From contig CP050293.1 in the NCBI GenBank assembly GCA_014189435.1, positions 5,585,001 through 5,649,000 on the forward strand: 64,000 nt of DNA, written 5' to 3'. A program made the position numbers and the translations under genes. Positions 1-64,000 of the stretch are shown here, piece after piece; the first letter of the stretch is position 1; each line of letters opens with the position of its first letter. This stretch comes from Mesorhizobium loti (lineage in GTDB: Bacteria > Pseudomonadota > Alphaproteobacteria > Rhizobiales > Rhizobiaceae). Below the pieces are notes generated by a model. The model ran no database searches, was not told the DNA's origin, and saw only the letters and a list, made by a program, of their open reading frames with translations.

Positions 1-2
1 GC

Positions 3-497
3 TTCTACTGGTATTTCAAGAGCCGGCAGGATCTGCTCGACCAGTTGCTCGACTACTGGCGGCAGACCAACACCAAATTCATCGTCGAACGCGCCAGGCG
101 GCCTTCCGCCACCGTCATCCGCGGGGTGATGAGCATTTTCGAATGCTGGGTGGACGAAAGGCTGTTCGATCCGCAACTGGATTTCGCGATCAGGGCCTGG
201 GCTCGCCGGTCGCCTGCCATCCGGCGCGCGCTCGACGAGGCCGACGAGGAGCGCGTCAACGCCATTCGCGACATGTTCATGCGTCATGGCTATGACGAGG
301 TGGATGCGTTCGTGCGGGCCCGCGTGCTCTATTTCATGCAGATCGGCTATTACTCGCTCGAACTCAACGAGCCGATGAGCAGCCGCCTGGCTCAAGTTGC
401 CTCGTATCTGCGCAGTTTTACCGGCCAGGAGCCGTCACCCCAGGACGTCGAGGATTTCTCGCGCTACGTCGAGAAAACCGTTCCCCGCAGCCGCTAG
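3..497 (+). CDS. TetR/AcrR family regulator, C-terminal part (5' end outside window)
   Basis: The reading frame is open from the first bases and ends at TAG. The first residues, FYWYFKSRQDLL, are the end of a TetR helix-turn-helix (the usual xFYxHFxSKxxLL motif), so the DNA-binding domain lies almost wholly off the left edge. The remaining ~150 residues are a helical ligand-binding domain with no recognisable ligand signature. It lies directly upstream of, and in the same direction as, the dimethylglycine/sarcosine operon. It could regulate that operon, but the sequence does not prove it. Confidence 0.85.
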   Translation, partial: FYWYFKSRQDLLDQLLDYWRQTNTKFIVERARRPSATVIRGVMSIFECWVDERLFDPQLDFAIRAWARRSPAIRRALDEADEERVNAIRDMFMRHGYDEVDAFVRARVLYFMQIGYYSLELNEPMSSRLAQVASYLRSFTGQEPSPQDVEDFSRYVEKTVPRSR

Positions 498-633
498 CCA
501 TCCACTCGCTCGCATCGTTGTCAATCATGACCACAGCGAAAACGCCACCGCAGTGCGAAGCCGCGCAAAGCACTAGACACTGATGTACAATGCCACTAGG
601 TTGCGTCGCCATGACTGGGTGGAGCGCGACAGA

Positions 634-3045
634 ATGAAATCCCAATATAGGGCGATCGTCATCGGCGGCGGCGTGGTTGGGGCCTCGGTGCTCTATCACC
701 TGGCAAAGTTCGGCTGGAGCGACGTCGCGCTGATCGAACGCGAGGTGCTGACCGCAGGGTCGAGCTGGCATGCGGCCGGCGGCTTCCATGCGCTGAATGC
801 CGATCCCAACATCGCCGCGCTGCAAGCCTATACGATCGACCTGCTCTCCGAGGTCGGGAAGGAATCGGGCCAGAGCATCGGCATGCACATGACCGGCGGC
901 ATCTCGGTCGCCTCGGCGCCGGAGCGTTGGGAATGGCTGAAGGCCTCCTACCGCATCTTCCAGACCATGGGCATCGACGATGTCCATCTGGTCGGCGTCG
1001 ATGAGATCAAGCAGCGCTGCCCGATCCTCAACACCGACGGCATGCTGGGTGGGCTCTATGCCGCGCGCGAAGGCCATATCGATCCCTCGGGCGTCGTGCA
1101 CGCCTATGCCAAGGCCGCCAGGCTGCGCGGCGCCGACATCATCGAGCACAACCGCGTGCTGGAACTCAATCGCCGCGCCGACGGCTGCTGGGACGTGGTC
1201 ACCGAGAAGGGCACGGTGATTGCCGAGCACGTCGTCAATGCCGGCGGGCTGTGGGCCAAGCAGGTCGGCCGGATGGCCGGCATCGACCTGCCGGTATCGC
1301 CGATGGAGCACCATTATCTCGTCACCGAGGCGCTGCCCGAAATCCAGGCGCTGGACAAGGAATTGCCGCTGATCGTCGATCTCGAAGGCTTCACCTATAT
1401 GCGCCAGGAGCAGAAGGGCCTGCTGCTCGGCATCTACGAGATCAACCACAAGCACTGGAACATGGACGGAGCGCCGTGGGACTACGGCATCGAACTGATC
1501 CAGGAAGACACTGACCGCATCGCCGACGAGCTGGCGCTCGGCTTCAGCCGCTACCCTTGCCTGGAGAATGCCGGCATCAAGCGCTGGGTGAACGGCGCCT
1601 TCACCTTCTCGCCGGACGGCAATCCGCTGGTCGGCCCGGTGCGCGGCGTGCCCAATTACTGGGTGGCGTGCGGCGTCATGGCCGGCTTCCTGCAAGGCGG
1701 CGGCGTCGGCAAGTCGCTTGCCGAATGGATGATCCATGGCGAGCCGGAAGCTGATGTCTACGGCATGGACATCGCCCGCTACGGCGACTTCGCCTCCAAC
1801 CGCGAATACATCAGGCAGACCACCGGGCAATTCTATTCGCGCCGCTTCGTCATGAGCTATCCGAACGAGCAGCTGCCGGCGGGACGGCCCTTGAAGACGG
1901 CCGGCGCGCATGACGCCATGGACGCAGCCGGAGCGCGCTGGGGCAATTCGTGGGGCATGGAAGTGCCGCTCTATTTCGCGCCGCAAGGCTTCGTCGAGAC
2001 ACCGACGCTGAAGCGCTCCAACGCCTTCGACATCGTCGCACAGGAATGCCGCAAGGTGCGCGAAGGCGTCGGCCTGCTCGATATATCAGCCTTCTCGCGC
2101 TACGAGATCACCGGCCCACAGGCCGAGGCCTGGCTCAACCGGCTGCTCGCCTGTGCGCTGCCCAAGCCGGGTCGCGCCAAACTCGCGCCGATGCTGGGTG
2201 AGAACGGCAAGCTCAAGGGCGACCTCACCGTCTTCAACTGGGGCGATGGCTCCTGGTGGATCATGGGCTCCTACTATCTGCGCCAGTGGCACATGCGCTG
2301 GTTCGAACAGCATCTGGCTGACGGCGTCACAGTCCGCGATATCTCGGACACGGTCGTCGGCTTCTCTCTGGCCGGACCCAATGCGCGTCTTCTGCTTGAG
2401 CGGCTGACACACCAGGATGTCTCGCACGAGGCCTTCGGATTCCTCGCCTGCAGGACGCTCGATGTCGGACTGGTGCGGGCCAAGGTCGGGCGACTGTCGG
2501 TCATCGGCGAACTTGGCTACGAGATCCATTGCCGGGCCAATGAGCACGCGGCGCTGCGCCGCGCGCTGCTGACGGCAGGCAAGGACCTCGGCGTGACCGA
2601 ATACGGCTTCGGCGCGGTCAATTCGCTGCGGCTCGAAAAGAGTTTTGGCATCTGGTCGCGCGAGTTCACGCAGGACTATACGCCTGATGAGACCGGGATG
2701 GACCGCTGGGTCGCCTTCGACAAGGGCGATTTCATCGGGCGCGAGGCGGCCCTGAAAGAGCAGAAGGTTCCATCGAGGCGCACGCTGGTGACACTCGAAA
2801 TCGACGCGGCGGGCGCTGATGCCAGCGGCTACGAGCCTATCTGGAACAAGGGCAGACTTGCCGGCTTCGTCACCTCGGGCGGCTATGGCCACACGGTCGG
2901 CAAGAGCCTCGCCATGGCGCTGGTCGATCGCGATGCGGCCGGTATCGATACTGAGTTGACAACCCACATCGTCGGCGTCGAAAGAGGTGCGCGCGTCATC
3001 GCTTCGTCGCCATACGATCCACTAGGCAAGGCGATGCGGGCATGA
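634..3045 (+). CDS. Dimethylglycine/sarcosine dehydrogenase-like FAD enzyme with GcvT domain
   Basis: 803 residues. The N-terminal Rossmann motif GGGVVGAS lies near residues 10-18. A GSSWHAAGG motif (His46) matches the site where DMGDH and SARDH carry covalent FAD. The DAO-type oxidoreductase domain runs to ~residue 400, followed by a GcvT/aminomethyl-transferase-like folate domain. The family demethylates dimethylglycine or sarcosine and passes the one-carbon unit to tetrahydrofolate. I chose ATG 634 because GGAG lies 9 nt upstream; an in-frame ATG at 583 lacks a good Shine-Dalgarno and would add a tail before the FAD motif. Its stop overlaps the next small frame (ATGA), and soxBDAG follow. 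The choice between dimethylglycine and sarcosine as substrate is open. Confidence 0.85.
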   Translation: MKSQYRAIVIGGGVVGASVLYHLAKFGWSDVALIEREVLTAGSSWHAAGGFHALNADPNIAALQAYTIDLLSEVGKESGQSIGMHMTGGISVASAPERWEWLKASYRIFQTMGIDDVHLVGVDEIKQRCPILNTDGMLGGLYAAREGHIDPSGVVHAYAKAARLRGADIIEHNRVLELNRRADGCWDVVTEKGTVIAEHVVNAGGLWAKQVGRMAGIDLPVSPMEHHYLVTEALPEIQALDKELPLIVDLEGFTYMRQEQKGLLLGIYEINHKHWNMDGAPWDYGIELIQEDTDRIADELALGFSRYPCLENAGIKRWVNGAFTFSPDGNPLVGPVRGVPNYWVACGVMAGFLQGGGVGKSLAEWMIHGEPEADVYGMDIARYGDFASNREYIRQTTGQFYSRRFVMSYPNEQLPAGRPLKTAGAHDAMDAAGARWGNSWGMEVPLYFAPQGFVETPTLKRSNAFDIVAQECRKVREGVGLLDISAFSRYEITGPQAEAWLNRLLACALPKPGRAKLAPMLGENGKLKGDLTVFNWGDGSWWIMGSYYLRQWHMRWFEQHLADGVTVRDISDTVVGFSLAGPNARLLLERLTHQDVSHEAFGFLACRTLDVGLVRAKVGRLSVIGELGYEIHCRANEHAALRRALLTAGKDLGVTEYGFGAVNSLRLEKSFGIWSREFTQDYTPDETGMDRWVAFDKGDFIGREAALKEQKVPSRRTLVTLEIDAAGADASGYEPIWNKGRLAGFVTSGGYGHTVGKSLAMALVDRDAAGIDTELTTHIVGVERGARVIASSPYDPLGKAMRA

Positions 3046-3131
3046 CCGATCGAACCGGCGCCATCCCTGTAAAAGACCATGCGATGATCCACGCTTCTCC
3101 CTCGAAATCAGGCCTGTCCGGCACGCCATGA
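3042..3131 (+). CDS. Possible 29-residue coupling peptide between dehydrogenase and soxB
   Basis: The ATG at 3042 overlaps the stop of the upstream gene (ATGA). The frame's own TGA at 3129 overlaps the soxB start in the same way (ATGA). There is no clear Shine-Dalgarno before soxB, so ribosomes could reach it by termination-reinitiation through this 29-codon frame. The peptide begins MTDRTGAIPVK and resembles no family I know. A double overlap can arise by chance, so the coding claim is tentative. Confidence 0.35.
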   Translation: MTDRTGAIPVKDHAMIHASPSKSGLSGTP

Positions 3132-4381
3132 CCCGACGCTATTCCGCCCTGTCGCTGTTCAAGGAGGGCCTGGCCGGCCAGACCGGCTGGCAGCCGGCCT
3201 GGCGCTCGCCAGAACCGAAGCCGTCCTATGACGCGATCGTCATTGGCGGCGGCGGCCATGGCCTGGCGACCGCCTATTACCTGGCCAAGAACCACAACAT
3301 CGCAAGAGTAGCTGTGCTGGAAAGAGGTTGGATCGGCGGCGGCAACACCGGCCGCAACACCACCGTGGTGCGCTCCAACTACTATTATCCGGCAAGCGTC
3401 GAGCTCTACGGGCTGGCGCACCGGCTCTATGAGGGATTGTCGAAAGACCTGAACTACAACGTCATGCTGTCACAGCGCGGCATGGTCAATCTCTGCCACT
3501 CGACCGCCGAGATGGAGATCGGCGCACGCACCGTCAACGCCATGCAGATCAACGGCATCGATGCCGAGCTGTTTTCACCTGACGATGTGCGCCGGGTGGC
3601 GCCGATCTACAATTTTTCACCGGACGCACGCTTCCCGGTGTTCGGCGGCATCTGGCAAGGCAGGGCCGGAACGGCGCGCCATGACGCGGTCGCCTGGGGT
3701 TACGCGCGGGCGGCGAGCCGGCTCGGCGTCGACATCATCCAGAATTGCGAGATCACCGATTTCATCATCGAGGGCGGCCGCTGCCGCGGCGTCCAGACTT
3801 CGCGTGGCGCGATCCGTGCCGAGCGCATCGGCATGGCGGTGGCCGGGCATTCCTCGGTGCTGGCGGCCAAGGCCGGCTTCCGGCTGCCGATCAATTCCTA
3901 CGCGCTACAAGCCTGTGTTTCCGAGCCGGTCAAGCCGATCCTCGACACGGTGGTGCTTTCGCCCGGCTGCGGCGTCTATGTCAGCCAGTCGGACAAGGGC
4001 GAGATCGTCATCGGCGGCGGCCTCGACCGCATCCCCTCCTATGCGCAACGCGGCAATCTGCCGACGCTGGAGGCGGTGATTGCCGGCCTGCTTGAGATGT
4101 TCCCGATCTTCGGCCAGTTGAAGCTGATGCGGCAATGGGCGGGCATTGTCGACGTCGTGCCGGACTCCTCGCCGATCATCGGCGAATCGCCGCTGCCCGG
4201 CCTGTTCCTCAATTGCGGCTGGGGCACGGGCGGCTTCAAGGCCATTCCCGCCGGCGGCACACTGCTGGCGCAATTGCTGGCGTCGGGCAAACACAACGAC
4301 ATCAGCCGCCCCTTCGATCTCGATCGCTTCGCCAGCGGGCGGCTGATCGACGAAGCGGCCGGCTCCGGCATCGCGCACTGA
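3128..4381 (+). CDS. soxB: Sarcosine oxidase subunit beta
   Basis: 417 residues, the usual length for the beta subunit of heterotetrameric sarcosine oxidase. The N-terminal FAD-binding motif is IGGGGHGLATAYYLAK (~39-54), followed by ERGWIGGGNTGRNTT (~65-79), a DAO-family signature typical of SoxB. The beta subunit carries the FAD that oxidises sarcosine, plus covalent FMN at the alpha-beta interface. It is cytoplasmic. The gene starts at an ATGA overlap without a strong ribosome site and is followed by soxD, soxA and soxG in canonical order, which fixes the identity. Confidence 0.95.
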   Translation: MTRRYSALSLFKEGLAGQTGWQPAWRSPEPKPSYDAIVIGGGGHGLATAYYLAKNHNIARVAVLERGWIGGGNTGRNTTVVRSNYYYPASVELYGLAHRLYEGLSKDLNYNVMLSQRGMVNLCHSTAEMEIGARTVNAMQINGIDAELFSPDDVRRVAPIYNFSPDARFPVFGGIWQGRAGTARHDAVAWGYARAASRLGVDIIQNCEITDFIIEGGRCRGVQTSRGAIRAERIGMAVAGHSSVLAAKAGFRLPINSYALQACVSEPVKPILDTVVLSPGCGVYVSQSDKGEIVIGGGLDRIPSYAQRGNLPTLEAVIAGLLEMFPIFGQLKLMRQWAGIVDVVPDSSPIIGESPLPGLFLNCGWGTGGFKAIPAGGTLLAQLLASGKHNDISRPFDLDRFASGRLIDEAAGSGIAH

Positions 4382-4401
4382 GACAAAGATCAGAGGCAAT
4401 C

Positions 4402-4668
4402 ATGCAACTCTTTCCTTGCCCATTCTGCGGCCCGCGTGACGAGACCGAGTTCCACTTTGGCGGGGATGCCGGCAATGCGCGGCCGGACGGCGCCGACGTG
4501 CCGATCGAGCGCTGGGCAAACTATCTCTATCTGCGCGCCAACCCCAAAGGCACGGCGCGCGAAATCTGGGTTCACATGAACTGCGGCGAGTTCTTCGTCA
4601 TGGAGCGTGACACCGTCACCCACAAGGTGCTGTCCTCGGCCGCTCTCGGCGGGGAGCACGCCGCGTGA
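4402..4668 (+). CDS. soxD: Sarcosine oxidase subunit delta
   Basis: 88 residues. It opens with MQLFPCPFCGPRDETEF, the Cys-x2-Cys zinc knuckle of SoxD, and has a second metal-ligand region at HMNCGEFF (~residues 57-64). The delta subunit is a small zinc-binding protein of the alpha-beta-gamma-delta complex. It starts 20 nt after soxB, and its TGA overlaps the GTG start of soxA (GTGA), implying translational coupling. Confidence 0.95.
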   Translation: MQLFPCPFCGPRDETEFHFGGDAGNARPDGADVPIERWANYLYLRANPKGTAREIWVHMNCGEFFVMERDTVTHKVLSSAALGGEHAA

Positions 4669-7547
4669 CCGCCTCGCGTCTTGCCACCGGCGGCAGCGCC
4701 ATCGACCGGTCGCGCCCGATCCGTTTCAGCTTCGACTGCGCCACCGTGCAAGGCTTTGCCGGCGACACCATCGCCTCGGCGCTGCTGGCGGGTGACGTCG
4801 CGGTCGTCGGCCGCAGCTTCAAGTACCACCGGCCGCGCGGCATCTGGGGCGCAGGCGTGGAAGAACCGAACGCGCTGGTCGATATTGGCGGCCCACGGGC
4901 GACGCCGAACACGCGGGCCACGACCGAGCCGGCGCGCGACGGGCTGGTGGCGAAAAGCGTCAACGCGACGCCCAGTGCGCTGACCGACCGCAACGCCTTC
5001 CTCGACCGTTTTGCGCGCTTCATCCCGGCCGCGTTCTACTACAAGACTTTCATGTGGCCGGACTGGCACAGGTTCGAGTCACGCATCCGCGCCATGGCGG
5101 GGCTGGGCAAAGTCGATGCCGACTGGACCTCGCCGGGCATGGCGGACCAGGTCAACCACCATTGCGACGTGCTGGTGGTGGGCGCGGGGCCGGCTGGGCT
5201 GGCGGCGGCAAGACTGGCGTCTGGCGCTGGTCTGACCGTCACACTGGTCGACGACCAGCAGAGCCCCGGCGGATCGCTTGGCCATCGTGCCGCTGAGATC
5301 GACGACAAACCGGCGGCGGCCTGGATTGCGGAGACGGTTGCAGCACTTGGCTCGGCCGGCCAGCTGATCCTGCCTTCGACCACTGCCTTCGGCATTTACG
5401 ACCACAATCTGGTCGGGCTGAACCAGCGCCATTTCGACGGCCGGCCGGATACGCTGTGGCGGGTCAGGCCGCGCCGGATCGTGCTGGCGACCGGCGCCAT
5501 CGAGCGTCCGCTGCCTTTCGCCAATAACGACCTGCCGGGCATCCTGTCGGCGGATGCGGCGCTCGCTTATCTCCGGCGCCACGCCGTACTTGTCGGCCGC
5601 CGCATCGTCGTCGCCACCAACAATGACAGCGCTTACGAAGTTGCGGGCGCGCTCGCCGAGGCTGGGGCTGACGTTGCGCTTGTGGACATTCGGCGCAACG
5701 GCACGCCTAACGCGCCCGCCAATGTCCGGCTGATCAAAGGGCGCGCCCTGGCTTCCGCCAGCGGCAGACTGCGCGTCGACGGCGTGACGCTCGACGACGG
5801 CTCCAGGTTGGATGCCGATTGTGTGCTGATCTCCGGCGGCTGGACGCCGACCATTCATCTCTTCGGCCAGGCCAAGGGCAAGCTCGCCTGGAGCGAGGCG
5901 CGCGCGGCCTTCCTGCCCGGCGATCCGGTCGACGGCATCGCCGTGGTTGGTGCCGCAGCCGGCGCGGTCGCCTTGTCGGAGGTGTTTGCTGGCGCCGGCA
6001 CCGCCGTTGCATCGCTCGGCCAGACGAAGGCTGCCCTACCGCGCAGCACCGGACCGGAGGCGACGGGCGGCATCCGCCCGGCATGGCCGATTCCGGGCTC
6101 GAAGGGACGCATCTGGATCGACTATCAGAACGACGTGACGGTGAAGGACGTCGAACTGGCGGCGCGCGAAAACTTCGTCTCGGTCGAACATCTGAAGCGC
6201 TACACCACGCTCGGCATGGCGACCGACCAGGGCAAGACCTCCAATCTGCCGGGCCTGGCGCTGATGGCCGGTATCACCGGCCGCACGGTGCCGGAGGTCG
6301 GCACCACCACCTATCGGCCGCCGTTCACGCCGGTGCCGTTGGCAAGCTTTGCCGGGGCGCGCGTCGGCGAATTGATGGCGCCTGTGCGCCGGCTGCCGCT
6401 CGAAAACGTCCACCGTTCCAGCGGCGCCGTCTTCCAGGAATATGGCGGCTGGCTGCGCCCAGCCCACTATGGCGGCAGTACTGACGCGGAGCGTTCGATC
6501 GCGGACGAGGCGCTACGCGCCCGTCAATCTGTGGCGCTGTTCGATGGCTCGACGCTCGGCAAGATCGAGGTAATCGGACCGCAGGCGGCGGCGTTCGTCG
6601 ATTTCCTCTACTACAACACCATGTCGACGCTGAAACCGGGGCGCTGCCGCTACGGCTTCATGCTGTCGGAGAATGGCGTGGTCTTCGACGACGGCGTGCT
6701 GGTGCGGCTGGACGAGCATCGCTTCGTCGTGTCGTGCTCGTCCTCGCATGTAGCTGCCGTCCATGCGCGGCTGGAGGAATGGCGCCAGGACCGCTTCGGG
6801 CGCGGCGCCGTCTACATCCACAACGCTACATCAGACATGGCGACGCTGACCGTCTCGGGGCCAAACGCCCGAAAACTGCTCGAAGCGCTGGACCTCGGTC
6901 TCTCGCTCGACGACGCCGACCTGCCGCATATGGCGATCGGTCATGGCACCTATGCCGGTGACGAAGTCCGCATCGCCCGCGTCAGCTTCACCGGCGACAG
7001 GAGCTACGAAATCTCGATCCGTGCCGATCGAGCCGAGCCGCTATGGGCGCGACTGCGCCAGGCCGGCCAGGCGTTCGATGCCATCGTCATCGGCCTCGAA
7101 GCGCTGATGATCCTGCGCGCCGAGAAAGGCTTTATCGTCATCGGCAAGGACACTGACGGCACCACGCTGCCGCACGATCTCGGCGTCGACGGTCCGCGCG
7201 CCAAGCGCCAGACCGAGTTCGTCGGCCGCCGCTCGCTGTTCACCGAAGAGGCCTCGCGCGACAACCGCATGCAGCTTGTCGGATTGGCGGTGCCGCAAGG
7301 CGAAGCGCCGCTGCCGACCGGCGCGCATGGCATCAAACGGATCGACGGCGGATTGCGCAGCCAGGGCTTTGTCACCTCGAGCTACCAGAGCCCGACGCTT
7401 GGCCGCCCGGTTGCGCTCGGCCTGATCGAGCGCGGCGCGACGCGCCATGGCGAGACGATCGACATCCAGCATCTCGGCAAGATCAGCAAGGCGACGATTA
7501 CCGCCCCTTGCGCCTTCGACCCGGCAGGAGAGCGGCTGCATGCGTGA
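4665..7547 (+). CDS. soxA: Sarcosine oxidase subunit alpha
   Basis: 960 residues with a GTG start inside the GTGA overlap with soxD. Domain order is a 2Fe-2S-ferredoxin-like N-terminal domain (~15-100, contains FKYHRPRGIWGAG), an NAD-binding Rossmann domain starting at VVGAGPAGLAAARLA (~171-185), then from ~590 a GcvT-type tetrahydrofolate domain. In the family this subunit takes the imine from sarcosine and forms 5,10-methylene-THF. It overlaps soxG by 8 nt. Length and domain order are normal and no defect is seen. Confidence 0.96.
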   Translation: MTASRLATGGSAIDRSRPIRFSFDCATVQGFAGDTIASALLAGDVAVVGRSFKYHRPRGIWGAGVEEPNALVDIGGPRATPNTRATTEPARDGLVAKSVNATPSALTDRNAFLDRFARFIPAAFYYKTFMWPDWHRFESRIRAMAGLGKVDADWTSPGMADQVNHHCDVLVVGAGPAGLAAARLASGAGLTVTLVDDQQSPGGSLGHRAAEIDDKPAAAWIAETVAALGSAGQLILPSTTAFGIYDHNLVGLNQRHFDGRPDTLWRVRPRRIVLATGAIERPLPFANNDLPGILSADAALAYLRRHAVLVGRRIVVATNNDSAYEVAGALAEAGADVALVDIRRNGTPNAPANVRLIKGRALASASGRLRVDGVTLDDGSRLDADCVLISGGWTPTIHLFGQAKGKLAWSEARAAFLPGDPVDGIAVVGAAAGAVALSEVFAGAGTAVASLGQTKAALPRSTGPEATGGIRPAWPIPGSKGRIWIDYQNDVTVKDVELAARENFVSVEHLKRYTTLGMATDQGKTSNLPGLALMAGITGRTVPEVGTTTYRPPFTPVPLASFAGARVGELMAPVRRLPLENVHRSSGAVFQEYGGWLRPAHYGGSTDAERSIADEALRARQSVALFDGSTLGKIEVIGPQAAAFVDFLYYNTMSTLKPGRCRYGFMLSENGVVFDDGVLVRLDEHRFVVSCSSSHVAAVHARLEEWRQDRFGRGAVYIHNATSDMATLTVSGPNARKLLEALDLGLSLDDADLPHMAIGHGTYAGDEVRIARVSFTGDRSYEISIRADRAEPLWARLRQAGQAFDAIVIGLEALMILRAEKGFIVIGKDTDGTTLPHDLGVDGPRAKRQTEFVGRRSLFTEEASRDNRMQLVGLAVPQGEAPLPTGAHGIKRIDGGLRSQGFVTSSYQSPTLGRPVALGLIERGATRHGETIDIQHLGKISKATITAPCAFDPAGERLHA

Positions 7548-8079
7548 TCTCGCGGAAAAATGGTTCGTTGCACCGGACTGGCAGGGCGCGATCATCGCCA
7601 CGCCGGGCCTCGCGATACGAGCTGTCCTCGACCTCAACCAGTTGCTGGTCAGCGGCGACCTCGACGCGTGGGCACGCGTTTCGGGCGCCGATGGGACCGG
7701 CGTGGGCGCCTTTGGTGCCGCGCAGGGCGATCGCTACGCGGCGCGGCTGGCGCGCGACCGGCTGCTCGTCGTCTCGGACAGCCCGCTCGCCATCGCGACG
7801 GGCTGGCACGCAGACGGGTTCGCGGTGACGGCGATCAGTGCCGGGCTGCAAGTGTTCGAGGTCGAGGGCACGGCGCTCGATGCTTTCATCATGCGTGGAA
7901 CGACACTCGATCCCGCGAAGCCAAGTGCCAGTGCAGCACTGTCCTTTGCCGGCATCAGCGCCATCGTCTATCGCCATGAAGACAAACTGCGCATCCACGT
8001 CGACCGCGGTCTTGCCGCCTATCTCTGGACATGGATGGAAACGGCGGCCCGCAACATTGCCGCCGGATCAGCAAATTAG
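7540..8079 (+). CDS. soxG: Sarcosine oxidase subunit gamma
   Basis: 179 residues from ATG 7540, which lies inside the soxA end (8-nt overlap). The protein resembles the GcvT-like fold of SoxG, with central DLNQLLVSGDL and C-terminal HVDRGLAAYLWTWM regions typical of the family. The gamma subunit is the least conserved part of the complex, so position carries much of the assignment. It is the last gene of the operon. Its stop codon sits inside a 14-bp perfect palindrome. Confidence 0.9.
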   Translation: MRDLAEKWFVAPDWQGAIIATPGLAIRAVLDLNQLLVSGDLDAWARVSGADGTGVGAFGAAQGDRYAARLARDRLLVVSDSPLAIATGWHADGFAVTAISAGLQVFEVEGTALDAFIMRGTTLDPAKPSASAALSFAGISAIVYRHEDKLRIHVDRGLAAYLWTWMETAARNIAAGSAN

Positions 8080-8088
8080 CCGGCTAAT
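8075..8088. repeat. 14-bp perfect palindrome over the soxG stop codon
   Basis: ATTAGCCGGCTAAT is self-complementary over all 14 bases and contains the soxG TAG. No T tract follows, so it is not a standard terminator. It lies 165 bp upstream of the AraC gene and could be an operator. Confidence 0.5.
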
Positions 8089-8253
8089 ACGCAGCCGGAA
8101 ATCCCTTGAGCCAATCGCCCTTCCGCTTCGGAGAGGGTGCGTTTGGATCTTCAGAGAATCCGTTGCAAGGGCTGGACGCCGTCGCGCAAGGATTCAACTC
8201 TGTAGCCGGTGCGCCGTTTTTGAATCGCCGTCGCAGTTTTACCGGAGCCGATC

Positions 8254-8928
8254 ATGGTCCAAAAGCACACCAGCCGGTCATCCTCCCATCCCTGGATCGA
8301 CACGATCTGGCAAACTGTGTGTTTAAGTGACGGAATTTATCTGGCCACACCGGACGGATCGTGGGATCTGATCCGCAGCGTCGCCCCGGATGGTCAATCC
8401 GTTATGTTTCTAAGCGGGCAGGCAACTGAGCCCGTCGAAGTGCCATACGTTGAAGGTGAGCACTCCGTTGTCATCTCCTTTGCCGCCCATGTCTATCTTG
8501 CGCGCGACAAAGAGGTGCGAACCGGCGCGACCGTCCGTTTTCTAGATGTAAAAGAAGACGAATTTTTACTCGACGGAGTTGAACTGCCGCTCCCAACATT
8601 TCTGAACGCCGAAGCTCTTGTCGATCGGATGATCGTGGCAGGGTTGCTCGTTTCCAACGACGTTGTGGCCAGGGCCTTTACCGAAAAACCCAAAGCCGCC
8701 TCCAAACGCTCGGTACAACAGCATTTCAAAAACACCACCGGCATTACGCAGAAAGATTTTCAGCTGATCCGTCGCGCGCAGGAAGCGGTGCGGCGCTTGA
8801 AAGCCGGTCATAGCGCCGTAACGGTGGCTTTCGACCTTGGCTACACGGATCAATCGCACATGATCAGGTCCATCAAGAAGATAATGGGTTCGTTGCCATC
8901 AAACCTTGATGCGGTTCACAAGATCTGA
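8254..8928 (+). CDS. AraC family transcriptional regulator
   Basis: 224 residues; ATG preceded by GGAG at good spacing. The C-terminal third (~135-220) is an AraC-type double helix-turn-helix: KRSVQQHFKNTTGITQKDF is the first recognition region and AVTVAFDLGYTDQSHMIRSIKK the second, with the characteristic GYxDQSHM motif. The N-terminal ~110 residues look like a small beta-rich sensor and give no ligand clue. It lies 174 bp after the sarcosine operon in the same direction and converges on the epoxide hydrolase gene. Its target is unknown. Confidence 0.85.
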   Translation: MVQKHTSRSSSHPWIDTIWQTVCLSDGIYLATPDGSWDLIRSVAPDGQSVMFLSGQATEPVEVPYVEGEHSVVISFAAHVYLARDKEVRTGATVRFLDVKEDEFLLDGVELPLPTFLNAEALVDRMIVAGLLVSNDVVARAFTEKPKAASKRSVQQHFKNTTGITQKDFQLIRRAQEAVRRLKAGHSAVTVAFDLGYTDQSHMIRSIKKIMGSLPSNLDAVHKI

Positions 8929-8969
8929 TGCCGGGCGAGCCTTTCGCCCGGCGAGCGCCCACGGCTGAG

Positions 8970-10088
8970 CTATTTCGCAACAAGTGCAGCGAATTGCTTG
9001 ATGTCTTCGACATAGAACGCTGGATCCTCCCACGCAGCGAAATGACCTGCCTTTTCCATATCGTGAAATTGCACGACATTTCCCGAGGTCTGGCGCTCCG
9101 CCCATTCACGGGGCAGGCGAACTCCGCCTGGAATCGGCACTTCAGTCGCCACCGCCACCGGAACCCTGGTGTTCTTCCCCTTGATCGTAGGCGGCTGCAT
9201 AGCGTTTTGATTGTAGACGCGGAACGATGAGGCGGCCGTTTCCGTCAGCCAGTAGATCATGATGTTGGTCAAAAGCTCATCGCGACCAAATCTGGCATCC
9301 GCATCATCGCCGACCCCCATTCCGGCCATGAAGCTCATGATCCATGCCGCGAGTCCTACCGGCGAGTCATTCATGGCGAAGGCAAGGCTTTGCGGCTTTG
9401 TGGCCTGCACAAGATTAAAGGCGCCATGCATGAAGAACCATTGTTGAATCGCCCCTGCATAACCTTGTTCCAGCCCGCTCAGGGCGCCAAAATCCGTGGT
9501 CTGGTCCGGGTAGCCCACATCGGTCAGATGGGAACCAATAAGCTTGTCCGCGTGGCGCTGCGCCAGCGACATGGCGATCACCGACCCCAGATCGCCGCCC
9601 GCCACGATGAAGCGGTGGTAACCCAGGACATCATCCATGAGCCGGGCAAAAATGTCGGCCACCTTGTCGGCGGGAAGAGCCGTTTTGCCGGAGAAGCCAA
9701 ACCCCGGAATGGAGGGCACGACAACGTGAAATTCCTCCGCCAGCGCATCCACGACTTTGTGGTACCGGTAAAAACTGTCCGGCCAGCCATGAAGCAAGAG
9801 GATTGCCGTCGCGCCCTTCTTTCGTGACGGTCGATGGACGAAATGCAGGTCAATCCCCTCAATATTGACCTTGTAGTTCGGCAACGCGTTCAGGCTCGCT
9901 TCGGCCTTTCGCCAATCATATTCATGGAGCCAATAGTCGGTCAGTCTCTTCATGTAATCGAGATTTGTACCAGTCATCCATCCTGCTCCGGCGGGCTCGT
10001 CCGGCCAACGGGTGTGTTGCAGGCGCGCCTTTAGATCGGCGAGTTGGTCATCGGAAATGGCAATCTTGAACGGGGCTGGCTTGGCCAT
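8970..10088 (-). CDS. Epoxide hydrolase (alpha/beta hydrolase fold)
   Basis: 372 residues, normal for microsomal-type bacterial epoxide hydrolases. An N-terminal EHN region (~1-105) is followed by the oxyanion motif HGWPDSFY (~100-107), the nucleophile motif AGGDLGS (Asp166) and a C-terminal KAGHFAAWEDP carrying the catalytic His (~349). The family opens epoxides to diols through a covalent Asp ester. The first Tyr of the lid is probably in YWLTETAAS. The start has GAGGAG upstream (minus strand). A separate signal-like frame overlaps its 5' end. No pathway context is visible. Confidence 0.9.
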   Translation of the reverse strand: MAKPAPFKIAISDDQLADLKARLQHTRWPDEPAGAGWMTGTNLDYMKRLTDYWLHEYDWRKAEASLNALPNYKVNIEGIDLHFVHRPSRKKGATAILLLHGWPDSFYRYHKVVDALAEEFHVVVPSIPGFGFSGKTALPADKVADIFARLMDDVLGYHRFIVAGGDLGSVIAMSLAQRHADKLIGSHLTDVGYPDQTTDFGALSGLEQGYAGAIQQWFFMHGAFNLVQATKPQSLAFAMNDSPVGLAAWIMSFMAGMGVGDDADARFGRDELLTNIMIYWLTETAASSFRVYNQNAMQPPTIKGKNTRVPVAVATEVPIPGGVRLPREWAERQTSGNVVQFHDMEKAGHFAAWEDPAFYVEDIKQFAALVAK

Positions 10089-10183
10089 TGTGGTGTTCTC
10101 CTCTGTGAGAAGGCGCGACGATTGGTGAGGCTGCCGAGAAGCGCTGTTGCGATGAGGCTTATCGCAGATCCGCGGCGGTTCAT
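10031..10183 (-). CDS. Possible 50-residue upstream frame with Tat-like leader
   Basis: On the minus strand an ATG at 10183 is preceded by AGGAGCTGCGAA, a good ribosome site. The frame opens MNRRGSAISLIATALLGS, then TNRRAFSQ, which looks like an Arg-Arg leader with a hydrophobic core and a signal-peptidase-like end. It runs out of frame into the epoxide hydrolase and stops at 10031. It could be a regulatory leader peptide or the remnant of an exported form of the hydrolase separated by a frameshift. Confidence 0.4.
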   Translation of the reverse strand: MNRRGSAISLIATALLGSLTNRRAFSQRRTPQWPSQPRSRLPFPMTNSPI

Positions 10184-10240
10184 TTCGCAGCTCCTGTTTT
10201 GTTCAATGGAACCAAACTAACGGAGCGGCGGCAGCGCGGA

Positions 10241-10253
10241 TTGTAAATTTACG
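10241..10253. promoter_or_regulatory. Palindrome-containing 13-mer TTGTAAATTTACG, copy 1
   Basis: It contains the 10-bp perfect palindrome GTAAATTTAC, about 155 bp upstream of the epoxide hydrolase start. An identical 13-mer is present at 41181-41193 upstream of the phosphopantetheinyl transferase gene. It may be an operator or an AT-rich promoter part. The rest of the 10184-10409 gap shows only the hairpin at 10343-10374. Confidence 0.35.
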
Positions 10254-10342
10254 CAAATCGTCCCGTTGAAACGAATGCTGGACGGTTTTCATTCTCCTGC
10301 CCAAGTTGGGCTAGGAATGGAGACACGACGACTAGCCTGGGC

Positions 10343-10374
10343 TACCTGCGACGCGTTCAACCGCGTCGCAGGTA
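10343..10374. repeat. 13-bp perfect stem-loop downstream of the membrane protein gene
   Basis: The arms TACCTGCGACGCG and CGCGTCGCAGGTA are perfectly complementary around a 6-nt loop. It sits 36 bp past the 3' end of the minus-strand membrane protein gene. No T-run follows on either strand, so it is either a factor-assisted terminator, an RNA-stabilising stem or a protein site. Confidence 0.55.
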
Positions 10375-10409
10375 AAGGGTGCGGCCGGCAAGGCGAGCAG
10401 TCGCTTTTG

Positions 10410-10895
10410 CTAGAGCGAGAACGACCAGAACAGGCAGGCCAGTGTCGCGGCGGCGAACACCACGAAGAACAGGCTGCGCAGCAGCACGTTGCGGCGCAGC
10501 TCGTTCATGACGAAGTGACAACCGACGATCGCCGCCGCAAACAGGAACCGCCAGTTCAGCAATGCCCACACGGCGCTGCCCTGGCCGAAAGCCCATCTGG
10601 CGACCAGACAGCCGACGATGGTCGCAAACAGCGCGATCACGGTCCAGAAGAGGGCGTCGGCGGTATGAGTCAGGACGATGCCGGCCGCCCTGATCGGCAG
10701 GATCATCATCAGCATCGCGCTGAAGAAATAGACGGCGGCAATCGGGATGAACACGCCGGCATCGGCAATGCCGTCAAGGCGCCTGACGCCGATCGCGCCA
10801 TAGGGATAGCCGTGCCTGGCGACAGCCAGGCTCAACGCCATGAGCAAGGCCGTCAGCACGGCGACGAGTGCGAAGGATGTGAGGGCTTTGCTCAT
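10410..10895 (-). CDS. Small integral membrane protein, function unknown
   Basis: 161 residues with about five hydrophobic segments (roughly 4-25, 46-68, 82-104, 111-132, 141-159). No enzyme motif is visible and I do not recognise the family. It is transcribed in the same direction as the sulfur operon upstream but separated from it by 119 bp. Its ribosome-binding site lies within one arm of a perfect 11-bp inverted repeat, suggesting its translation or transcription is controlled. Confidence 0.7.
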   Translation of the reverse strand: MSKALTSFALVAVLTALLMALSLAVARHGYPYGAIGVRRLDGIADAGVFIPIAAVYFFSAMLMMILPIRAAGIVLTHTADALFWTVIALFATIVGCLVARWAFGQGSAVWALLNWRFLFAAAIVGCHFVMNELRRNVLLRSLFFVVFAAATLACLFWSFSL

Positions 10896-10896
10896 G

Positions 10897-10930
10897 ACGT
10901 TCCTGTCCCAGACGAATCAGACAGGAACGT
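10897..10930 (-). promoter_or_regulatory. Inverted repeat overlapping the ribosome site of the membrane protein gene
   Basis: ACGTTCCTGTC and GACAGGAACGT form 11-bp perfect arms with a 12-nt spacer. On the minus strand the 3' arm contains AGGA about 8 nt before the ATG, so a folded mRNA would hide the ribosome site. On the plus strand the second arm is followed by TTTT and would look like a terminator, but no plus-strand gene ends there. Confidence 0.5.
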
Positions 10931-11014
10931 TTTTAGCGGGCGGTCGTAAATTGCGCGTAAGCGAGGGCACTGCCCTCGCCTATTTCGATCGCGGCGCAAT
11001 CCGCTGCCGGCAAG

Positions 11015-11575
11015 TTATTCGGCGGCGATCCTGCCGGCCGAGCGGTTGGCCAACACGAAGCCGACCTCGTCGACCGCTTGCGCCGCACGCTTCAGGATGG
11101 CCTCCGAGCGCAACACCCCGTCGGTGAAATCCTTGTCGGTGGCGTAGACGGCGGTCGGCAGGGCAAAGGCCTCGAAGAAGCCGAACAGCGGCCGCAGCTG
11201 ATGTTCGACGATCAAGGCATGGCGCTCGCCACCGCCGGTCGCCGTCAACACGACGGGCTTTCCCCGCAATGCCGCCGGATCGATCAGGTCGAAGAAATGC
11301 TTGAACAGACCGGTATAGCTGCCCTTGTAGGTCGGCGAGCCGACGACGAGGACGTCGGCGGCGAGGATCTGTTCCAGGATCGCGCGCGCCTGGCCGTCGA
11401 GATCGCGGGCCCATTTCGCCGTTCCCAGCGACGGACCGAGATCTTCGATGTCATAGGTGCTCGCCGAAAGGCCGTGGCTGGCGGCGATGTCCCTGGTGAC
11501 CAGATCGACGAAGGCGCGCGTCTTTGACGGCCGGGTGATGTTGCCGGAAAAGCCGACGACTGTTGGATTTGACAT
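11015..11575 (-). CDS. NAD(P)H-dependent FMN reductase, SsuE/MsuE type
   Basis: 186 residues of flavodoxin-like fold. FSGNITRPSKTRA (~9-21) is the FMN phosphate loop and VVGSPTYKGSYTGLFKHFFDL (~76-96) the family signature. These enzymes supply FMNH2 to two-component sulfonate and sulfone monooxygenases. It is the last gene of the sulfur operon that also encodes SsuD and SfnG, the flavin-consuming partners. SsuE and MsuE cannot be told apart from sequence alone. Confidence 0.9.
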   Translation of the reverse strand: MSNPTVVGFSGNITRPSKTRAFVDLVTRDIAASHGLSASTYDIEDLGPSLGTAKWARDLDGQARAILEQILAADVLVVGSPTYKGSYTGLFKHFFDLIDPAALRGKPVVLTATGGGERHALIVEHQLRPLFGFFEAFALPTAVYATDKDFTDGVLRSEAILKRAAQAVDEVGFVLANRSAGRIAAE

Positions 11576-11644
11576 GGCAGTGGGCCTCTTGGGAATGATA
11601 GTCGAAGGTTTGACGTGGCGGGCCGCCCGCCCGCCGGTGGGAAA

Positions 11645-12892
11645 TCAGCTCCAGGCGTGCAGCGGCGGGTTTTCGCCGTTGAGGAAATATTTGCCGAGGA
11701 TCGAATACTTCCAGCGCACCGGATCGTGCAGCGTGTGGGTACGGGCGTTGCGCCAATGCCGGTCGAGATTGTGTTCGGCCAGCGTCGAGCGGGTTCCCGC
11801 TAGCTCAAACAGCTTGTTGGTGGCGGCGATAGCGATCTCGGTCGACAGGATTTTTGCCTCGGCGGTGACGATCTGTGCATGCGCCACCGTCTCGGCGGTC
11901 GGCTCGGCCACCGCGCGGTCGATTGCCAGGCCGGCCTTTTCCAGCAACGCCTGCGCCGCGTGCAAACGCAGCGTCAGATCGCCGATGGCCTGGATGGTGT
12001 AGGGATCGTCCCAGGCATTGTCGACGCCGCTGTCGATCCAGGCGCGGCTCCTGGTCCTGACGAAGTGAACCGTCTCGTCGATCGCCGCCTGGGCGATGCC
12101 GGTGTCGACCGCCACCTGGATGATCTGGAAGATGGCGCCGTCGGCGGTCGGCTTGTCGTAGCCCTTGTAGCCTGGCACCAGATGCGTCTTCGGCACTTTG
12201 ACATTGTCGATGATGACGGTGCCGGACAGTGTCGTGCGCTGGCCGAAGCTCGACCAATCGTCGATGACCGTCAGGCCGGGTGCGCCGCGGTCGGCGATCG
12301 CATACCAGGCGCGGCCCTCGTCATCGAGCGCCACGATCGGCACCAGATGGGCAAGCAGCGCGCCGGACGAATAGAATTTCCGGCCGTTGACGACGACATG
12401 ATCGCCGGCATCGGTGAAGCGGGTCTCGAAATCGGCGGCGCGCTTGGAACCGAATTCGGAGAAGGCGTTGCCGAACCGGGTGCCCTTCAGCGCTTCGGCG
12501 AACAGCAGCTTCTGCTGATCGGCTTCGGACACGGTGCGGATGGCGGCGACGACGCCGAGATGGTTCTGGGCAATCTGGCCGATCGAGGAATCGGCGGCCG
12601 AGATGATCTCGATCACCTTCGCCAGCGTCGCATAGGACACCTCCGGCCCGCCAAAAGCTCTGGGCACATTGATCGACCATAGGCCGCTTTGCGAGAATGC
12701 ATCGAGTTCGGCAACCGGCCAGATCCGCTCGCGGTCGCGTTTGGAGGAGTCCTTGACGAATTCGGCAGCGAGCGCGTGAGCGATGGCAATCGCCTCGGCG
12801 TCATCCTTGATGATATGCGCCGGGGCGGTTGGCCGCGCGACTGGCGGCACGGCGGCGGAAGCGTGGTCGGTCTTGACGGTCGAAACGGTCAT
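11645..12892 (-). CDS. sfnB: SfnB-family (acyl-CoA dehydrogenase-like) sulfur acquisition oxidoreductase
   Basis: 415 residues with acyl-CoA dehydrogenase architecture: helical N-terminal region with VPRAFGGPEVSY, central beta domain around VNGRKFYSSGA and a helical C-terminal domain with GTRSTLAEHNLDRHWRNART. The combination GxRST plus LDRHWRN is characteristic of flavin-dependent sulfur-assimilation members (SfnB, DszC, MsuC relatives) rather than true acyl-CoA dehydrogenases. It probably oxidises a sulfinate or related organosulfur compound with flavin from the adjacent reductase. The exact substrate is not deducible. Confidence 0.85.
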   Translation of the reverse strand: MTVSTVKTDHASAAVPPVARPTAPAHIIKDDAEAIAIAHALAAEFVKDSSKRDRERIWPVAELDAFSQSGLWSINVPRAFGGPEVSYATLAKVIEIISAADSSIGQIAQNHLGVVAAIRTVSEADQQKLLFAEALKGTRFGNAFSEFGSKRAADFETRFTDAGDHVVVNGRKFYSSGALLAHLVPIVALDDEGRAWYAIADRGAPGLTVIDDWSSFGQRTTLSGTVIIDNVKVPKTHLVPGYKGYDKPTADGAIFQIIQVAVDTGIAQAAIDETVHFVRTRSRAWIDSGVDNAWDDPYTIQAIGDLTLRLHAAQALLEKAGLAIDRAVAEPTAETVAHAQIVTAEAKILSTEIAIAATNKLFELAGTRSTLAEHNLDRHWRNARTHTLHDPVRWKYSILGKYFLNGENPPLHAWS

Positions 12893-12916
12893 TTCAATGC
12901 TCCTTCGGATTTCGTT

Positions 12917-13708
12917 TCAGGCCACGGCATGGAGATGGGCTGGCTTGGCGGCAGGCGATGCCTGCTGCCCGAGATAAAAGGCCCTGACGTCCTCGCGCTG
13001 GCGAAGCTCGGCAGCCGCGCCAGAGAGGACGGAGACGCCGTTTTCCAGCACCGTGGCGTGGTCGGCGTATCTGAGCGCCACCGCCGAGTTCTGCTCGGCG
13101 ACCAGGATCGACAGGCCGGTCTCGCGGTTGAGTTTTCTCAAGCTCTGGAAGATGTCCTGGACGATGAGCGGGGCGAGCCCCATCGACGGTTCGTCGAGAA
13201 CCAGCAGGCGCGGCCGCGACATCAGCGCCCGGCCGATCGCCGTCATCTGCTGTTCGCCGCCCGAAGTCAGGCCGGACAATGTCCGGCGCTTTTCCCTGAG
13301 CCTCGGGAAATAGCCGTAAATCCGCTCGAGGTCTTGATTGATCTCGGCGCGGCTGCCGCTGCGGCCGATGCCGCCGGCGATCAGGTTCTCCTCGACGGTG
13401 AGGCTCTTGAAGCAGTGGCGCCCTTCCAGCACCTGCACCAGCCCGGCACGCACGAGATCGCCCGGCTTGCGGCGCGAGACATCCGAGCCTTCATAGCGGA
13501 TGGTGCCGGAATTGACCTGCCCGCGTTCCGCCGGCAGCAGGTTGGAGACAGCCTTCAGCGTCGTGGTCTTGCCGGCGCCATTGGCGCCGAGCAGCGCCAG
13601 GATATGGCCGCGCCGAAGCTCGAAGCTGACGCCGTGCAGCGCCGTGATGGCGTGGTTGTAGGTGGCATGGACCGTATCCACGGCAAGAATGACGTCATTG
13701 TCCGGCAT
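12917..13708 (-). CDS. Branched-chain-type ABC transporter ATP-binding protein (LivF-like)
   Basis: 263 residues. Walker A is GANGAGKTTT, the signature region is LTSGGEQQMTAIGRAL (with Thr-Ser-Gly-Gly rather than LSGGQ) and Walker B is RLLVLDEPSMGLAPL, a LivF hallmark. It energises import with the LivG-like partner. It lies between the substrate-binding-protein gene and the sfnB gene in the sulfur operon, which suggests an organosulfur rather than an amino acid substrate. Confidence 0.92.
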   Translation of the reverse strand: MPDNDVILAVDTVHATYNHAITALHGVSFELRRGHILALLGANGAGKTTTLKAVSNLLPAERGQVNSGTIRYEGSDVSRRKPGDLVRAGLVQVLEGRHCFKSLTVEENLIAGGIGRSGSRAEINQDLERIYGYFPRLREKRRTLSGLTSGGEQQMTAIGRALMSRPRLLVLDEPSMGLAPLIVQDIFQSLRKLNRETGLSILVAEQNSAVALRYADHATVLENGVSVLSGAAAELRQREDVRAFYLGQQASPAAKPAHLHAVA

Positions 13709-13742
13709 GGGCTCTCATTTCCGTGGTTCGATGAACCGAAAC

Positions 13743-13782
13743 AGGCCTGGCGCCGCGGAACCCGATCCGCAGCGCCAGGCCT
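13743..13782 (-). other. Intercistronic stem-loop after the Liv-type substrate-binding protein gene
   Basis: Outer 11-bp arms AGGCCTGGCGC and GCGCCAGGCCT plus an inner 5-bp stem (GCGGA/TCCGC) separated by one mismatch, with a 6-nt loop. It starts 8 nt past the binding-protein stop and lacks a T-run. Such stems commonly protect upstream binding-protein mRNA or attenuate downstream genes. Confidence 0.65.
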
Positions 13783-13789
13783 TGGCTGA

Positions 13790-15127
13790 TCAGTTTGTGG
13801 TCACGGCGTCGGCGTCGTCAGCCGTGCGCAGCTTGATGCCCTTTTCGGCCGCATAGGCCTCGGCGGACTTCTCGATGATCGGCCGCAGCAGCGCCCAGTC
13901 CGGCGCGATCCAGTCGGAGACGACGTTCCACTTCTTGCCGTCCCATTGCTGGAAGGTCACGTAGCCTTCGCCTTCATGGTTGTCCCAGCTGACATTGATC
14001 GAGTGGAACAGGTCCTTGGCGCCGAGCGCCTCGACCTTGGCCGGATCGAGCTTGAGATGCTCGAAGCCCCAGCGGACCTCGTCGCCGGTCAGCGTGCGGT
14101 GGCCGAACTTCTCCTGCGCGACGCGGATCGCCTCGACATTGAGGATGCCGTTGACGATGCCGAGATTGTGGTAGACCGAGCCGATGCGCGCCTTGTCTTC
14201 CAGATTGCCCTTGCCGGCGCCGTAGACCGTCTTCACGATCTCCTGCACCACCGGGTAGGAGTTGCCGGAAGCCTGGGTGGTGATGGCGGTGTAGCCCTTG
14301 GCGGCGTCGCCGGCGGGGATGACGTCCTCTTCGGAATTCGACCAGACATTGCCGACGATATGGTCGACGGGGAAGCCGACTTTCACCGCCGTCTTCAACG
14401 CCACCGGGTTCATCACGCCCCAGCCGCGCAGGACGACGAAGTCCGGCTTGGCGCGGCGGATGGTCAGCCACTGCGACTGCTGCTCATTGCCGGGATGCGG
14501 CACCTCGATCTGCTGCACGGTGAAGCCGTATTTCTGCGCCAGCAGCTCATAGATCGGGATGGTCTCCTTGCCGTAGGGCGAGCCGTGATAGAGCACGACG
14601 ATCTTCTTGCCCTTCAGTCTGTCGATGCCGCCTTCCTTGGAGGCGATGTAGTTCACGATGCCCGAGGTTTCGCTGTAGGGGTTGAGCAGCAGCGGGAAGA
14701 CGTAAGGGAAGACACGTCCGTCGGTCGAGTCAGTGCGGCCGTGGTTAACGGTGATCAGCGGCACCTTGTCGGCGGTGATGCGGTCGATCATGGCATAGGC
14801 GATGCCGACCGAAAGCGGGTTCCAGGCGGCAGCACCCGCATGGCTCTTCTGCCGCTCGTAGCATTCGACGCCGCGCTCGACCTCATACTGGGTCTCGCAC
14901 TCGTCCCAGGTCAGCTTGACGCCGTTGACGCCGCCGTCGCGGATGTTGATGAGGTTGAGGTAATCGATGAAGCCGCCGAAGAAGCCGGTGCCGCCGGCCG
15001 CGTACGGTCCGACGCGATAGCTCTGCAGCGGGAAATATTGTTCGTCGGCATGCGCGGCGGGCAAGGCCACCGACACGATCATCGCCGCGGACAGCGCCGC
15101 CGCCTTGATTGTGCTGAGGAAAGTCAT
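13790..15127 (-). CDS. Periplasmic substrate-binding protein of a Liv-type transporter
   Basis: 445 residues with a signal peptide (MTFLSTIKAAALSAAMIVS..., cleavage near AHA-DE at ~27). The rest is a two-lobed periplasmic-binding fold of the Peripla_BP_6 class, slightly longer than LivJ/K. A conserved-looking YHGSPYGKETIPIYELLAQ hinge-region segment is present. Two Cys (in DECETQYEVERGVECYE) could form a disulfide. Ligand unknown: its place among sfnG, ssuD and sfnB suggests an oxidised organosulfur compound. Confidence 0.88.
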   Translation of the reverse strand: MTFLSTIKAAALSAAMIVSVALPAAHADEQYFPLQSYRVGPYAAGGTGFFGGFIDYLNLINIRDGGVNGVKLTWDECETQYEVERGVECYERQKSHAGAAAWNPLSVGIAYAMIDRITADKVPLITVNHGRTDSTDGRVFPYVFPLLLNPYSETSGIVNYIASKEGGIDRLKGKKIVVLYHGSPYGKETIPIYELLAQKYGFTVQQIEVPHPGNEQQSQWLTIRRAKPDFVVLRGWGVMNPVALKTAVKVGFPVDHIVGNVWSNSEEDVIPAGDAAKGYTAITTQASGNSYPVVQEIVKTVYGAGKGNLEDKARIGSVYHNLGIVNGILNVEAIRVAQEKFGHRTLTGDEVRWGFEHLKLDPAKVEALGAKDLFHSINVSWDNHEGEGYVTFQQWDGKKWNVVSDWIAPDWALLRPIIEKSAEAYAAEKGIKLRTADDADAVTTN

Positions 15128-15211
15128 GGTTAGAGTACTCCCGGTATGGGCCGTCTTGGGTTCGGCCTCTGGCTCATTTTCAAATGTCAGTTCGGAGTGG
15201 ATGCATGGGGC

Positions 15212-16252
15212 TCAGGTCGACTGCCAGGCGAACAGGAGCCGTCTTCGGATCCTGTCCCACAGCGCTACCAGCCCGTCGGGTTCGAGGATCAGAAACAGGA
15301 TGATGAGCGCGCCCAGCACGATGCGCTGGCTCATGTCGAGCACGCCCGAGTCGAAGAGATCGCCGAGCAGGAAGCCGCCGAGGCGAGACAAGCCAAGCGG
15401 AAAGACCACGATGAGGGCGGCGCCGAAGAAGGCGCCACGGATCGAGGCCAGGCCACCAATGATGATGATGAACAGGATCTGGAACGACCGGTCGAGATCG
15501 AAGCCATCCGGCTCGACGGTCCGCAGATAGGCGAAGGCCCAGATGACGCCGGCAACGCCGATGATGAAGGACGAGATGGCGAAAGCCAGCAGCTTGGTCT
15601 TCAGCACCGGGATGCCGATGATGCGAGCGGCGGTTTCATTGTCGCGGATGGCGATGAAGTTGCGGCCGGTCTGCGACGTGACCAGCCGGTGGGCAAGGAA
15701 AGTCAGGATGCTGACGATGGTCAGCGCGAAGAGATAGCGGCCGATGGCGCCGTCGAGCGCGAAGCCTGAAATCGACAGCCTCGGCGCATCGATGACGCCG
15801 GACGCCGAGTTGTTGGAGAACCAGCTGAACTTGGTCAGCGCCCATTGCACGAAGAACTGCGCGGCAAGCGTCGAGACCGCGAGATAAAAACCCTTCAGTC
15901 GCAAGCTGGGCAGGCCGAAGACGATGCCGATCGCGGCGGCGACGATGCCGGCCAGGAAGATGCTGCCGATCAGCGGCAACCCTTCGACGCGCAGGTTGAA
16001 ATTGTAGGCGGCGAAGGCGCCGGCCGCCATGAAGGCGGCACTGCCAAGCGAAACCTGGCCGGCGTAGCCGGTGAGGATGTTCAAGCCCACGCCAGCGAGG
16101 CTGAGCGCCAGGAACGGCAGCAGGATGGCTTCGAACAGATAGCTCGAGCCGATCAACGGCACGACGCCATAGGCGAAGGCGAGCAGCAGCACGGGCACGA
16201 CCCATTTGGGCAGCACCGGCGCGGAGGAGAAATCGCTTGTTATGGCGGTCAT
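15212..16252 (-). CDS. Liv-type ABC transporter permease (LivM-like)
   Basis: 346 residues with about ten hydrophobic segments. It has the LivM landmarks LNILTGYAGQVSLGSAAFMAAGAF and a central RDNETAARIIGIPVLKTKLLAFAIS loop that contacts the ATPases. It starts 3 nt after the LivH-like gene with GAGGATCTGAGCG before the ATG. It forms the inner-membrane channel with the LivH-like partner. Confidence 0.92.
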   Translation of the reverse strand: MTAITSDFSSAPVLPKWVVPVLLLAFAYGVVPLIGSSYLFEAILLPFLALSLAGVGLNILTGYAGQVSLGSAAFMAAGAFAAYNFNLRVEGLPLIGSIFLAGIVAAAIGIVFGLPSLRLKGFYLAVSTLAAQFFVQWALTKFSWFSNNSASGVIDAPRLSISGFALDGAIGRYLFALTIVSILTFLAHRLVTSQTGRNFIAIRDNETAARIIGIPVLKTKLLAFAISSFIIGVAGVIWAFAYLRTVEPDGFDLDRSFQILFIIIIGGLASIRGAFFGAALIVVFPLGLSRLGGFLLGDLFDSGVLDMSQRIVLGALIILFLILEPDGLVALWDRIRRRLLFAWQST

Positions 16253-16255
16253 CGC

Positions 16256-17155
16256 TCAGATCCTCTCGACAAGCTTCTGGCCGAACAGGCCGGAAGGACG
16301 GATGAGCAGGAAGACGAGCGCGACGACATAGGCGAACCAGCTCTCTATGCCGCCGCCGAAATAGTCGCCGATATAGACCTCGGCGAGCTTCTCGCTGGCG
16401 CCGATCAAGAGGCCGCCGACGATGGCGCCGAGGATGGAATCGAAGCCGCCCAGCACCAGCACCGGCAGCGCCTTCAGCACCACCAGCGACAGCGAGAACT
16501 GCACGCCGAGGCGTGCGCCCCAGAGCAGTCCGGCCACCAGCGCGACGAGGCCGGCAGCAGCCCAGACGGTGGCCCAGATCAAGGGCAGCCTGAGGCCGAC
16601 CGCAAGGGCTGCGAACTGGTCGTCGGCGACGGCGCGAAAGGAGAGGCCGATGCGGGTGTAGCGGAAGAACAGCGACAGCAGGAGAACCATGCCTGCCGCA
16701 ACCACAGCCGCGAAGATGTCGAACTGGCTGATCAGCACGCCGCCAACTTCGAGCGGCACGTCCTCGATGCCGAGGTCGAGGCCATGGACCTGCGTGCCCC
16801 AGATCAGCTGGGCGGCGCCCTCGATGATGTAGGACAGGCCGAGCGTCGCCATGAACAGCGTGATCGGCGGCTTGTTGGTCAGCGGCCGCAGCACAGTGCG
16901 CTCGATGGCGACACCCATCGCCACCATGATGGCGAAGGTGACCACCAGCGCCAGCGCGAACGGAATGCCGCGCTCGACAAGGCTGACGAAGGTGAGTGCC
17001 GCGAACAGCAGCATCGCGCCTTGCGCGAAGTTGAGCACGCCCGAGGTCTTGTAGATCAGCACGAAGCCGATCGCGACCAGCGAATACATGACGCCGGAGA
17101 GCAGGCCGCCGACGAGCACTTCGATGAAGAACTGGTAGTCGAAATCGGCGATCAT
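16256..17155 (-). CDS. Liv-type ABC transporter permease (LivH-like)
   Basis: 299 residues, highly hydrophobic. It has a typical LivH N-terminus (GLLSGVMYSLVAIGFVLIYK, SGVLNFAQGAMLL) and a cytoplasmic VLGGFDSILGAIVGGLLIG motif near the C-terminus. Its start overlaps the livG stop (ATGA). It pairs with the LivM-like permease. Confidence 0.93.
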   Translation of the reverse strand: MIADFDYQFFIEVLVGGLLSGVMYSLVAIGFVLIYKTSGVLNFAQGAMLLFAALTFVSLVERGIPFALALVVTFAIMVAMGVAIERTVLRPLTNKPPITLFMATLGLSYIIEGAAQLIWGTQVHGLDLGIEDVPLEVGGVLISQFDIFAAVVAAGMVLLLSLFFRYTRIGLSFRAVADDQFAALAVGLRLPLIWATVWAAAGLVALVAGLLWGARLGVQFSLSLVVLKALPVLVLGGFDSILGAIVGGLLIGASEKLAEVYIGDYFGGGIESWFAYVVALVFLLIRPSGLFGQKLVERI

Positions 17156-18084
17156 ATGCCTGCCCCGTCCTCATTGTCCGAGGCGACGCCGAGATAGGCA
17201 TCGATGACGCGCTGGTCGTTCCTGACTTCGTCGGGCGTGGCGTCGGCGATCTTGCGGCCGTAGTCGAGAACGGCGATGCGGTCGGACAGGCCCATGACGA
17301 CGCCGACATCGTGCTCGATCAGCACGACGGTGGTGGCGAAGCGGTCGCGCGCGGCGCGGACGAAACCCGCCATCTCGCTCTTTTCGCTTGCCGTCATGCC
17401 GGCCATCGGCTCGTCGAGCAAAAGCAGGCGCGGCTCAGCGACCAGTGCACGAGCCAGTTCGACCCGCTTCTGCAGCCCGTAAGGCAGTGTGCCGACTAGA
17501 CGATCGCGAACATGGGTGAGGTGGAGGAATTCGAGGATTTGTTCGGCGCGGCTGCGCGAGTCGCGCTGCTCGCCGCGCGAGCGGCCGATGCCGAGCACCT
17601 GGCCGGCAAAGTTGGAGCGGACCTTGTAAGCGAGGCCGGAAGCGACATTGTCGAGGACGCTGAGGCCTTTGAACAGCGCAAGGTTCTGGAAGGTCCTGGC
17701 GACGCCGAGATGCGCCAGCCGCTGCGTCGGCACCTGGGCATAGAAAGTGCCGTCGAGCTGGACATGGCCGCGATCCGGCCGGTAGACGCCGCTGATGACG
17801 TTGATCAGCGAACTCTTGCCGGCGCCATTCGGGCCGATGATGGCGCGGATCTCTCCTGATAGAACCGACAGATCGATATCGGCCAGTGCCACGACGCCAC
17901 CAAACGACAGGCTGATGCTCTGAAGCGAAAGCAATGCAGAGGCGACGCCGTCAACGGAGCCGATCGGCTCACCGTCGGCTTCGGGCTGCTGCTCCAGCGG
18001 GCTTGACGGCAGGCCGCGCGCAAAGACCTCCGGCGCATAGGCGGAAGCCTCCATCACTCCGAGCGTATAACTGGGCAGAGGCAT
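17152..18084 (-). CDS. Liv-type ABC transporter ATP-binding protein (LivG-like)
   Basis: 310 residues. Walker A is GPNGAGKSSL, followed by the LivG insert around ARTFQNLALFKGLSVLDNV, the signature LPYGLQKRVELARAL and Walker B LLLLDEPMAGM. I prefer ATG 18084 because GAGG lies 9 nt upstream; an in-frame ATG at 18165 has a poor ribosome site. Even so, the ~50 residues before the ABC core form an extra Pro/Glu-rich N-terminal extension not usual in LivG. It overlaps livH by ATGA. Confidence 0.9.
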   Translation of the reverse strand: MPLPSYTLGVMEASAYAPEVFARGLPSSPLEQQPEADGEPIGSVDGVASALLSLQSISLSFGGVVALADIDLSVLSGEIRAIIGPNGAGKSSLINVISGVYRPDRGHVQLDGTFYAQVPTQRLAHLGVARTFQNLALFKGLSVLDNVASGLAYKVRSNFAGQVLGIGRSRGEQRDSRSRAEQILEFLHLTHVRDRLVGTLPYGLQKRVELARALVAEPRLLLLDEPMAGMTASEKSEMAGFVRAARDRFATTVVLIEHDVGVVMGLSDRIAVLDYGRKIADATPDEVRNDQRVIDAYLGVASDNEDGAGI

Positions 18085-18210
18085 TCCAATCGTCCTCGAT
18101 TGCTTCAGCAGGCGCGCAAATTCCCATTGCGGCTCGATGGCTCGAGCGCGCCGGGTGGCTTTCATTTCGTGTGCCGGCCGGAACCTGTCCGGCCAGCCGG
18201 TGGGGGGTGA

Positions 18211-19314
18211 CTACTCCGCCGCCAGCGACGCTGCCTGCTCGGCGTTTTCCAACTCGCGGACGAGCGGAATGACATGCTTGCCGAAATACTCGACCTCTTC
18301 CTGGAAGTGCAGGAAGCCGAGCAGGATGAGATCGGCGCCTGCGCGCTTCAGGTCAACGATGCGCTCGGCGACTTGCCTTGGCGTGCCGATCAGGTTCGAG
18401 CGGAAGCCGTCATTGTACTGGACCAGATCGTCGAAGGAGGATTTCGCCCAATTGCCCTCACCCTCCGGCGAAGCCTTGCCGGCATTCTTCACCTCGTGGC
18501 CAAAGGCGTTTACCGCCTCGGGATTGGCCTTGACGATGATTTCGGCGAGCACCGCCCTGGCCTCGTCCTCGGCCTCGCGAACGACCGCAAAAGCGTTGAC
18601 GCCGACCTTGACGGAATGGTTGTTGGCCTTCGCCTTGGCCCTGATATCGTCGACCTGCTTGGCAATCTCGGTGGGTGTGTTGCCGTTGGTGAAATACCAG
18701 TCCGAAACCCGCGATGCCATGTCTCGCGCGGCCCGCGATGAACCGCCCTGGAAGATTTCGGGCAGCGGTTGCGGTGGCTTCGGCTTCAGCGAATATTCAT
18801 TGAAGCGATAGAAATCGCCGCGGAAAGTGAAGCTGTCTTCCGTCCAGATTCCGCGCAGTGCCCGGATGAATTCCTCCGAGCGGCGATAGCGCTCGTCATG
18901 ATCGAGCCAATGCTCGCCGATGGCGTGGAACTCGCCACGGAACCAGCCGGAGACGAGGTTGATCGCGACGCGGCCATTGGTCAGGTAGCTGATGGTGGCG
19001 ATCTGCTTTGCCGCCAGCGCCGGGTTCCACGGTCCGGGCAGGATCGCTGCGATGACCTTGAGCGTCGTGGTCGCCGCCAGCAGATCATGGCTGAACGCCA
19101 CCGATTCATGCTGTTCGTCGGCGCCGTAGCCGGCGGTGAAACGGATCTGGCTGAGCGCGTAGTCGAAGCCGGACTTCTCGGCGATCTGCGCCAGCTTGCG
19201 GTTGTATTCGGCCGAATGGTTGGTGCGCTGCTCGATGTTGGAGATCACCAGGCCGCCCGAAACATTGGGCACCCAGTAGGCGAATTTGATCGCGTCGGTT
19301 TCTGCGTGTGCCAT
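18211..19314 (-). CDS. sfnG: Dimethylsulfone monooxygenase SfnG (FMNH2-dependent, LLM class)
   Basis: 367 residues from ATG 19314, with GGGAG 7-8 nt upstream. It is a bacterial-luciferase-like TIM barrel: FAYWVPNVSGGLVIS (~10-24) and ISYLTNGRVAINLVSGWFRGEF (~105-126) are strong SfnG/SsuD-family signatures. SfnG splits dimethylsulfone to methanesulfinate and formaldehyde using FMNH2. The ssuD, sfnB and FMN reductase genes in the same operon supply the further steps. A 164-bp AT-rich gap before it suggests an internal promoter. Confidence 0.92.
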   Translation of the reverse strand: MAHAETDAIKFAYWVPNVSGGLVISNIEQRTNHSAEYNRKLAQIAEKSGFDYALSQIRFTAGYGADEQHESVAFSHDLLAATTTLKVIAAILPGPWNPALAAKQIATISYLTNGRVAINLVSGWFRGEFHAIGEHWLDHDERYRRSEEFIRALRGIWTEDSFTFRGDFYRFNEYSLKPKPPQPLPEIFQGGSSRAARDMASRVSDWYFTNGNTPTEIAKQVDDIRAKAKANNHSVKVGVNAFAVVREAEDEARAVLAEIIVKANPEAVNAFGHEVKNAGKASPEGEGNWAKSSFDDLVQYNDGFRSNLIGTPRQVAERIVDLKRAGADLILLGFLHFQEEVEYFGKHVIPLVRELENAEQAASLAAE

Positions 19315-19370
19315 GAACTGTCTCCCATTCTGGCCGTGTCGTTGATCGCCCCGGCCGCGCCGGCTTCCCC

Positions 19371-19421
19371 AATATTTATTATGTTTATAGAATATATATA
19401 CAAAGAAGGATTTTCCGTTTT
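19371..19421 (-). promoter_or_regulatory. AT-rich island upstream of sfnG, probable internal promoter
   Basis: This ~50-bp stretch is overwhelmingly A and T within a GC-rich operon and includes AATATTTATTATG and AATATATATAC. On the minus strand CTATAA could be a -10 element. It lies 57-107 bp upstream of the sfnG start, the only large gap in the otherwise tight upstream part of the sulfur operon. Confidence 0.45.
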
Positions 19422-19478
19422 TAAGGCCCTCTTGGGACGGAAATACCAATTTCATCAGGCCGAGCCGGCTTGCCGGGG

Positions 19479-20939
19479 TCAGCTCGTGACTGGCCCGAGC
19501 GTGGCATTGGCGCCGACAGCCTCAGTCGACGGCAGCGTTTCGAGCAGCTTCGTAATTTCGGCCGCGACCGCCTGGGCATGGCGGGCAACCTCGGGCAGGC
19601 CCATGAGCTCGCCGAAAGTCGCTCGCGCCAGCGGACCGGCAACGAAGAGTGTCGAGACTATCTTGCCATCCCGGCCGACGGCGCGGCTGTCGAGACTTGT
19701 CTCGATGCCCAGCCCGTATTGGTCCGTCCTGATCAACCCGGCCTCAGCCAGCGAGCTTAGCGCCGGGTTCAGCCGCAGCGCCTGCCCATGGGCCGGACCG
19801 GTGGTGTTGATGACGGCATCGAAGCGCGTCGTCTCGATCCGCGTCTGCCCGCGCCGTTGAAAGCTGACCGCCAGGCTACCGTCCTCATCGTTCGATGCGA
19901 CAAGCCTGGCGGCAATGGTGTCGAATGTGCCGGCCGCATGACGCCGGTCGAGCACGGAAGCGACCTGCGGAGCGATCCTGAAGCGATGCACGTCCCAGAA
20001 CACGCGCAGTTGGCGCACCAGCCTTGCCCGCTCCGACGGGGCAAGTGCGGCCCACACCACAGGACCCTGCAGGCGCAGCTGGTCGAAAACGGACTGCCAG
20101 TTGACATTGGCCGCACGCGCCGAGGCCAGTGCCGCGCGTATGGTCTTGAGCAAGCCAAGCGCCGTGGCAGCCGGCGCCGAGGCAAAGTCGCCGAAGGGCT
20201 CGCCCCTGATGTCAGGGTGGCCGCGCGAGCGTAAGCCGCGGCGCGACAGCGACAGGATGCGGCCGCGATGGCCTCGGCGGTCGAGTTCGGCGACCATGTC
20301 GGCCGAGGTCAGTCCCGAGCCGACGATCAACACCGACGCGTCCGGACCGATCCCGGCAAGTGCTGATGGCGCGTATGGATCGGCGATGAAACCCGACGCT
20401 TCCGACAGCGAGGTCAGCGCGGTGGGAATTCCAGGCTGCGGATGCGTCGCTGCCAGGACGACGATGTCGGCGCCAATTGGCCCACTTGGCGTGCGCACGG
20501 TCCAGCCCGTGCCACTGGCATCACGCGTCACACGGGTGGCGGAACCTTCAACATGGTGGACAGCGCCGGAACTGAGATAGGGCGCCAGATGCTCGGCGAC
20601 ATAGCGGCCGAACACGCGCCGGCGCGGATAGGCGTCGCCATTTTTCCAGATGGCGTCGATGTCGCGCTCGAGCTCGCCACTGCCGGCCAACCAGCGCGCA
20701 AAGTGCTGCGGATCGTCGGGAGCCATGCTCATTCTGACAGCCGGGACATTGACCCGGTGCGACGGCTCCTCGCTGGAGTAGGCAAGGCCGCCGCCCAGCA
20801 AGGGTCGCGGCTCGATCACAGAAATGGAAATGCGCTCCGACCGATGGAGTTGCGCCAGGTGCCAGGCCAGCGCCGCGCCGGAAAAGCCGCCGCCGATTAT
20901 GGCGACGCGCAACCGACGGGCCGGAGGGAGCGCGTTCAC
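19479..20939 (-). CDS. FAD/NAD(P)-binding flavoprotein in the sulfur operon
   Basis: 486 residues. The N-terminal FAD Rossmann motif is [18 protein letters not shown] (~12-29) and a second dinucleotide motif is [17 protein letters not shown] (~204-220). [11 protein letters not shown] and the C-terminal NTTGP and [17 protein letters not shown] segments match the FAD-NAD(P)-binding (HpnW/YdhS-like) group. It starts in an ATGA overlap with ssuD, so the two are translationally coupled. Its job in sulfonate or sulfone oxidation is not established; reductase or monooxygenase are both possible. Confidence 0.75.
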
Positions 20940-22108
20940 GAGGCGCTGGCGAGCGACTTCGGCCGGTGGTCGCCGGCGATGGTCTCGCCGAACGGACCGG
21001 TGTTGACGGACGAAGCAGCAACTTTCACCGGATGATCGGTCGGCAGTTTCGGCAGCACCAGCTCACCGAAGCGATAGGCTTCTTCCAGATGCGGGTAGCC
21101 GGAGAGGATGAAGGTATCGATGCCGAGGCGCCGGTATTCGTCGATGCGCTCAGCGATCGTGTCGGGGTCACCGACAAGGGCAGTGCCGGCACCGCCGCGC
21201 ACCAGGCCGACGCCGGCCCAGAGGTTGGGCGCGATCTCGAGCTTGGCGCGATTGCCGCCGTGCAGCGCGCTCATCCGCGCCTGGCCAACCGAATCCATGC
21301 GGGCAAAAACCTTTTGCGCCGAGGCGATCGTCGCATCGTCGAGGCGGCTGATCAGCCTGTCGGCGGCGGCCCAGGCCTCCTCGGTCGTTTCACGCGCGAT
21401 GACATGCAGGCGAATGCCGAAAGACAGCTTGCGGCCGGCCTTCTCGGCCAGTTCGCGCACGCCGTCCAGCTTGCGCTCGACATCGGCGGGTGGCTCGCCC
21501 CAGGTCAGATACTTATCGATCTCCTGCGCCGCCACCACGGATCCGGCGTCGGACGAGCCGCCGAAATAGAGCGGCGGATAGGGCGTCTGCACCGGCGGAA
21601 ACAGCAGCCTTCCATCCTCGATGCGGAAATGCTTGCCGTCGTGCTCGACCGTCTCGCCACTCAGCACCCGCTTGTAGATCTGCAGGAACTCCTGCGTCAC
21701 CTCATAGCGCTCGGCGTGCGACAGGAAGATGCCGTCGCCCTTGTTCTCCAGCGGATCGCCACCGGTGACCACGTTGATCAGCAGGCGCCCGTTGGAGATG
21801 CGATCCAGCGTCGCCGTCATGCGCGCGGCCAGCGTCGGCGATTGCAGGCCCGGCCGCACGGCGACGAGGAAACGCAAGCGCTCGGTCAGCGGCACCAAAG
21901 CCGATGCGATCACCCAGGAATCCTCGCATGCCCGGCCGGTCGGCAGCAGCACGCCGTAGTAACCCAGCGTGTCGGCAGCCTTCGCCACTTGCGTCAGATA
22001 GGGCAGATCGACGGCCCTGCCGCCTTCTGTCGTGCCGAGATAGCGGCTGTCGCCATGCGTCGGCAGAAACCAGAGCACCTTGATGCGTTCTGGAATGTCT
22101 TTGGTCAT
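20936..22108 (-). CDS. ssuD: FMNH2-dependent alkanesulfonate monooxygenase
   Basis: 390 residues, matching SsuD (about 380). LLM-class TIM barrel: [17 protein letters not shown] (~9-25), [25 protein letters not shown] and [19 protein letters not shown] are close to canonical SsuD. It releases sulfite and an aldehyde from alkanesulfonates. It is the first gene of the minus-strand sulfur operon and faces the divergent GntR gene across a 389-bp intergenic region. Substrate range (short-chain or methanesulfonate) is not fixed by sequence. Confidence 0.93.
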
Positions 22109-22497
22109 GGTCTTCCTCCCGTGTGCTGACGGAGGCGGCCGGCTATGCCTGCTGTGGTTGAGCGCAGGCGCAAAAGATTAGGCATGGCGTGGTCCTGTCC
22201 GGGTGGAAACCAGATCGCCAGTGCAGATTGCTTATTCCATAAATTCTGTAGAGTTAGTTTATTCCAAATCCGCTGACGGAATTAGAAATTCTCTCCATCC
22301 GCCCGAACGCGAACTCACTGGCTGCCACGCCTTCCTCGGGCGGCCAGGTCCCTCCCCCGGCGGCTGGCCTGTTGTCCTCGGCATCGGATTCCGGAAGCCA
22401 TGGGCGAGTTGCACGCCCGAGCCGCCCCTCGTATTAGAGGCTTTCTGATTTTCATTCTAAACTGACCATTTCCGGCGACTTAAGCCACGGATTTCCC
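22109..22497. promoter_or_regulatory. Divergent intergenic region between ssuD and a GntR gene
   Basis: No convincing gene. Near the ssuD side it has two direct copies of TTATTCCA (22232-22239, 22259-22266) 27 bp apart and an inverted repeat GAATT-AGA-AATTC (22279-22291). Local AT content is much higher than the surroundings. These are candidate sites for a sulfur-starvation activator or for the neighbouring GntR protein. Confidence 0.45.
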
Positions 22498-23172
22498 ATG
22501 GACCTGGATCCTTCGGCGCTCAATAGGGCTCTTCCGCTCCGCGATCAGATCTATCACCAGATTCGCAACCTGATCGTCGTCGGGCAGATGAGGCCAGGCG
22601 AAGTGATCAACGAGGTGGCCATCGCTGAAGCGCTCGGTGTTTCGCGTACCCCGGTGCGCGAAGCGGTAAAGCGCATCAGCGACGAGGGTCTGGTCAACGT
22701 CCTGGCGCAGACCGGCACCTATGTCGCACCGATCAGCCGGGCCGACCTGGAAGAAGCCTACGTCATCCGCCGAGCCCTGGAGATGGAAAGCGCCAGGCGC
22801 GCGGCCGCCAAGTTCTCACTGGCAGCCAGCGAATTGCTGGAAGACAATATGGCAGCGCACCGGCTTGCCATATCGCAGGGCAGATATGCCACCGCGATAC
22901 AACTCGACGATGTCTTTCACCGCACCATCGCCGAAATCTGCGGCCTGCCGATGATCTGGAGAGCCGTCGACATCTCCAAGGCGCAGATGGATCGCGGCCG
23001 CCACCTCGTCATCCCGAAGCCCGGCTATGGCGAACAGACGATCGAGCAGCACGAAGCCATCTTCGAGGCTTTGAGGCATCACGACGCCGAAGGCGCCGCG
23101 CAAGCGATGGAACGCCATCTCGAGACGTCGTTGCGCAACACGCTGGATGTCGCAGCCGACCTCCTCGGTTAG
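22498..23172 (+). CDS. GntR family regulator, FCD type
   Basis: 224 residues. N-terminal winged helix (~10-75) with IAEALGVSRTPVREAVKRISDEGLV, the GntR recognition helix, followed by an all-helical FCD effector domain (~85-210) that in this family often binds a carboxylate with a metal through Asp/His residues. It is divergent from ssuD and convergent with the DapA-family gene, so it could control either the sulfur operon or the sugar-acid genes. The ribosome site is weak. Confidence 0.88.
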   Translation: MDLDPSALNRALPLRDQIYHQIRNLIVVGQMRPGEVINEVAIAEALGVSRTPVREAVKRISDEGLVNVLAQTGTYVAPISRADLEEAYVIRRALEMESARRAAAKFSLAASELLEDNMAAHRLAISQGRYATAIQLDDVFHRTIAEICGLPMIWRAVDISKAQMDRGRHLVIPKPGYGEQTIEQHEAIFEALRHHDAEGAAQAMERHLETSLRNTLDVAADLLG

Positions 23173-23228
23173 CCTCCCGCTGATATTGTCGCGGGTCGGG
23201 CGGACGACCTATTAGCGGGAATTGCCGC

Positions 23229-24167
23229 TTAGCCCGGCAACCGGCCGAGGCCAGCCGCAAAGCGCGCCACCATCGCCATGCCAACCTCGCTCGGTCGCAT
23301 CGCGGGAGCCCGGTCGTGTATCGGGATGCCGGTACGAGCGCCGAACAGCCGCTTGCCGTAGCAGATCAGGTTTTCGATGCCCTGCATGACGAAGACCGCT
23401 GCCGGCAGCATTCTTGCATACTCGGCCTCGGCCGTTGCTTCGTCACCGGCCCGGAACGCATTGCAGGCGCGCACGGCGAGGTCGATGCCATCAGGCGCCA
23501 GGATCATGCCGCGGCAACCAATGCGGAAATTGTCGATCAGCTCCAGGCCGCCACGTCCGTTGAAAACCGGTATCCGGCCTTCGGTGCGTTCGATCAATCC
23601 CGCAATGTCAGTGACCGGACCCTCGCCCTTGATCAGCCTTATGTTGGGATGCAGCGTGACGAGGTCGCGGATTTCGTCCGATGACAGGCCGCGCCCGAAA
23701 AAGGCTGGTGCGTTCTGGATCGCCACAGGCAGGTCGGTCGCCTCGGCGACGCGGCCGAAGAACTTGATGTATTCCGGCGCACCATAGGATCCGACCGGCG
23801 GCGGCTGCAGGATCACCCAATCCGCTCCCACGCTTTCAGCATGGCGAAGCTGTGCCACCTGCTCGGCCACCGAAGCGCCGAAGATGGTGAAGGCGAGCGG
23901 CACTTTCCCGGCGGTGTCTTCCGCCGTCCAGTCCATGATCGTGCGGCGCTCGGCCTCGGTCAGCTTGGCGACTTCCGTCGCCAGGCCGAGTGCGGCCATG
24001 CCGTGCACGCCGCTCGCCAGGCAGATCTCGACCTGCCTGCGCATCGCCGCGCGGTCTAGCCGTTCATTCTCGTCGAACAGCGCGTAGAGAATGGCGTGAA
24101 TGCCGTGGAAATCATCGGGCTTGAACTTTGTCACGCGGACCTCAATGGCTTTCGCGCGGGATGGCAT
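23229..24167 (-). CDS. Dihydrodipicolinate synthase (DapA) family aldolase/dehydratase
   Basis: 312 residues from ATG 24167, overlapping the IlvD gene by 26 nt. TIM-barrel DapA fold: the GTTGE loop is replaced by ALGLATEVAKLTEAER, and the Schiff-base Lys is in RLIKGEGP. Where DapA has its catalytic Tyr in the YNVP motif, this protein has IQNAP (Gln). In the non-phosphorylating L-arabinose/D-fucose-type pathways, family members dehydrate or cleave 2-keto-3-deoxy sugar acids. The adjoining IlvD/Edd dehydratase, which makes such acids, supports that role. Substrate and reaction are unproven. Confidence 0.8.
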   Translation of the reverse strand: MPSRAKAIEVRVTKFKPDDFHGIHAILYALFDENERLDRAAMRRQVEICLASGVHGMAALGLATEVAKLTEAERRTIMDWTAEDTAGKVPLAFTIFGASVAEQVAQLRHAESVGADWVILQPPPVGSYGAPEYIKFFGRVAEATDLPVAIQNAPAFFGRGLSSDEIRDLVTLHPNIRLIKGEGPVTDIAGLIERTEGRIPVFNGRGGLELIDNFRIGCRGMILAPDGIDLAVRACNAFRAGDEATAEAEYARMLPAAVFVMQGIENLICYGKRLFGARTGIPIHDRAPAMRPSEVGMAMVARFAAGLGRLPG

Positions 24168-25854
24168 GGCCACGGCTTCCGACGAGAAAATCGAGGTCGG
24201 CGCCACGATCCGCCTGCAGGACATGGTCGACGTAAAGCCCCTGATAGCCGCCGCGCATCGCCGGCTGCGGCGGAGCCCAGGATGTCCGCCGCTTTGCGAG
24301 CTCCTGTTCCGAAACGTCGAGATGCAATTTCCGCGCTTCGACATCGAGTTCGATCATGTCGCCGCTCCTGACCAACGCCAGCGGGCCGCCGATAGCGGCT
24401 TCGGGTGCGGCATGCAGAACGACAGTGCCGAAGGCGGTGCCGGACATGCGAGCATCGGAGATGCGGATCATGTCGCGGACGCCTTGCTTCAGCAGCTTCT
24501 GGGGCAATGCCATGTTGCCGACCTCAGCCATCCCCGGATAGCCCTTGGGGCCGCAATTCTTCAGCACCATGATCGACGTCTCGTCGATGTCGAGCAGGGG
24601 GTCGTCGATGCGCGCCTTGTAGTCGTCGATGTCCTCGAAGACGACGGCGCGGCCGCGATGCTTCATCAGAACCGGCGACGCGGCTGATGGCTTGATGATG
24701 GCGCCGTCGGGCGCCAGATTGCCGCGCAGCACCGCGATGCCGCCCTGCGAAGTGAGCGCCTTGTCGCGCGGTCGGATCACCTCGGGATTGTAATTTTGGG
24801 CATCAGTGATGTTGTCGCGCACGGTCTTGCCGGTGACCGTCAGCGCGTCGAGATCGAGCAGATCGGCGATCTCCTTCATGACCGCCGGAATGCCGCCAGC
24901 GTAGCAGAAATCCTCCATCAGAAAGCGGCCCGATGGCATCAGGTCGAGGATGGTCGGCACATCGCGGCCATATCTGTCCCAATCGTCCAGCGTCAGCTCG
25001 GTGCCGACGCGGCCGGCGATGGCGATGAGATGCACGACCGCATTGGTCGAGCCGCCGATGGCGCCATTGACGCGGATCGCGTTGGCGAAGGCCGCCTTCT
25101 TCAGGATGGCCGACGGGCGCAAATCCTCGTTGACCATCTCGACGATGCGCCGCCCGCTCATGCGGGCAATGCGGCTGCGGCGCGCGTCGACGGCGGGATA
25201 GGCGGCGTTGCCGGGCAGCGCCAGGCCGAGCGCCTCGACCATCGAGGCCATTGTCGAGGCGGTGCCCATGGTCATGCAGTGACCCGGCGAGCGCGACATG
25301 GCGCTCTCGGCATTGGCGAAATCCTGCTCGCTCATCACGCCGGCGCGGACATCCTCGGAGAATTTCCAGACATCGGTGCCGGAGCCGATTTCGCGGCCCT
25401 GGAAGCGGCCATTGAGCATCGGCCCGCCGGAAATGACGATCGACGGCAGGTCGCAGGAGGCCGCGCCCATGACCAGCGACGGCGTGGTCTTGTCGCAGCC
25501 AGCCATCAGCACGACGCCATCCATCGGATTGCCGCGGATCGCCTCCTCGACATCCATCGAGGCGAGGTTACGAAACAGCATCGCCGTCGGGCGCAGGTTG
25601 GACTCGCCGCAGGAGAAGACCGGGAACTCCAGCGGCAAGCCGCCGGCCTCCAGCACGCCTGCCTTGATGTGTTCGATCAGGCCACGGAAATGCACGTGGC
25701 AAGGCGTGAATTCGGAGAAGGTGTTGCAGATGCCGATCACCGGCCGGCCGTCGAAGGCGTCGTCGGGCAGGCCGTTGTTCTTCATCCAACTGCGGTGGAT
25801 GAAGGCATCCTTGCCGAGGCCGCCGAACCAGTGCTGCGATCGTCTCTTGGTCAT
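24142..25854 (-). CDS. IlvD/Edd family sugar-acid dehydratase
   Basis: 570 residues from ATG 25854; an upstream in-frame ATG at 25938 lies inside the SDR gene. Iron-sulfur cluster Cys motifs are FSCGESNLRPTAM, AGCDKTTPSLVMGA and SPGHCMTMGTASTMASM. N-terminal QHWFGGLGKDAFIHRSW is typical of the arabonate/xylonate/fuconate dehydratase subgroup rather than amino-acid-pathway IlvD. It converts an aldonate to 2-keto-3-deoxyaldonate. It is flanked by an SDR dehydrogenase and a DapA-family enzyme, and downstream of an araFGH-type transporter. Confidence 0.88.
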   Translation of the reverse strand: MTKRRSQHWFGGLGKDAFIHRSWMKNNGLPDDAFDGRPVIGICNTFSEFTPCHVHFRGLIEHIKAGVLEAGGLPLEFPVFSCGESNLRPTAMLFRNLASMDVEEAIRGNPMDGVVLMAGCDKTTPSLVMGAASCDLPSIVISGGPMLNGRFQGREIGSGTDVWKFSEDVRAGVMSEQDFANAESAMSRSPGHCMTMGTASTMASMVEALGLALPGNAAYPAVDARRSRIARMSGRRIVEMVNEDLRPSAILKKAAFANAIRVNGAIGGSTNAVVHLIAIAGRVGTELTLDDWDRYGRDVPTILDLMPSGRFLMEDFCYAGGIPAVMKEIADLLDLDALTVTGKTVRDNITDAQNYNPEVIRPRDKALTSQGGIAVLRGNLAPDGAIIKPSAASPVLMKHRGRAVVFEDIDDYKARIDDPLLDIDETSIMVLKNCGPKGYPGMAEVGNMALPQKLLKQGVRDMIRISDARMSGTAFGTVVLHAAPEAAIGGPLALVRSGDMIELDVEARKLHLDVSEQELAKRRTSWAPPQPAMRGGYQGLYVDHVLQADRGADLDFLVGSRGHAIPRESH

Positions 25855-25868
25855 GGTTTTCCCGGAAT

Positions 25869-26648
25869 TCAGGCAGGATGCTGGAGCTGGCTCAGCCCGC
25901 CATCGACGACAAGCGTGGCCGCGTTCATGAACGGGCACTCGTCGGAAATCATGAACACCGCAGCCAGCGCGATCTCACGCGCCGTGGCGATGCGGCCGCC
26001 GGGATGCAGCGCCATGGTGTTGGCGTGTGCTGCTGCCGGATCAGGAAAGCTGTTCCAGTAGTCGATGGCCTTCTGCGTCTCCACATAGCCCGGGGCCAGC
26101 GCGTTCACGCGCACGCCTTGCGCCGCATATTCGAGCGCCAGCGATTTGGTCAGGCCGAGCAGCGCGTGCTTGGCGACCGGATAGGGGAAGGTGTGCGGGA
26201 TGATGGTGAAGCTGTGCGTCGAGGCGATGTTGAGGATGGCGCCGCCGCCGCTCGCGATCATGCCCGGCAGCACCGCCTTGCTGCAATTCCAGGCGCCCTT
26301 GACGTTGACGTCGAAATTGCGGTTCCATTCTTCCTCGGTCGCCTCGAGCGGCGTCGAGAACACATTGACCCCGGCATTGTTGATCAGCGCGTTGATCGGA
26401 CCGATCTCGACGGTCGCTTGGCTGACGGCGGCGGCAATCGCAGCTCCGTCGCTGATGTCGGCTGCAAGGTGTCCGACATGGCCTTGCGGTGCGGCGAGGC
26501 CGGCGACCGTTTTGTCCAGCAGCGCACCATCGCGGTCGACCAGGAACAGCCTTGCACCTTCGGCAAGGCAGGCCTCGGCGATGGCGAGCCCGATGCCTTG
26601 CGCGGCGCCGGTCAGGAAGATGCGTTTGCCGGAAAGGCGCTCAGCCAT
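25869..26648 (-). CDS. SDR dehydrogenase, probably sugar 1-dehydrogenase
   Basis: 259 residues. Classical SDR: TGAAQGIG (~13-20), NNAG (~91-94), catalytic Tyr-Lys in YPVAKHALLG (~154-163) and a C-terminal VDGGL. The ribosome site GGAGGGAT is strong. It lies between araH and the IlvD/Edd gene, where a pathway would need an aldose 1-dehydrogenase (L-arabinose, D-galactose or L-fucose). The substrate is inferred from context only. Confidence 0.85.
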   Translation of the reverse strand: MAERLSGKRIFLTGAAQGIGLAIAEACLAEGARLFLVDRDGALLDKTVAGLAAPQGHVGHLAADISDGAAIAAAVSQATVEIGPINALINNAGVNVFSTPLEATEEEWNRNFDVNVKGAWNCSKAVLPGMIASGGGAILNIASTHSFTIIPHTFPYPVAKHALLGLTKSLALEYAAQGVRVNALAPGYVETQKAIDYWNSFPDPAAAHANTMALHPGGRIATAREIALAAVFMISDECPFMNAATLVVDGGLSQLQHPA

Positions 26649-26663
26649 TTTTATCCCTCCAGC

Positions 26664-27614
26664 CTAACGCCGGCCCAGTGCCGACGAGCGCAGATTGTCG
26701 AGCAGCACGGCAAGCAGCAGGATCACGCCGCGCACGATATACTGGTAGAAGGCCGGGATGTTGAGCAGGTTCATGGCGTTCTCGGCGATGCCCATGATCA
26801 GCACGCCGACGATGACGCCCGACATGGTGGCGCGGCCGCCGGCAAGCGAGACGCCGCCGAGCACGCAGGCCGAGATGACCGAGAGTTCCAGCCCGACCGC
26901 CGCGTTGGGCTGGCCCGAGGTGATGCGCGACGCCAGCAGGATACCGGCGATGCCGCAGACGACGCCCTGCAGCGCAAAAATCCAGATGCGCGTCCAGTCG
27001 ACATTGACGCCGGCAAGCCGCGAGGCCTCCGGATTGCCGCCGATGGCCAGCGTGTTCTTGCCGAAGACGGTGCGGTTGAGCACGAAGCCGAAGATGCAAA
27101 ACAGGATGGCGAGCACCCAGACCGGCGTCGGTATGCCGAGCAGTTTGGACAGTGCCAGCTGGTAGAAATCCGGGCTGTTGATGCCGACGGCGCGGCCGTC
27201 GGAAGCGATCAGCGCAAGACCGCGCACGATCTGCATGGTGGCCAAAGTGGTGATCAGCGCGTTGATGCGGAATTTGGCGATGACGACGCCGTTGATGAAG
27301 CCGACGAAGGCGCCGCAGGCGATTGCCGCCAGGAGGCCGAGCAGGATCGAACCGGTGTAATTCGACGCCATCACCGCGACCATGCCGGCGAAGGCGACGA
27401 TCGAACCAACCGACAGGTCGAAGTCGCGCGCGGCAAGGCAGAACATCATGGTGCAGGCGACGATGCCGACGGTGACCACCGACTGCAGCAGGCCGAGCAT
27501 GTTGCGGTCGGTAAGGAAGTTCGGCACCAGCAACGACACCAGCGCGAAGGCAACGACGAAGATGACGACGAGGCCCTGTTCGCCGAGCAGGATTTTCTTC
27601 AACTGGTCGGTCAT
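26664..27614 (-). CDS. araH: Sugar ABC transporter permease, AraH-like
   Basis: 316 residues, about ten membrane segments. It closely follows remembered E. coli AraH segments: FCLAARDFDLSVGS, INALITTLATMQIVRGLA, NTLAIGGNPEASRLAGV, ISACVLGGVSLAGG and ENAMNLLNI. It forms the inner-membrane channel for L-arabinose, and possibly D-galactose/D-fucose, with AraF and AraG. The symbol rests on this similarity; ribose-type permeases are the alternative. Confidence 0.85.
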   Translation of the reverse strand: MTDQLKKILLGEQGLVVIFVVAFALVSLLVPNFLTDRNMLGLLQSVVTVGIVACTMMFCLAARDFDLSVGSIVAFAGMVAVMASNYTGSILLGLLAAIACGAFVGFINGVVIAKFRINALITTLATMQIVRGLALIASDGRAVGINSPDFYQLALSKLLGIPTPVWVLAILFCIFGFVLNRTVFGKNTLAIGGNPEASRLAGVNVDWTRIWIFALQGVVCGIAGILLASRITSGQPNAAVGLELSVISACVLGGVSLAGGRATMSGVIVGVLIMGIAENAMNLLNIPAFYQYIVRGVILLLAVLLDNLRSSALGRR

Positions 27615-27624
27615 GCCAAAGTCC

Positions 27625-29160
27625 TCAGGATGCGATCGCGTCGGGAGTTTTCTGATCGGGGAGAGCGGCGGCCAGGATCGCCCTTTCGGCGAACTGGTCG
27701 CGGGTGAGTTCGGCGCTGACGCGTCCGCCGCACATCACCAGGATGCGGTCGCAGATGCCCATCACCTCCGGCAGTTCGGACGAAACGACGACGATCGCCA
27801 TGCCGTCCTGCGCAAGCTGGTAGAGCAATTCGTAGATTTCCGATTTGGCGCCGACATCGATGCCGCGCGTCGGTTCGTCGACGATGAGGACCCGCACGCC
27901 CTGTTCGGACAACCAGCGGCCAAGAATGACCTTCTGCTGGTTGCCGCCGGAGAGGTTGATGATGTCCTGCTTGCGCGACGGCGTGCGCACCTTGAGCTTC
28001 TTGATGAAGGTTTCGGCGGTGGCGATCTCGCTGGCGCGGTTGAGCACGCCGAAGCGCGTGTGATGGCGCCGCGACGAGATGTTGATGTTTTCCTCGATCG
28101 AACGGCCCTGGATGATGCCGTCATGCTTGCGATCCTCCGAGCACAGCACGATGCCGGCCCGGATCGTGCCACGCGGATCGGTGGCGCGGACCAGCTTGCC
28201 GTCGACAGTGATGGTGCCGCCCGAGCGCGGATCGGCGCCATAGACCAGCCGCATCAGTTCCGAGCGCCCGGCGCCGATCAGACCGAAGAAACCGACGATC
28301 TCGCCGGCGCGAGCCTCGAAGCTGGCCGGCGTCTTCAGTTTCGAGCCGGACAGGGTCTCGACCTTCAGTCTGATATCTCCAGCCTGGCGCGGGCGAAAGC
28401 CCCAGATATCAGAGATTTCGCGGCCGACCATTTCGGCGACGACCTGGTCGCGCGTGACGCCTTTCAAGGAAGCGTGGTGCGCCGCGAGCTTGCCGTCGCG
28501 CAGTACGGTCAGGCTGTCGCAGAGCCGGAACACTTCGTCGAGCCGATGCGAGACGTAGATGATGACCTTGCCCTCGCCGCGCAGGCGGTCGATCAGGGCA
28601 AACAGGATTTCGCTTTCGCGCGACGACAGCGACGAGGTCGGTTCGTCCAGCGCGATGACGCGTGCGTCGAGCATGATCGCCTTGGCGATCTCGACCATCT
28701 GGCGTTCGCCGATCGACAGCGTCTTGACCTTGCGGCGCATGTCGATGTCGATGCCGGCCGATTTCAGCTTGGCGCCGACGTCGTCCAGCATCCGGCGGCC
28801 GGCGATGATGCCGGCGTTGGCGGGGAAACGCCCGAGGCTGAGATTTTCGGCAACGGTAAGCTCGGGGACGAGCTGTAGTTCCTGATGGATGACGATGACG
28901 CCATTGTCGAAGGCATCCCGGGTCGAGGCATAGGCCTGGACCTTGCTGTCGATGCGGATCTCGCCCTCATCGGCATGCTGGTCGCCGGACAGGATCTTGA
29001 TCAGGGTGGATTTGCCGGCGCCGTTCTCGCCCATCAGGCCGTGCACGGCGCCCTTGTCGACGCCGAACGAGACGTCCGACAGCGCCTTGACGCCCGGATA
29101 GGTCTTGGTGATGTGCGAGAAGTCGAGAAAGGACAAGGGCGCCGATCCTTCTTGTGCCAT
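27625..29160 (-). CDS. araG: Sugar ABC transporter ATP-binding protein, AraG-like (two ABC domains)
   Basis: 511 residues, two tandem ABC domains. The N-terminal Walker A is GENGAGKSTLIK with signature SIGERQMVEIAKAI. The C-terminal domain has a degenerate Walker A (GLIGAGRSELMR) and an intact signature LSGGNQQKVILGRWLS with DEPTRGIDVGAK. This is the arabinose/galactose/ribose ATPase class, with AraG-like NINISSRR. A strong stem-loop lies only 4 nt before its start codon, leaving no free Shine-Dalgarno. Confidence 0.88.
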   Translation of the reverse strand: MAQEGSAPLSFLDFSHITKTYPGVKALSDVSFGVDKGAVHGLMGENGAGKSTLIKILSGDQHADEGEIRIDSKVQAYASTRDAFDNGVIVIHQELQLVPELTVAENLSLGRFPANAGIIAGRRMLDDVGAKLKSAGIDIDMRRKVKTLSIGERQMVEIAKAIMLDARVIALDEPTSSLSSRESEILFALIDRLRGEGKVIIYVSHRLDEVFRLCDSLTVLRDGKLAAHHASLKGVTRDQVVAEMVGREISDIWGFRPRQAGDIRLKVETLSGSKLKTPASFEARAGEIVGFFGLIGAGRSELMRLVYGADPRSGGTITVDGKLVRATDPRGTIRAGIVLCSEDRKHDGIIQGRSIEENINISSRRHHTRFGVLNRASEIATAETFIKKLKVRTPSRKQDIINLSGGNQQKVILGRWLSEQGVRVLIVDEPTRGIDVGAKSEIYELLYQLAQDGMAIVVVSSELPEVMGICDRILVMCGGRVSAELTRDQFAERAILAAALPDQKTPDAIAS

Positions 29161-29164
29161 GGCG

Positions 29165-29194
29165 AACAGGCGGCGGGATGAGCCGCCGCCTGTT
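29165..29194 (-). other. Stem-loop between araF and araG
   Basis: AACAGGCGGCGG and CCGCCGCCTGTT form a perfect 12-bp stem with a 6-nt loop. It begins 13 nt after the araF stop and ends 4 nt before the araG ATG. There is no T-run. It would protect araF mRNA and limit araG translation. Confidence 0.7.
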
Positions 29195-29207
29195 TGTACA
29201 GGGAGGA

Positions 29208-30197
29208 TTATTGGATGCCGAGACCCTGGCGGACCTTCTGGTAGTCGTCGCGCTTGGCGAGTGCACCCGAGGTCAGGATCAGCTTCTCCGGTTCCTTGTT
29301 GTTGGCAACCCAGTCATACATGTTGAGCGCCGTCTCGTAGCCATGACGTTTCGGCGAGATGATCACCGTGCCGACGAAGCCGGTGGCAGTCGGCTTCTTG
29401 AACTCGTTGATCGCTGAATCCGCGCCGCCAATGCCGACGCCGATCACGTTCTCGGCCGGAATGCCGACGCTTTCGGAAGCACGCACCGCACCCAGCACCG
29501 CTTCGTCGTTGAGGCCGAAGGAGACCCACTTCTTGATGTCGGCATGGGCGTTGAGCACGACCGTCGCGGCGTTGAGGGCAGCTTCGGTATCGGTCTTGGC
29601 CTGCGGCGCGTCAAAGATATTCTCGGCCTTGAAGCCGTTCGCCTTGAGCACCGAGATGGCGCCTTCGACGCGATCGACGGCGGTCGGCAGCTGGTCGTAG
29701 GAGACTCGGATGGCGCCGACCTCGTCGGCCTTCCAGCCGCGCGCCTTCATCTCGTCGACGATCGCCTGGCCGACGGCCTCGCCGATCTTGGTGGCCGAGA
29801 TGCCCATATGCGGCACGTCTTCCAGCGCCTTGCCGTCGGCGCCGACCAGACGGTCGTCGACGGTCATCAGCTTGAGATTGTTGGCGGCGGCTTTGGCGAC
29901 GATGCCGGGTCCGAGTTTCACGTCGGGTGTGCAGACGATGAAACCCTGGGCGCCCTGGGCGCCGAGATTGTCGATCGCCGACATCAGCTTCTCACCGTCC
30001 TCGGCGCCGATCTTGACCAGGGTAAAGCCTTTTTCCTTGGCGGCCTGGTCGGCGAATTTCCATTCGTCCTGGAACCACGGCTCCTCCGGCTGTTTGACGA
30101 TGAAACCGATCTTGGTGTCCTGAGCATATGCAGCAATGGTCGTGACGGACAGCACGGCAAGCGCACCCGCGACGAGCGCGGTCTTCAAAAGTCGCAT
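29208..30197 (-). CDS. araF: Periplasmic sugar-binding protein, AraF-like
   Basis: 329 residues from ATG 30197, the same length as E. coli AraF. The signal peptide MRLLKTALVAGALAVL ends near AYAQ-DT (~25). The mature start KIGFIVKQPEEPWFQDEW is nearly the E. coli AraF opening, and GFIVCTPDVKLGPGIVAKA matches its second strand region. It delivers L-arabinose or a similar pyranose to AraGH. It is transcribed away from the DgoR-like regulator across a region with a clear inverted repeat. Confidence 0.88.
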   Translation of the reverse strand: MRLLKTALVAGALAVLSVTTIAAYAQDTKIGFIVKQPEEPWFQDEWKFADQAAKEKGFTLVKIGAEDGEKLMSAIDNLGAQGAQGFIVCTPDVKLGPGIVAKAAANNLKLMTVDDRLVGADGKALEDVPHMGISATKIGEAVGQAIVDEMKARGWKADEVGAIRVSYDQLPTAVDRVEGAISVLKANGFKAENIFDAPQAKTDTEAALNAATVVLNAHADIKKWVSFGLNDEAVLGAVRASESVGIPAENVIGVGIGGADSAINEFKKPTATGFVGTVIISPKRHGYETALNMYDWVANNKEPEKLILTSGALAKRDDYQKVRQGLGIQ

Positions 30198-30256
30198 GAT
30201 TTCCTCCCAGCGATAGGCCGGGCGCTCAGCCCGGATGCCGGAGTCTCTATTCGTTT

Positions 30257-30289
30257 TTATCATACTCGTCAATTGATCTGGTATGATAA
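30257..30289. promoter_or_regulatory. Inverted-repeat operator candidate between araF and the GntR gene
   Basis: TTATCATAC and GTATGATAA are perfect 9-bp arms with a 15-bp spacer, and the centre holds the 8-bp palindrome TCAATTGA. It is in the AT-rich 200-bp divergent region 60-92 bp upstream of araF. It is a plausible binding site for the adjacent FadR/DgoR-like regulator. Confidence 0.6.
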
Positions 30290-30398
30290 TTAATGTACAT
30301 GCTCTGACCAACGACCGCTGGCGCAAATCATCCGCATCCTTTAAGGCCGGACCAATTGTGCGAACCCAGCAGGTTCGCCGCCTTGGAGGAGGGCTGAG

Positions 30399-31139
30399 GT
30401 GACCGAGATTTTGAAGAAGGCACCTGGCGACACCCGCCGCCCGCGCGTCATGCCCGATGTGACCAAGGCGATGGCCTCGGACATCTTTTCCGGGCGCTAC
30501 CCGGCCGGATCCTCCTTGCCTACGGAAAACGAACTCGGCGTCGAATATGGCGTCAGCCGCACCGTCATCCGCGAGGCGCTGAAGGTGCTGGCGGCCAAGG
30601 GGCTGGTGCTGTCACGGCCGCGCGTCGGCACGATCGTCTGCAACGAGGACGACTGGAACATCATCGACCCGCAGGTGCTGGCCTGGCACGCACCGCATGC
30701 GCTGGACGACAAGCTCTTCGACGCCATCCTCGAAACGCGCCGGGCCATCGAGCCGCTGGTCGCGGAACTCGCCGCCACCCGCGCGACGCTGCAGGAGATC
30801 GCCGATCTCGAAGCCGCCTGGCGCGGCATGGCCGGCGCCGGCGAGGATCTGGCCGCCTTCTCGCGCAGCGACATCGCTTTCCACCAGATCGTCTATGCCG
30901 CGAGCCACAACCCGATCTTTCGCCAGATCGGCAATCTGATCGACACAGGGCTGAAATTCTCGCTGGAGGCGACGGCGGTGATTTCGCTCGACCGGCGCAC
31001 GGAGGCCGTGGCGGCGCACCGCGAGGTGGTCGAGGCGCTGCGCATGCGCGACGTCGATGCGGCACGTGGGGCGGCAAACAAGATCCTCGACCTCGCGGCG
31101 CGCGACCTCGTCAGCGCCAAGAAACTCAAGAGCAACTGA
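30399..31139 (+). CDS. GntR/FadR-family regulator, DgoR-like
   Basis: 246 residues with GTG start preceded by GGAGGAGGG. Winged helix ~20-90 ([25 protein letters not shown]), then [12 protein letters not shown], similar to the DgoR linker, and an FCD effector domain. It is 8 bp upstream of dgoD in the same direction and divergent from araFGH, so it probably senses a sugar acid such as galactonate and controls both units. Confidence 0.87.
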
Positions 31140-31147
31140 GACTGCGC

Positions 31148-32296
31148 ATGAAAATCATCTCGCTCACCACCTACATCGTTCCGCCGCGCTGGCTTTTCCT
31201 GAAGATCGAAACCGATGCCGGCGTCACCGGCTGGGGCGAGCCGGTCGTGGAAGGCCGGGCGCTGACCGTCGAGGCAGCGGTCAAGGAGCTTGGTGATTAT
31301 CTCATCGGCAAGGATCCCCGCCTGATCGAGGACCATTGGACGGTGATGCATCGCGGCGGCTTCTATCGTGGCGGGCCGATCCTGATGAGCGCCATTGCCG
31401 GCATCGACCAGGCGTTGTGGGACATCAAGGGCAAGGCGCTCGGCGTGCCCGTGCATGAACTGCTCGGCGGCAAGTTGCGCGACACGATCAAGGTCTATTC
31501 GTGGATCGGCGGCGACCGGCCTGCGGAGGTCGCGGCCGGCGCCAGGGAAATGGTGGCGCGCGGCTTCCTGGCGCTCAAGATGAACGGCACGGAAGAGCTG
31601 CAGATCGTCGACAGCCATGACAAGATCGACGCCGCTGTCGAACGCGTCGCCATGGTGCGCGAGGCTGTCGGCCCCAACATCGGCATCGCTGTCGATTTCC
31701 ACGGCCGCGTGCACCGGCCGATGGCGCGCGCCCTGGTCAAGGAGTTGGAGCCTTACAGGCTGATGTTCATCGAGGAGCCGGTGCTCAGCGAAAACCGCGA
31801 GGCGTTGAAGGAGATCGCCGCTCTTGGCTCGACGCCAATCGCGCTCGGCGAGCGGCTCTACAGCCGCTGGGACTTCAAGTCGGTGTTCGAGGAAGGTGTC
31901 GTCGATATCATCCAGCCAGACCTGTCGCATGCCGGCGGCATCACCGAATGCCGCAAGATCGCGGCGATGGCGGAAGCCTATGACGTCGCCGTGGCGCCGC
32001 ACTGCCCGCTTGGGCCAATCGCGCTTGCCGCCTGCCTGCAGCTCGACGCGGTCAGCTACAACTGCTTCATCCAGGAACAGAGCCTCGGCATCCACTACAA
32101 CGCCGCCAACGACCTGCTCGACTATGCAGCCAACAAGGATGTCTTCCGCTACGAGGATGGCTATGTCGCCATCCCCGACGGCCCAGGCCTGGGTGTCGAG
32201 ATCGACGAGGACTATGTCAAGGAACGCGCTAAAGAAGGCCACCGCTGGCGCAACCCGATCTGGCGCCACAAGGACGGTTCTTTCGCCGAGTGGTGA
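31148..32296 (+). CDS. dgoD: D-galactonate dehydratase
   Basis: 382 residues, the same length as E. coli DgoD. Enolase-superfamily (mandelate racemase) fold with near-identical blocks: [86 protein letters not shown] and DWRNP-like [12 protein letters not shown]. Metal ligands Asp/Glu/Glu and the catalytic His residues appear intact. It converts D-galactonate to 2-keto-3-deoxygalactonate. The following kinase and aldolase genes are not in this window. Confidence 0.95.
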
Positions 32297-32315
32297 CGGG
32301 ATTGTCGCTCGCCCT

Positions 32316-33977
32316 TCACCGGTTACCGGTCCGGGTAAACAGCCGCTTCCAGTTCCTGATCCGTTTGGCGGTCGGCACCGTCATGTTCTCGTCGGGCGAC
32401 TGCGCAACCTGACTGTTTTCGACGGAGCCGTTACGTGCCTGCAGGACTTGCTGGAGGCGTGGCCTGTCGATCTTGCCGGTTGGCGTCAGCGGCAAAGACT
32501 CCATCGCATGGATTCGGCCTGGAATTTTCCACGGCGGCAAGATGGCCCCCAAGCCGGCTCTTAGTGCGTCAGCCCGGAACAAGGCTCCCTGCTTCATCAC
32601 GACGAAGGCGGCAAGCGAGTGCGCATCCTGGCGGAGCTCGGTGATGACGACGGCTTCATCCACCATTGGAAGCTGCAGCAAAGCCTGCTCGACTTCCCGC
32701 GTCTCGACGCGATAGCCGCGAATCTTGACCTGGTCGTCGCGGCGCCCGAGAAATTCAAGACTGCCATCGCTCGACAGCCGCCCGAGGTCGCCGGTGTGAA
32801 ACAGGCGCTGGTCGGGGAAACCTGGGGCATCGCGAAAATATTTCGCCGTTTCGGAAGGCTGGCGCCAATAGCCTTCGGCCAAAAAGGCACTGCGCACGAC
32901 GAGCTCGCCGACGCCGCCCGGTTCGGCCGGTTGCCCGTCCTCATCGACGACCAGGAGAAACTTGTCGGCGACGGGTCGAGGCGCCGGCACCGTGCCTGAT
33001 CCAGGTGTCTCGCCCGGAGCCACCGATGCCACGGCGATATGGCCGGCCTCGGTGGAAGAGAAACGGTGACGCAAGCCGCAGGACGGGGCGAAGCGGCGGC
33101 GCCATAGTTCGATATCGGAGGCAATGACCGTCTGGCCTGCCAGCGCCACCAGCCGGACCGAGGGATGCAGGCCGTCGCCGTCGATCATCTCCAGATATTT
33201 GCGAAACAGCATCACGGGCGGGTGCAGCAGCGTGATGCGACGCTCGTCGATCCACGCGCCGAGTTCGCCGAGGCCACGCGATGCGGCATCGTAGAGTTCC
33301 AGCGTGGCCCCATTCAGCAGCGCGCCGAAAACATCCGCCTCCGATGAGGCGAAACTGCAATAGGTCAGAAGAGACTGCCGGTCGGTGGGGGCCAACCCGT
33401 CATACCCGGCACAAAGCCAGGCCCTGTGCAGCACGGTGCGATGGCTTTTGACCACACCCTTCGGCCGCCCGGTGCTTCCCGACGTGTAGAAGATCGCCGC
33501 CGGGTCGCTTGGCTCGACCGAAACATGCAGCGCATCGGCGGAGTACCGCGCGTCGATGTCTTCCAGCAGCAGAAGCCGGCTTTCATCGCCGACAAGGTCA
33601 CGCGCTGCTGCTGCGTGGGCCGCGTCGGTCAGCAGCAGGTCCGGGACGGCATCGCCGATGATGTCACGTTGCGCTTTGAGCGGCATAGCCGGATGGACGC
33701 ACAGGAACGCCTTCGCCGCCTTGAGCACGGCCAGCGCGCATATCACCATCTCGGGCGAATGGTCGACAAGATAGGCGACGCATCCGTTCCCGGGCTGCTT
33801 GCGCTCGAGGATCGCCCGGGCCAGTTGATTGGTCCGCCGGTCGACCTCGTCATAGGTCCATGGCCGGTCGCCGCCACCGATCGCCACGTGCGAGCCGAAG
33901 CTGTGCACCACTTTGCCGAAACGCGCCGGAATGCTCCCGTCCAGCTCGCTTCGATCGAACGTCGGCAGCTCAGCCAT
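32316..33977 (-). CDS. Stand-alone adenylating enzyme (NRPS A-domain type)
   Basis: 553 residues from ATG 33977, overlapping the NRPS stop by 8 nt. ANL-superfamily motifs: A3 YTSGSTGRPKG (~164-174), A5-like RFSSTEAGH, A7 HTGDLGRLSSDG, A8 GRRDDQVKIRGYRVE and A10 PTGKIDRPRL. No carrier domain follows. The A4 region reads SFASSEAD instead of the amino-acid-activating FDxS, so the usual Asp that binds an amino group is not apparent. It may load a carrier in trans or activate a non-amino acid. It is the last gene of the PPTase-NRPS cassette. Confidence 0.85.
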   Translation of the reverse strand: MAELPTFDRSELDGSIPARFGKVVHSFGSHVAIGGGDRPWTYDEVDRRTNQLARAILERKQPGNGCVAYLVDHSPEMVICALAVLKAAKAFLCVHPAMPLKAQRDIIGDAVPDLLLTDAAHAAAARDLVGDESRLLLLEDIDARYSADALHVSVEPSDPAAIFYTSGSTGRPKGVVKSHRTVLHRAWLCAGYDGLAPTDRQSLLTYCSFASSEADVFGALLNGATLELYDAASRGLGELGAWIDERRITLLHPPVMLFRKYLEMIDGDGLHPSVRLVALAGQTVIASDIELWRRRFAPSCGLRHRFSSTEAGHIAVASVAPGETPGSGTVPAPRPVADKFLLVVDEDGQPAEPGGVGELVVRSAFLAEGYWRQPSETAKYFRDAPGFPDQRLFHTGDLGRLSSDGSLEFLGRRDDQVKIRGYRVETREVEQALLQLPMVDEAVVITELRQDAHSLAAFVVMKQGALFRADALRAGLGAILPPWKIPGRIHAMESLPLTPTGKIDRPRLQQVLQARNGSVENSQVAQSPDENMTVPTAKRIRNWKRLFTRTGNR

Positions 33978-36900
33978 GGCTTTCGGCAAACTGGTTTTCT
34001 CCCACGATCTCCAGTCCGGCATCGAACCCGGCCTTGCGGGCGTAGGCGAGGAGTACCTTGTAGGTCGATGACCTCAGCCGCACGCCTTGGCTCAGGCTCT
34101 CTTGCCGGGTGCGCAATTCCATTTCGCCCGGGATGAGGATTTCGGTGGCGTTTTCGGCGTGTTCGCCATTTTTGGTCTGCTCGATGAGACGATCGACGCG
34201 TTCGGTGAAGTCGGCCAAGGGCATGAACCGCTCGGGATCGAGCGCCATGAAGAAATGGCCGTAATCCGGCGTGTGGGAGCCTTCGCGCAACCTGTCCTGA
34301 TGGTGGTCGCTGCCAAAACCGGCGCCTGTGAGCACGCCGGCGAGCACTTCCATCACCATGGCCAGGCCATAGCCCTTGTGTCCGCCGATCGGTACGCCGA
34401 GCCCGGATGCGAGATCGCTAAGGTCTGTCGAAGGCCGCCCGAGTCGGTCCAGAATCCAGCCCGCCGGCAACGGACTGCCTTCGGCGACCGACAGGCCGAT
34501 CTTGCCGCGCGGCGCAACGCTCATGGCGACGTCGAGAAGGATGGGAAAATGCCGCCCTGCCGGAATGCCGACGCCGAGCGGGTTGTTGCCGAAAGTCGGC
34601 GTAACGCCGCCGGTCGGCGCCAGGATCAGCGGTCCATTGGTGGTGCACAGACCGATCAGCCCTTTCCGTGCCGCCTGCCAGACATAGTGGCCGGCGGCGC
34701 CGAAATGGTTGGAGCGGCGGACACCGACAATGCCGACGCCATGCCTGCCCGCCTTTTCGATGGCGAGGTCCATTGCCACCGTGCTGACCCACTGGCCGGG
34801 GCCGTTGTCGCCATCGATGCCGGCGATGGTGGCGCTGTCATGCTCGATGCGGATTTGCGGGTGCGGATTGATCTTGCCCGAGGCAATCCGCGTGGCGTAG
34901 CGGGGAATGCTGACAATGTCGTGCGTCGGTTGTCCGCGCAGGCTTGCCTCGAGCTGCACTTCGGTGACGATCGCCGCACCCTGCGCGCTCAGTCCGGCCC
35001 GCGTCAGCGCTTCGCGGCCATAGGCACGGAGGCTTTCGATCGTCACCGGAACTTTCGCCGCGTCCACCGGGGCAGCCGCAACGGTTTGCCCAGGCCGCGC
35101 CTGGGAGGCAGCGCGCGCCAGATCGGCGATCGTCTGGTGCTGGTAGAGCTGACGCAAATCGATGGCCAGGCCGGCCTTGCCTGCTTCGACGACGATGTTG
35201 ATGCTGAGCAGGGAATTGCCGCCGAGGTCGAAGAAGTTGTCGTGCAGGCCAACCTCCTCCAGCCTCAGGACCTTCTTCCAAACCACCGCCAGGATCGTCT
35301 CGGCCTCCGTTGGCGCCACGCCATGCAACGCGGCCTGGCCCAGGGGAGCTATGCCGGCAATTGACTGCGTCGCGGCTTGCGGCTGGCTGGCAAGCAGAGC
35401 CCGCCGGTCGATCTTGCCGTTTGGCGTGCGCGGCAAGCGATCCAGGATGACGATGCGTTGAGGCAGCATGTATTGCGGCAGCAGCCGCCGCAGAAAATCG
35501 CGCAGCCGCCGCGACAGAGCCAGCGTTTCCGCATCATGCGGGACATTCACCGCAACGAAGGCGACCAGGCGTTTGCGATTGCCGATATCGTCATCTTCGA
35601 GGGCATCCTCGACAATTCGGACGAGACATTCGCGCACCTCCGGATGCGCGTGGAGTGCAGCCTCGATCTCACCCGGTTCGATGCGGAAGCCGTTGATCTT
35701 GATCTGTTCGTCGGCACGCCCGACAATTTCGATCGTCCCGTCGGGCAGGTAGCGTGCCAGATCGCCGGTTCGCTGCAGCCGCTCGCCCGTGCTGAACGGG
35801 TTCGGCACGAGGTTGCTGGCTCCGGAGTGATTGATGTAGCCGCGGCCGACACCGGCGCCGCCGACATAAAGCTCGCCGCTGATGCCGACCGGAACCGGAC
35901 GACGGGACGTGTCCAAGACATAGGCCTGCGTATTGGCGATCGGCCGGCCGATCGGGATCATCCCCGTCGTGCCGGCCTCGACCGGAATGGGATGGACGGT
36001 CACGATTCCCGTCGTCTCGGTCTGGCCAAACATGTTGATGAATTCCGTCGCCGGCCTGCAGAGACGCCGCCATTTTTCGACCAGGGCGCCCGGCAGGGGC
36101 TCGCTGGCCCACAACATCAGCCGCACCCGATTGTCGAGCAGTCCCTGGCGCACGGATGGATCGAGCGACATCAGCACATGCAGGCAGCCGGCCGAAAAGG
36201 ACGGGACGAGATCGACCACCGACACGCACTGGCGGCGCACCGTCTCGAACAGCAGATGCGGGTCGCTGATTTCCTCGGCAGAGGCGATCGAAACCGCCGC
36301 ACCGCACGACAAGGGAACGGCAAACTGGCGTATCGACGAGGAAAACGAAAACGAGGCGGTGTGCAGCCAGGTGTCGTCCGGTTCGAGCCCGACGGCGCGG
36401 ACCATCGCCTGCGCATAGTGGCCGACATTCGCCTGCGTGATCATCGCGCCCTTGGGCCGGCCCGTGGAGCCCGACGTATAGATGACGTAGGCGAGCGCAT
36501 CGGGTGCAGCGACGACGCCCGGATTGCCTGGATCCTGCTCCGCGACGGACGACCGGCAGGCGTCGATGCAAATGGCCCGCCCCGCGGCAGGTTGGCCTGA
36601 TGCCCCCGGCTGAAACGCGGCGCCGAATTTCGGCAACAGCGACGTCTCGGTGATGAGCAGTGCCGCACCCGCATCGGCCAGCATGAAGGCAATGCGATCG
36701 GGCGGGTAGTCGGGGTCAAGCGGCAGAAACGCGCCGCCCGCCTTCCACACGCCGAGCAACACCGCCAGCACCTCGGCCGACCTTGGCAGGCAGACCGCAG
36801 TCAATGTCTCGCTGGTGACGCCGCAACTGCTGAAATAGCGTGCGAAGCGGTTGGCCCGTTCATTCAGCTCGCGATAGGTGAGCCGCTGGTCCCGGTCCAG

Positions 36901-39900
36901 CACGGCGACAGAATCAGGCGTCCGCTCGACCTGTGCCTCAAACAGCTGGACATAGTCCTGCCCCAGCAGTTCTCCGGCTTGCGTGCGGTTCCAGTCGGTC
37001 TCGATCTGGCGACGATCAACCTCGGGCAACAGCGGCAATTGCGAAAGCGTTTGCGCGGGATCGCTTGCTATGCCTTCGAGCAAGGCCTGGAACTGCCGGG
37101 CCAGCCGATCGATGGCGGCCTGCTCATGGAGATCGGCGTTGAATTGCCAGGTCGCAGCCATCCCGTCCGGGGTTTCCGACAGGTACAAAGTGAGGTCGAA
37201 TTTCGCCATCGCCCTGTCGATGGGCAGCTTCTGTGCCGCAAGATCCGGCGCGAAATCGAAAGACGGTCCCGCCAGATGATCCGGGACGTTCTGGAACGCG
37301 AACATCACCTGGAACAGGGGCGTGTGGCCGGGATCGCGCGCGACCTTCAGCTGATCGACGATGCGTTCGACGGCGACATCCTGATGCGCGTAGGCGTCGA
37401 GCGCCGTCGAGCGGATGCGACCGAGCAATTCGACGAAGGACGGGTCGCCGCCCAGCGTCGTGCGCAAAACCAGCGTGTTGGCGAAGAAGCCGATGAGCGG
37501 CTCCAGTTCCTTCCTCGGGCGATTGGCGATCGGCATGCCGACGACGCAATCATCCTGCCCGTTGTATCGGAACAGCAATGTCTTGAAGGCCGCCAGAAAG
37601 ACCATGAACATTGTCGCGTCCTGGCTTCGGCCGAGGAGCTTCAGGCGATCCGTCGTTTGCCGATCGATCTCGACCTGCACCGTGCCACCGCGATGGGACT
37701 GGACCGCCGGGCGGGGCCGATCCGTGGGCAGCGTGCAGATCGGCGGCGGGTCCTTGAGTTGCCGGACCCAGTATGCGGTCTGGCGTTCGATCTCCGCCGT
37801 CTCGAGGCTGCGTTGCTGCCAGGCGGCGAAGTCTCCGAACTGCAGCGGCAGCTCCGCGAGCGGCGACGCCCGGTTGTCATGGAAAGCTTCGTAGAGCTGC
37901 TTCAGCTCGTCATGCAGCACACCCACCGACCAGCCATCGCAGATGATGTGGTGCATCGTCAGCAGCAAGGCATGGTCCTGCTCGGCCAGCTGAACCAGGC
38001 TGACGCGAAACAACGGACCTTGCGCCAGATCGAACGGTTCAGCACTTTCCTGCGTGGCGATGCGCATGGCCTCGGCGGTTCGCGCATCCGCCTCGTGGCC
38101 GGCCAGGTCGATCGTCACCAGCCCGGTTTCCTGAAATCCGGAAACGACCTGTACAGGGTCGCCGTCGCGCAGGTGAAAGGTCGTGCGCAAGATGTCGTGG
38201 CGTCGGCGAATCTCATCGAGCGCCAAGGCCAGCGCACGCTCATCAAGCGCGCCTCTCAACCACAGCGAGGCCGACATGGTGTAAGCGCTGCCGGCGCCCA
38301 TCCGGTCGAGGAAAAAAACGCGCTGCTGGGCTGAGGAAAGCGGCGCAGGCACAGCCTCCTGTCGGCGAGGAATGCGTGTCGTTGCCTGCCCGGAGGCCGA
38401 TCCCCGCTCGAGCCGCGCCAGGCCATCCGCGACGAGGTTGGCCATCTCCTCGCCGATGCGCTGGGAAAGCCGGGCCACGGTCGGGCAGTCAAACATGCAA
38501 TCGACCGGCAATGTGATCTCGAATGTGGCATGCAGCCGGACGAGAACCTGCATTGCGGTCAGCGAATGACCGCCAAGGTCGAAGAAGTCGTCATCGATGC
38601 CGGGCGGATCGGTTCCGAGAACCTCGGCAAAGACCGCCGCTACCCGGCGCTCGATCGCGGTTCGCGCAACCACCTTGCCAGCCTGCGGCGGAACAGGTTG
38701 ACCGTCCTGTTCTTGCAGGTTCAGCGCCAGAGCCAGATACTTGCGATTGATCTTGCCGCCGGCATCGACCGGGACCTCATCCACCAGCACGATCCGTTGC
38801 GGCACCTTGGAGCGCGCCAGCCGCTCGGCGACAAAGCCGCGGATCTGCTGCGTCGACAGCACTTTCCCCGGCCTGGGAACGACCGCTGCGGCGATAGTCT
38901 CGCCAAGCACCGGATGGGGGATGCCGAAGACGACCGCCTGTTCGATGCCGGGATGGTCGAGCAGGACTTGCTCCACCAGCGCCGGTGCGATCTTTTCGCC
39001 GCCGCGATTGATGGTGTCCGCCAGGCGGCCGGAGACGAACAGATAGCCGTCTGCGTCGAGATGGCCCCTGTCTCCTGTCCGCAGCCAGCCATCGACGAAA
39101 GCCGCCTGATTGGCAGCGGGATCGCCATCGTAGCCGGGCATGACATTGGCGCCACGAATGACAATTTCGCCTCTCTCGTCCGGCATCAGGAGACGTCCGG
39201 CTTGATCCATGATGGCGATCCGCGGGCCTGCGGACCTGCCGACGGAGCCACGCTTGCGTTCGAACGGCGGCAGGCCGTTGCTGGCAATTTGCGGCGCCGC
39301 CTCGGTCATCCCGTAGGCCTCGACGAACGGTACGCCGAACACGCCTTCGATATCCGCGATCCATTGGGATGGCATTGGCGCCGAAGCCGAACGAATGAAG
39401 CGCAGCCCGGCCGCCCGCGGGTCTCCCCGGCAAAGACGGATCTGGTCGAGGATCGTGCGATGGATGGCGGGCGAGGCCGAATACCAAGTCGGTCTGAATT
39501 CTTCGAGGCCGCTGAAAAAGCCGTCGGCGGAAAAGCCCGCCAGGCTGACGTAGCAACTCCCTGAAACCAGCGACGCCAAAAGGCTGCTGATGCCATGGAT
39601 ATGGAACAGCGGCATCACGCCCAGACAGCGGTCGGTGTGCCGCAGATCCAGTGCCGCGCAGATATCCTGCGCCGAAACGCAGAGGTTTCGATGGGTCAGC
39701 GGTACCAGCTTGGGCCGCGCCGACGTGCCCGAGGTGAACAGCAGCAGCGCGGTATCGTCCGGCGTTGCGGCATCCCGTTGTGAGGCCATGTGCCGATCAT
39801 CGCGATGCGTCGCGCCGGCACCTGTCAGCAAAAAGCGCCCGGCCGCCGCACCCGGCTCGGCAAGCAGTTGCAGGACGCGGATATCGAGTGAGGCCGCCAC

Positions 39901-40245
39901 AGCAAGCAGCGGCGATTGCCAGCCATGCGGCACGATCAGCGCCGTGGCGCGCAGCGCGTCCAGCTGCGATTCAAGTTCCCGCGCCGGCCATGCGGGGTTC
40001 AAGGGAGTGCACGCCGCATTGGCTGCGACGGCCACGATCGCTACCGCGGCTTCCGCACCCTCGGGCAGCAGCAAGGCGACACGGTCGGACAGGCCGATGC
40101 CCTGCAGCGCCAGCGCTTCGCCGACATGGCGGATCTGGGCAGCCAGCCCTTCAAAGGTAAGCGCTGGCCGTCCCGCGGCCAGAAGGGCCACCGTCTGCGA
40201 ATTGTATCCGGCATGCCGGTCCACATGGTCACGTATCGTGCCCAT
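33970..40245 (-). CDS. Nonribosomal peptide synthetase A-PCP-C-A-PCP with C-terminal LDH2-family reductase
   Basis: 2091 residues. A1 (~1-510) resembles acyl/aryl-CoA ligases (FTSGTSARPK, MPLFHIHGI, YGMTEAAP). PCP1 has DDDFFDLGGHSL (~551-562). The C domain (~635-1080) has an intact HHIICDG (765-771). A2 (~1100-1620) has YTSGSTGRPKG (1256-1266), an A4 motif FSFSSSI without the usual Asp, and NGKIDRRAL. PCP2 has DNFFDLGGNSL (~1669-1679). From ~1735 to the end is a full LDH2-family NAD(P) oxidoreductase: SNHFGAAGHY with catalytic His1847, APRGKI, and GGHKGYGLAM. The SHGxxR motif reads THDIVS, so the carboxylate-binding Arg is Ser. There is no thioesterase. It is the middle gene of a three-gene cassette; product unknown. 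Confidence 0.92.
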   Translation of the reverse strand: MGTIRDHVDRHAGYNSQTVALLAAGRPALTFEGLAAQIRHVGEALALQGIGLSDRVALLLPEGAEAAVAIVAVAANAACTPLNPAWPARELESQLDALRATALIVPHGWQSPLLAVAASLDIRVLQLLAEPGAAAGRFLLTGAGATHRDDRHMASQRDAATPDDTALLLFTSGTSARPKLVPLTHRNLCVSAQDICAALDLRHTDRCLGVMPLFHIHGISSLLASLVSGSCYVSLAGFSADGFFSGLEEFRPTWYSASPAIHRTILDQIRLCRGDPRAAGLRFIRSASAPMPSQWIADIEGVFGVPFVEAYGMTEAAPQIASNGLPPFERKRGSVGRSAGPRIAIMDQAGRLLMPDERGEIVIRGANVMPGYDGDPAANQAAFVDGWLRTGDRGHLDADGYLFVSGRLADTINRGGEKIAPALVEQVLLDHPGIEQAVVFGIPHPVLGETIAAAVVPRPGKVLSTQQIRGFVAERLARSKVPQRIVLVDEVPVDAGGKINRKYLALALNLQEQDGQPVPPQAGKVVARTAIERRVAAVFAEVLGTDPPGIDDDFFDLGGHSLTAMQVLVRLHATFEITLPVDCMFDCPTVARLSQRIGEEMANLVADGLARLERGSASGQATTRIPRRQEAVPAPLSSAQQRVFFLDRMGAGSAYTMSASLWLRGALDERALALALDEIRRRHDILRTTFHLRDGDPVQVVSGFQETGLVTIDLAGHEADARTAEAMRIATQESAEPFDLAQGPLFRVSLVQLAEQDHALLLTMHHIICDGWSVGVLHDELKQLYEAFHDNRASPLAELPLQFGDFAAWQQRSLETAEIERQTAYWVRQLKDPPPICTLPTDRPRPAVQSHRGGTVQVEIDRQTTDRLKLLGRSQDATMFMVFLAAFKTLLFRYNGQDDCVVGMPIANRPRKELEPLIGFFANTLVLRTTLGGDPSFVELLGRIRSTALDAYAHQDVAVERIVDQLKVARDPGHTPLFQVMFAFQNVPDHLAGPSFDFAPDLAAQKLPIDRAMAKFDLTLYLSETPDGMAATWQFNADLHEQAAIDRLARQFQALLEGIASDPAQTLSQLPLLPEVDRRQIETDWNRTQAGELLGQDYVQLFEAQVERTPDSVAVLDRDQRLTYRELNERANRFARYFSSCGVTSETLTAVCLPRSAEVLAVLLGVWKAGGAFLPLDPDYPPDRIAFMLADAGAALLITETSLLPKFGAAFQPGASGQPAAGRAICIDACRSSVAEQDPGNPGVVAAPDALAYVIYTSGSTGRPKGAMITQANVGHYAQAMVRAVGLEPDDTWLHTASFSFSSSIRQFAVPLSCGAAVSIASAEEISDPHLLFETVRRQCVSVVDLVPSFSAGCLHVLMSLDPSVRQGLLDNRVRLMLWASEPLPGALVEKWRRLCRPATEFINMFGQTETTGIVTVHPIPVEAGTTGMIPIGRPIANTQAYVLDTSRRPVPVGISGELYVGGAGVGRGYINHSGASNLVPNPFSTGERLQRTGDLARYLPDGTIEIVGRADEQIKINGFRIEPGEIEAALHAHPEVRECLVRIVEDALEDDDIGNRKRLVAFVAVNVPHDAETLALSRRLRDFLRRLLPQYMLPQRIVILDRLPRTPNGKIDRRALLASQPQAATQSIAGIAPLGQAALHGVAPTEAETILAVVWKKVLRLEEVGLHDNFFDLGGNSLLSINIVVEAGKAGLAIDLRQLYQHQTIADLARAASQARPGQTVAAAPVDAAKVPVTIESLRAYGREALTRAGLSAQGAAIVTEVQLEASLRGQPTHDIVSIPRYATRIASGKINPHPQIRIEHDSATIAGIDGDNGPGQWVSTVAMDLAIEKAGRHGVGIVGVRRSNHFGAAGHYVWQAARKGLIGLCTTNGPLILAPTGGVTPTFGNNPLGVGIPAGRHFPILLDVAMSVAPRGKIGLSVAEGSPLPAGWILDRLGRPSTDLSDLASGLGVPIGGHKGYGLAMVMEVLAGVLTGAGFGSDHHQDRLREGSHTPDYGHFFMALDPERFMPLADFTERVDRLIEQTKNGEHAENATEILIPGEMELRTRQESLSQGVRLRSSTYKVLLAYARKAGFDAGLEIVGENQFAESHG

Positions 40246-40247
40246 CA

Positions 40248-40274
40248 GATCCCGATCCGGGATCGACGTCGATC
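40248..40274. promoter_or_regulatory. Two overlapping palindromes immediately upstream of the NRPS start
   Basis: GATCCCG-ATC-CGGGATC (40248-40264) and the 14-bp perfect palindrome GATCGACGTCGATC (40261-40274) share GATC and lie 2-29 nt before the NRPS ATG, where its ribosome site should be. They may fold the leader or bind a regulator. The remaining sequence up to the PPTase stop (40275-40343) shows nothing clear. Confidence 0.5.
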
Positions 40275-40343
40275 AGAAATACCCACCGTTCAACCCAAAT
40301 AGCCTGTGCCCGGTTCCCTGAGTGCTTGCTGGCGGCGCGGCTG

Positions 40344-41057
40344 TCAACGCGCGGAGAGCTCAAAACATGAAAACAGGGTTCCGCCGCTGCTGCCGAAGCG
40401 ACCCTCAAAACAGCGGCTGTCGATCGCCGCCAGGCGCTTTGATGGAACGATCCGGGCCCTGGCGGCGTGTTTTTCCACATCCAGTTCGACGCGAACATCG
40501 TGAAACGCCAAAAACCGGCCGGTAAGCGGGGAATACATTTTGTAGAACGCTTCCTTGATCACGAACAGAAGCTTTGGCAGGTCGCAGCCCAGACGCCTTT
40601 CAATCTCTTCCCGCCCCTCTAGTTCGGCAGCGTTGGACACCAATCGCGCCAGTTCGTACGAAAGGGGAGAATCCTCCTCGATGTCGATGCCGACGCCGAG
40701 GAATTCGGTGGATGATCCGACGGCGACGACGCACAGGCTTCGGGTATGAGAGATGGAACCGACAACGCCTGTCGGCCATAGCGGCGCACGATTGTCCCCG
40801 ATCGGGATGACGCTGCCGCCCGCGCCAAGGCCCTGCAACGCCTGCCGTGCGTAGAAGCGTCCCGCGCGAAATTCACGGCGTCGTGCCGGCACGACATTGC
40901 CCAGCGAAAGTTCTTCCTCGAGCAACAGGTCGCGATCGGCTGGTGTGAGATCGCCGCCCTCGATGACGAGGCCGTGGCCAACCAACCGCCGGACAGCTGC
41001 CACCAGCTGGACTGACGAACGATCGTCGCGGAGTTCCGGCTCAACAGGCAATGCCAT
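40344..41057 (-). CDS. 4'-phosphopantetheinyl transferase (EntD/Sfp-like)
   Basis: 237 residues from ATG 41057, with GGAG upstream. PPTase motifs: PLWPTGVVGSISHT (~92-105), GVGIDIEE (~121-128, Mg-binding Asp/Glu) and FVIKEAFYKMY (~165-175). The length and the WPxGxxGSxSH block fit the EntD group. It transfers phosphopantetheine from CoA to the two PCP domains of the adjacent NRPS, converting them to the active form. It is the first gene of the cassette. Confidence 0.92.
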   Translation of the reverse strand: MALPVEPELRDDRSSVQLVAAVRRLVGHGLVIEGGDLTPADRDLLLEEELSLGNVVPARRREFRAGRFYARQALQGLGAGGSVIPIGDNRAPLWPTGVVGSISHTRSLCVVAVGSSTEFLGVGIDIEEDSPLSYELARLVSNAAELEGREEIERRLGCDLPKLLFVIKEAFYKMYSPLTGRFLAFHDVRVELDVEKHAARARIVPSKRLAAIDSRCFEGRFGSSGGTLFSCFELSAR

Positions 41058-41380
41058 TCCTTTGCTCCGGAAAAATTTAGTAACGACTAGACACTCGCCC
41101 GCTCCTTCGTGCCGATGGCGATCGCACACTAAACACAAGGAAGTGGCAACGTCTCTCGGTCGGAAGCTTGATCAATCCATTTGTAAATTTACGACTGGCG
41201 CAGGGTTGAAAAGTCGAAACATTTCAAGTTCATTGCGCCCACTGCGCGTGTCATCCCGAAAGCAGACGAACTTTGCGCGGGCTACCTTGGCAGGCGCCGA
41301 ACCACAGCGGTAATTGACCCGGCGTCGCCAATGAGCTTGCTGATCGACTTAAGATAGTTGTGGTGATTGGGGGACAAGCC
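41058..41380. promoter_or_regulatory. Intergenic region with second copy of TTGTAAATTTACG
   Basis: A 323-bp divergent gap between the PPTase gene (minus) and a membrane protein gene (plus). The 13-mer at 41181-41193 is identical to the one at 10241-10253 and lies ~125 bp upstream of the PPTase start. The region is AT-richer than its neighbours. No other repeat, RNA gene or ORF with a ribosome site is apparent. Confidence 0.4.
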
Positions 41381-41851
41381 GTGGCCGATAGCAAGGCGAA
41401 GATTGCTCACGATAGGGCCCATGAACGCTACGAACGACAGACGGACGCCGGTATTCAGTTTGCCAAGCAGTCGTTCCAGGCGCTGCTGTTGCTTAATGGC
41501 GGGGCATGCATCGCTTTATTGGGATTTCTTGCGAACACATTCGCCAAGGAGAACGTACCCGAAGCACAGCAGCATTTGCTGACCAGCATGGTTGCATCGC
41601 TCCGCTGGTTCGCGCTCGGCGCCTTTGTGACGGTACTCGCAACAGTCGTGGCCTTCCTATCCAATCGCGGCTACGCAGACGAAGGACTGGCCAGGGAAAG
41701 GACCCAGGACCCGCCCTATCTTGTCGAGACCGCTGCGTCGCGGCGGTGGCATCTGTGGGCGACGTTTACTTTCCTGCTCTCCCTTTGCGGAGCTCTTACC
41801 GGGTTGGGGTTCTTCATGATGGGACTTATGTCTATCAACGCGTTTATCTAA
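41381..41851 (+). CDS. Three-helix membrane protein, function unknown
   Basis: 156 residues from GTG 41381, chosen because GGGGGA lies 6 nt upstream; an in-frame GTG at 41360 lacks a site. A charged N-terminal ~30 residues (HDRAHERYERQTDAG) precedes three hydrophobic segments (~33-55, ~80-98, ~122-150). I do not recognise a family. It is divergent from the NRPS cassette and could be unrelated. Confidence 0.65.
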   Translation: MADSKAKIAHDRAHERYERQTDAGIQFAKQSFQALLLLNGGACIALLGFLANTFAKENVPEAQQHLLTSMVASLRWFALGAFVTVLATVVAFLSNRGYADEGLARERTQDPPYLVETAASRRWHLWATFTFLLSLCGALTGLGFFMMGLMSINAFI

Positions 41852-41967
41852 GTCATGGCCCGCGTGTCGAAACGGCGTCTCGCGGCTACCTTGGCGGTCC
41901 CCGAGGCGTCAGCAAGCTAGACCAACTCAGGTGGTCATCTAACTATCTGAAAATGTTAGATGAAAAC

Positions 41968-42043
<76 letters not shown>

Positions 42044-42214
42044 ACTTCCGGCAGTCACCGGCGCCGTTTCCGGCGAAGAGATCCGGCGCGGGTTGGAGAC
42101 CGCGCCGTTAGTGCAGGCGGCTTCTAACCCCGCCTTTCTCAGATATCAAGCCTTCGAGAGCCGCTTTTTCTTCACAGGCCTCGAAAGCCCGCAAACGCCC
42201 GCTTTCAAGGCCGA

Positions 42215-42604
42215 TCAGACCTCGTCGTCGTCGTCGCCGACGCCGATCATGTCGGCGACGTCGTCGTCTTCTTCCTCTTCGTCGGCAAGGAAAGTGTCAT
42301 CCTCGTCGTCGCCGAGGTCGACATCGTCCTCGTCATCGCCGAGATCGGGAAGATCATCGGCCTTGACGTCCTCGTCCGCCTCTTCGAGCGAGACGACCTC
42401 AACGCCCTCTTCCTCCTCGGCGTCCACTTCCTTCTCGGCCACTTCCTCTTCCTCCTCGAGAGCGGCAATCTTGCCTTCCTCGAAATAGGAACGCGGATAG
42501 GTCTTGCCGGTGTAGGGCGAGACGATCGGGTCCTTGTTCAGGTCGTAGAATTTTCGGCCCGTCTCCGGGTCGATGCGTTTTGTGCCAAGTTCGGTTTTTG
42601 CCAC
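42215..42604 (-). CDS. FYDLN-domain acidic protein (TIGR02300 family)
   Basis: 129 residues; GTG start at 42604 with GAGG 9 nt upstream. The N-terminal half, KTELGTKRIDPETGRKFYDL then PYTGKTYPRSYF, is the conserved FYDLN domain found in alphaproteobacteria. The rest is extremely acidic: runs of Glu and Asp fill ~residues 50-129. Function is unknown in the family. It is divergent from aroA, with ~205 bp between starts. Confidence 0.9.
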   Translation of the reverse strand: MAKTELGTKRIDPETGRKFYDLNKDPIVSPYTGKTYPRSYFEEGKIAALEEEEEVAEKEVDAEEEEGVEVVSLEEADEDVKADDLPDLGDDEDDVDLGDDEDDTFLADEEEEDDDVADMIGVGDDDDEV

Positions 42605-42771
42605 GGCAAGCCTCGTCAATAAAAGAGTGGTCCCCTTAACCACAGTTTGCAGCGCTGTCAAAGCGAAAAGCCGGCGTCACAAAACCATGCATTGAAAGGC
42701 CTCGCGTCAAGTGACGACCATGGGGATGACCATTTCGGCCCGCCGTGATACGAGACCGCCGCAACAAATGA

Positions 42772-44169
<1,398 letters not shown>

Positions 44170-44225
44170 TCGATGGCAATGATTGGGCGTGGAGACTGGG
44201 GCCGGACTGGAATGTCTGCGGGACG

Positions 44226-44384
44226 GCGCCCCCCTCTGCCCTGCCGGGCATCTCCCCCACGAGGGGGGAGATCGGATGTCGGGACGGCTTTCGCCAATTT
44301 TCAACGTCGAAGAAAATGCGCCGATGTCGAAACTGCCAATCTCCCCCTCGTGGGGGAGATGTCCGGCAGGACAGAGGGGGGCGC
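44226..44384. repeat. Large inverted repeat (rhizobial intergenic mosaic element type)
   Basis: A left arm beginning GCGCCCCCCTCTG with a CATCTCCCCC...GGGGGAGAT hairpin (to ~44271) is mirrored by a right arm with ATCTCCCC...GGGGGAGAT ending CAGAGGGGGGCGC (44338-44384). About 65 bp of unique sequence lie between. The CCCTCTGxCCTGCCGGxCATCTCC consensus is a familiar intergenic repeat in Mesorhizobium-like genomes. Part of it can be read in frame upstream of cmk but it is not coding. Confidence 0.8.
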
Positions 44385-44446
44385 AAAGGATCGCTACGTC
44401 TGCCTGGTTCGTTGGGCTTCTCGATCCCGGTTTTGGTGGCCTGCAC

Positions 44447-45097
44447 ATGACACACGTCTTCACCATCGCCATCGACGGCCCCGCCGGCGCCGGCAAGGGC
44501 ACCCTTGCCCGCAGGTTGGCCGACCACTACCGGTTGAACCTTCTCGACACAGGCCTCACCTATCGCGCCGTTGCCTATGCGCTCATCCAGCACGCGCTGC
44601 CGCTCGACAATGTCTCGGCCGCCGAGACCGCTGCCCGCCAGGTCAATCTGGCGAAGCTCGACCGGACGGTCTTGTCAGCGCATGCGGTCGGCGAGGCAGC
44701 CTCGAAGGTCGCCGTGTACGCGACAGTGCGGCGCATCCTCGTCGAAAAACAGCGCGACTTCGCCAAGACGCCGCCGGGTGCGGTGCTCGACGGGCGCGAC
44801 ATCGGCACCGTCGTCTGTCCCGACGCCGACATCAAACTCTATGTGACGGCGAGCGCCGAGGTGCGGGCACGGCGGCGGCTGGCCGAGATCGAGAGCATCG
44901 GCGGGACCGCTGATTTCACCGAGATTCTCGCCGATATCGTGCGCCGCGACGAGCGCGACATGGGCCGTGCGGACTCACCTTTGAAGCCGGCGACCGACGC
45001 GCACTTGCTTGATACCAGCGAAATGGCTATAGAAGCCGCGTTTCTTGCAGCCATGGCGATCATAGACGACGTGCTGGCCAAGAGAGACAAGGCCTGA
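44447..45097 (+). CDS. cmk: Cytidylate kinase
   Basis: 216 residues from ATG 44447. P-loop [15 protein letters not shown] (~12-26), CMP-binding [11 protein letters not shown] (~34-44), [20 protein letters not shown] (~117-136) and [12 protein letters not shown] (~164-172). It phosphorylates CMP and dCMP. The aroA-cmk-rpsA order is a conserved alphaproteobacterial cluster. I placed the start after the intergenic repeat; upstream in-frame ATGs run through repeat sequence. Confidence 0.95.
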
Positions 45098-45305
45098 TCC
45101 GGGTTTTCCCTCGTGTTCCGATTGTCGGAGGCGAAGAAAATACCCATATCGGGCACGAACCAGCCTGCCAGCATTCTTCATGCGCCGGAATTGCCGCTTA
45201 AAGAGCGGCCCAGGGCTTTTGTAGCCCGGAACGCCGGCAGGCCAACGCAACGCTAACCCACGGCGCCCGTCCCGCTTCTAGATGCGGGGCACTCCAGGAG
45301 AAACA

Positions 45306-47003
45306 ATGTCAGCTGCAAATCCCACTCGCGATGATTTCGCGAGCCTGCTCGAAGAATCTTTTACCGCCGGTCACTCCGGCGAAGGCCAGGTCGTCAAGGG
45401 CATCATCACCGCCATTGAAAAGGACATGGCCATCATCGACGTCGGCCTCAAGGTCGAAGGCCGCGTGCCGCTGAAGGAATTCGGCGTCAAGGGCAAGGAC
45501 ACCACCCTCAAGGTTGGTGACACCGTCGAAGTCTATGTCGAGCGCATCGAAAACGCGCTTGGCGAAGCGATGCTTTCCCGTGAGAAGGCCCGCCGTGAAG
45601 AGAGCTGGGTCCGTCTCGAAGAGAAGTTCACCAAGGGTGAGCGCGTCGAAGGCGTCATCTTCAACCAGGTCAAGGGCGGCTTCACCGTCGACCTCGACGG
45701 CGCCGTGGCCTTCCTGCCGCGCAGCCAGGTCGATATCCGCCCGATCCGCGACGTCTCCCCGCTGATGCACAACCCGCAGCCCTTCGAGATCCTCAAGATG
45801 GATCGCCGCCGCGGCAACATCGTGGTGTCGCGCCGTACCGTGCTCGAGGAGAGCCGCGCCGAACAGCGTTCGGAAATCGTGCAGAACCTCGAAGAAGGCC
45901 AGGTTGTCGAAGGCGTCGTCAAGAACATCACCGATTACGGTGCGTTCGTCGACCTCGGCGGCATCGACGGTCTGCTGCATGTCACCGACATGGCATGGCG
46001 CCGCGTCAACCATCCGACCGAAATCCTCAACATCGGTCAGACGGTCAAGGTGCAGATCATCCGCATCAACCAGGAAACCCACCGCATCTCGCTCGGCATG
46101 AAGCAGCTCGAGAGCGATCCGTGGTCCGAGATCGGCACCAAGTTCCCGATCGGCAAGAAGATCAAGGGTACCGTCACCAACATCACCGACTACGGCGCGT
46201 TCGTCGAGCTGGAGCCGGGCATCGAGGGTCTCATCCACGTTTCGGAAATGTCGTGGACGAAGAAGAACGTGCATCCCGGCAAGATCCTGTCGACGACCCA
46301 GGAAGTCGACGTGGTGGTGCTCGAGGTCGATCCGGCCAAGCGCCGCATCTCGCTCGGCCTCAAGCAGACGCTCGAGAATCCGTGGCAGGCTTTCGCCTCG
46401 AGCCATCCGGTCGGCAGCCAGGTCGAGGGCGAGGTCAAGAACAAGACCGAGTTCGGCCTGTTCATCGGCCTCGAAGGCGACGTGGACGGCATGGTGCACC
46501 TTTCCGACCTCGACTGGACCCGTCCGGGCGAGCAGGTCATCGAAGAGTACAATCGCGGCGACATGGTCAAGGCGCAGGTGCTCGACGTCGACATCGACAA
46601 GGAGCGCATCTCGCTCGGCATCAAGCAGCTGGCCAAGGATACGGTCGGCGAGGCGGCGACTTCAGGCGAACTGCGCAAGAACGCGGTCGTCACCTGTGAA
46701 GTCATCGGCGTCAAGGATGGCGGTCTGGAAGTGCGGCTGGTCGACAGCGGCATCGAGACCTTCATCAAGCGCTCCGACCTGAGCCGTGACCGCGACGAGC
46801 AGCGCCCCGAGCGCTTCACCGTCGGCCAGAAGGTTGACGCCCGCGTCATCGCCTTCGACAAGAAGACCCGCAAGCTGCAGGTCTCGATCAAGGCGCTGGA
46901 AATCGCCGAAGAGAAGGAAGCGGTCGCTCAGTACGGCTCGACCGACTCCGGCGCTTCGCTGGGCGACATCCTGGGCGCCGCGCTGAAGAAGCAGGGCAGC
47001 TAA
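45306..47003 (+). CDS. rpsA: 30S ribosomal protein S1
   Basis: 565 residues from ATG 45306, with GGAGAAACA upstream. Six S1 (OB-fold) repeats are visible; the canonical ones carry the VxxITDYGAFVDLGGIDGLLHV and IKGTVTNITDYGAFVELE-type cores, and the C-terminal repeats ~365-545 are more divergent. It binds mRNA on the small ribosomal subunit. A 208-bp leader separates it from cmk, and a strong terminator follows. Confidence 0.97.
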   Translation: MSAANPTRDDFASLLEESFTAGHSGEGQVVKGIITAIEKDMAIIDVGLKVEGRVPLKEFGVKGKDTTLKVGDTVEVYVERIENALGEAMLSREKARREESWVRLEEKFTKGERVEGVIFNQVKGGFTVDLDGAVAFLPRSQVDIRPIRDVSPLMHNPQPFEILKMDRRRGNIVVSRRTVLEESRAEQRSEIVQNLEEGQVVEGVVKNITDYGAFVDLGGIDGLLHVTDMAWRRVNHPTEILNIGQTVKVQIIRINQETHRISLGMKQLESDPWSEIGTKFPIGKKIKGTVTNITDYGAFVELEPGIEGLIHVSEMSWTKKNVHPGKILSTTQEVDVVVLEVDPAKRRISLGLKQTLENPWQAFASSHPVGSQVEGEVKNKTEFGLFIGLEGDVDGMVHLSDLDWTRPGEQVIEEYNRGDMVKAQVLDVDIDKERISLGIKQLAKDTVGEAATSGELRKNAVVTCEVIGVKDGGLEVRLVDSGIETFIKRSDLSRDRDEQRPERFTVGQKVDARVIAFDKKTRKLQVSIKALEIAEEKEAVAQYGSTDSGASLGDILGAALKKQGS

Positions 47004-47045
47004 GCTTCGGCTGTCCGCCGCGCCTCGCGCGCGGCCTGAACAAGG

Positions 47046-47078
47046 AAACCCGCGGGTCGCAAGGCTCGCGGGTTTTTT
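47046..47078 (+). terminator. Rho-independent terminator of rpsA
   Basis: AAACCCGCG pairs with CGCGGGTTT and the stem extends through GGTC/GGCT to a GCAA tetraloop, followed by a T-run (TTTTTT from 47073). It starts 43 nt after the rpsA stop. Confidence 0.9.
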
Positions 47079-47235
47079 CATGCGCGATAAAGCCAGGTGG
47101 TGGCCTTGCGATGGGGTTGGCACAAGACAAAGACGATGGAACACCTTCAATTGCGCACGCGCGGCTGTAAGTTCGGGCCGTCGTTGCAGGTAGACATCGG
47201 AACGCCATGCCCGAGGCAACAGAGAAACATTGCGC

Positions 47236-48057
47236 ATGAAGGTCGTCGGAATCTATCGCTATCCGGTCAAGAGCCTGCGCGGTCATGCCGTACAGAGTGC
47301 TGACATCGAGACCATGGGCATGGCGGGGGACCGCCGCTGGATGGTCGTCGACAAGGATGGACACTTCCTCACCATTCGCCAGATACCGGCAATGACGACG
47401 ATCGACGTCGACCATCGCGGCACGGGCATCCTGTTGAAGCATGACAAGCATGGTTCGCACGCCGTCGAGGCTCCAGCCCCAGACGCCGTGCTCCGTCAGG
47501 TCAAGATCTGGAAGGATATAGTTGCTGCGCGGCCGGGTGACCCTGCCGCCGGCGCCTATCTCTCCACGATTCTTGGCCGGCCCGTCGATCTCGTCTATTT
47601 GGACGATCCGCAAAACCGGCCGGTCGACCCGGAATTCGGCCAGCCTGGCGACTACGTCAGCTTTGCCGACGGCTTTCCGCTGCTGGTCACCACCACGGGC
47701 TCGCTGGACCTTCTGAACAGCCATCTTGCCAGGCCCATCGAGATGGCGCGGTTTCGGCCAAACATCGTGCTCGACGCAGAAGGCGCATGGCCCGAAGACA
47801 GCTGGAAAACGATCCGTATCGGTTCTGTCGAGTTGCGGATCGCAAAGCCCTGCGCGCGCTGTGTCATCACCACCCGCGATCCGCACAGTGGCGAGCAACC
47901 GGATCCGCGCGAGCCGTTGCAGACGCTTGGCAAACTCCATCGCTCCGCCAAGGGCGGCATCATCTTCGGCCAGAATGCGATTCCCAACAACGCCGGCACG
48001 ATCTCCATCGGCGACGCGGTCGAGATCATGGAAGCAGGGGGCTCGAACCTGACATAG
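47236..48057 (+). CDS. MOSC-domain protein (YcbX/mARC-like)
   Basis: 273 residues from ATG 47236. The N-terminal MOSC_N beta-barrel (~1-115) begins KVVGIYRYPVKSLRG. The MOSC domain (~120-265) has VDPEFGQPGDYVSFADG and the molybdenum-cofactor Cys motif AKPCARCVITTRDP (~203-216). Family members reduce N-hydroxylated compounds with electrons from partner proteins. The [2Fe-2S] ferredoxin tail of full-length YcbX is absent, so a separate reductase would be needed. Confidence 0.85.
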   Translation: MKVVGIYRYPVKSLRGHAVQSADIETMGMAGDRRWMVVDKDGHFLTIRQIPAMTTIDVDHRGTGILLKHDKHGSHAVEAPAPDAVLRQVKIWKDIVAARPGDPAAGAYLSTILGRPVDLVYLDDPQNRPVDPEFGQPGDYVSFADGFPLLVTTTGSLDLLNSHLARPIEMARFRPNIVLDAEGAWPEDSWKTIRIGSVELRIAKPCARCVITTRDPHSGEQPDPREPLQTLGKLHRSAKGGIIFGQNAIPNNAGTISIGDAVEIMEAGGSNLT

Positions 48058-48167
48058 TCGCTGCTCCCAGCGTCGGCGGCCGCCATGCTTGGAACGGGCC
48101 GACCTCGGCTGTAGACTGACAAGGTCGGCAACAAGCCGCCCTTGGAAGCCAAACGATCGGAGGCCCC

Positions 48168-48467
48168 ATGATCCGTATCGGCTTTGTTGCCGCATTGCTG
48201 TTGACCGGCACCGTGGCGGCGGCGGCGGCGTTGCCGCCTTACTGGCAACGACAGGCCGAGATCCGAGCCATCGCGGACAGTGCCGATCTTGCCGGCAAAC
48301 TGGAAAGCCGCCCCATCGACGCGATCGAGCATATGGGAACCGACCGCTACCGGGTGGGGGCCGGCGGCTGCACGCTCGATGTGCTGATCGTCGACGACAC
48401 AAGCGCCGAGCCGATGCCGGGTCCGCGCAAGTTCAAGCTGCAGATTGGCAAGCTCGTCTGCAAATGA
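48168..48467 (+). CDS. Small exported protein, unknown function
   Basis: 99 residues with an N-terminal signal (MIRIGFVAALLLTGTVAAAAA, cleavage near residue 21). The mature part contains two Cys (GGCTLDV and LVCK at the end), which could form a disulfide in the periplasm. No family is recognised. Confidence 0.7.
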   Translation: MIRIGFVAALLLTGTVAAAAALPPYWQRQAEIRAIADSADLAGKLESRPIDAIEHMGTDRYRVGAGGCTLDVLIVDDTSAEPMPGPRKFKLQIGKLVCK

Positions 48468-48567
48468 GCCGCCGGACTCCACCGCCGACGGCTGCCGAGA
48501 TGCTCGAGCGGGGCGACCGCTTCATCGCCGTGTCAGGCGAAGCCGGCGGTCGCGCCGCGGCGGGTCC

Positions 48568-49275
48568 TCAGGCCCTGCCGTAAAGCGGCACCAGCGTGCC
48601 GCTCATCGCCTGGTTGGCCGGCGAGGCAAGGTAGGCGATGGCCTCGGCGGCAGCTTCGAGGCTGACCCATCTGGTGACATCGGCATCCGGCATATCGGCG
48701 CGGTTTGCCGGGGTGTCGAGCGTCGACGGCGCCACTGCATTGACCAGGATGCCCTTGTGCTTCAGCTCCTCGGCCATCGCCACCGTCATCGCCGCCACCG
48801 CGGCCTTGCTGGCCGCGTAGGCGACCGAACCGGCGCCCCTGCGCGGTTCCAGTGCTGCTCGTGCAGCGATGTTGACGATGCGGCCTGCCGTGCCTGATGC
48901 CAGCATCGAGCGGACCGCGGCGCGGCAGCACAGGAAGGCAGTGCGTGCATTGGTGTCCATCATCTCGGCAAAGGACGCCGACTCGATCTTTTCCACAGGT
49001 GCCGAGGTGAAGCCGCCGGCCAGGTGGATCGAGCCCCACAGGCCTGGAACCTGGCTGTAGAACGCTTCGACCTTGGCGGGGTCCGAGAGATCGACATTGT
49101 GCACCAGCCTGACACGGTCATGCGTGGCGAAAGGGAAATGCGTTGGTGCGGCGGCATGGGCATTGGGCACATGGCAGATCGCGCCGTCACTCAGCAGTTT
49201 GCCGACAACCGCACCGCCGAGCGCACCGGTCCCGCCGGTCACGACGATATGCTTGCCTTCAAGTGTTTCCGTCAT
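48568..49275 (-). CDS. SDR family oxidoreductase
   Basis: 235 residues from ATG 49275, with AGGAG 8 nt upstream (upstream in-frame ATGs at 49293 and 49359 have no site). Cofactor motif TGGTGALGGAV (~13-23), catalytic YAASKAAVAAM (~149-159) and a NAVAPSTLDTPANRADM loop. It precedes nothing in its own direction and lies next to a ThDP-decarboxylase gene. Substrate unknown. Confidence 0.85.
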   Translation of the reverse strand: MTETLEGKHIVVTGGTGALGGAVVGKLLSDGAICHVPNAHAAAPTHFPFATHDRVRLVHNVDLSDPAKVEAFYSQVPGLWGSIHLAGGFTSAPVEKIESASFAEMMDTNARTAFLCCRAAVRSMLASGTAGRIVNIAARAALEPRRGAGSVAYAASKAAVAAMTVAMAEELKHKGILVNAVAPSTLDTPANRADMPDADVTRWVSLEAAAEAIAYLASPANQAMSGTLVPLYGRA

Positions 49276-49464
49276 CTTGGACGCTCCTGTCATTTTTTTA
49301 TCGTTAGGTCGTTTCTTACGCCACGCCGACGCGAAGCGTCGCGCCTTTCGCGCCATCACTCAATTGAAATCTCGACATGGCAGTTGTCGCGTCTTTGCAT
49401 GCGTCCGCCCACCACTCGGCCATGGGTCATGCCAGCCGGGACGGGAGCCACGCGACACTGATAT

Positions 49465-51042
49465 TCAGTCAACCGTGATTTCGATGACGCGCGGCAGTCC
49501 GGTGGCCCGCGCGCGTTTCAGCGCGTCCGCCAGACCATCAATATCGGCAAGCCGTTCGGCGCCGATGCCATAGGCTTGCGCCAGCTTGCAGAAATCCGGC
49601 GGCGCCGGCGATACGCCAACCGGCTCGACGCCGACGTCGAGCATCGAGGTTTCGATCTCGCGGTAACCTCTGTTATTCCAGACGACGAAGATGACCGGTG
49701 CCCGGGCATCGAGTGCGGCGCCCAGTTCCGGCAGCGTGAACTGGAAGCCGCCGTCACCCGTGAGGCAGACGACCGGCGCATCGGGCACCGCAAGGGCAGC
49801 GCCGATCGCCGCCGGCGGGCCATAGCCGAGCGCGCCGAAGCCGGTGGCGGCATTGAACCAGCCGCCCGGCCGGTCATGGTCGTAATAGAGGTTTGCGGCG
49901 TAGATCGGTTGCGTCGAATCGCCGACGATAAGTGCGCCCGGCAAAGCGTCGCGGATCATCTCGACGGCGCGCACTTGCGCCTGCAGGGTCGGATTGAGTT
50001 CGGCAAAGGCTGCTTTTCGTGCAGCAGCGGCGCGCGACGAACCGCCTTCGCTTGCCGGGACATGGCCGGTTTCCAGAAGCAGCGCTTCGAGCGCCTCGGC
50101 GCAATCGGCCTGGATCGAAACCGTCGCCGGGCGGCGGGCAAGCTGGTCCGCGCCGATATCGATGCGGATCAGATTGGCGGGCAGGACGAAGCCGCCATCG
50201 CTGTAGCCGTCATAGTCGGTCGGGCCGAACTCGGTGCCGGCGGCAATGACCAGATCTGCGTCGGCCATCAGCGCCCGCACCGCCTTCAGGCTGGGACTGG
50301 CCGGCACGCAAAGCGGATGACCATGCAGCAGACCGCGCGCATTGGCGGTCTGGACGACCGGCGCGCCCAGCCGTTCGGCCAGACGCCGCAATGGCGCCTC
50401 GGCGCGTTTGGCGCCGCCGCCGACCAGGATCAGTGGGCGGCGCGCGGCAGCGATGAGTTTGGCAGCGCTGGCAATTGCGGCACCTTCCGGCGCGGGTGGC
50501 GTCACATTGCTCAGCATGGCAGCGATGCCATCCGCCGGCTTGACCATGACGTCGGTCGGGATTTCGATATGCACCGGACCAGGCCTGACCGATGAAAACA
50601 GGGCGAAGGCCTGCGCCAGCGCACCGGGCAATTCGCTGGCCTCGGTGACGCGCTGCGAAAACAGCGCCACCTTCTCCATCATGCCGCGCTGGTCCGGCAG
50701 TTCATGCAGATGGCCCAGCCCCTTGCCCAGCGTCGGCATGGCGTTGACGCCTGATATGACCAGCATCGGCACCGAATCGGCGCGTGCCTGTCCCATGGCG
50801 GTGATGGTGTTGGTCAGCCCCGGTCCGGTGATGACGAAGGCGACACCCGGCCTGCCGCTGGCGCGCGCATAGCCGTCGGCCATGAAGCCGGCGCCCTGCT
50901 CGTGACGCGGCGTGACATGGCGGATCTTGGAGCGCGCCAGCCCACGGTAGAGTTCGACCGTGTGCACGCCGGGAATGCCGAACACCGTGTCGACGCCATG
51001 GGCTTCGAGCAGCGAAATGAGGGCTTCGCCGAGTGTCGTCAT
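49465..51042 (-). CDS. ThDP-dependent acetolactate-synthase-like decarboxylase (AruI-like)
   Basis: 525 residues from ATG 51042, overlapping the TetR gene by ATGA. N-terminal pyrimidine domain with FGIPGVHTVEL and TPRHEQGAGFMADGYARA, central domain with GGGAKRAEAPL, and C-terminal ThDP motif GDGGFQFTLPELGAALDARAP...NNRGY. Short acetolactate-synthase-like proteins next to arginine-type genes often are 5-guanidino-2-oxopentanoate decarboxylases. The adjoining DDAH-like hydrolase and polar amino acid transporter fit that. Other 2-oxo acid substrates are possible. Confidence 0.82.
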   Translation of the reverse strand: MTTLGEALISLLEAHGVDTVFGIPGVHTVELYRGLARSKIRHVTPRHEQGAGFMADGYARASGRPGVAFVITGPGLTNTITAMGQARADSVPMLVISGVNAMPTLGKGLGHLHELPDQRGMMEKVALFSQRVTEASELPGALAQAFALFSSVRPGPVHIEIPTDVMVKPADGIAAMLSNVTPPAPEGAAIASAAKLIAAARRPLILVGGGAKRAEAPLRRLAERLGAPVVQTANARGLLHGHPLCVPASPSLKAVRALMADADLVIAAGTEFGPTDYDGYSDGGFVLPANLIRIDIGADQLARRPATVSIQADCAEALEALLLETGHVPASEGGSSRAAAARKAAFAELNPTLQAQVRAVEMIRDALPGALIVGDSTQPIYAANLYYDHDRPGGWFNAATGFGALGYGPPAAIGAALAVPDAPVVCLTGDGGFQFTLPELGAALDARAPVIFVVWNNRGYREIETSMLDVGVEPVGVSPAPPDFCKLAQAYGIGAERLADIDGLADALKRARATGLPRVIEITVD

Positions 51043-51686
51043 TGGTTTTCCTCCCCTTCCGGCGCGAGGCCTAGTTCGGCCTCGACAGTCTTGATGCCGA
51101 TCGCCGCCAATTCGCCGGGCGAGAACATCTCGCCGGCCAGGCAACCTTCGATCCAGAGTCCGTCGATGATCGCATTAATCGCGATGGCATGGTGGCGCAA
51201 TTGGCTTGTGTCCGGATTGCGCCGTTCGGCGGCGAGCACCTCAGCCACAACCGCTTCCACCTCATTGCGAAAACCAAGGTAGCCTTCGCGGTGGGCATGG
51301 GCCAAGGTCGGATCCGCTCTGGCGCGGCCGATGAAGGTTGCCCAGAGCGAAAACACCCGCGCATCGATGATCGGCGCATTGAGGTTGGCGGTGACGAAAG
51401 CCGCAAGGCGCTGGCGAGGCGAGGTATCCTCCATGACCAACGCCGCTTTCGCCTGCTCGGTCATGCGGCCCATCAGCGCTGCATAGGCTTCCTGCAGCAA
51501 TTCTTCCTTGCCGGGAAAATAGTGCCGGATCAGCCCAGCGGTGACGCCGGCACGCAATGCGATGGTGCGCAAGGTGGCGCCCTGCAGGCCATGTTCGGCC
51601 ACGCTGTCCAGAGTGGCCTCGATCAGATCCTGCCGCCGCCGCTCCTCGCCCTCGCGACGGAACCTGCGGCGGGATGGCGTATTCAT
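51039..51686 (-). CDS. TetR/BetI-like transcriptional regulator
   Basis: 215 residues from ATG 51686; an in-frame ATG at 51713 would add 9 residues and overlap the hydrolase gene more. N-terminal HTH with GATLRTIALRAGVTAGLIRHYFPGKEELL and a C-terminal BetI-like domain containing IDGLWIEGCLAG. I chose 51686 for its ATGA overlap with the hydrolase stop, matching the ATGA overlap at its own end. It probably controls this divergent locus. Confidence 0.82.
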   Translation of the reverse strand: MNTPSRRRFRREGEERRRQDLIEATLDSVAEHGLQGATLRTIALRAGVTAGLIRHYFPGKEELLQEAYAALMGRMTEQAKAALVMEDTSPRQRLAAFVTANLNAPIIDARVFSLWATFIGRARADPTLAHAHREGYLGFRNEVEAVVAEVLAAERRNPDTSQLRHHAIAINAIIDGLWIEGCLAGEMFSPGELAAIGIKTVEAELGLAPEGEENQ

Positions 51687-52555
51687 TGGCGCAGGATCGG
51701 TCGCGTCAGGCATGTCGGCCCGCCCTCGCAGGCGATGCAGAGCGCATCCGCCTCGAAGATTTCGACCGTGCAGCCGGCGGCTTCCATCGCGGCTTTGGTC
51801 TTTGGAAAGCCTGCAACGGCAATGACCTTGTGTGGGCTGGTCGGCAGCACGTTCAGGCTAAGGCCGTTGGAAGCCGCGAACTCTTCGGCGTCGCCTTCGA
51901 CCAGCCGGATGTTGTGCGCCTTCAGCATCTGATAGAACGGGGCCGGCAAAAGCGGTGAATAGACCAGTGCGAGGTCGTCGGCCAGCGGGCTGATCACCGA
52001 CATCAGATGCAGGCACGCCTCTTCGCCTTGCCACAGCGGCAGATCAAAGCCGTAGACGGTAACGCCCAGCGGCGTCAGCAGGTTGGAAACCTGCTGGATG
52101 CCTTCCTGGTTGGAGCGGACACCGCGCCCGATCACCAGCGTGCGGGCATCGAGCCATACACAATCACCGCCTTCGACCTGGCCAGGAACGTCGACGCGGC
52201 CCAGGATTGGAATGCCCAGCCTTCGGTAGGTTTCCTCATGCAGCGAGGGCTCCCTGGCGCGCAACGGTTTGCCCATGGACAGAATCAGCGCGCCGCGATC
52301 GGTCATCAGCGACGGGTCGTGCGTGAACACCGAATCCGAAAGTCCATCCGCCGTGTCCTCGATCCATTCGATTTCGGCACCGGAAGCCGCCACCAGTTCA
52401 GCAAGGAGCGCGTGCTGCGATGCAGCTTTCGCCGGATTGAATCCCGGGCCATAGTGCCAGGCAGCCCTGTCGGCATTGCGCATGGCGTTGGCCGCCGACC
52501 GCATCAGCACGCGGCGCAGCGGCGCCGCCATGGACTGTGATCCGAAAGCGCTCAT
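51683..52555 (-). CDS. DDAH/amidinohydrolase-family protein
   Basis: 290 residues from ATG 52555, with AAGGG upstream. Amidinotransferase (pentein) fold: DNADR-like N-terminus, HDPSLMTDRGALIL (~65-78), VEGGDCVWLDARTLVIGRG, and C-terminal CIACEGGPTCLTRP where the final Cys is the catalytic residue. Family members hydrolyse methylarginines, arginine or related guanidino compounds. It is the promoter-proximal gene of the operon with the TetR and ThDP genes. Confidence 0.82.
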   Translation of the reverse strand: MSAFGSQSMAAPLRRVLMRSAANAMRNADRAAWHYGPGFNPAKAASQHALLAELVAASGAEIEWIEDTADGLSDSVFTHDPSLMTDRGALILSMGKPLRAREPSLHEETYRRLGIPILGRVDVPGQVEGGDCVWLDARTLVIGRGVRSNQEGIQQVSNLLTPLGVTVYGFDLPLWQGEEACLHLMSVISPLADDLALVYSPLLPAPFYQMLKAHNIRLVEGDAEEFAASNGLSLNVLPTSPHKVIAVAGFPKTKAAMEAAGCTVEIFEADALCIACEGGPTCLTRPILRQ

Positions 52556-52610
52556 CGAAGCCCTTTTTCGCTGAAAAAATCGAGAAAATTTCATGGACGG
52601 CTATTTATAC

Positions 52611-52633
52611 ACTTGCACAACAAGCTCGCAAGT
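52611..52633. promoter_or_regulatory. Inverted repeat in the divergent region upstream of the hydrolase operon
   Basis: ACTTGC and GCAAGT flank an 11-bp spacer that contains CAAG. It lies between two divergent operons, 57 bp from the hydrolase start, and is a candidate site for the TetR-family regulator. Confidence 0.4.
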
Positions 52634-52767
52634 GCCGTAATGAGCAGGATTGACGGGCTCGCGCCGTTGGGTCCATGCTGAAGTCTGGAGCGGGGCAGTA
52701 CAGCGTATATGTTGATTAGCCGGATAGACGTTCGACGAACTGCCGCCTACCCTATAGAGGCCACACC

Positions 52768-53583
52768 GTGAGCGCGGCGGAAGCTGCCGCAGTCCAATCT
52801 GGCACGGCGCAGGACGGCGCCGCCGAAGCCATCCATGTCGAGAACCTGCACAAGAGATTCGGTGAGCTGCATGTGCTGAAGGGCGTCTCGCTGTCGGCGC
52901 GCGACGGCGAGGTCATCGCCATCATCGGCGGCTCAGGCTCGGGCAAATCGACACTGCTGCGCTGCATCAACTGCCTTGAAAACCCGACGAGCGGCATCAT
53001 CCGCGTCAATGGCGAGGAGATCAAGCTCAAGGCCGACAGCCATGGCCACACGGTTCCGGCCGACCGCAAGCAGATCGAGCGCATCCGCTCCAAGCTCGGC
53101 ATGGTGTTCCAGAACTTCAACCTGTGGAGCCACATGACGCTGATCGAGAACGTCATCGAGGTTCCCGTGCATGTGCTTGGCATCAAGCGCGACGTGGCGA
53201 TCGCAGAGGCCGAAAAGCTGCTCGCCCGCGTCGGCCTGGCCGAAAAGCGCGACGTCTATCCGGCCTATCTGTCGGGCGGCCAGCAGCAGCGCGCCGCGAT
53301 CGCCCGTGCGCTGGCCATCAATCCGCGCGTCATGCTGTTCGACGAACCGACCTCGGCGCTCGATCCCGAGCTGGTCGGCGAGGTGTTGAAGGTGATCGGC
53401 GACCTGGCGCGCGAAGGCCGCACCATGGTGCTGGTCACGCACGAGATGAAGTTCGCCCGCGAGGTCGCGACGCATGTCGTCTATCTCTACAATGGATTGG
53501 TCGAGGAAGAAGGACCGCCCGAGCAGATCTTCGGCGCGCCCAAATCCGAAAGGCTGAAGCAGTTCATCCGCAACATCGGCTAG
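52768..53583 (+). CDS. Polar amino acid ABC transporter ATP-binding protein (HisP/OccP type)
   Basis: 271 residues; GTG start with GAGG 8 nt upstream. Walker A GGSGSGKSTLLR, Q-loop VFQNFNLWSHMTLIENV (typical of HisP/ArtP), signature LSGGQQQRAAIARAL and Walker B VMLFDEPTSALDPELV. With the binding protein and two permeases downstream it forms an importer for arginine, ornithine, octopine or related compounds. Confidence 0.95.
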   Translation: MSAAEAAAVQSGTAQDGAAEAIHVENLHKRFGELHVLKGVSLSARDGEVIAIIGGSGSGKSTLLRCINCLENPTSGIIRVNGEEIKLKADSHGHTVPADRKQIERIRSKLGMVFQNFNLWSHMTLIENVIEVPVHVLGIKRDVAIAEAEKLLARVGLAEKRDVYPAYLSGGQQQRAAIARALAINPRVMLFDEPTSALDPELVGEVLKVIGDLAREGRTMVLVTHEMKFAREVATHVVYLYNGLVEEEGPPEQIFGAPKSERLKQFIRNIG

Positions 53584-53637
53584 GACAGGCCGGGACGGAA
53601 GAAAACCGGGAACCAACAACAAACTGGGAGTCGTGAC

Positions 53638-54438
53638 ATGAAGACCGTTCTGAAGACATTCGCCGCAGCGCTGCTGCTGGGCGTCGCCGCCATGGGCGTG
53701 GCCAAGGCCGATCCGGTCAAGATCGGCGTCGCCGCCGAGCCCTATCCGCCCTTCACCTCGCCGGACGCTTCCGGCAAATGGGTCGGCTGGGAGATCGAGT
53801 TCATCGACGCGGTGTGCGCCGAAGAGAAGCTTGATTGCGTCATCACCCCGGTTGCCTGGGACGGCATCATTCCGGCGCTGACGACCAAGAAGATCGACCT
53901 CATCGTTTCCTCGATGTCGATCACCGCCGAACGCGAGAAGACGATCGATTTTTCGGACAAATACTATAACACCCCGACCGCGATCATCGGCCCGAAGGAC
54001 CAGAAATTCGGCTCCGCTCCGGACGACCTCAAGGGCAAGGTCGTCGGGGTTCAGGTGTCGACGGTGCATGCCGTCTACGCCAAGAAGCACTTCGGCGCCA
54101 CGGCTTCCGAGATCAAGGAATACCAGACCCAGGACGAAGCCAACAACGATCTTGCGGCCGGCCGTCTCGACGCGGTGCAGGCCGATTCCATCGCGCTTGG
54201 CGAATTCCTCAAATCGGACCAGGGCAAAGCCTGCTGCGATCTGAAGGGCATGGTGGCTCCGGACGACGAAGTGCTCGGACCAGGCGTCGGCGCCGGCGTG
54301 CGCAAGGAGGACACCGAGCTGAAGGGCAAAATCAACGCAGGCATCAAGGCGATCCGCGCCAACGGCAAGTATGACGAAATCTCGAAGAAGTATTTCGATT
54401 TCGACATTTACGGCGGCGGCGGCGCGCAGTCGAACTGA
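53638..54438 (+). CDS. Periplasmic amino-acid/opine-binding protein (ArgT/OccT-like)
   Basis: 266 residues with a signal peptide (MKTVLKTFAAALLLGVAAMG, cleavage near KA-DP at ~23). SBP_bac_3 fold: YPPFTSPDASGKWVGWEIEF, VAWDGIIPALTTKKIDLIVSSMSIT, LKGKVVGVQVST and GRLDAVQADS. Binds a cationic amino acid or opine. A stem-loop follows. Confidence 0.93.
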   Translation: MKTVLKTFAAALLLGVAAMGVAKADPVKIGVAAEPYPPFTSPDASGKWVGWEIEFIDAVCAEEKLDCVITPVAWDGIIPALTTKKIDLIVSSMSITAEREKTIDFSDKYYNTPTAIIGPKDQKFGSAPDDLKGKVVGVQVSTVHAVYAKKHFGATASEIKEYQTQDEANNDLAAGRLDAVQADSIALGEFLKSDQGKACCDLKGMVAPDDEVLGPGVGAGVRKEDTELKGKINAGIKAIRANGKYDEISKKYFDFDIYGGGGAQSN

Positions 54439-54458
54439 CGATCCTCGCATGAGCTGAG

Positions 54459-54482
54459 GGGCATGGCGTCAGCGCCATGCCC
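54459..54482 (+). other. Intercistronic stem-loop after the binding-protein gene
   Basis: GGGCATGGCG and CGCCATGCCC form a perfect 10-bp stem with a TCAG loop, 21 nt past the binding-protein stop. There is no T-run. It probably stabilises the binding-protein message. Confidence 0.65.
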
Positions 54483-54508
54483 TCCTGCCCGATCTTTCCC
54501 AGGCATGT

Positions 54509-55308
54509 TTGCCGCCGGCGCAGCCGTCGGCGGTTAGAGCCAGCAATCCGGGGGCGACGCTGATCGACGCACTTCTTTCGGCCTCGGCGGCGGGGATCGC
54601 CGAACTCCTCTCGCCCTACCCGCCGGGCTGGGGCGGGACGCTTCTGGTCGGGCTCCTGCATTCGATCGAGATCGCCCTGGGCGCCACCTGCCTCGGTCTG
54701 TTGATTGGCACCGGCGGCGCCTATGGCAAGCTCTATGGCGGCCCGGTGGTGCGCGATCTGCTGGCGGTCTACACCACCATCGTGCGCGCGGTGCCCGAAC
54801 TGGTGCTGATCCTGCTGCTCTATTATGCCGGCACCGACCTGATCAACCAGGCGCTGACGGCAATGGGTTATCAGCGTGTCGACATCAGCGGCCTTGCCGC
54901 CGGCATCGCCGTGCTCGGCTTTGTCCAGGGCGCCTATTCGACCGAGGTGATACGCGGCGCGATCCTGGCCATTCCGCAGGGCCAGATCGAAGCCGCCCGC
55001 GCCTATGGAATGTCTCCCGGCCTTCTCTTACGGCGCATCACCTTGCCGTCCATGCTGCCCTTCGCCATACCGGGCCTCGCCAATCTCTGGCTGATCGCCA
55101 CCAAGGACACAGCACTTCTGGCGGTCGTCGGTTTCTACGAGCTGGCGCTGGCAACGCGGCAGGCCGCCGGTGTCACCAAAGCCTATTTCACCTTCTTTTT
55201 GCAGCGGGCGTGCTCTACCTGCTGCTGTCGCTGTTTTCCAATCTCATCATCGGCCGGATCGAGGCCTGGTCCAGGCGCGGCATGCCTTCGCTCAAGGAGG
55301 CGCGCTGA
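54509..55308 (+). pseudogene. Amino acid ABC transporter permease, frameshifted near its 3' end
   Basis: A complete HisQ/OccQ-like permease sequence continues to KAYFTFF at ~55195. The frame is then lost in a T5 run (55196-55200). If one T were added, the frame would read on through FAAGVLYLLLSLFSNLIIG and end at TGA 55308, overlapping the next ATG as expected for these operons. As given, the frame continues wrongly into the next gene. The start is uncertain: TTG 54509 is the best in-frame choice. Either a true mutation, which would cripple the transporter, or a homopolymer error. Confidence 0.75.
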
Positions 55309-56117
55309 TGGCCAACGAAGCGGCCATCATCAACGTCGTCGCGCGAACGTCGCTGTGGCTGCAGCCACACCGCATCGTGCTGATCCTGATCGCACTCGGC
55401 CTGGTTCTGTCGGCCGCCTTTTTCATGCGCTGGGACTGGCTGCCGCAATATTACGAAATGGGATTGATCGGCATCTGGCGCTCGCTGTGGATCCTGGCCG
55501 TCACCTGCGTGCTGGGCTTCCTGCTCGCCGTGCCGCTCGGGCTGGCGCAGGCCGCCGGCTCGTTCTGGTTCGCCGCGCCCGCCAAGGTGTTCTGCACGGT
55601 GATCCGGGGCACGCCGCTGCTGATCCAGCTGTGGCTGCTCTATTACGGCCTGGGCTCGCTGTTCCCGCAATATCCGTGGATCCGCGAATCCTGGATGTGG
55701 CCGTATCTCAGGCAAGCCTGGCCCTATGGTGTGCTGGCGTTGACCCTGTCTTTCGCCGGCTATGAGGGCGAGGTGATGCGCGGCGCCTTTGCCGGCGTGC
55801 CCAAGGGACAACTGGAGGCTGCCCGCGCCTTCGGCATGAGCCGCTGGAAGGCGTTCCGGCGCATCTGGCTGCCACAAGCCATCTACCGGGCGCTGCCGAC
55901 GTTGACCGGCGAGACCGTGCTGCAATTGAAGTCGACGCCGCTGGTGGCGACGATCAGCGTCATCGACATCTTCGCCGTTTCGTCCAAGGTGCGGCAGGAC
56001 ACCTACCTCACCTATGAACCCCTGCTGCTGCTGGCGCTGATCTACATGACGATCACCGGCATTCTGGTCTTCGCCTTCAGCAGGATAGAGGCCAGGATCC
56101 CGAACAAGATCGGTTAG
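55308..56117 (+). CDS. Amino acid ABC transporter permease (HisM/OccM type)
   Basis: 269 residues; the ATG overlaps the corrected end of the upstream permease (TGATG). About five membrane segments, with the ABC contact loop EGEVMRGAFAGVPKGQLEAARAFGMSRWKAFRRIWLPQ at ~150-187 typical of the family. It is the second permease of the importer. Confidence 0.93.
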   Translation: MANEAAIINVVARTSLWLQPHRIVLILIALGLVLSAAFFMRWDWLPQYYEMGLIGIWRSLWILAVTCVLGFLLAVPLGLAQAAGSFWFAAPAKVFCTVIRGTPLLIQLWLLYYGLGSLFPQYPWIRESWMWPYLRQAWPYGVLALTLSFAGYEGEVMRGAFAGVPKGQLEAARAFGMSRWKAFRRIWLPQAIYRALPTLTGETVLQLKSTPLVATISVIDIFAVSSKVRQDTYLTYEPLLLLALIYMTITGILVFAFSRIEARIPNKIG

Positions 56118-56118
56118 A

Positions 56119-56182
56119 GGGGAGTAGGGGAGTAGGGGAGTAGGGGAGTAGGGGAGTAGGGGAGTAGGGGAGTAGGGGAGTA
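56119..56182 (+). repeat. Tandem repeat, eight perfect copies of GGGGAGTA
   Basis: The 8-bp unit GGGGAGTA is repeated exactly eight times starting 2 nt after the permease stop. Reverse-complement copies (TACTCCCC at 56252-56259 and 56268-56275, and CCCCTACTC at ~56240-56248) lie just before the next gene, so the spacer can fold back. Such short tandem repeats can vary in copy number by slippage. Confidence 0.9.
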
Positions 56183-56285
56183 TCAGGCCACTATCCACAT
56201 TCACATTTCCATCCCCATTCGCTATTCACTGCCCACTGTCCCCTACTCTCGTACTCCCCTGTTCCCTTACTCCCCTAGGACGGCC

Positions 56286-57290
56286 ATGATGCAACTCAGT
56301 CTCGACCAGGCAAAAGGACTGTGCCGGATGGCGGCGCTTGGCGCCGGCGCCAATGAGGAAGCGGCGCAATCGCTCACTGCCTCGATCATATCAGCCGAGG
56401 CAGAAGGGCTTTCCTCCGTCGGACTGTCGCATTTCATCGATTATCTCGAGGCACTGGAAGCCGGACGCATCGACGGCAATGCCGACCCGGTGATCACCCG
56501 GCCGGCGCTGGCGGTCTATCTCTCCGATGCGCGCGGCGGGCTGGCGCATACCGGCTTCGACCGCACCATCGACGACCTCGCCAAGGCGGCAAAACTGTTC
56601 GGCGTCGCCATCTTCTCGCAGAAGAACGCCTATACATGTGGCGCGCTTGGCTATTTCACCGGGCGCCTGGCGGCCCAGGGACTGGTGTCGTTCGCCGCCA
56701 CCAACGGCCCGGCCGTGCTTGCCGGCTCCGGCTCGGTCAAGCCGGTCTATTGCACCAACCCGATGTCGTTTGCCGCACCCGCGGCCGACGGCGCGCCGCT
56801 GGTCATCGACCAGTCGTCGAGCGCCACCGCTTTCGTCAACATCCGCAAGGCGGCCGAGGACGGCAAGACAATCCCCGAGGGCTGGGCGCTGGACGCCAGC
56901 GGCAACCCGACCACCGATCCAGCCGCCGCCATGAAAGGCGCCATGCTTGCCTTCGGCGGCCAGCGCGGCGCCAACATCGCGCTGATGGTCGAGGTGCTGG
57001 CGGCGGGCCTGTCGGGCGCCAACTGGTCGCTCGACGCGCCATGGTTCAGCGGTGGGCCGGACAGCCCCGGCACCGGGCTGTTCGTGCTTGCGGTCGAGCC
57101 AAAGCTGCTCGATCCGGATTTCGAGCAGCGGATGAAGGACCAGCTCGACCGGCTGCGGCGGCGCTTCGGCGTGCATGTGCCTGGTCGTGCCCGGGCCGAA
57201 GCAGCCGAGAAGGCGCAAGCGCGCGGCATCACCGCGTCCAAGGCGGTGGTGCAGCGCATTTCCGAATTCGCCGCCCGCTATTCTTCCTGA
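56286..57290 (+). CDS. Divergent LDH2-family protein lacking conserved catalytic residues
   Basis: 334 residues, normal LDH2 length. It has the family scaffold (ATNGPAVLAGSGSVKPV..TNPMSFAAP, EGWALDASGNPTTDPAAAMKGAMLAFGG, RGANIALMVEVLAAGLSG). The SHGxxR motif reads SVGLSH, the SNHF motif reads KNAYTCG (His replaced by Ala) and the HKG lysine is Arg. It may be a specialised imine reductase (delta1-pyrroline/piperideine-2-carboxylate type), or inactive. Its 5' spacer contains the GGGGAGTA repeat array, and it ends an arginine-type uptake operon. Confidence 0.8.
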   Translation: MMQLSLDQAKGLCRMAALGAGANEEAAQSLTASIISAEAEGLSSVGLSHFIDYLEALEAGRIDGNADPVITRPALAVYLSDARGGLAHTGFDRTIDDLAKAAKLFGVAIFSQKNAYTCGALGYFTGRLAAQGLVSFAATNGPAVLAGSGSVKPVYCTNPMSFAAPAADGAPLVIDQSSSATAFVNIRKAAEDGKTIPEGWALDASGNPTTDPAAAMKGAMLAFGGQRGANIALMVEVLAAGLSGANWSLDAPWFSGGPDSPGTGLFVLAVEPKLLDPDFEQRMKDQLDRLRRRFGVHVPGRARAEAAEKAQARGITASKAVVQRISEFAARYSS

Positions 57291-57533
57291 ATAAACAGTT
57301 AGATATCAGATAGTTATCTCAGATCTGCCCGCCTGAGGCGCGGCGCGGTGCGATTTTCTTTGCGCGCCGCTGAACCTTTCCGCGCCTTGCTGCGACCCAC
57401 CTTTGTCCAGGGCAAGGCGAGCTTGCCCGATCCACACCGAGGGAAGCAGCAAACCGAAAAGCGAAAGCCTGTTTCACGCAAAGGATCGTCCTTTGCGTCT
57501 CGGAAAACTCAACCCAAATCAAAGGAAATTGTC

Positions 57534-57815
57534 ATGACCAACACCAAGATCACCATGCTGACCGCTGTCCTTCTGCTCGGCTCGTTCATGGGTGCCACAC
57601 AGGCAGCCTCTCTGAAGGCCGCGCCGGCCAAGCCGTCCAGCCCGGGCGTCATCACCGCCCCGAGCGGCGGCGCCACCGAGGATCATTACTGCAAGGACGG
57701 CCATGCAAAATTCGCCAATTGCAGCGCCGATTTCGTCGCGGCCTGCAAGAAGGTTGGCGGCACCATGTCGGATGTTCAGGGCTGGGGTGGGCGTACTTGC
57801 TTCACGCCCTCCTGA
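57534..57815 (+). CDS. Small exported four-cysteine protein, unknown function
   Basis: 93 residues from ATG 57534, with AAAGGA upstream. Signal peptide (MTNTKITMLTAVLLLGSFMG, cleavage near TQA-AS at ~23-25). The mature part has four Cys in DHYCKDG, FANCSAD, VAACKKV and GRTCFTP, suggesting two disulfides. No family recognised. A terminator follows. Confidence 0.75.
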   Translation: MTNTKITMLTAVLLLGSFMGATQAASLKAAPAKPSSPGVITAPSGGATEDHYCKDGHAKFANCSADFVAACKKVGGTMSDVQGWGGRTCFTPS

Positions 57816-57871
57816 TACCGTCTCAGGTCAGGCCGCTCCGTCGGCCCCTGGCTTCGCATGGATGTCACCCG

Positions 57872-57897
57872 GAAAACCCCGCCTCGGCGGGGTTTTC
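57872..57897 (+). terminator. Terminator after the four-cysteine protein gene
   Basis: GAAAACCCCGCC and GGCGGGGTTTTC are perfectly complementary, with effectively a CTCG loop. The 3' arm ends in TTTT on the plus strand and the mirrored AAAA/TTTT makes it usable in both directions. Confidence 0.85.
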
Positions 57898-58009
57898 TGC
57901 GTTTCGTCGCTGCAAGGATAAACATTCGCATTTTGGTCAACTTTTGTTTATTTGACTTCGCCCGACCTGACCGGCCGTTTGCGCTGATTGAGCAAACAGA
58001 GGAGCCATA

Positions 58010-58462
58010 ATGTCGGCAAGCACGGACAATCCCCGCAACAGCCTCATCATTCCAGCCTTTGGCAGGCTTTACGCAGCCTTGCACGAGGGTGCGGAAACCG
58101 CTCTTCGCGTCGTCGCCGGTGCGTTTCTCACCATTCATGGTTCGCAGAAGATCACCAATCCTTTCGGCGCCGCCGAGATGGTCGAGGGCCTCGGCTTCTA
58201 TCCGGGCGCCTTGTGGTCGTTGCTCCTGGCCTGCACCGAATTCTTCGGCGGCATTTTCATCGCCATCGGGCTTTTGACACGACCGGCCGCCTTCGCCGGC
58301 CTGTTCGTGCTGCTGGTCACGGTCTGGTTCCACTGGGTCACCATGGGCCAGGGCTTTTCGGGCGCGGAAAAGTCGCTGCTGTGGGCGGCAATCCTGCTCT
58401 TCTTCGTCATCCGCGGCGGCAACCGACATTCGGTCGACGCCCGTGTTGGCAAGGCGTTCTGA
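58010..58462 (+). CDS. DoxX family membrane protein
   Basis: 150 residues; GGAG upstream of ATG 58010. Four hydrophobic segments with the DoxX signature RVVAGAFLTIHGSQKITNPFG then LWSLLLACTEFFGGIFIAIGLLTRPAAFAGLF. The family resides in the inner membrane; members have been linked to redox stress and thiosulfate/quinone chemistry but the role here is unknown. Confidence 0.88.
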   Translation: MSASTDNPRNSLIIPAFGRLYAALHEGAETALRVVAGAFLTIHGSQKITNPFGAAEMVEGLGFYPGALWSLLLACTEFFGGIFIAIGLLTRPAAFAGLFVLLVTVWFHWVTMGQGFSGAEKSLLWAAILLFFVIRGGNRHSVDARVGKAF

Positions 58463-58478
58463 CAAGGCTTGTTTAGAC

Positions 58479-58546
58479 GCAATCCCCAAGGGAAAGCGCT
58501 ATGCGCTTTTCCCGGGAAAACCGCTTCACACTTTTCCTGGGATTGC
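58479..58546. repeat. Palindromic rhizobial-type intergenic repeat
   Basis: Outer arms GCAATCCC and GGGATTGC enclose two hairpins: GGGAAAGCGC with GCGCTTTTCCC, and GGGAAAACCG...CTTTTCC. This layout resembles the short GCAATTCC...GGAATTGC elements widespread in Rhizobiales intergenic regions. It precedes the NDUFA9-like gene. Confidence 0.7.
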
Positions 58547-58648
58547 TCTGAAAACAAGGGCGGCAGCGACGACGCGTCGCCCTTTGCCTTTGGCGCGAAA
58601 CGGATTATGAAACGGCTTCAGCCAAGCTTGCGAGCGCCGGAGCCAGCC

Positions 58649-59626
58649 ATGACCGAAATCCTGCAGACCCCAAAGCTCGTCGTCGTCTTTGGCGGATCAG
58701 GCTTTGTCGGCCGCCATGTGGTGCGCGCGCTGGCCAAGCGCGGCTATCGCATCCGCGTCGCCTGCCGGCGGCCCGATCTCGCCGGCCATCTGCAGCCGCT
58801 TGGCAATGTGGGCCAGATCCAGCCGGTGCAGGCCAATGTGCGCATGCGCTGGTCGGTCGACCGCGCCGTTCAGGGTGCCGACCATGTCGTCAATCTGGTC
58901 GCCATCCTGCATGAGAGCGGCCGGCAGAAATTCTCTGCCGTGCACGAATTCGGCGCCCGCGCGGTGGCCGAAGCCGCGCGCGCCGTCGGCGCCGGCCTCA
59001 CCCATGTCTCGGCGCTAGGCGCGGATGCGAACTCCGAATCGGACTACGCGCGCACCAAGGCGCTTGGCGAAAAGGCCGTCATGGAGACGATCAAGGACGC
59101 GGTCATCTTTCGCCCGTCGGTCAACTTTGGGCCAGAGGACGAATTCTTCAACCGCTTCGCCAACATGGCGCGGTATTCGCCGGTGCTGCCGCTGATCGGT
59201 GGCGGCCAGACCAAGTTCCAGCCGGTCTATGTCGGCGACGTCGCCGAAGCGGTGGCGCGCTCCGTCGACGGCAAGGTCGATGGCGGCCAGATTTATGAGC
59301 TCGGCGGGCCGAGGGTGCTCACTTTCAAGGAATGCATGGAAGAATTGCTCGCGGTGATCGAGCGCAAGCGCCTGCTGGTGCCGGTGCCGTGGTGGGTGGC
59401 CAACATCCAGGCCTCGATCCTCGGCCTCCTGCCCAATCCGCTGCTGACCAAGGACCAGGTGATGCAGTTGCGCGAGCACAACATCGTCTCGGACGCGGCC
59501 GCCAAGGCCAACCGGACACTCGCCGGGCTCGGCATCCAGCCGCAATCGATCGCGACGATCCTGCCCAGCTACCTCTGGCGCTACCGCGCCGCCGGGCAGT
59601 TCCAGCAGCGCAAGCCGGCAGCTTAA
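58649..59626 (+). CDS. NDUFA9-like NAD(P)-binding protein (atypical SDR)
   Basis: 325 residues from ATG 58649, with GGAG 6 nt upstream; earlier in-frame ATGs lack a site. Rossmann motif VVVFGGSGFVGRHVVRAL (~11-28), ACRRPDLAGHLQPLGNVGQIQ and AVHEFGARAVAEAARAVGAGLTHVSALGADANSESDYARTKALGE. These match the complex I NDUFA9-subunit family of alphaproteobacteria, which probably bind NADPH and stabilise complex I. Catalytic SDR residues are partly altered. Confidence 0.88.
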   Translation: MTEILQTPKLVVVFGGSGFVGRHVVRALAKRGYRIRVACRRPDLAGHLQPLGNVGQIQPVQANVRMRWSVDRAVQGADHVVNLVAILHESGRQKFSAVHEFGARAVAEAARAVGAGLTHVSALGADANSESDYARTKALGEKAVMETIKDAVIFRPSVNFGPEDEFFNRFANMARYSPVLPLIGGGQTKFQPVYVGDVAEAVARSVDGKVDGGQIYELGGPRVLTFKECMEELLAVIERKRLLVPVPWWVANIQASILGLLPNPLLTKDQVMQLREHNIVSDAAAKANRTLAGLGIQPQSIATILPSYLWRYRAAGQFQQRKPAA

Positions 59627-59655
59627 TTCAGCGCAGCTGCCTGAAGGTGTCACGC

Positions 59656-61023
59656 CTATCTCGGCGTGACCCGCATCGGTAGACCACCTTGCGGCTGTGT
59701 CGTCAGTTTCTGCACCGGCCAGGGTTTGGTTTCGGCGGTGGTGTCGAAGCGGAAGCGCGACAGCATGATCGCCAGCGCGATGATCGCCTCCTGCATGGCG
59801 AAGCTGGCGCCGATGCAGACGCGCGGACCGGCGCCAAACGGCAGATACTGGAAGCGGTCGATCTTTTCGCGATTTCCCGGGTGGAAGCGCTCCGGCAGGA
59901 AGGCGTTCGGCCGGTCCCACAGCTTCCTGTGGCGATGCACGACCCATGGCATCACCAGCACCGCGGCGTGCTTGGGGATATAAAGATCCTTCCACATTTC
60001 CGGCTCGATCGGCTCGCGGTTGATCGACGGCGCCGGCGGATAGAGCCGGAGCGCTTCGTCGAAAGCCGCGCGCGTGAACGGCATGGCATCGAGCCATTTC
60101 GTCGGATCGGGCTCGCGTGCGAGCACCCGGTCGATCTCCTGTTCGACCCGGTTGCGCTCCCACGGTGATTCCGCGAGGCAATAGAGCGTCCAGCCGAGCG
60201 CACGCGCGGTCGTCTCATGGCCGGCGCCGATGAAGGTGATGATGTTGTCCTCGACCTCGGCTCGCGTCAGTCCCTCCGGCCCCTCGGCCTTGAGCAGCAG
60301 CGTCAGGAAATCCTGCGGCACCCCATCGGGGTCGCGCTTGAATTTCTCTTCGCGCATCTTGACCGTATCGGTGACGATCTTGCGGAAATAGGCCATGGTC
60401 TTGCGACCGCGGATGCGGGTGAGACGCGGCAGCCAGTCGGGCGCGCGCAACAAATCGAGCGGGTCGACGCGGCCCATGGTCTCGAACAGGCGGTCGATCT
60501 CATTGGCGAAACTGCCGGGCTCGCCAGCGATCTCGCCGGAAAACAGCGTCTCGGCCAGGATGTCATAGGTGAGCAGCGTCATGTCATGGGCGATGTCAGA
60601 CGTGCCGCCGTCTTCGTAGCGGGTGACGAAGTCCTGCGTGCGCCTGAGCATCGGCTGGGCGAAGCCGAAAATGTGGCGCGGCGTGAACACCGGCGCCATC
60701 GCCTTGCGCGACCGCTTCCAGACTTCGCCCTCGGCGGTCAGCAGGCCGTCGCGAAGGATCGGGCGCAGGATCTTCTGACGCACCGTCGCCATCTTGTAGT
60801 TCCTGGCGTTGTCGACCAGCACGTGGCGGATAAGGCCTGGATCGTTGGCGACGATCAGATGTCCGCCAACGCCATTCGCCGAAATCCAGGGCTCGTTGTA
60901 GGTGTGCTCACCCCACAGTTCGAGCGGATTGCGGTAGACGATGCGGATCATCTCCAGCGTCGAGGGCGGCGTCGTGCGCGGCTTCGGCGCCGGGGGGACG
61001 AATGGGGCGGGCTGGATGTCCAT
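59656..61023 (-). CDS. Cytochrome P450
   Basis: 455 residues from ATG 61023, with GGAG 7 nt upstream. I-helix GAGHETTARALGW, ExxR in DEALRLYPPAP, and heme-binding FGAGPRVCIGASFAM (~400-414, Cys axial ligand). No membrane anchor, so a soluble bacterial P450; it resembles the CYP102/fatty-acid-hydroxylase-like bacterial group. Redox partners are not encoded nearby. Function unknown. Confidence 0.93.
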   Translation of the reverse strand: MDIQPAPFVPPAPKPRTTPPSTLEMIRIVYRNPLELWGEHTYNEPWISANGVGGHLIVANDPGLIRHVLVDNARNYKMATVRQKILRPILRDGLLTAEGEVWKRSRKAMAPVFTPRHIFGFAQPMLRRTQDFVTRYEDGGTSDIAHDMTLLTYDILAETLFSGEIAGEPGSFANEIDRLFETMGRVDPLDLLRAPDWLPRLTRIRGRKTMAYFRKIVTDTVKMREEKFKRDPDGVPQDFLTLLLKAEGPEGLTRAEVEDNIITFIGAGHETTARALGWTLYCLAESPWERNRVEQEIDRVLAREPDPTKWLDAMPFTRAAFDEALRLYPPAPSINREPIEPEMWKDLYIPKHAAVLVMPWVVHRHRKLWDRPNAFLPERFHPGNREKIDRFQYLPFGAGPRVCIGASFAMQEAIIALAIMLSRFRFDTTAETKPWPVQKLTTQPQGGLPMRVTPR

Positions 61024-61091
61024 GCTGTGCTCCGCTGATGACCCAATGTAGTGGGCCGCAAAGCAGGCGTCCATGTGACCGAACGGCAAGA

Positions 61092-61120
61092 CCCCTGCTC
61101 TCCGGCCCCCTGCTCTCCGG
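61092..61120. repeat. Tandem duplication of a 15-bp unit
   Basis: CCCCTGCTCTCCGG occurs twice (61092-61105, 61107-61120), one unit of 15 bp apart, in the divergent gap between the P450 and reductase genes. A simple duplication. Confidence 0.8.
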
Positions 61121-61216
61121 AATGTGACCGGTTACCGCGAAGTGCCTTCTTGTTGCCCCGAGCGGCATGGCTTAGGTGGCAGTCACCAATAGATACCGCC
61201 ACCGCAGGAGCCCATC

Positions 61217-61786
61217 TTGAAGCACCAGTTGAACATCATCATCGGCAGCACGCGGCCTGGCCGCACCGGACCGGTTTTTGCCGAGTGGCTGGAGAGGTTC
61301 GCGCGCGAGCACGGAAAGTTCGAGCCGGTGCTGACCGACATCGATACGTTCAAGCTTCCGGTGCTGGACGAACCGCACCATCCACGGCTTGGCAACTACC
61401 AGAACGACCATACCAAGGCCTGGTCCAAGGCGATCGACGCCGCCGATGCCTTCGTCTTCGTGGCGCCGGAATACAATTATTTCGTGGCGCCGGCGATCGT
61501 CAACGCGATCGACTATCTCTCGCGCGAGTGGAAGTACAAAGCTGCCGCCATTTTCAGCTATGGCGGCGTCTCCGGCGGCCTGCGTGCGGCGCAGGCGCTG
61601 AAGCCGCTGCTGACCTCGGTGGGTGTCATGCCGATCTCGGAAGGCGTCGCCCTGCCGATGTATCAGAAACTGCTCGACGAGAACGGGGCTTTCAACGCCA
61701 GCGAACAGGTGCAGGGCGGAGCCAAAACCATGCTCGACGAGCTGTCGCGCTGGAGCGAGGCCTTGAAGCCGATGCGGGCTGCCTGA
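61217..61786 (+). CDS. NADPH-dependent FMN reductase family protein
   Basis: 189 residues. Flavodoxin-like fold with FMN loop IIGSTRPGRTGPVF (~9-22) and VAPEYNYFVAPAIVNAIDYLSREW (~81-104), a hallmark of the azoreductase/FMN_red family. It reduces FMN, quinones or azo compounds with NADPH. Divergent from the P450. Confidence 0.88.
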   Translation: MKHQLNIIIGSTRPGRTGPVFAEWLERFAREHGKFEPVLTDIDTFKLPVLDEPHHPRLGNYQNDHTKAWSKAIDAADAFVFVAPEYNYFVAPAIVNAIDYLSREWKYKAAAIFSYGGVSGGLRAAQALKPLLTSVGVMPISEGVALPMYQKLLDENGAFNASEQVQGGAKTMLDELSRWSEALKPMRAA

Positions 61787-61877
61787 AAGCGCTGGTCTTC
61801 CACCAAAAGCCCGGCTTGCTCATGCCATAAAGAGGTGGAATGTTCGCGCAAATGAACAAGCCGGGGGGCGGTTCGAC

Positions 61878-64000
61878 TTGCGTTTGCTTTTTGCCTTGCT
61901 GCTGACGCTCATGACCGCCGCCACGGCGATGGCTGAGCGGCGCGTAGCCTTGGTCATCGCCGCCGACGACTACCGCCTGATCCGGCCGCTTGCCAACCCG
62001 GTTCATGACGGCGAGGCGATGGAAGCGGTGCTGAAGAAGCTCGGCTTCGAGGTCGTTCTCGAAACCAATCGCGACCTGCGGCGCATGCGCCGCGCGCTCG
62101 ACGATTTTCGCGACGATGCCAAAGGCGCCGATGTGGCGCTGGTCTATTTCTCCGGCCATGGCGTGGAAATCTCGGGCAACAACCGGCTGCTGCCGGTCGA
62201 CGCCGACGCCTCCTCGCTCGATGCCCTGGAGAAGACCAGCCTGCCGTTGGAGGAGGTGCGCGACACCGTGGCGGCCACCGCCAAGGTCGGCTTGATCATG
62301 CTCGATGCCTGCCGCAGCGATCCCTTCTCGGGAAGCAGCGGTGAAGGGCGCGGCGCGACGTCGCTGGCCAAGGATGTCGCCGACAAGGTGAAGCCGGGTC
62401 TCGGCCGGACTGGCCGCGCGGAAAACATCCTGTTTGCCTTTTCCGCCGCACCGGGTGAGACGGCCGCCGACGGAGCCGGCCAGAACTCGCCATTCACGAC
62501 GGCGCTGACCAAATATCTCGGCACCGACGGGCTCGAGATCCGATCGGTGCTGACGCTGGTGCAGCAGGAGGTCTACGACCTGTCGCGCGGCAAGCAACTG
62601 CCTTACGTCGAGAGCGGCCTGCCGCAGCTCTTTTTGCCGCGAAAGCCAGGCAGGATTTGCCCGAGCGCGAGCGCCTGTTGCTCGCCATGGCCGATGTGAC
62701 GCCCGAAATGCGCGGCCAGGTCGAGCAGATCGCCAGTGACGCCGATATGCCGCTGGCGCCGCTTTATGGCGCGCTGATCGGTCTCGACACCAAGCACCTT
62801 TCCGCCGAGAGCCTGGACGCCAGCCTACGCGAGGCGGCGGACGCCTTCGTCAAGGTGCGCGGCGAGATGAAGACGCTGGCCGCCGACGATCCGCGTGTGG
62901 CGGAACTGCGCCGGCAGGCCGAGGAGCAACTGGCCCTGGGCGCCTTCGACGCGGCACAGGCAAAGCTGGCGGAAGCGGCCGATATCGACGAAGTGTCGCG
63001 CAAGGCGCTGAAGGTGAATTTCGTCGACCGCACGCTGTCGCAAGCCGCAACACTGTTCCTGTCGGCGGGCGCGGCACGCGCGGACCTCAACTATGCGGCG
63101 GCCATCAAGGGCTATGAAACCGTGCTGTCGCTGTATGGCGAGGCCGGGCAAACCTCGCTCAGCCTGGAACAGGCCGACCGCCAGAGCCGCACGCTGGAGG
63201 AACTCGGTATCCTCTATACGACGGTCGGCAATGTCGAGGCGGCCGGCCGCGCCTTTAGCGCATTGTTGGCCAACCTCGAGCAGCGGTCGCGTCAGGAAAC
63301 CGATCCAAGCGTCAAGCGCGATCTCGCCATCAGCCATATCAAGCTCGCCAACATCAAGATGGTACAAGGCGACCTGCCAACCGCCCTGGAAAACTACGAG
63401 GCCGCGAGGGACATGCTGCAGGGCCTGATCGCAAGCCTGCCGGACGAGAAAGGCTGGCTTGGCGATCTGGCCATGGCCAATGACAAGATCGGCAACGTGC
63501 TGGCGACGCAAGGCGATGTTGGCGCGGCGGCCCAGGCCTATCAGCAAAGCCTGTCGATCAAGCGGCAATTGGCCGATGCGGAGCCGGACCGCGCCTATTT
63601 GATGCGCGATCTGACCATCACCTATGATGAAATCGGCGACCTTGCCCGTACCGCCGGCCAGTTGGACAGCGCCCAGACGGCCTTTGAAGAGAGCCTGAGA
63701 ATTCGGCTGGCACTGGCCGAGAACAAACCCGATGACCCTGAGCGCCAGCGCGCCGTCTCCGTCAGCCATGAAAAGATCGGTGACGTGCTGCGCGAGCGCG
63801 GCGACCCCGCCGGTGCACTCGTGGCCTACAACCAGAGCCAGGCGATCGCCGAAGAGCTGGTGCGCCGCGACCCCAACGATACCGATTTGAAGCGCGACCT
63901 GTCGATCAGCTACGCCAAGGCCGGCAATGCGCTGAGCGACCAGAAGAGCTGGTCGCCAGCACTGGCTTCCTATCAGCAAGCGCTTGATATAGCGCGCGAA
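61878..64000 (+). pseudogene. Caspase-like (peptidase C14) protein with TPR repeats, frameshifted, 3' end outside window
   Basis: A signal peptide (MRLLFALLLTLMTAATAMA) and a caspase fold with dyad His94 (YFSGHGVEI) and Cys145 (MLDACRSDP) are followed in the given frame by a premature stop at 62697. Adding one T to the T5 run at 62631-62635 joins it to an open frame from 62636 to the window end, which has Ala-rich helices and TPR-like repeats (e.g. DLAISHIKLANIKMVQGDL, AYQQSLSIKRQLADAEP, SVSHEKIGDVLRERGDP). The TTG 61878 start is uncertain. Likely an exported caspase-TPR protein; true pseudogene or sequencing error. Confidence 0.8.

Follow-up and report, generated by a model that had tools for sequence, protein, structure and literature searches.

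An LDH2-type oxidoreductase fused to the C-terminus of a dimodular NRPS-like megasynthase: a conserved family with a possible role in on-line redox chemistry

Reduction of 2-oxo acids on the assembly line is a feature of depsipeptide nonribosomal peptide synthetase (NRPS) modules, whose ketoreductase (KR) domains we take to be of the SDR type. In these modules the adenylation (A), carrier (T) and KR domains act in turn on 2-oxo acids, as described in PMC11355689. The A domains that select keto acids typically have an aliphatic residue instead of Asp235, according to PMC10949194. Here we analyse a window of 64,000 nucleotides of contig CP050293.1 of the soil bacterium Mesorhizobium loti, the window being the whole stretch of DNA under study. 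An earlier note, made from the sequence alone, had reported in it an NRPS with a C-terminal LDH2 domain, a type of domain that usually exists as a free enzyme, and this is confirmed as a single frame of 2091 residues. We know of no described NRPS-LDH2 fusion. Among the matches listed from the open-licence literature none describes one, in agreement with the earlier note and without being proof of absence from print, and no paper there brings PF02615 together with an NRPS. The parts of the locus are as follows.

33970..40245, minus strand: NRPS-like megasynthase A1-T1-C-A2-T2-LDH2, 2091 aa, single frame
38731..40218, minus strand: A1 adenylation domain, oxalyl-CoA-synthetase-like, residues 10-505, Pro318 at the TEAxH His of free relatives
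38455..38646, minus strand: T1 carrier, Pfam 534-597, Ser561 invariant (113/113)
37003..38346, minus strand: condensation (C) domain, Pfam 634-1081, HHxxxD invariant (113/113)
35386..36948, minus strand: A2 adenylation domain, residues 1100-1620, pocket S-S-R-D-L-A-M-G-I, Ser1302 at the Asp235 position
35101..35298, minus strand: T2 carrier, about residues 1650-1715, Ser1678 invariant (113/113)
34051..35043, minus strand: LDH2 domain, Pfam Ldh_2, residues 1735-2065
32316..33977, minus strand: SA, stand-alone adenylating protein, Ala at the Asp235 position
40344..41138, minus strand: 4'-phosphopantetheinyl transferase (PPTase), directly upstream of the NRPS gene

Beyond the earlier note, the locus is a three-gene operon of PPTase, NRPS and SA. 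The PPTase lies directly upstream and SA directly downstream of the NRPS in 7/7 carriers of the genus, and in the window the NRPS stop codon is overlapped by 8 bases by the likely ATG start of SA. A scan for promoters and terminators upstream gave no match. Of the other carriers, only G035 and G022 have the window's flanking genes next to the operon; the flanks of the remaining four loci are different.

The domain after T2 matches the Ldh_2 profile (PF02615) with 370.7 bits against a curated cut-off of 38.8, over profile positions 2-332 of 333. It matches LDH2 folds, and no SDR-type thioester reductase is found there; the Pfam result for the NRPS contains no KR domain, the oxidoreductase present being Ldh_2. 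In the alignment of full-length members, which comprises the 113 of 121 collected proteins longer than 1800 aa, His1775, Tyr1783, His1847 and Lys1957 of the LDH2 domain are invariant, so the earlier observation of intact catalytic positions holds for the whole set. Both carrier serines and the HHxxxD motif of the C domain are equally invariant. The His of SxHFG and the conserved Tyr are taken here as the LDH2 catalytic residues, with His1847 presumably the acid/base as in the rest of the family. Comparison of the window with six other loci of the genus indicates purifying selection across all domains compared; LDH2 has the lowest dN/dS of the four in all six pairs (0.05-0.17, versus 0.20-0.31 for A1, C and A2).

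The three best PDB matches of A1 are oxalyl-CoA synthetases, with 267-332 bits versus 191 for the next, and A1 is assigned to this group and not to the amino-acid group. The TEAxH His, whose role in these enzymes we only presume, belongs to free enzymes of plants, yeast and rhizobia; it is kept in 5/5 free Mesorhizobium homologues fetched and is Pro in the A1 of 109/113 members; because of this replacement we do not claim oxalate as the A1 substrate. When A2 is aligned with gramicidin synthetase LgrA, Ser1302 falls on the amine-binding Asp, which we take to be position 235, in agreement with PMC11355689, and Arg is found at position 239. At the nine pocket positions, 90 of the 113 members have SSRDLAMGI and 22 have close variants, leaving one outlier. 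The residue of SA at the Asp235 position is Ala, or Val in the acidobacterial genome G844. As judged by alignment, the canonical Asp235 is present in no adenylation domain of the line, a point that the earlier note did not contain. The aliphatic residue of SA fits the keto-acid pattern, while A2, with Ser and with Arg at 239, does not fit it neatly.

We infer the chemistry, including the substrate and the direction of the LDH2 reaction, from these domain features. The line would join carboxylic acids other than ordinary alpha-amino acids: A1 would load a small acid onto T1, A2 a second acid onto T2, and the C domain would join both as an ester or amide. LDH2 would then catalyse an NAD(P)H-linked hydride transfer at C2 of the T2-bound acyl, most plausibly converting 2-oxoacyl to 2-hydroxyacyl with His1847 as acid/base, and the loss of the SHGxxR Arg (see below) may make room for the thioester arm. 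The product would leave through a thioesterase (TE) in trans, probably the PCP-TE or, in relatives, SA-PCP-TE proteins, and not by LDH2 itself. This reading, an on-line 2-oxoacyl/2-hydroxyacyl oxidoreductase in a compact three-gene line for non-amino acids with release in trans, is our tentative preference, held at somewhat under an even chance. The broader proposal comes nearer to an even chance and still falls short of it: LDH2 may be a new on-line NRPS redox domain for carrier-bound acyls, with all three adenylation domains selecting substrates other than amino acids and one conserved product made in rhizobia, Acidobacteriota, Planctomycetota and Verrucomicrobiota.

The direction of the reaction could be the opposite, with LDH2 acting as a dehydrogenase that turns a T2-bound 2-hydroxyacyl into a 2-oxoacyl for use by a partner. 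A search with the A2 region, in which the best 120 of 8000 candidates were listed and large NRPSs have an advantage because the score covers the entire protein, gave 118 further NRPSs among these best 120. None of the 118 has Ldh_2 in its Pfam list, and eight carry the motif F-S-S-S-x-R-Q. In the seven of these eight whose domains were mapped, the A2-type domain follows a C domain in three and is N-terminal in four, and the precomputed Pfam lists of the mapped proteins contain no reductase. The full pocket, checked in one of these LDH2-less proteins, is identical to that of A2. Where an A2-type domain is placed after a C domain with no listed reductase, its substrate should already bear the nucleophile. 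The LDH2-less proteins seem to use the A2-type substrate without a reductase, which speaks against simple loading of a keto acid. The earlier proposal of a 2-oxo or imine substrate on the line accordingly survives in part: A2 lacks the amine-binding Asp, but its Ser is not aliphatic and the A4 motif occurs in NRPSs without a listed LDH2. Such C-A-T modules would suit oxidation by LDH2, as A2 may load an acid bearing OH. Furthermore, the partner in a Bryobacteraceae genome is an SA-PCP-ThDP enzyme, whose ThDP part is closest, among solved structures, to benzoylformate decarboxylases and could take a 2-oxoacyl. However, the ThDP partner comes from this one locus only and the sequence does not tell the direction, and we consider the dehydrogenase reading rather unlikely, if the strongest of the alternatives.

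As for release, LDH2 might reduce the T2 thioester to an aldehyde or alcohol in the manner of SDR-type R domains. The domain is C-terminal, the chain has no TE and the carboxylate-binding Arg is gone, all of which would agree with this idea; yet the fold is that of LDH2, LDH2 enzymes are not known to us to act on acyl thioesters, and partners bearing a TE exist. In G031 and G119 SA is followed by a PCP-TE gene, and in G049 SA itself is fused as SA-PCP-TE, so that PCP-TE adjoins or is fused into the operon in 3/7 carriers; in G844 the gene before the NRPS encodes an SA-PCP-TE. The 40 kb retrieved around the NRPS of G147 showed no SA, the A domains of the NRPS itself set aside. In the window's genome an orphan PCP-TE lies about 1.3 Mb from the operon; it is 75% identical to the SA-adjoining one, and the surrounding 19.9 kb contain no A, C or LDH2 domain. 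Altogether PCP-TE is present in 6/7 carriers, the copies of G031 and G119 being those beside SA. As it gave no match in the carrier G034 and is present in 3/14 non-carrier genomes, chosen by handle order, its tie to the NRPS-LDH2 pathway is suggestive only. The earlier description of LDH2 as standing in place of a thioesterase, possibly for the release step, has to be corrected, as it is weakened by the PCP-TE and SA-PCP-TE proteins of several genomes, even though the chain itself lacks a TE; release by LDH2 itself appears improbable. Alternatively, a ketimine or cyclic imine could form on T2 once condensation has taken place, and LDH2 would reduce its C=N bond, just as piperideine-2-carboxylate is reduced by DpkA. 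DpkA (1wtj) does belong to the LDH2 family and fold, but the amine-binding Asp is seen in neither A2 nor SA and no cyclisation or amination gene is among the three conserved genes, which leaves this a doubtful explanation.

At the SHGxxR motif the LDH2 domain of the window reads THDIVS, with Ser in place of the Arg that we presume to contact the substrate carboxylate. This substitution, pointed out in the earlier note, is real and general: the Arg is absent in 113/113 full-length members, the position being S in 73, D in 31, A in 8 and G in 1. The nearest free-standing LDH2 proteins, 58-60% identical to the fused domain, come from three Chloroflexi loci whose other genes appear, from translations read by eye, to be of sugar-uptake or sugar-catabolism type; they read THNVGD, THNMGD and THNMGG, likewise without Arg. 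Among 94 short proteins listed, a set that includes fragments of fused genes, 91 could be read at this column and none has Arg. In 73 more distant LDH2 loci the Arg is kept in 60 and absent in 13. The replacement fits a carrier-bound substrate; because closely related free-standing LDH2 enzymes also lack the Arg, it does not prove a thioester. The inference from Arg loss to a thioester is therefore retained as a fit and dropped as an implication. It had also been argued that the R-to-S change in LDH2 enzymes reducing free acids would count against it: half of this objection applies, as free-standing enzymes without the Arg were found, which may or may not reduce free acids. In FastTree and quick IQ-TREE phylogenies the Chloroflexi-type free-standing enzymes are nested inside the fused group. 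However, when all fused rows are constrained to one clade, the best tree is 3.39 log-likelihood units above the free search (AU p 0.576). As this tree is not rejected, the nesting of free forms within the fused group is unsupported. The free-standing sisters also lend some weight to the idea that LDH2 feeds the line by converting a small acid in free form, the fusion serving co-expression or channelling only. The T2-LDH2 order is kept across the 113-member alignment, which favours action on the carrier, and we regard the supply of a free acid as unlikely.

The fusion occurs as a full-length, unbroken gene in 7/146 Mesorhizobium genomes, at 72-100% identity and with no stops, and the LDH2 part is present in all seven genomes with a full-length match to the whole-protein query. 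A public search with residues 1700-2091, limited to 8000 candidates and to a protein length of about 1150-3660 aa, returned 120 clusters, all of which have Ldh_2, Condensation, AMP-binding and PP-binding among their Pfam domains; the database check for a carrier and LDH2 on one chain, which the earlier note had suggested, is thus answered positively. As the clusters were retrieved via the LDH2 part, they measure the spread of the fusion and not a constant presence of LDH2. Their source names include Mesorhizobium, Acidobacteria, Bryobacteraceae, Vicinamibacterales, Thermoanaerobaculia, Verrucomicrobiae and Phycisphaerales. Outside Mesorhizobium, the fusion is rare among the genomes drawn. It is found in 2/297 genomes of the acidobacterial phylum of G146 (G146 and G147, both previously known members), in 3/200 of the order of G146 (G146, G844 and G1023, the gene of the last truncated by a contig end) and in 1/12 of the order of G147 (G147 alone), and the scans of the window's class (385 genomes) and order (249 genomes) each gave the window's own genome only. 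Three stretches of viral contigs matched the search pattern and none encodes a relative. The plasmid matches listed (10 of 3863 records) reach residue 1720 at most, at 34-38% identity. In the same plasmid search, one record falls in the 60-80% identity band, outside those named. That two genes were read together because of an overlooked stop or a faulty assembly, as a few apparently split proteins (P0121, P0131) might suggest, has a negligible probability and is excluded for the window by the 120 clusters with these Pfam domains, the 7/7 unbroken genus carriers, the 113/121 proteins longer than 1800 aa and the purifying selection in the domains compared. The fusion is real, LDH2 is not missing from its homologues in the genus, and the NRPS-LDH2 proteins form a conserved family that is no accident.

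The NRPS-LDH2 architecture apparently is a real and undescribed way to build a small molecule, and the family points to one conserved compound. Should the on-line redox reading be true, assembly lines would have a second, unrelated fold for redox chemistry on the carrier. Members from distant phyla share an identical or almost identical A2 pocket (112/113), so one solved product would probably annotate the rest, and with only three genes in the core operon expression in a laboratory host is practical.

Among known systems, the LDH2 or type II malate/lactate dehydrogenases (1v9n, 2x06, AllD 4fju, DpkA 1wtj) share family and fold with the window's domain, which differs from them in being fused behind a carrier and in having S, D, A or G at the SHGxxR Arg. 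With carboxylate-type members such as AllD and malate dehydrogenase it has the SxHFG His and the Tyr in common, but not this Arg. Compared with the oxalyl-CoA synthetases AAE3 and Pcs60, its three best PDB matches, A1 is followed by a carrier and has the TEAxH His replaced by Pro in 109/113 members. The SA-PCP-TE proteins of G844 and G049, with Val and Ala at position 235, have the layout of the A-T-TE 2-oxo-acid synthetases of terphenylquinone type (PMC9047271); the likeness is one of layout, and SA-PCP-TE adjoins a dimodular, C-containing megasynthase. Like the cereulide, valinomycin and StsA modules, the line combines on one chain a carrier, an NAD(P)-dependent oxidoreductase and an A domain that lacks the canonical Asp235, and the idea of on-line 2-oxo reduction (PMC11355689) is common to both. 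In those modules the KR is embedded; in the present line the domain of LDH2 fold stands after T2, and position 235 of A2 is Ser instead of an aliphatic residue. Finally, in comparison with NRPSs that end in a C-terminal R domain, the last T is followed here by Ldh_2 and not by an SDR-type reductase.

In some genomes the NRPS and LDH2 parts may not be joined in the same way. Six proteins were noted for an apparently split or partial layout: P0121 and P0131, whose contigs are equally long, and P0127, P0128, P0165 and P0171. The NRPS and LDH2 parts seem to be encoded as separate proteins on some long contigs, which may reflect either a frameshift or a natural split. On some long contigs, for example in Pirellulaceae, there seems to be a PCP-LDH2 protein without the remaining domains. 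The A4 motif of the A2 domain, F-S-S-S-x-R-Q, is also found in A domains of P0242, P0248, P0250, P0336 and four other proteins, all large NRPSs with layouts unlike that of NRPS-LDH2.

The NRPS-LDH2 gene has further neighbours in other genomes. It adjoins an adenylation-carrier-ThDP enzyme fusion in a Bryobacteraceae genome, and in two acidobacterial genomes it adjoins a hydrophobic, apparently multi-pass membrane protein that by eye resembles HTTM/gamma-carboxylase proteins:

L118 8137-11772, adenylation-carrier-ThDP enzyme fusion (TPP_enzyme N/M/C)
L115 about 15370-16300, hydrophobic membrane protein
L117 2244-3140, hydrophobic membrane protein

The PCP-TE encoded after the stand-alone adenylating protein in the Mesorhizobium genome G119 shares 75% identity with an orphan PCP-TE of the M. 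loti genome, around which no A, C or LDH2 domains were found in the 19.9 kb examined. PCP-TE matches also occur in 3 of 14 genus genomes compared that have no NRPS-LDH2 gene.

G000:C1:6949669-6950706 (locus L125), orphan PCP-TE gene, outside the window

The window also holds an apparent pentose/sugar-acid catabolic cluster (22498-32296) with an AraG/AraH-like ABC transporter, an SDR, L-arabinonate dehydratase, a DHDPS-family protein, galactonate dehydratase and GntR/FCD regulators.

A second Ldh_2 gene of the window stands alone, and its genome carries two further ones. The fused LDH2 domain is 58-60% identical to free-standing Chloroflexi LDH2 enzymes, which are surrounded by sugar-uptake-like genes and likewise lack the SHGxxR Arg:

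Window about 56298-57260 (+), stand-alone Ldh_2 gene
L034 9869-10993, free-standing Chloroflexi LDH2
L035 9905-10990, free-standing Chloroflexi LDH2
L036 9737-10990, free-standing Chloroflexi LDH2
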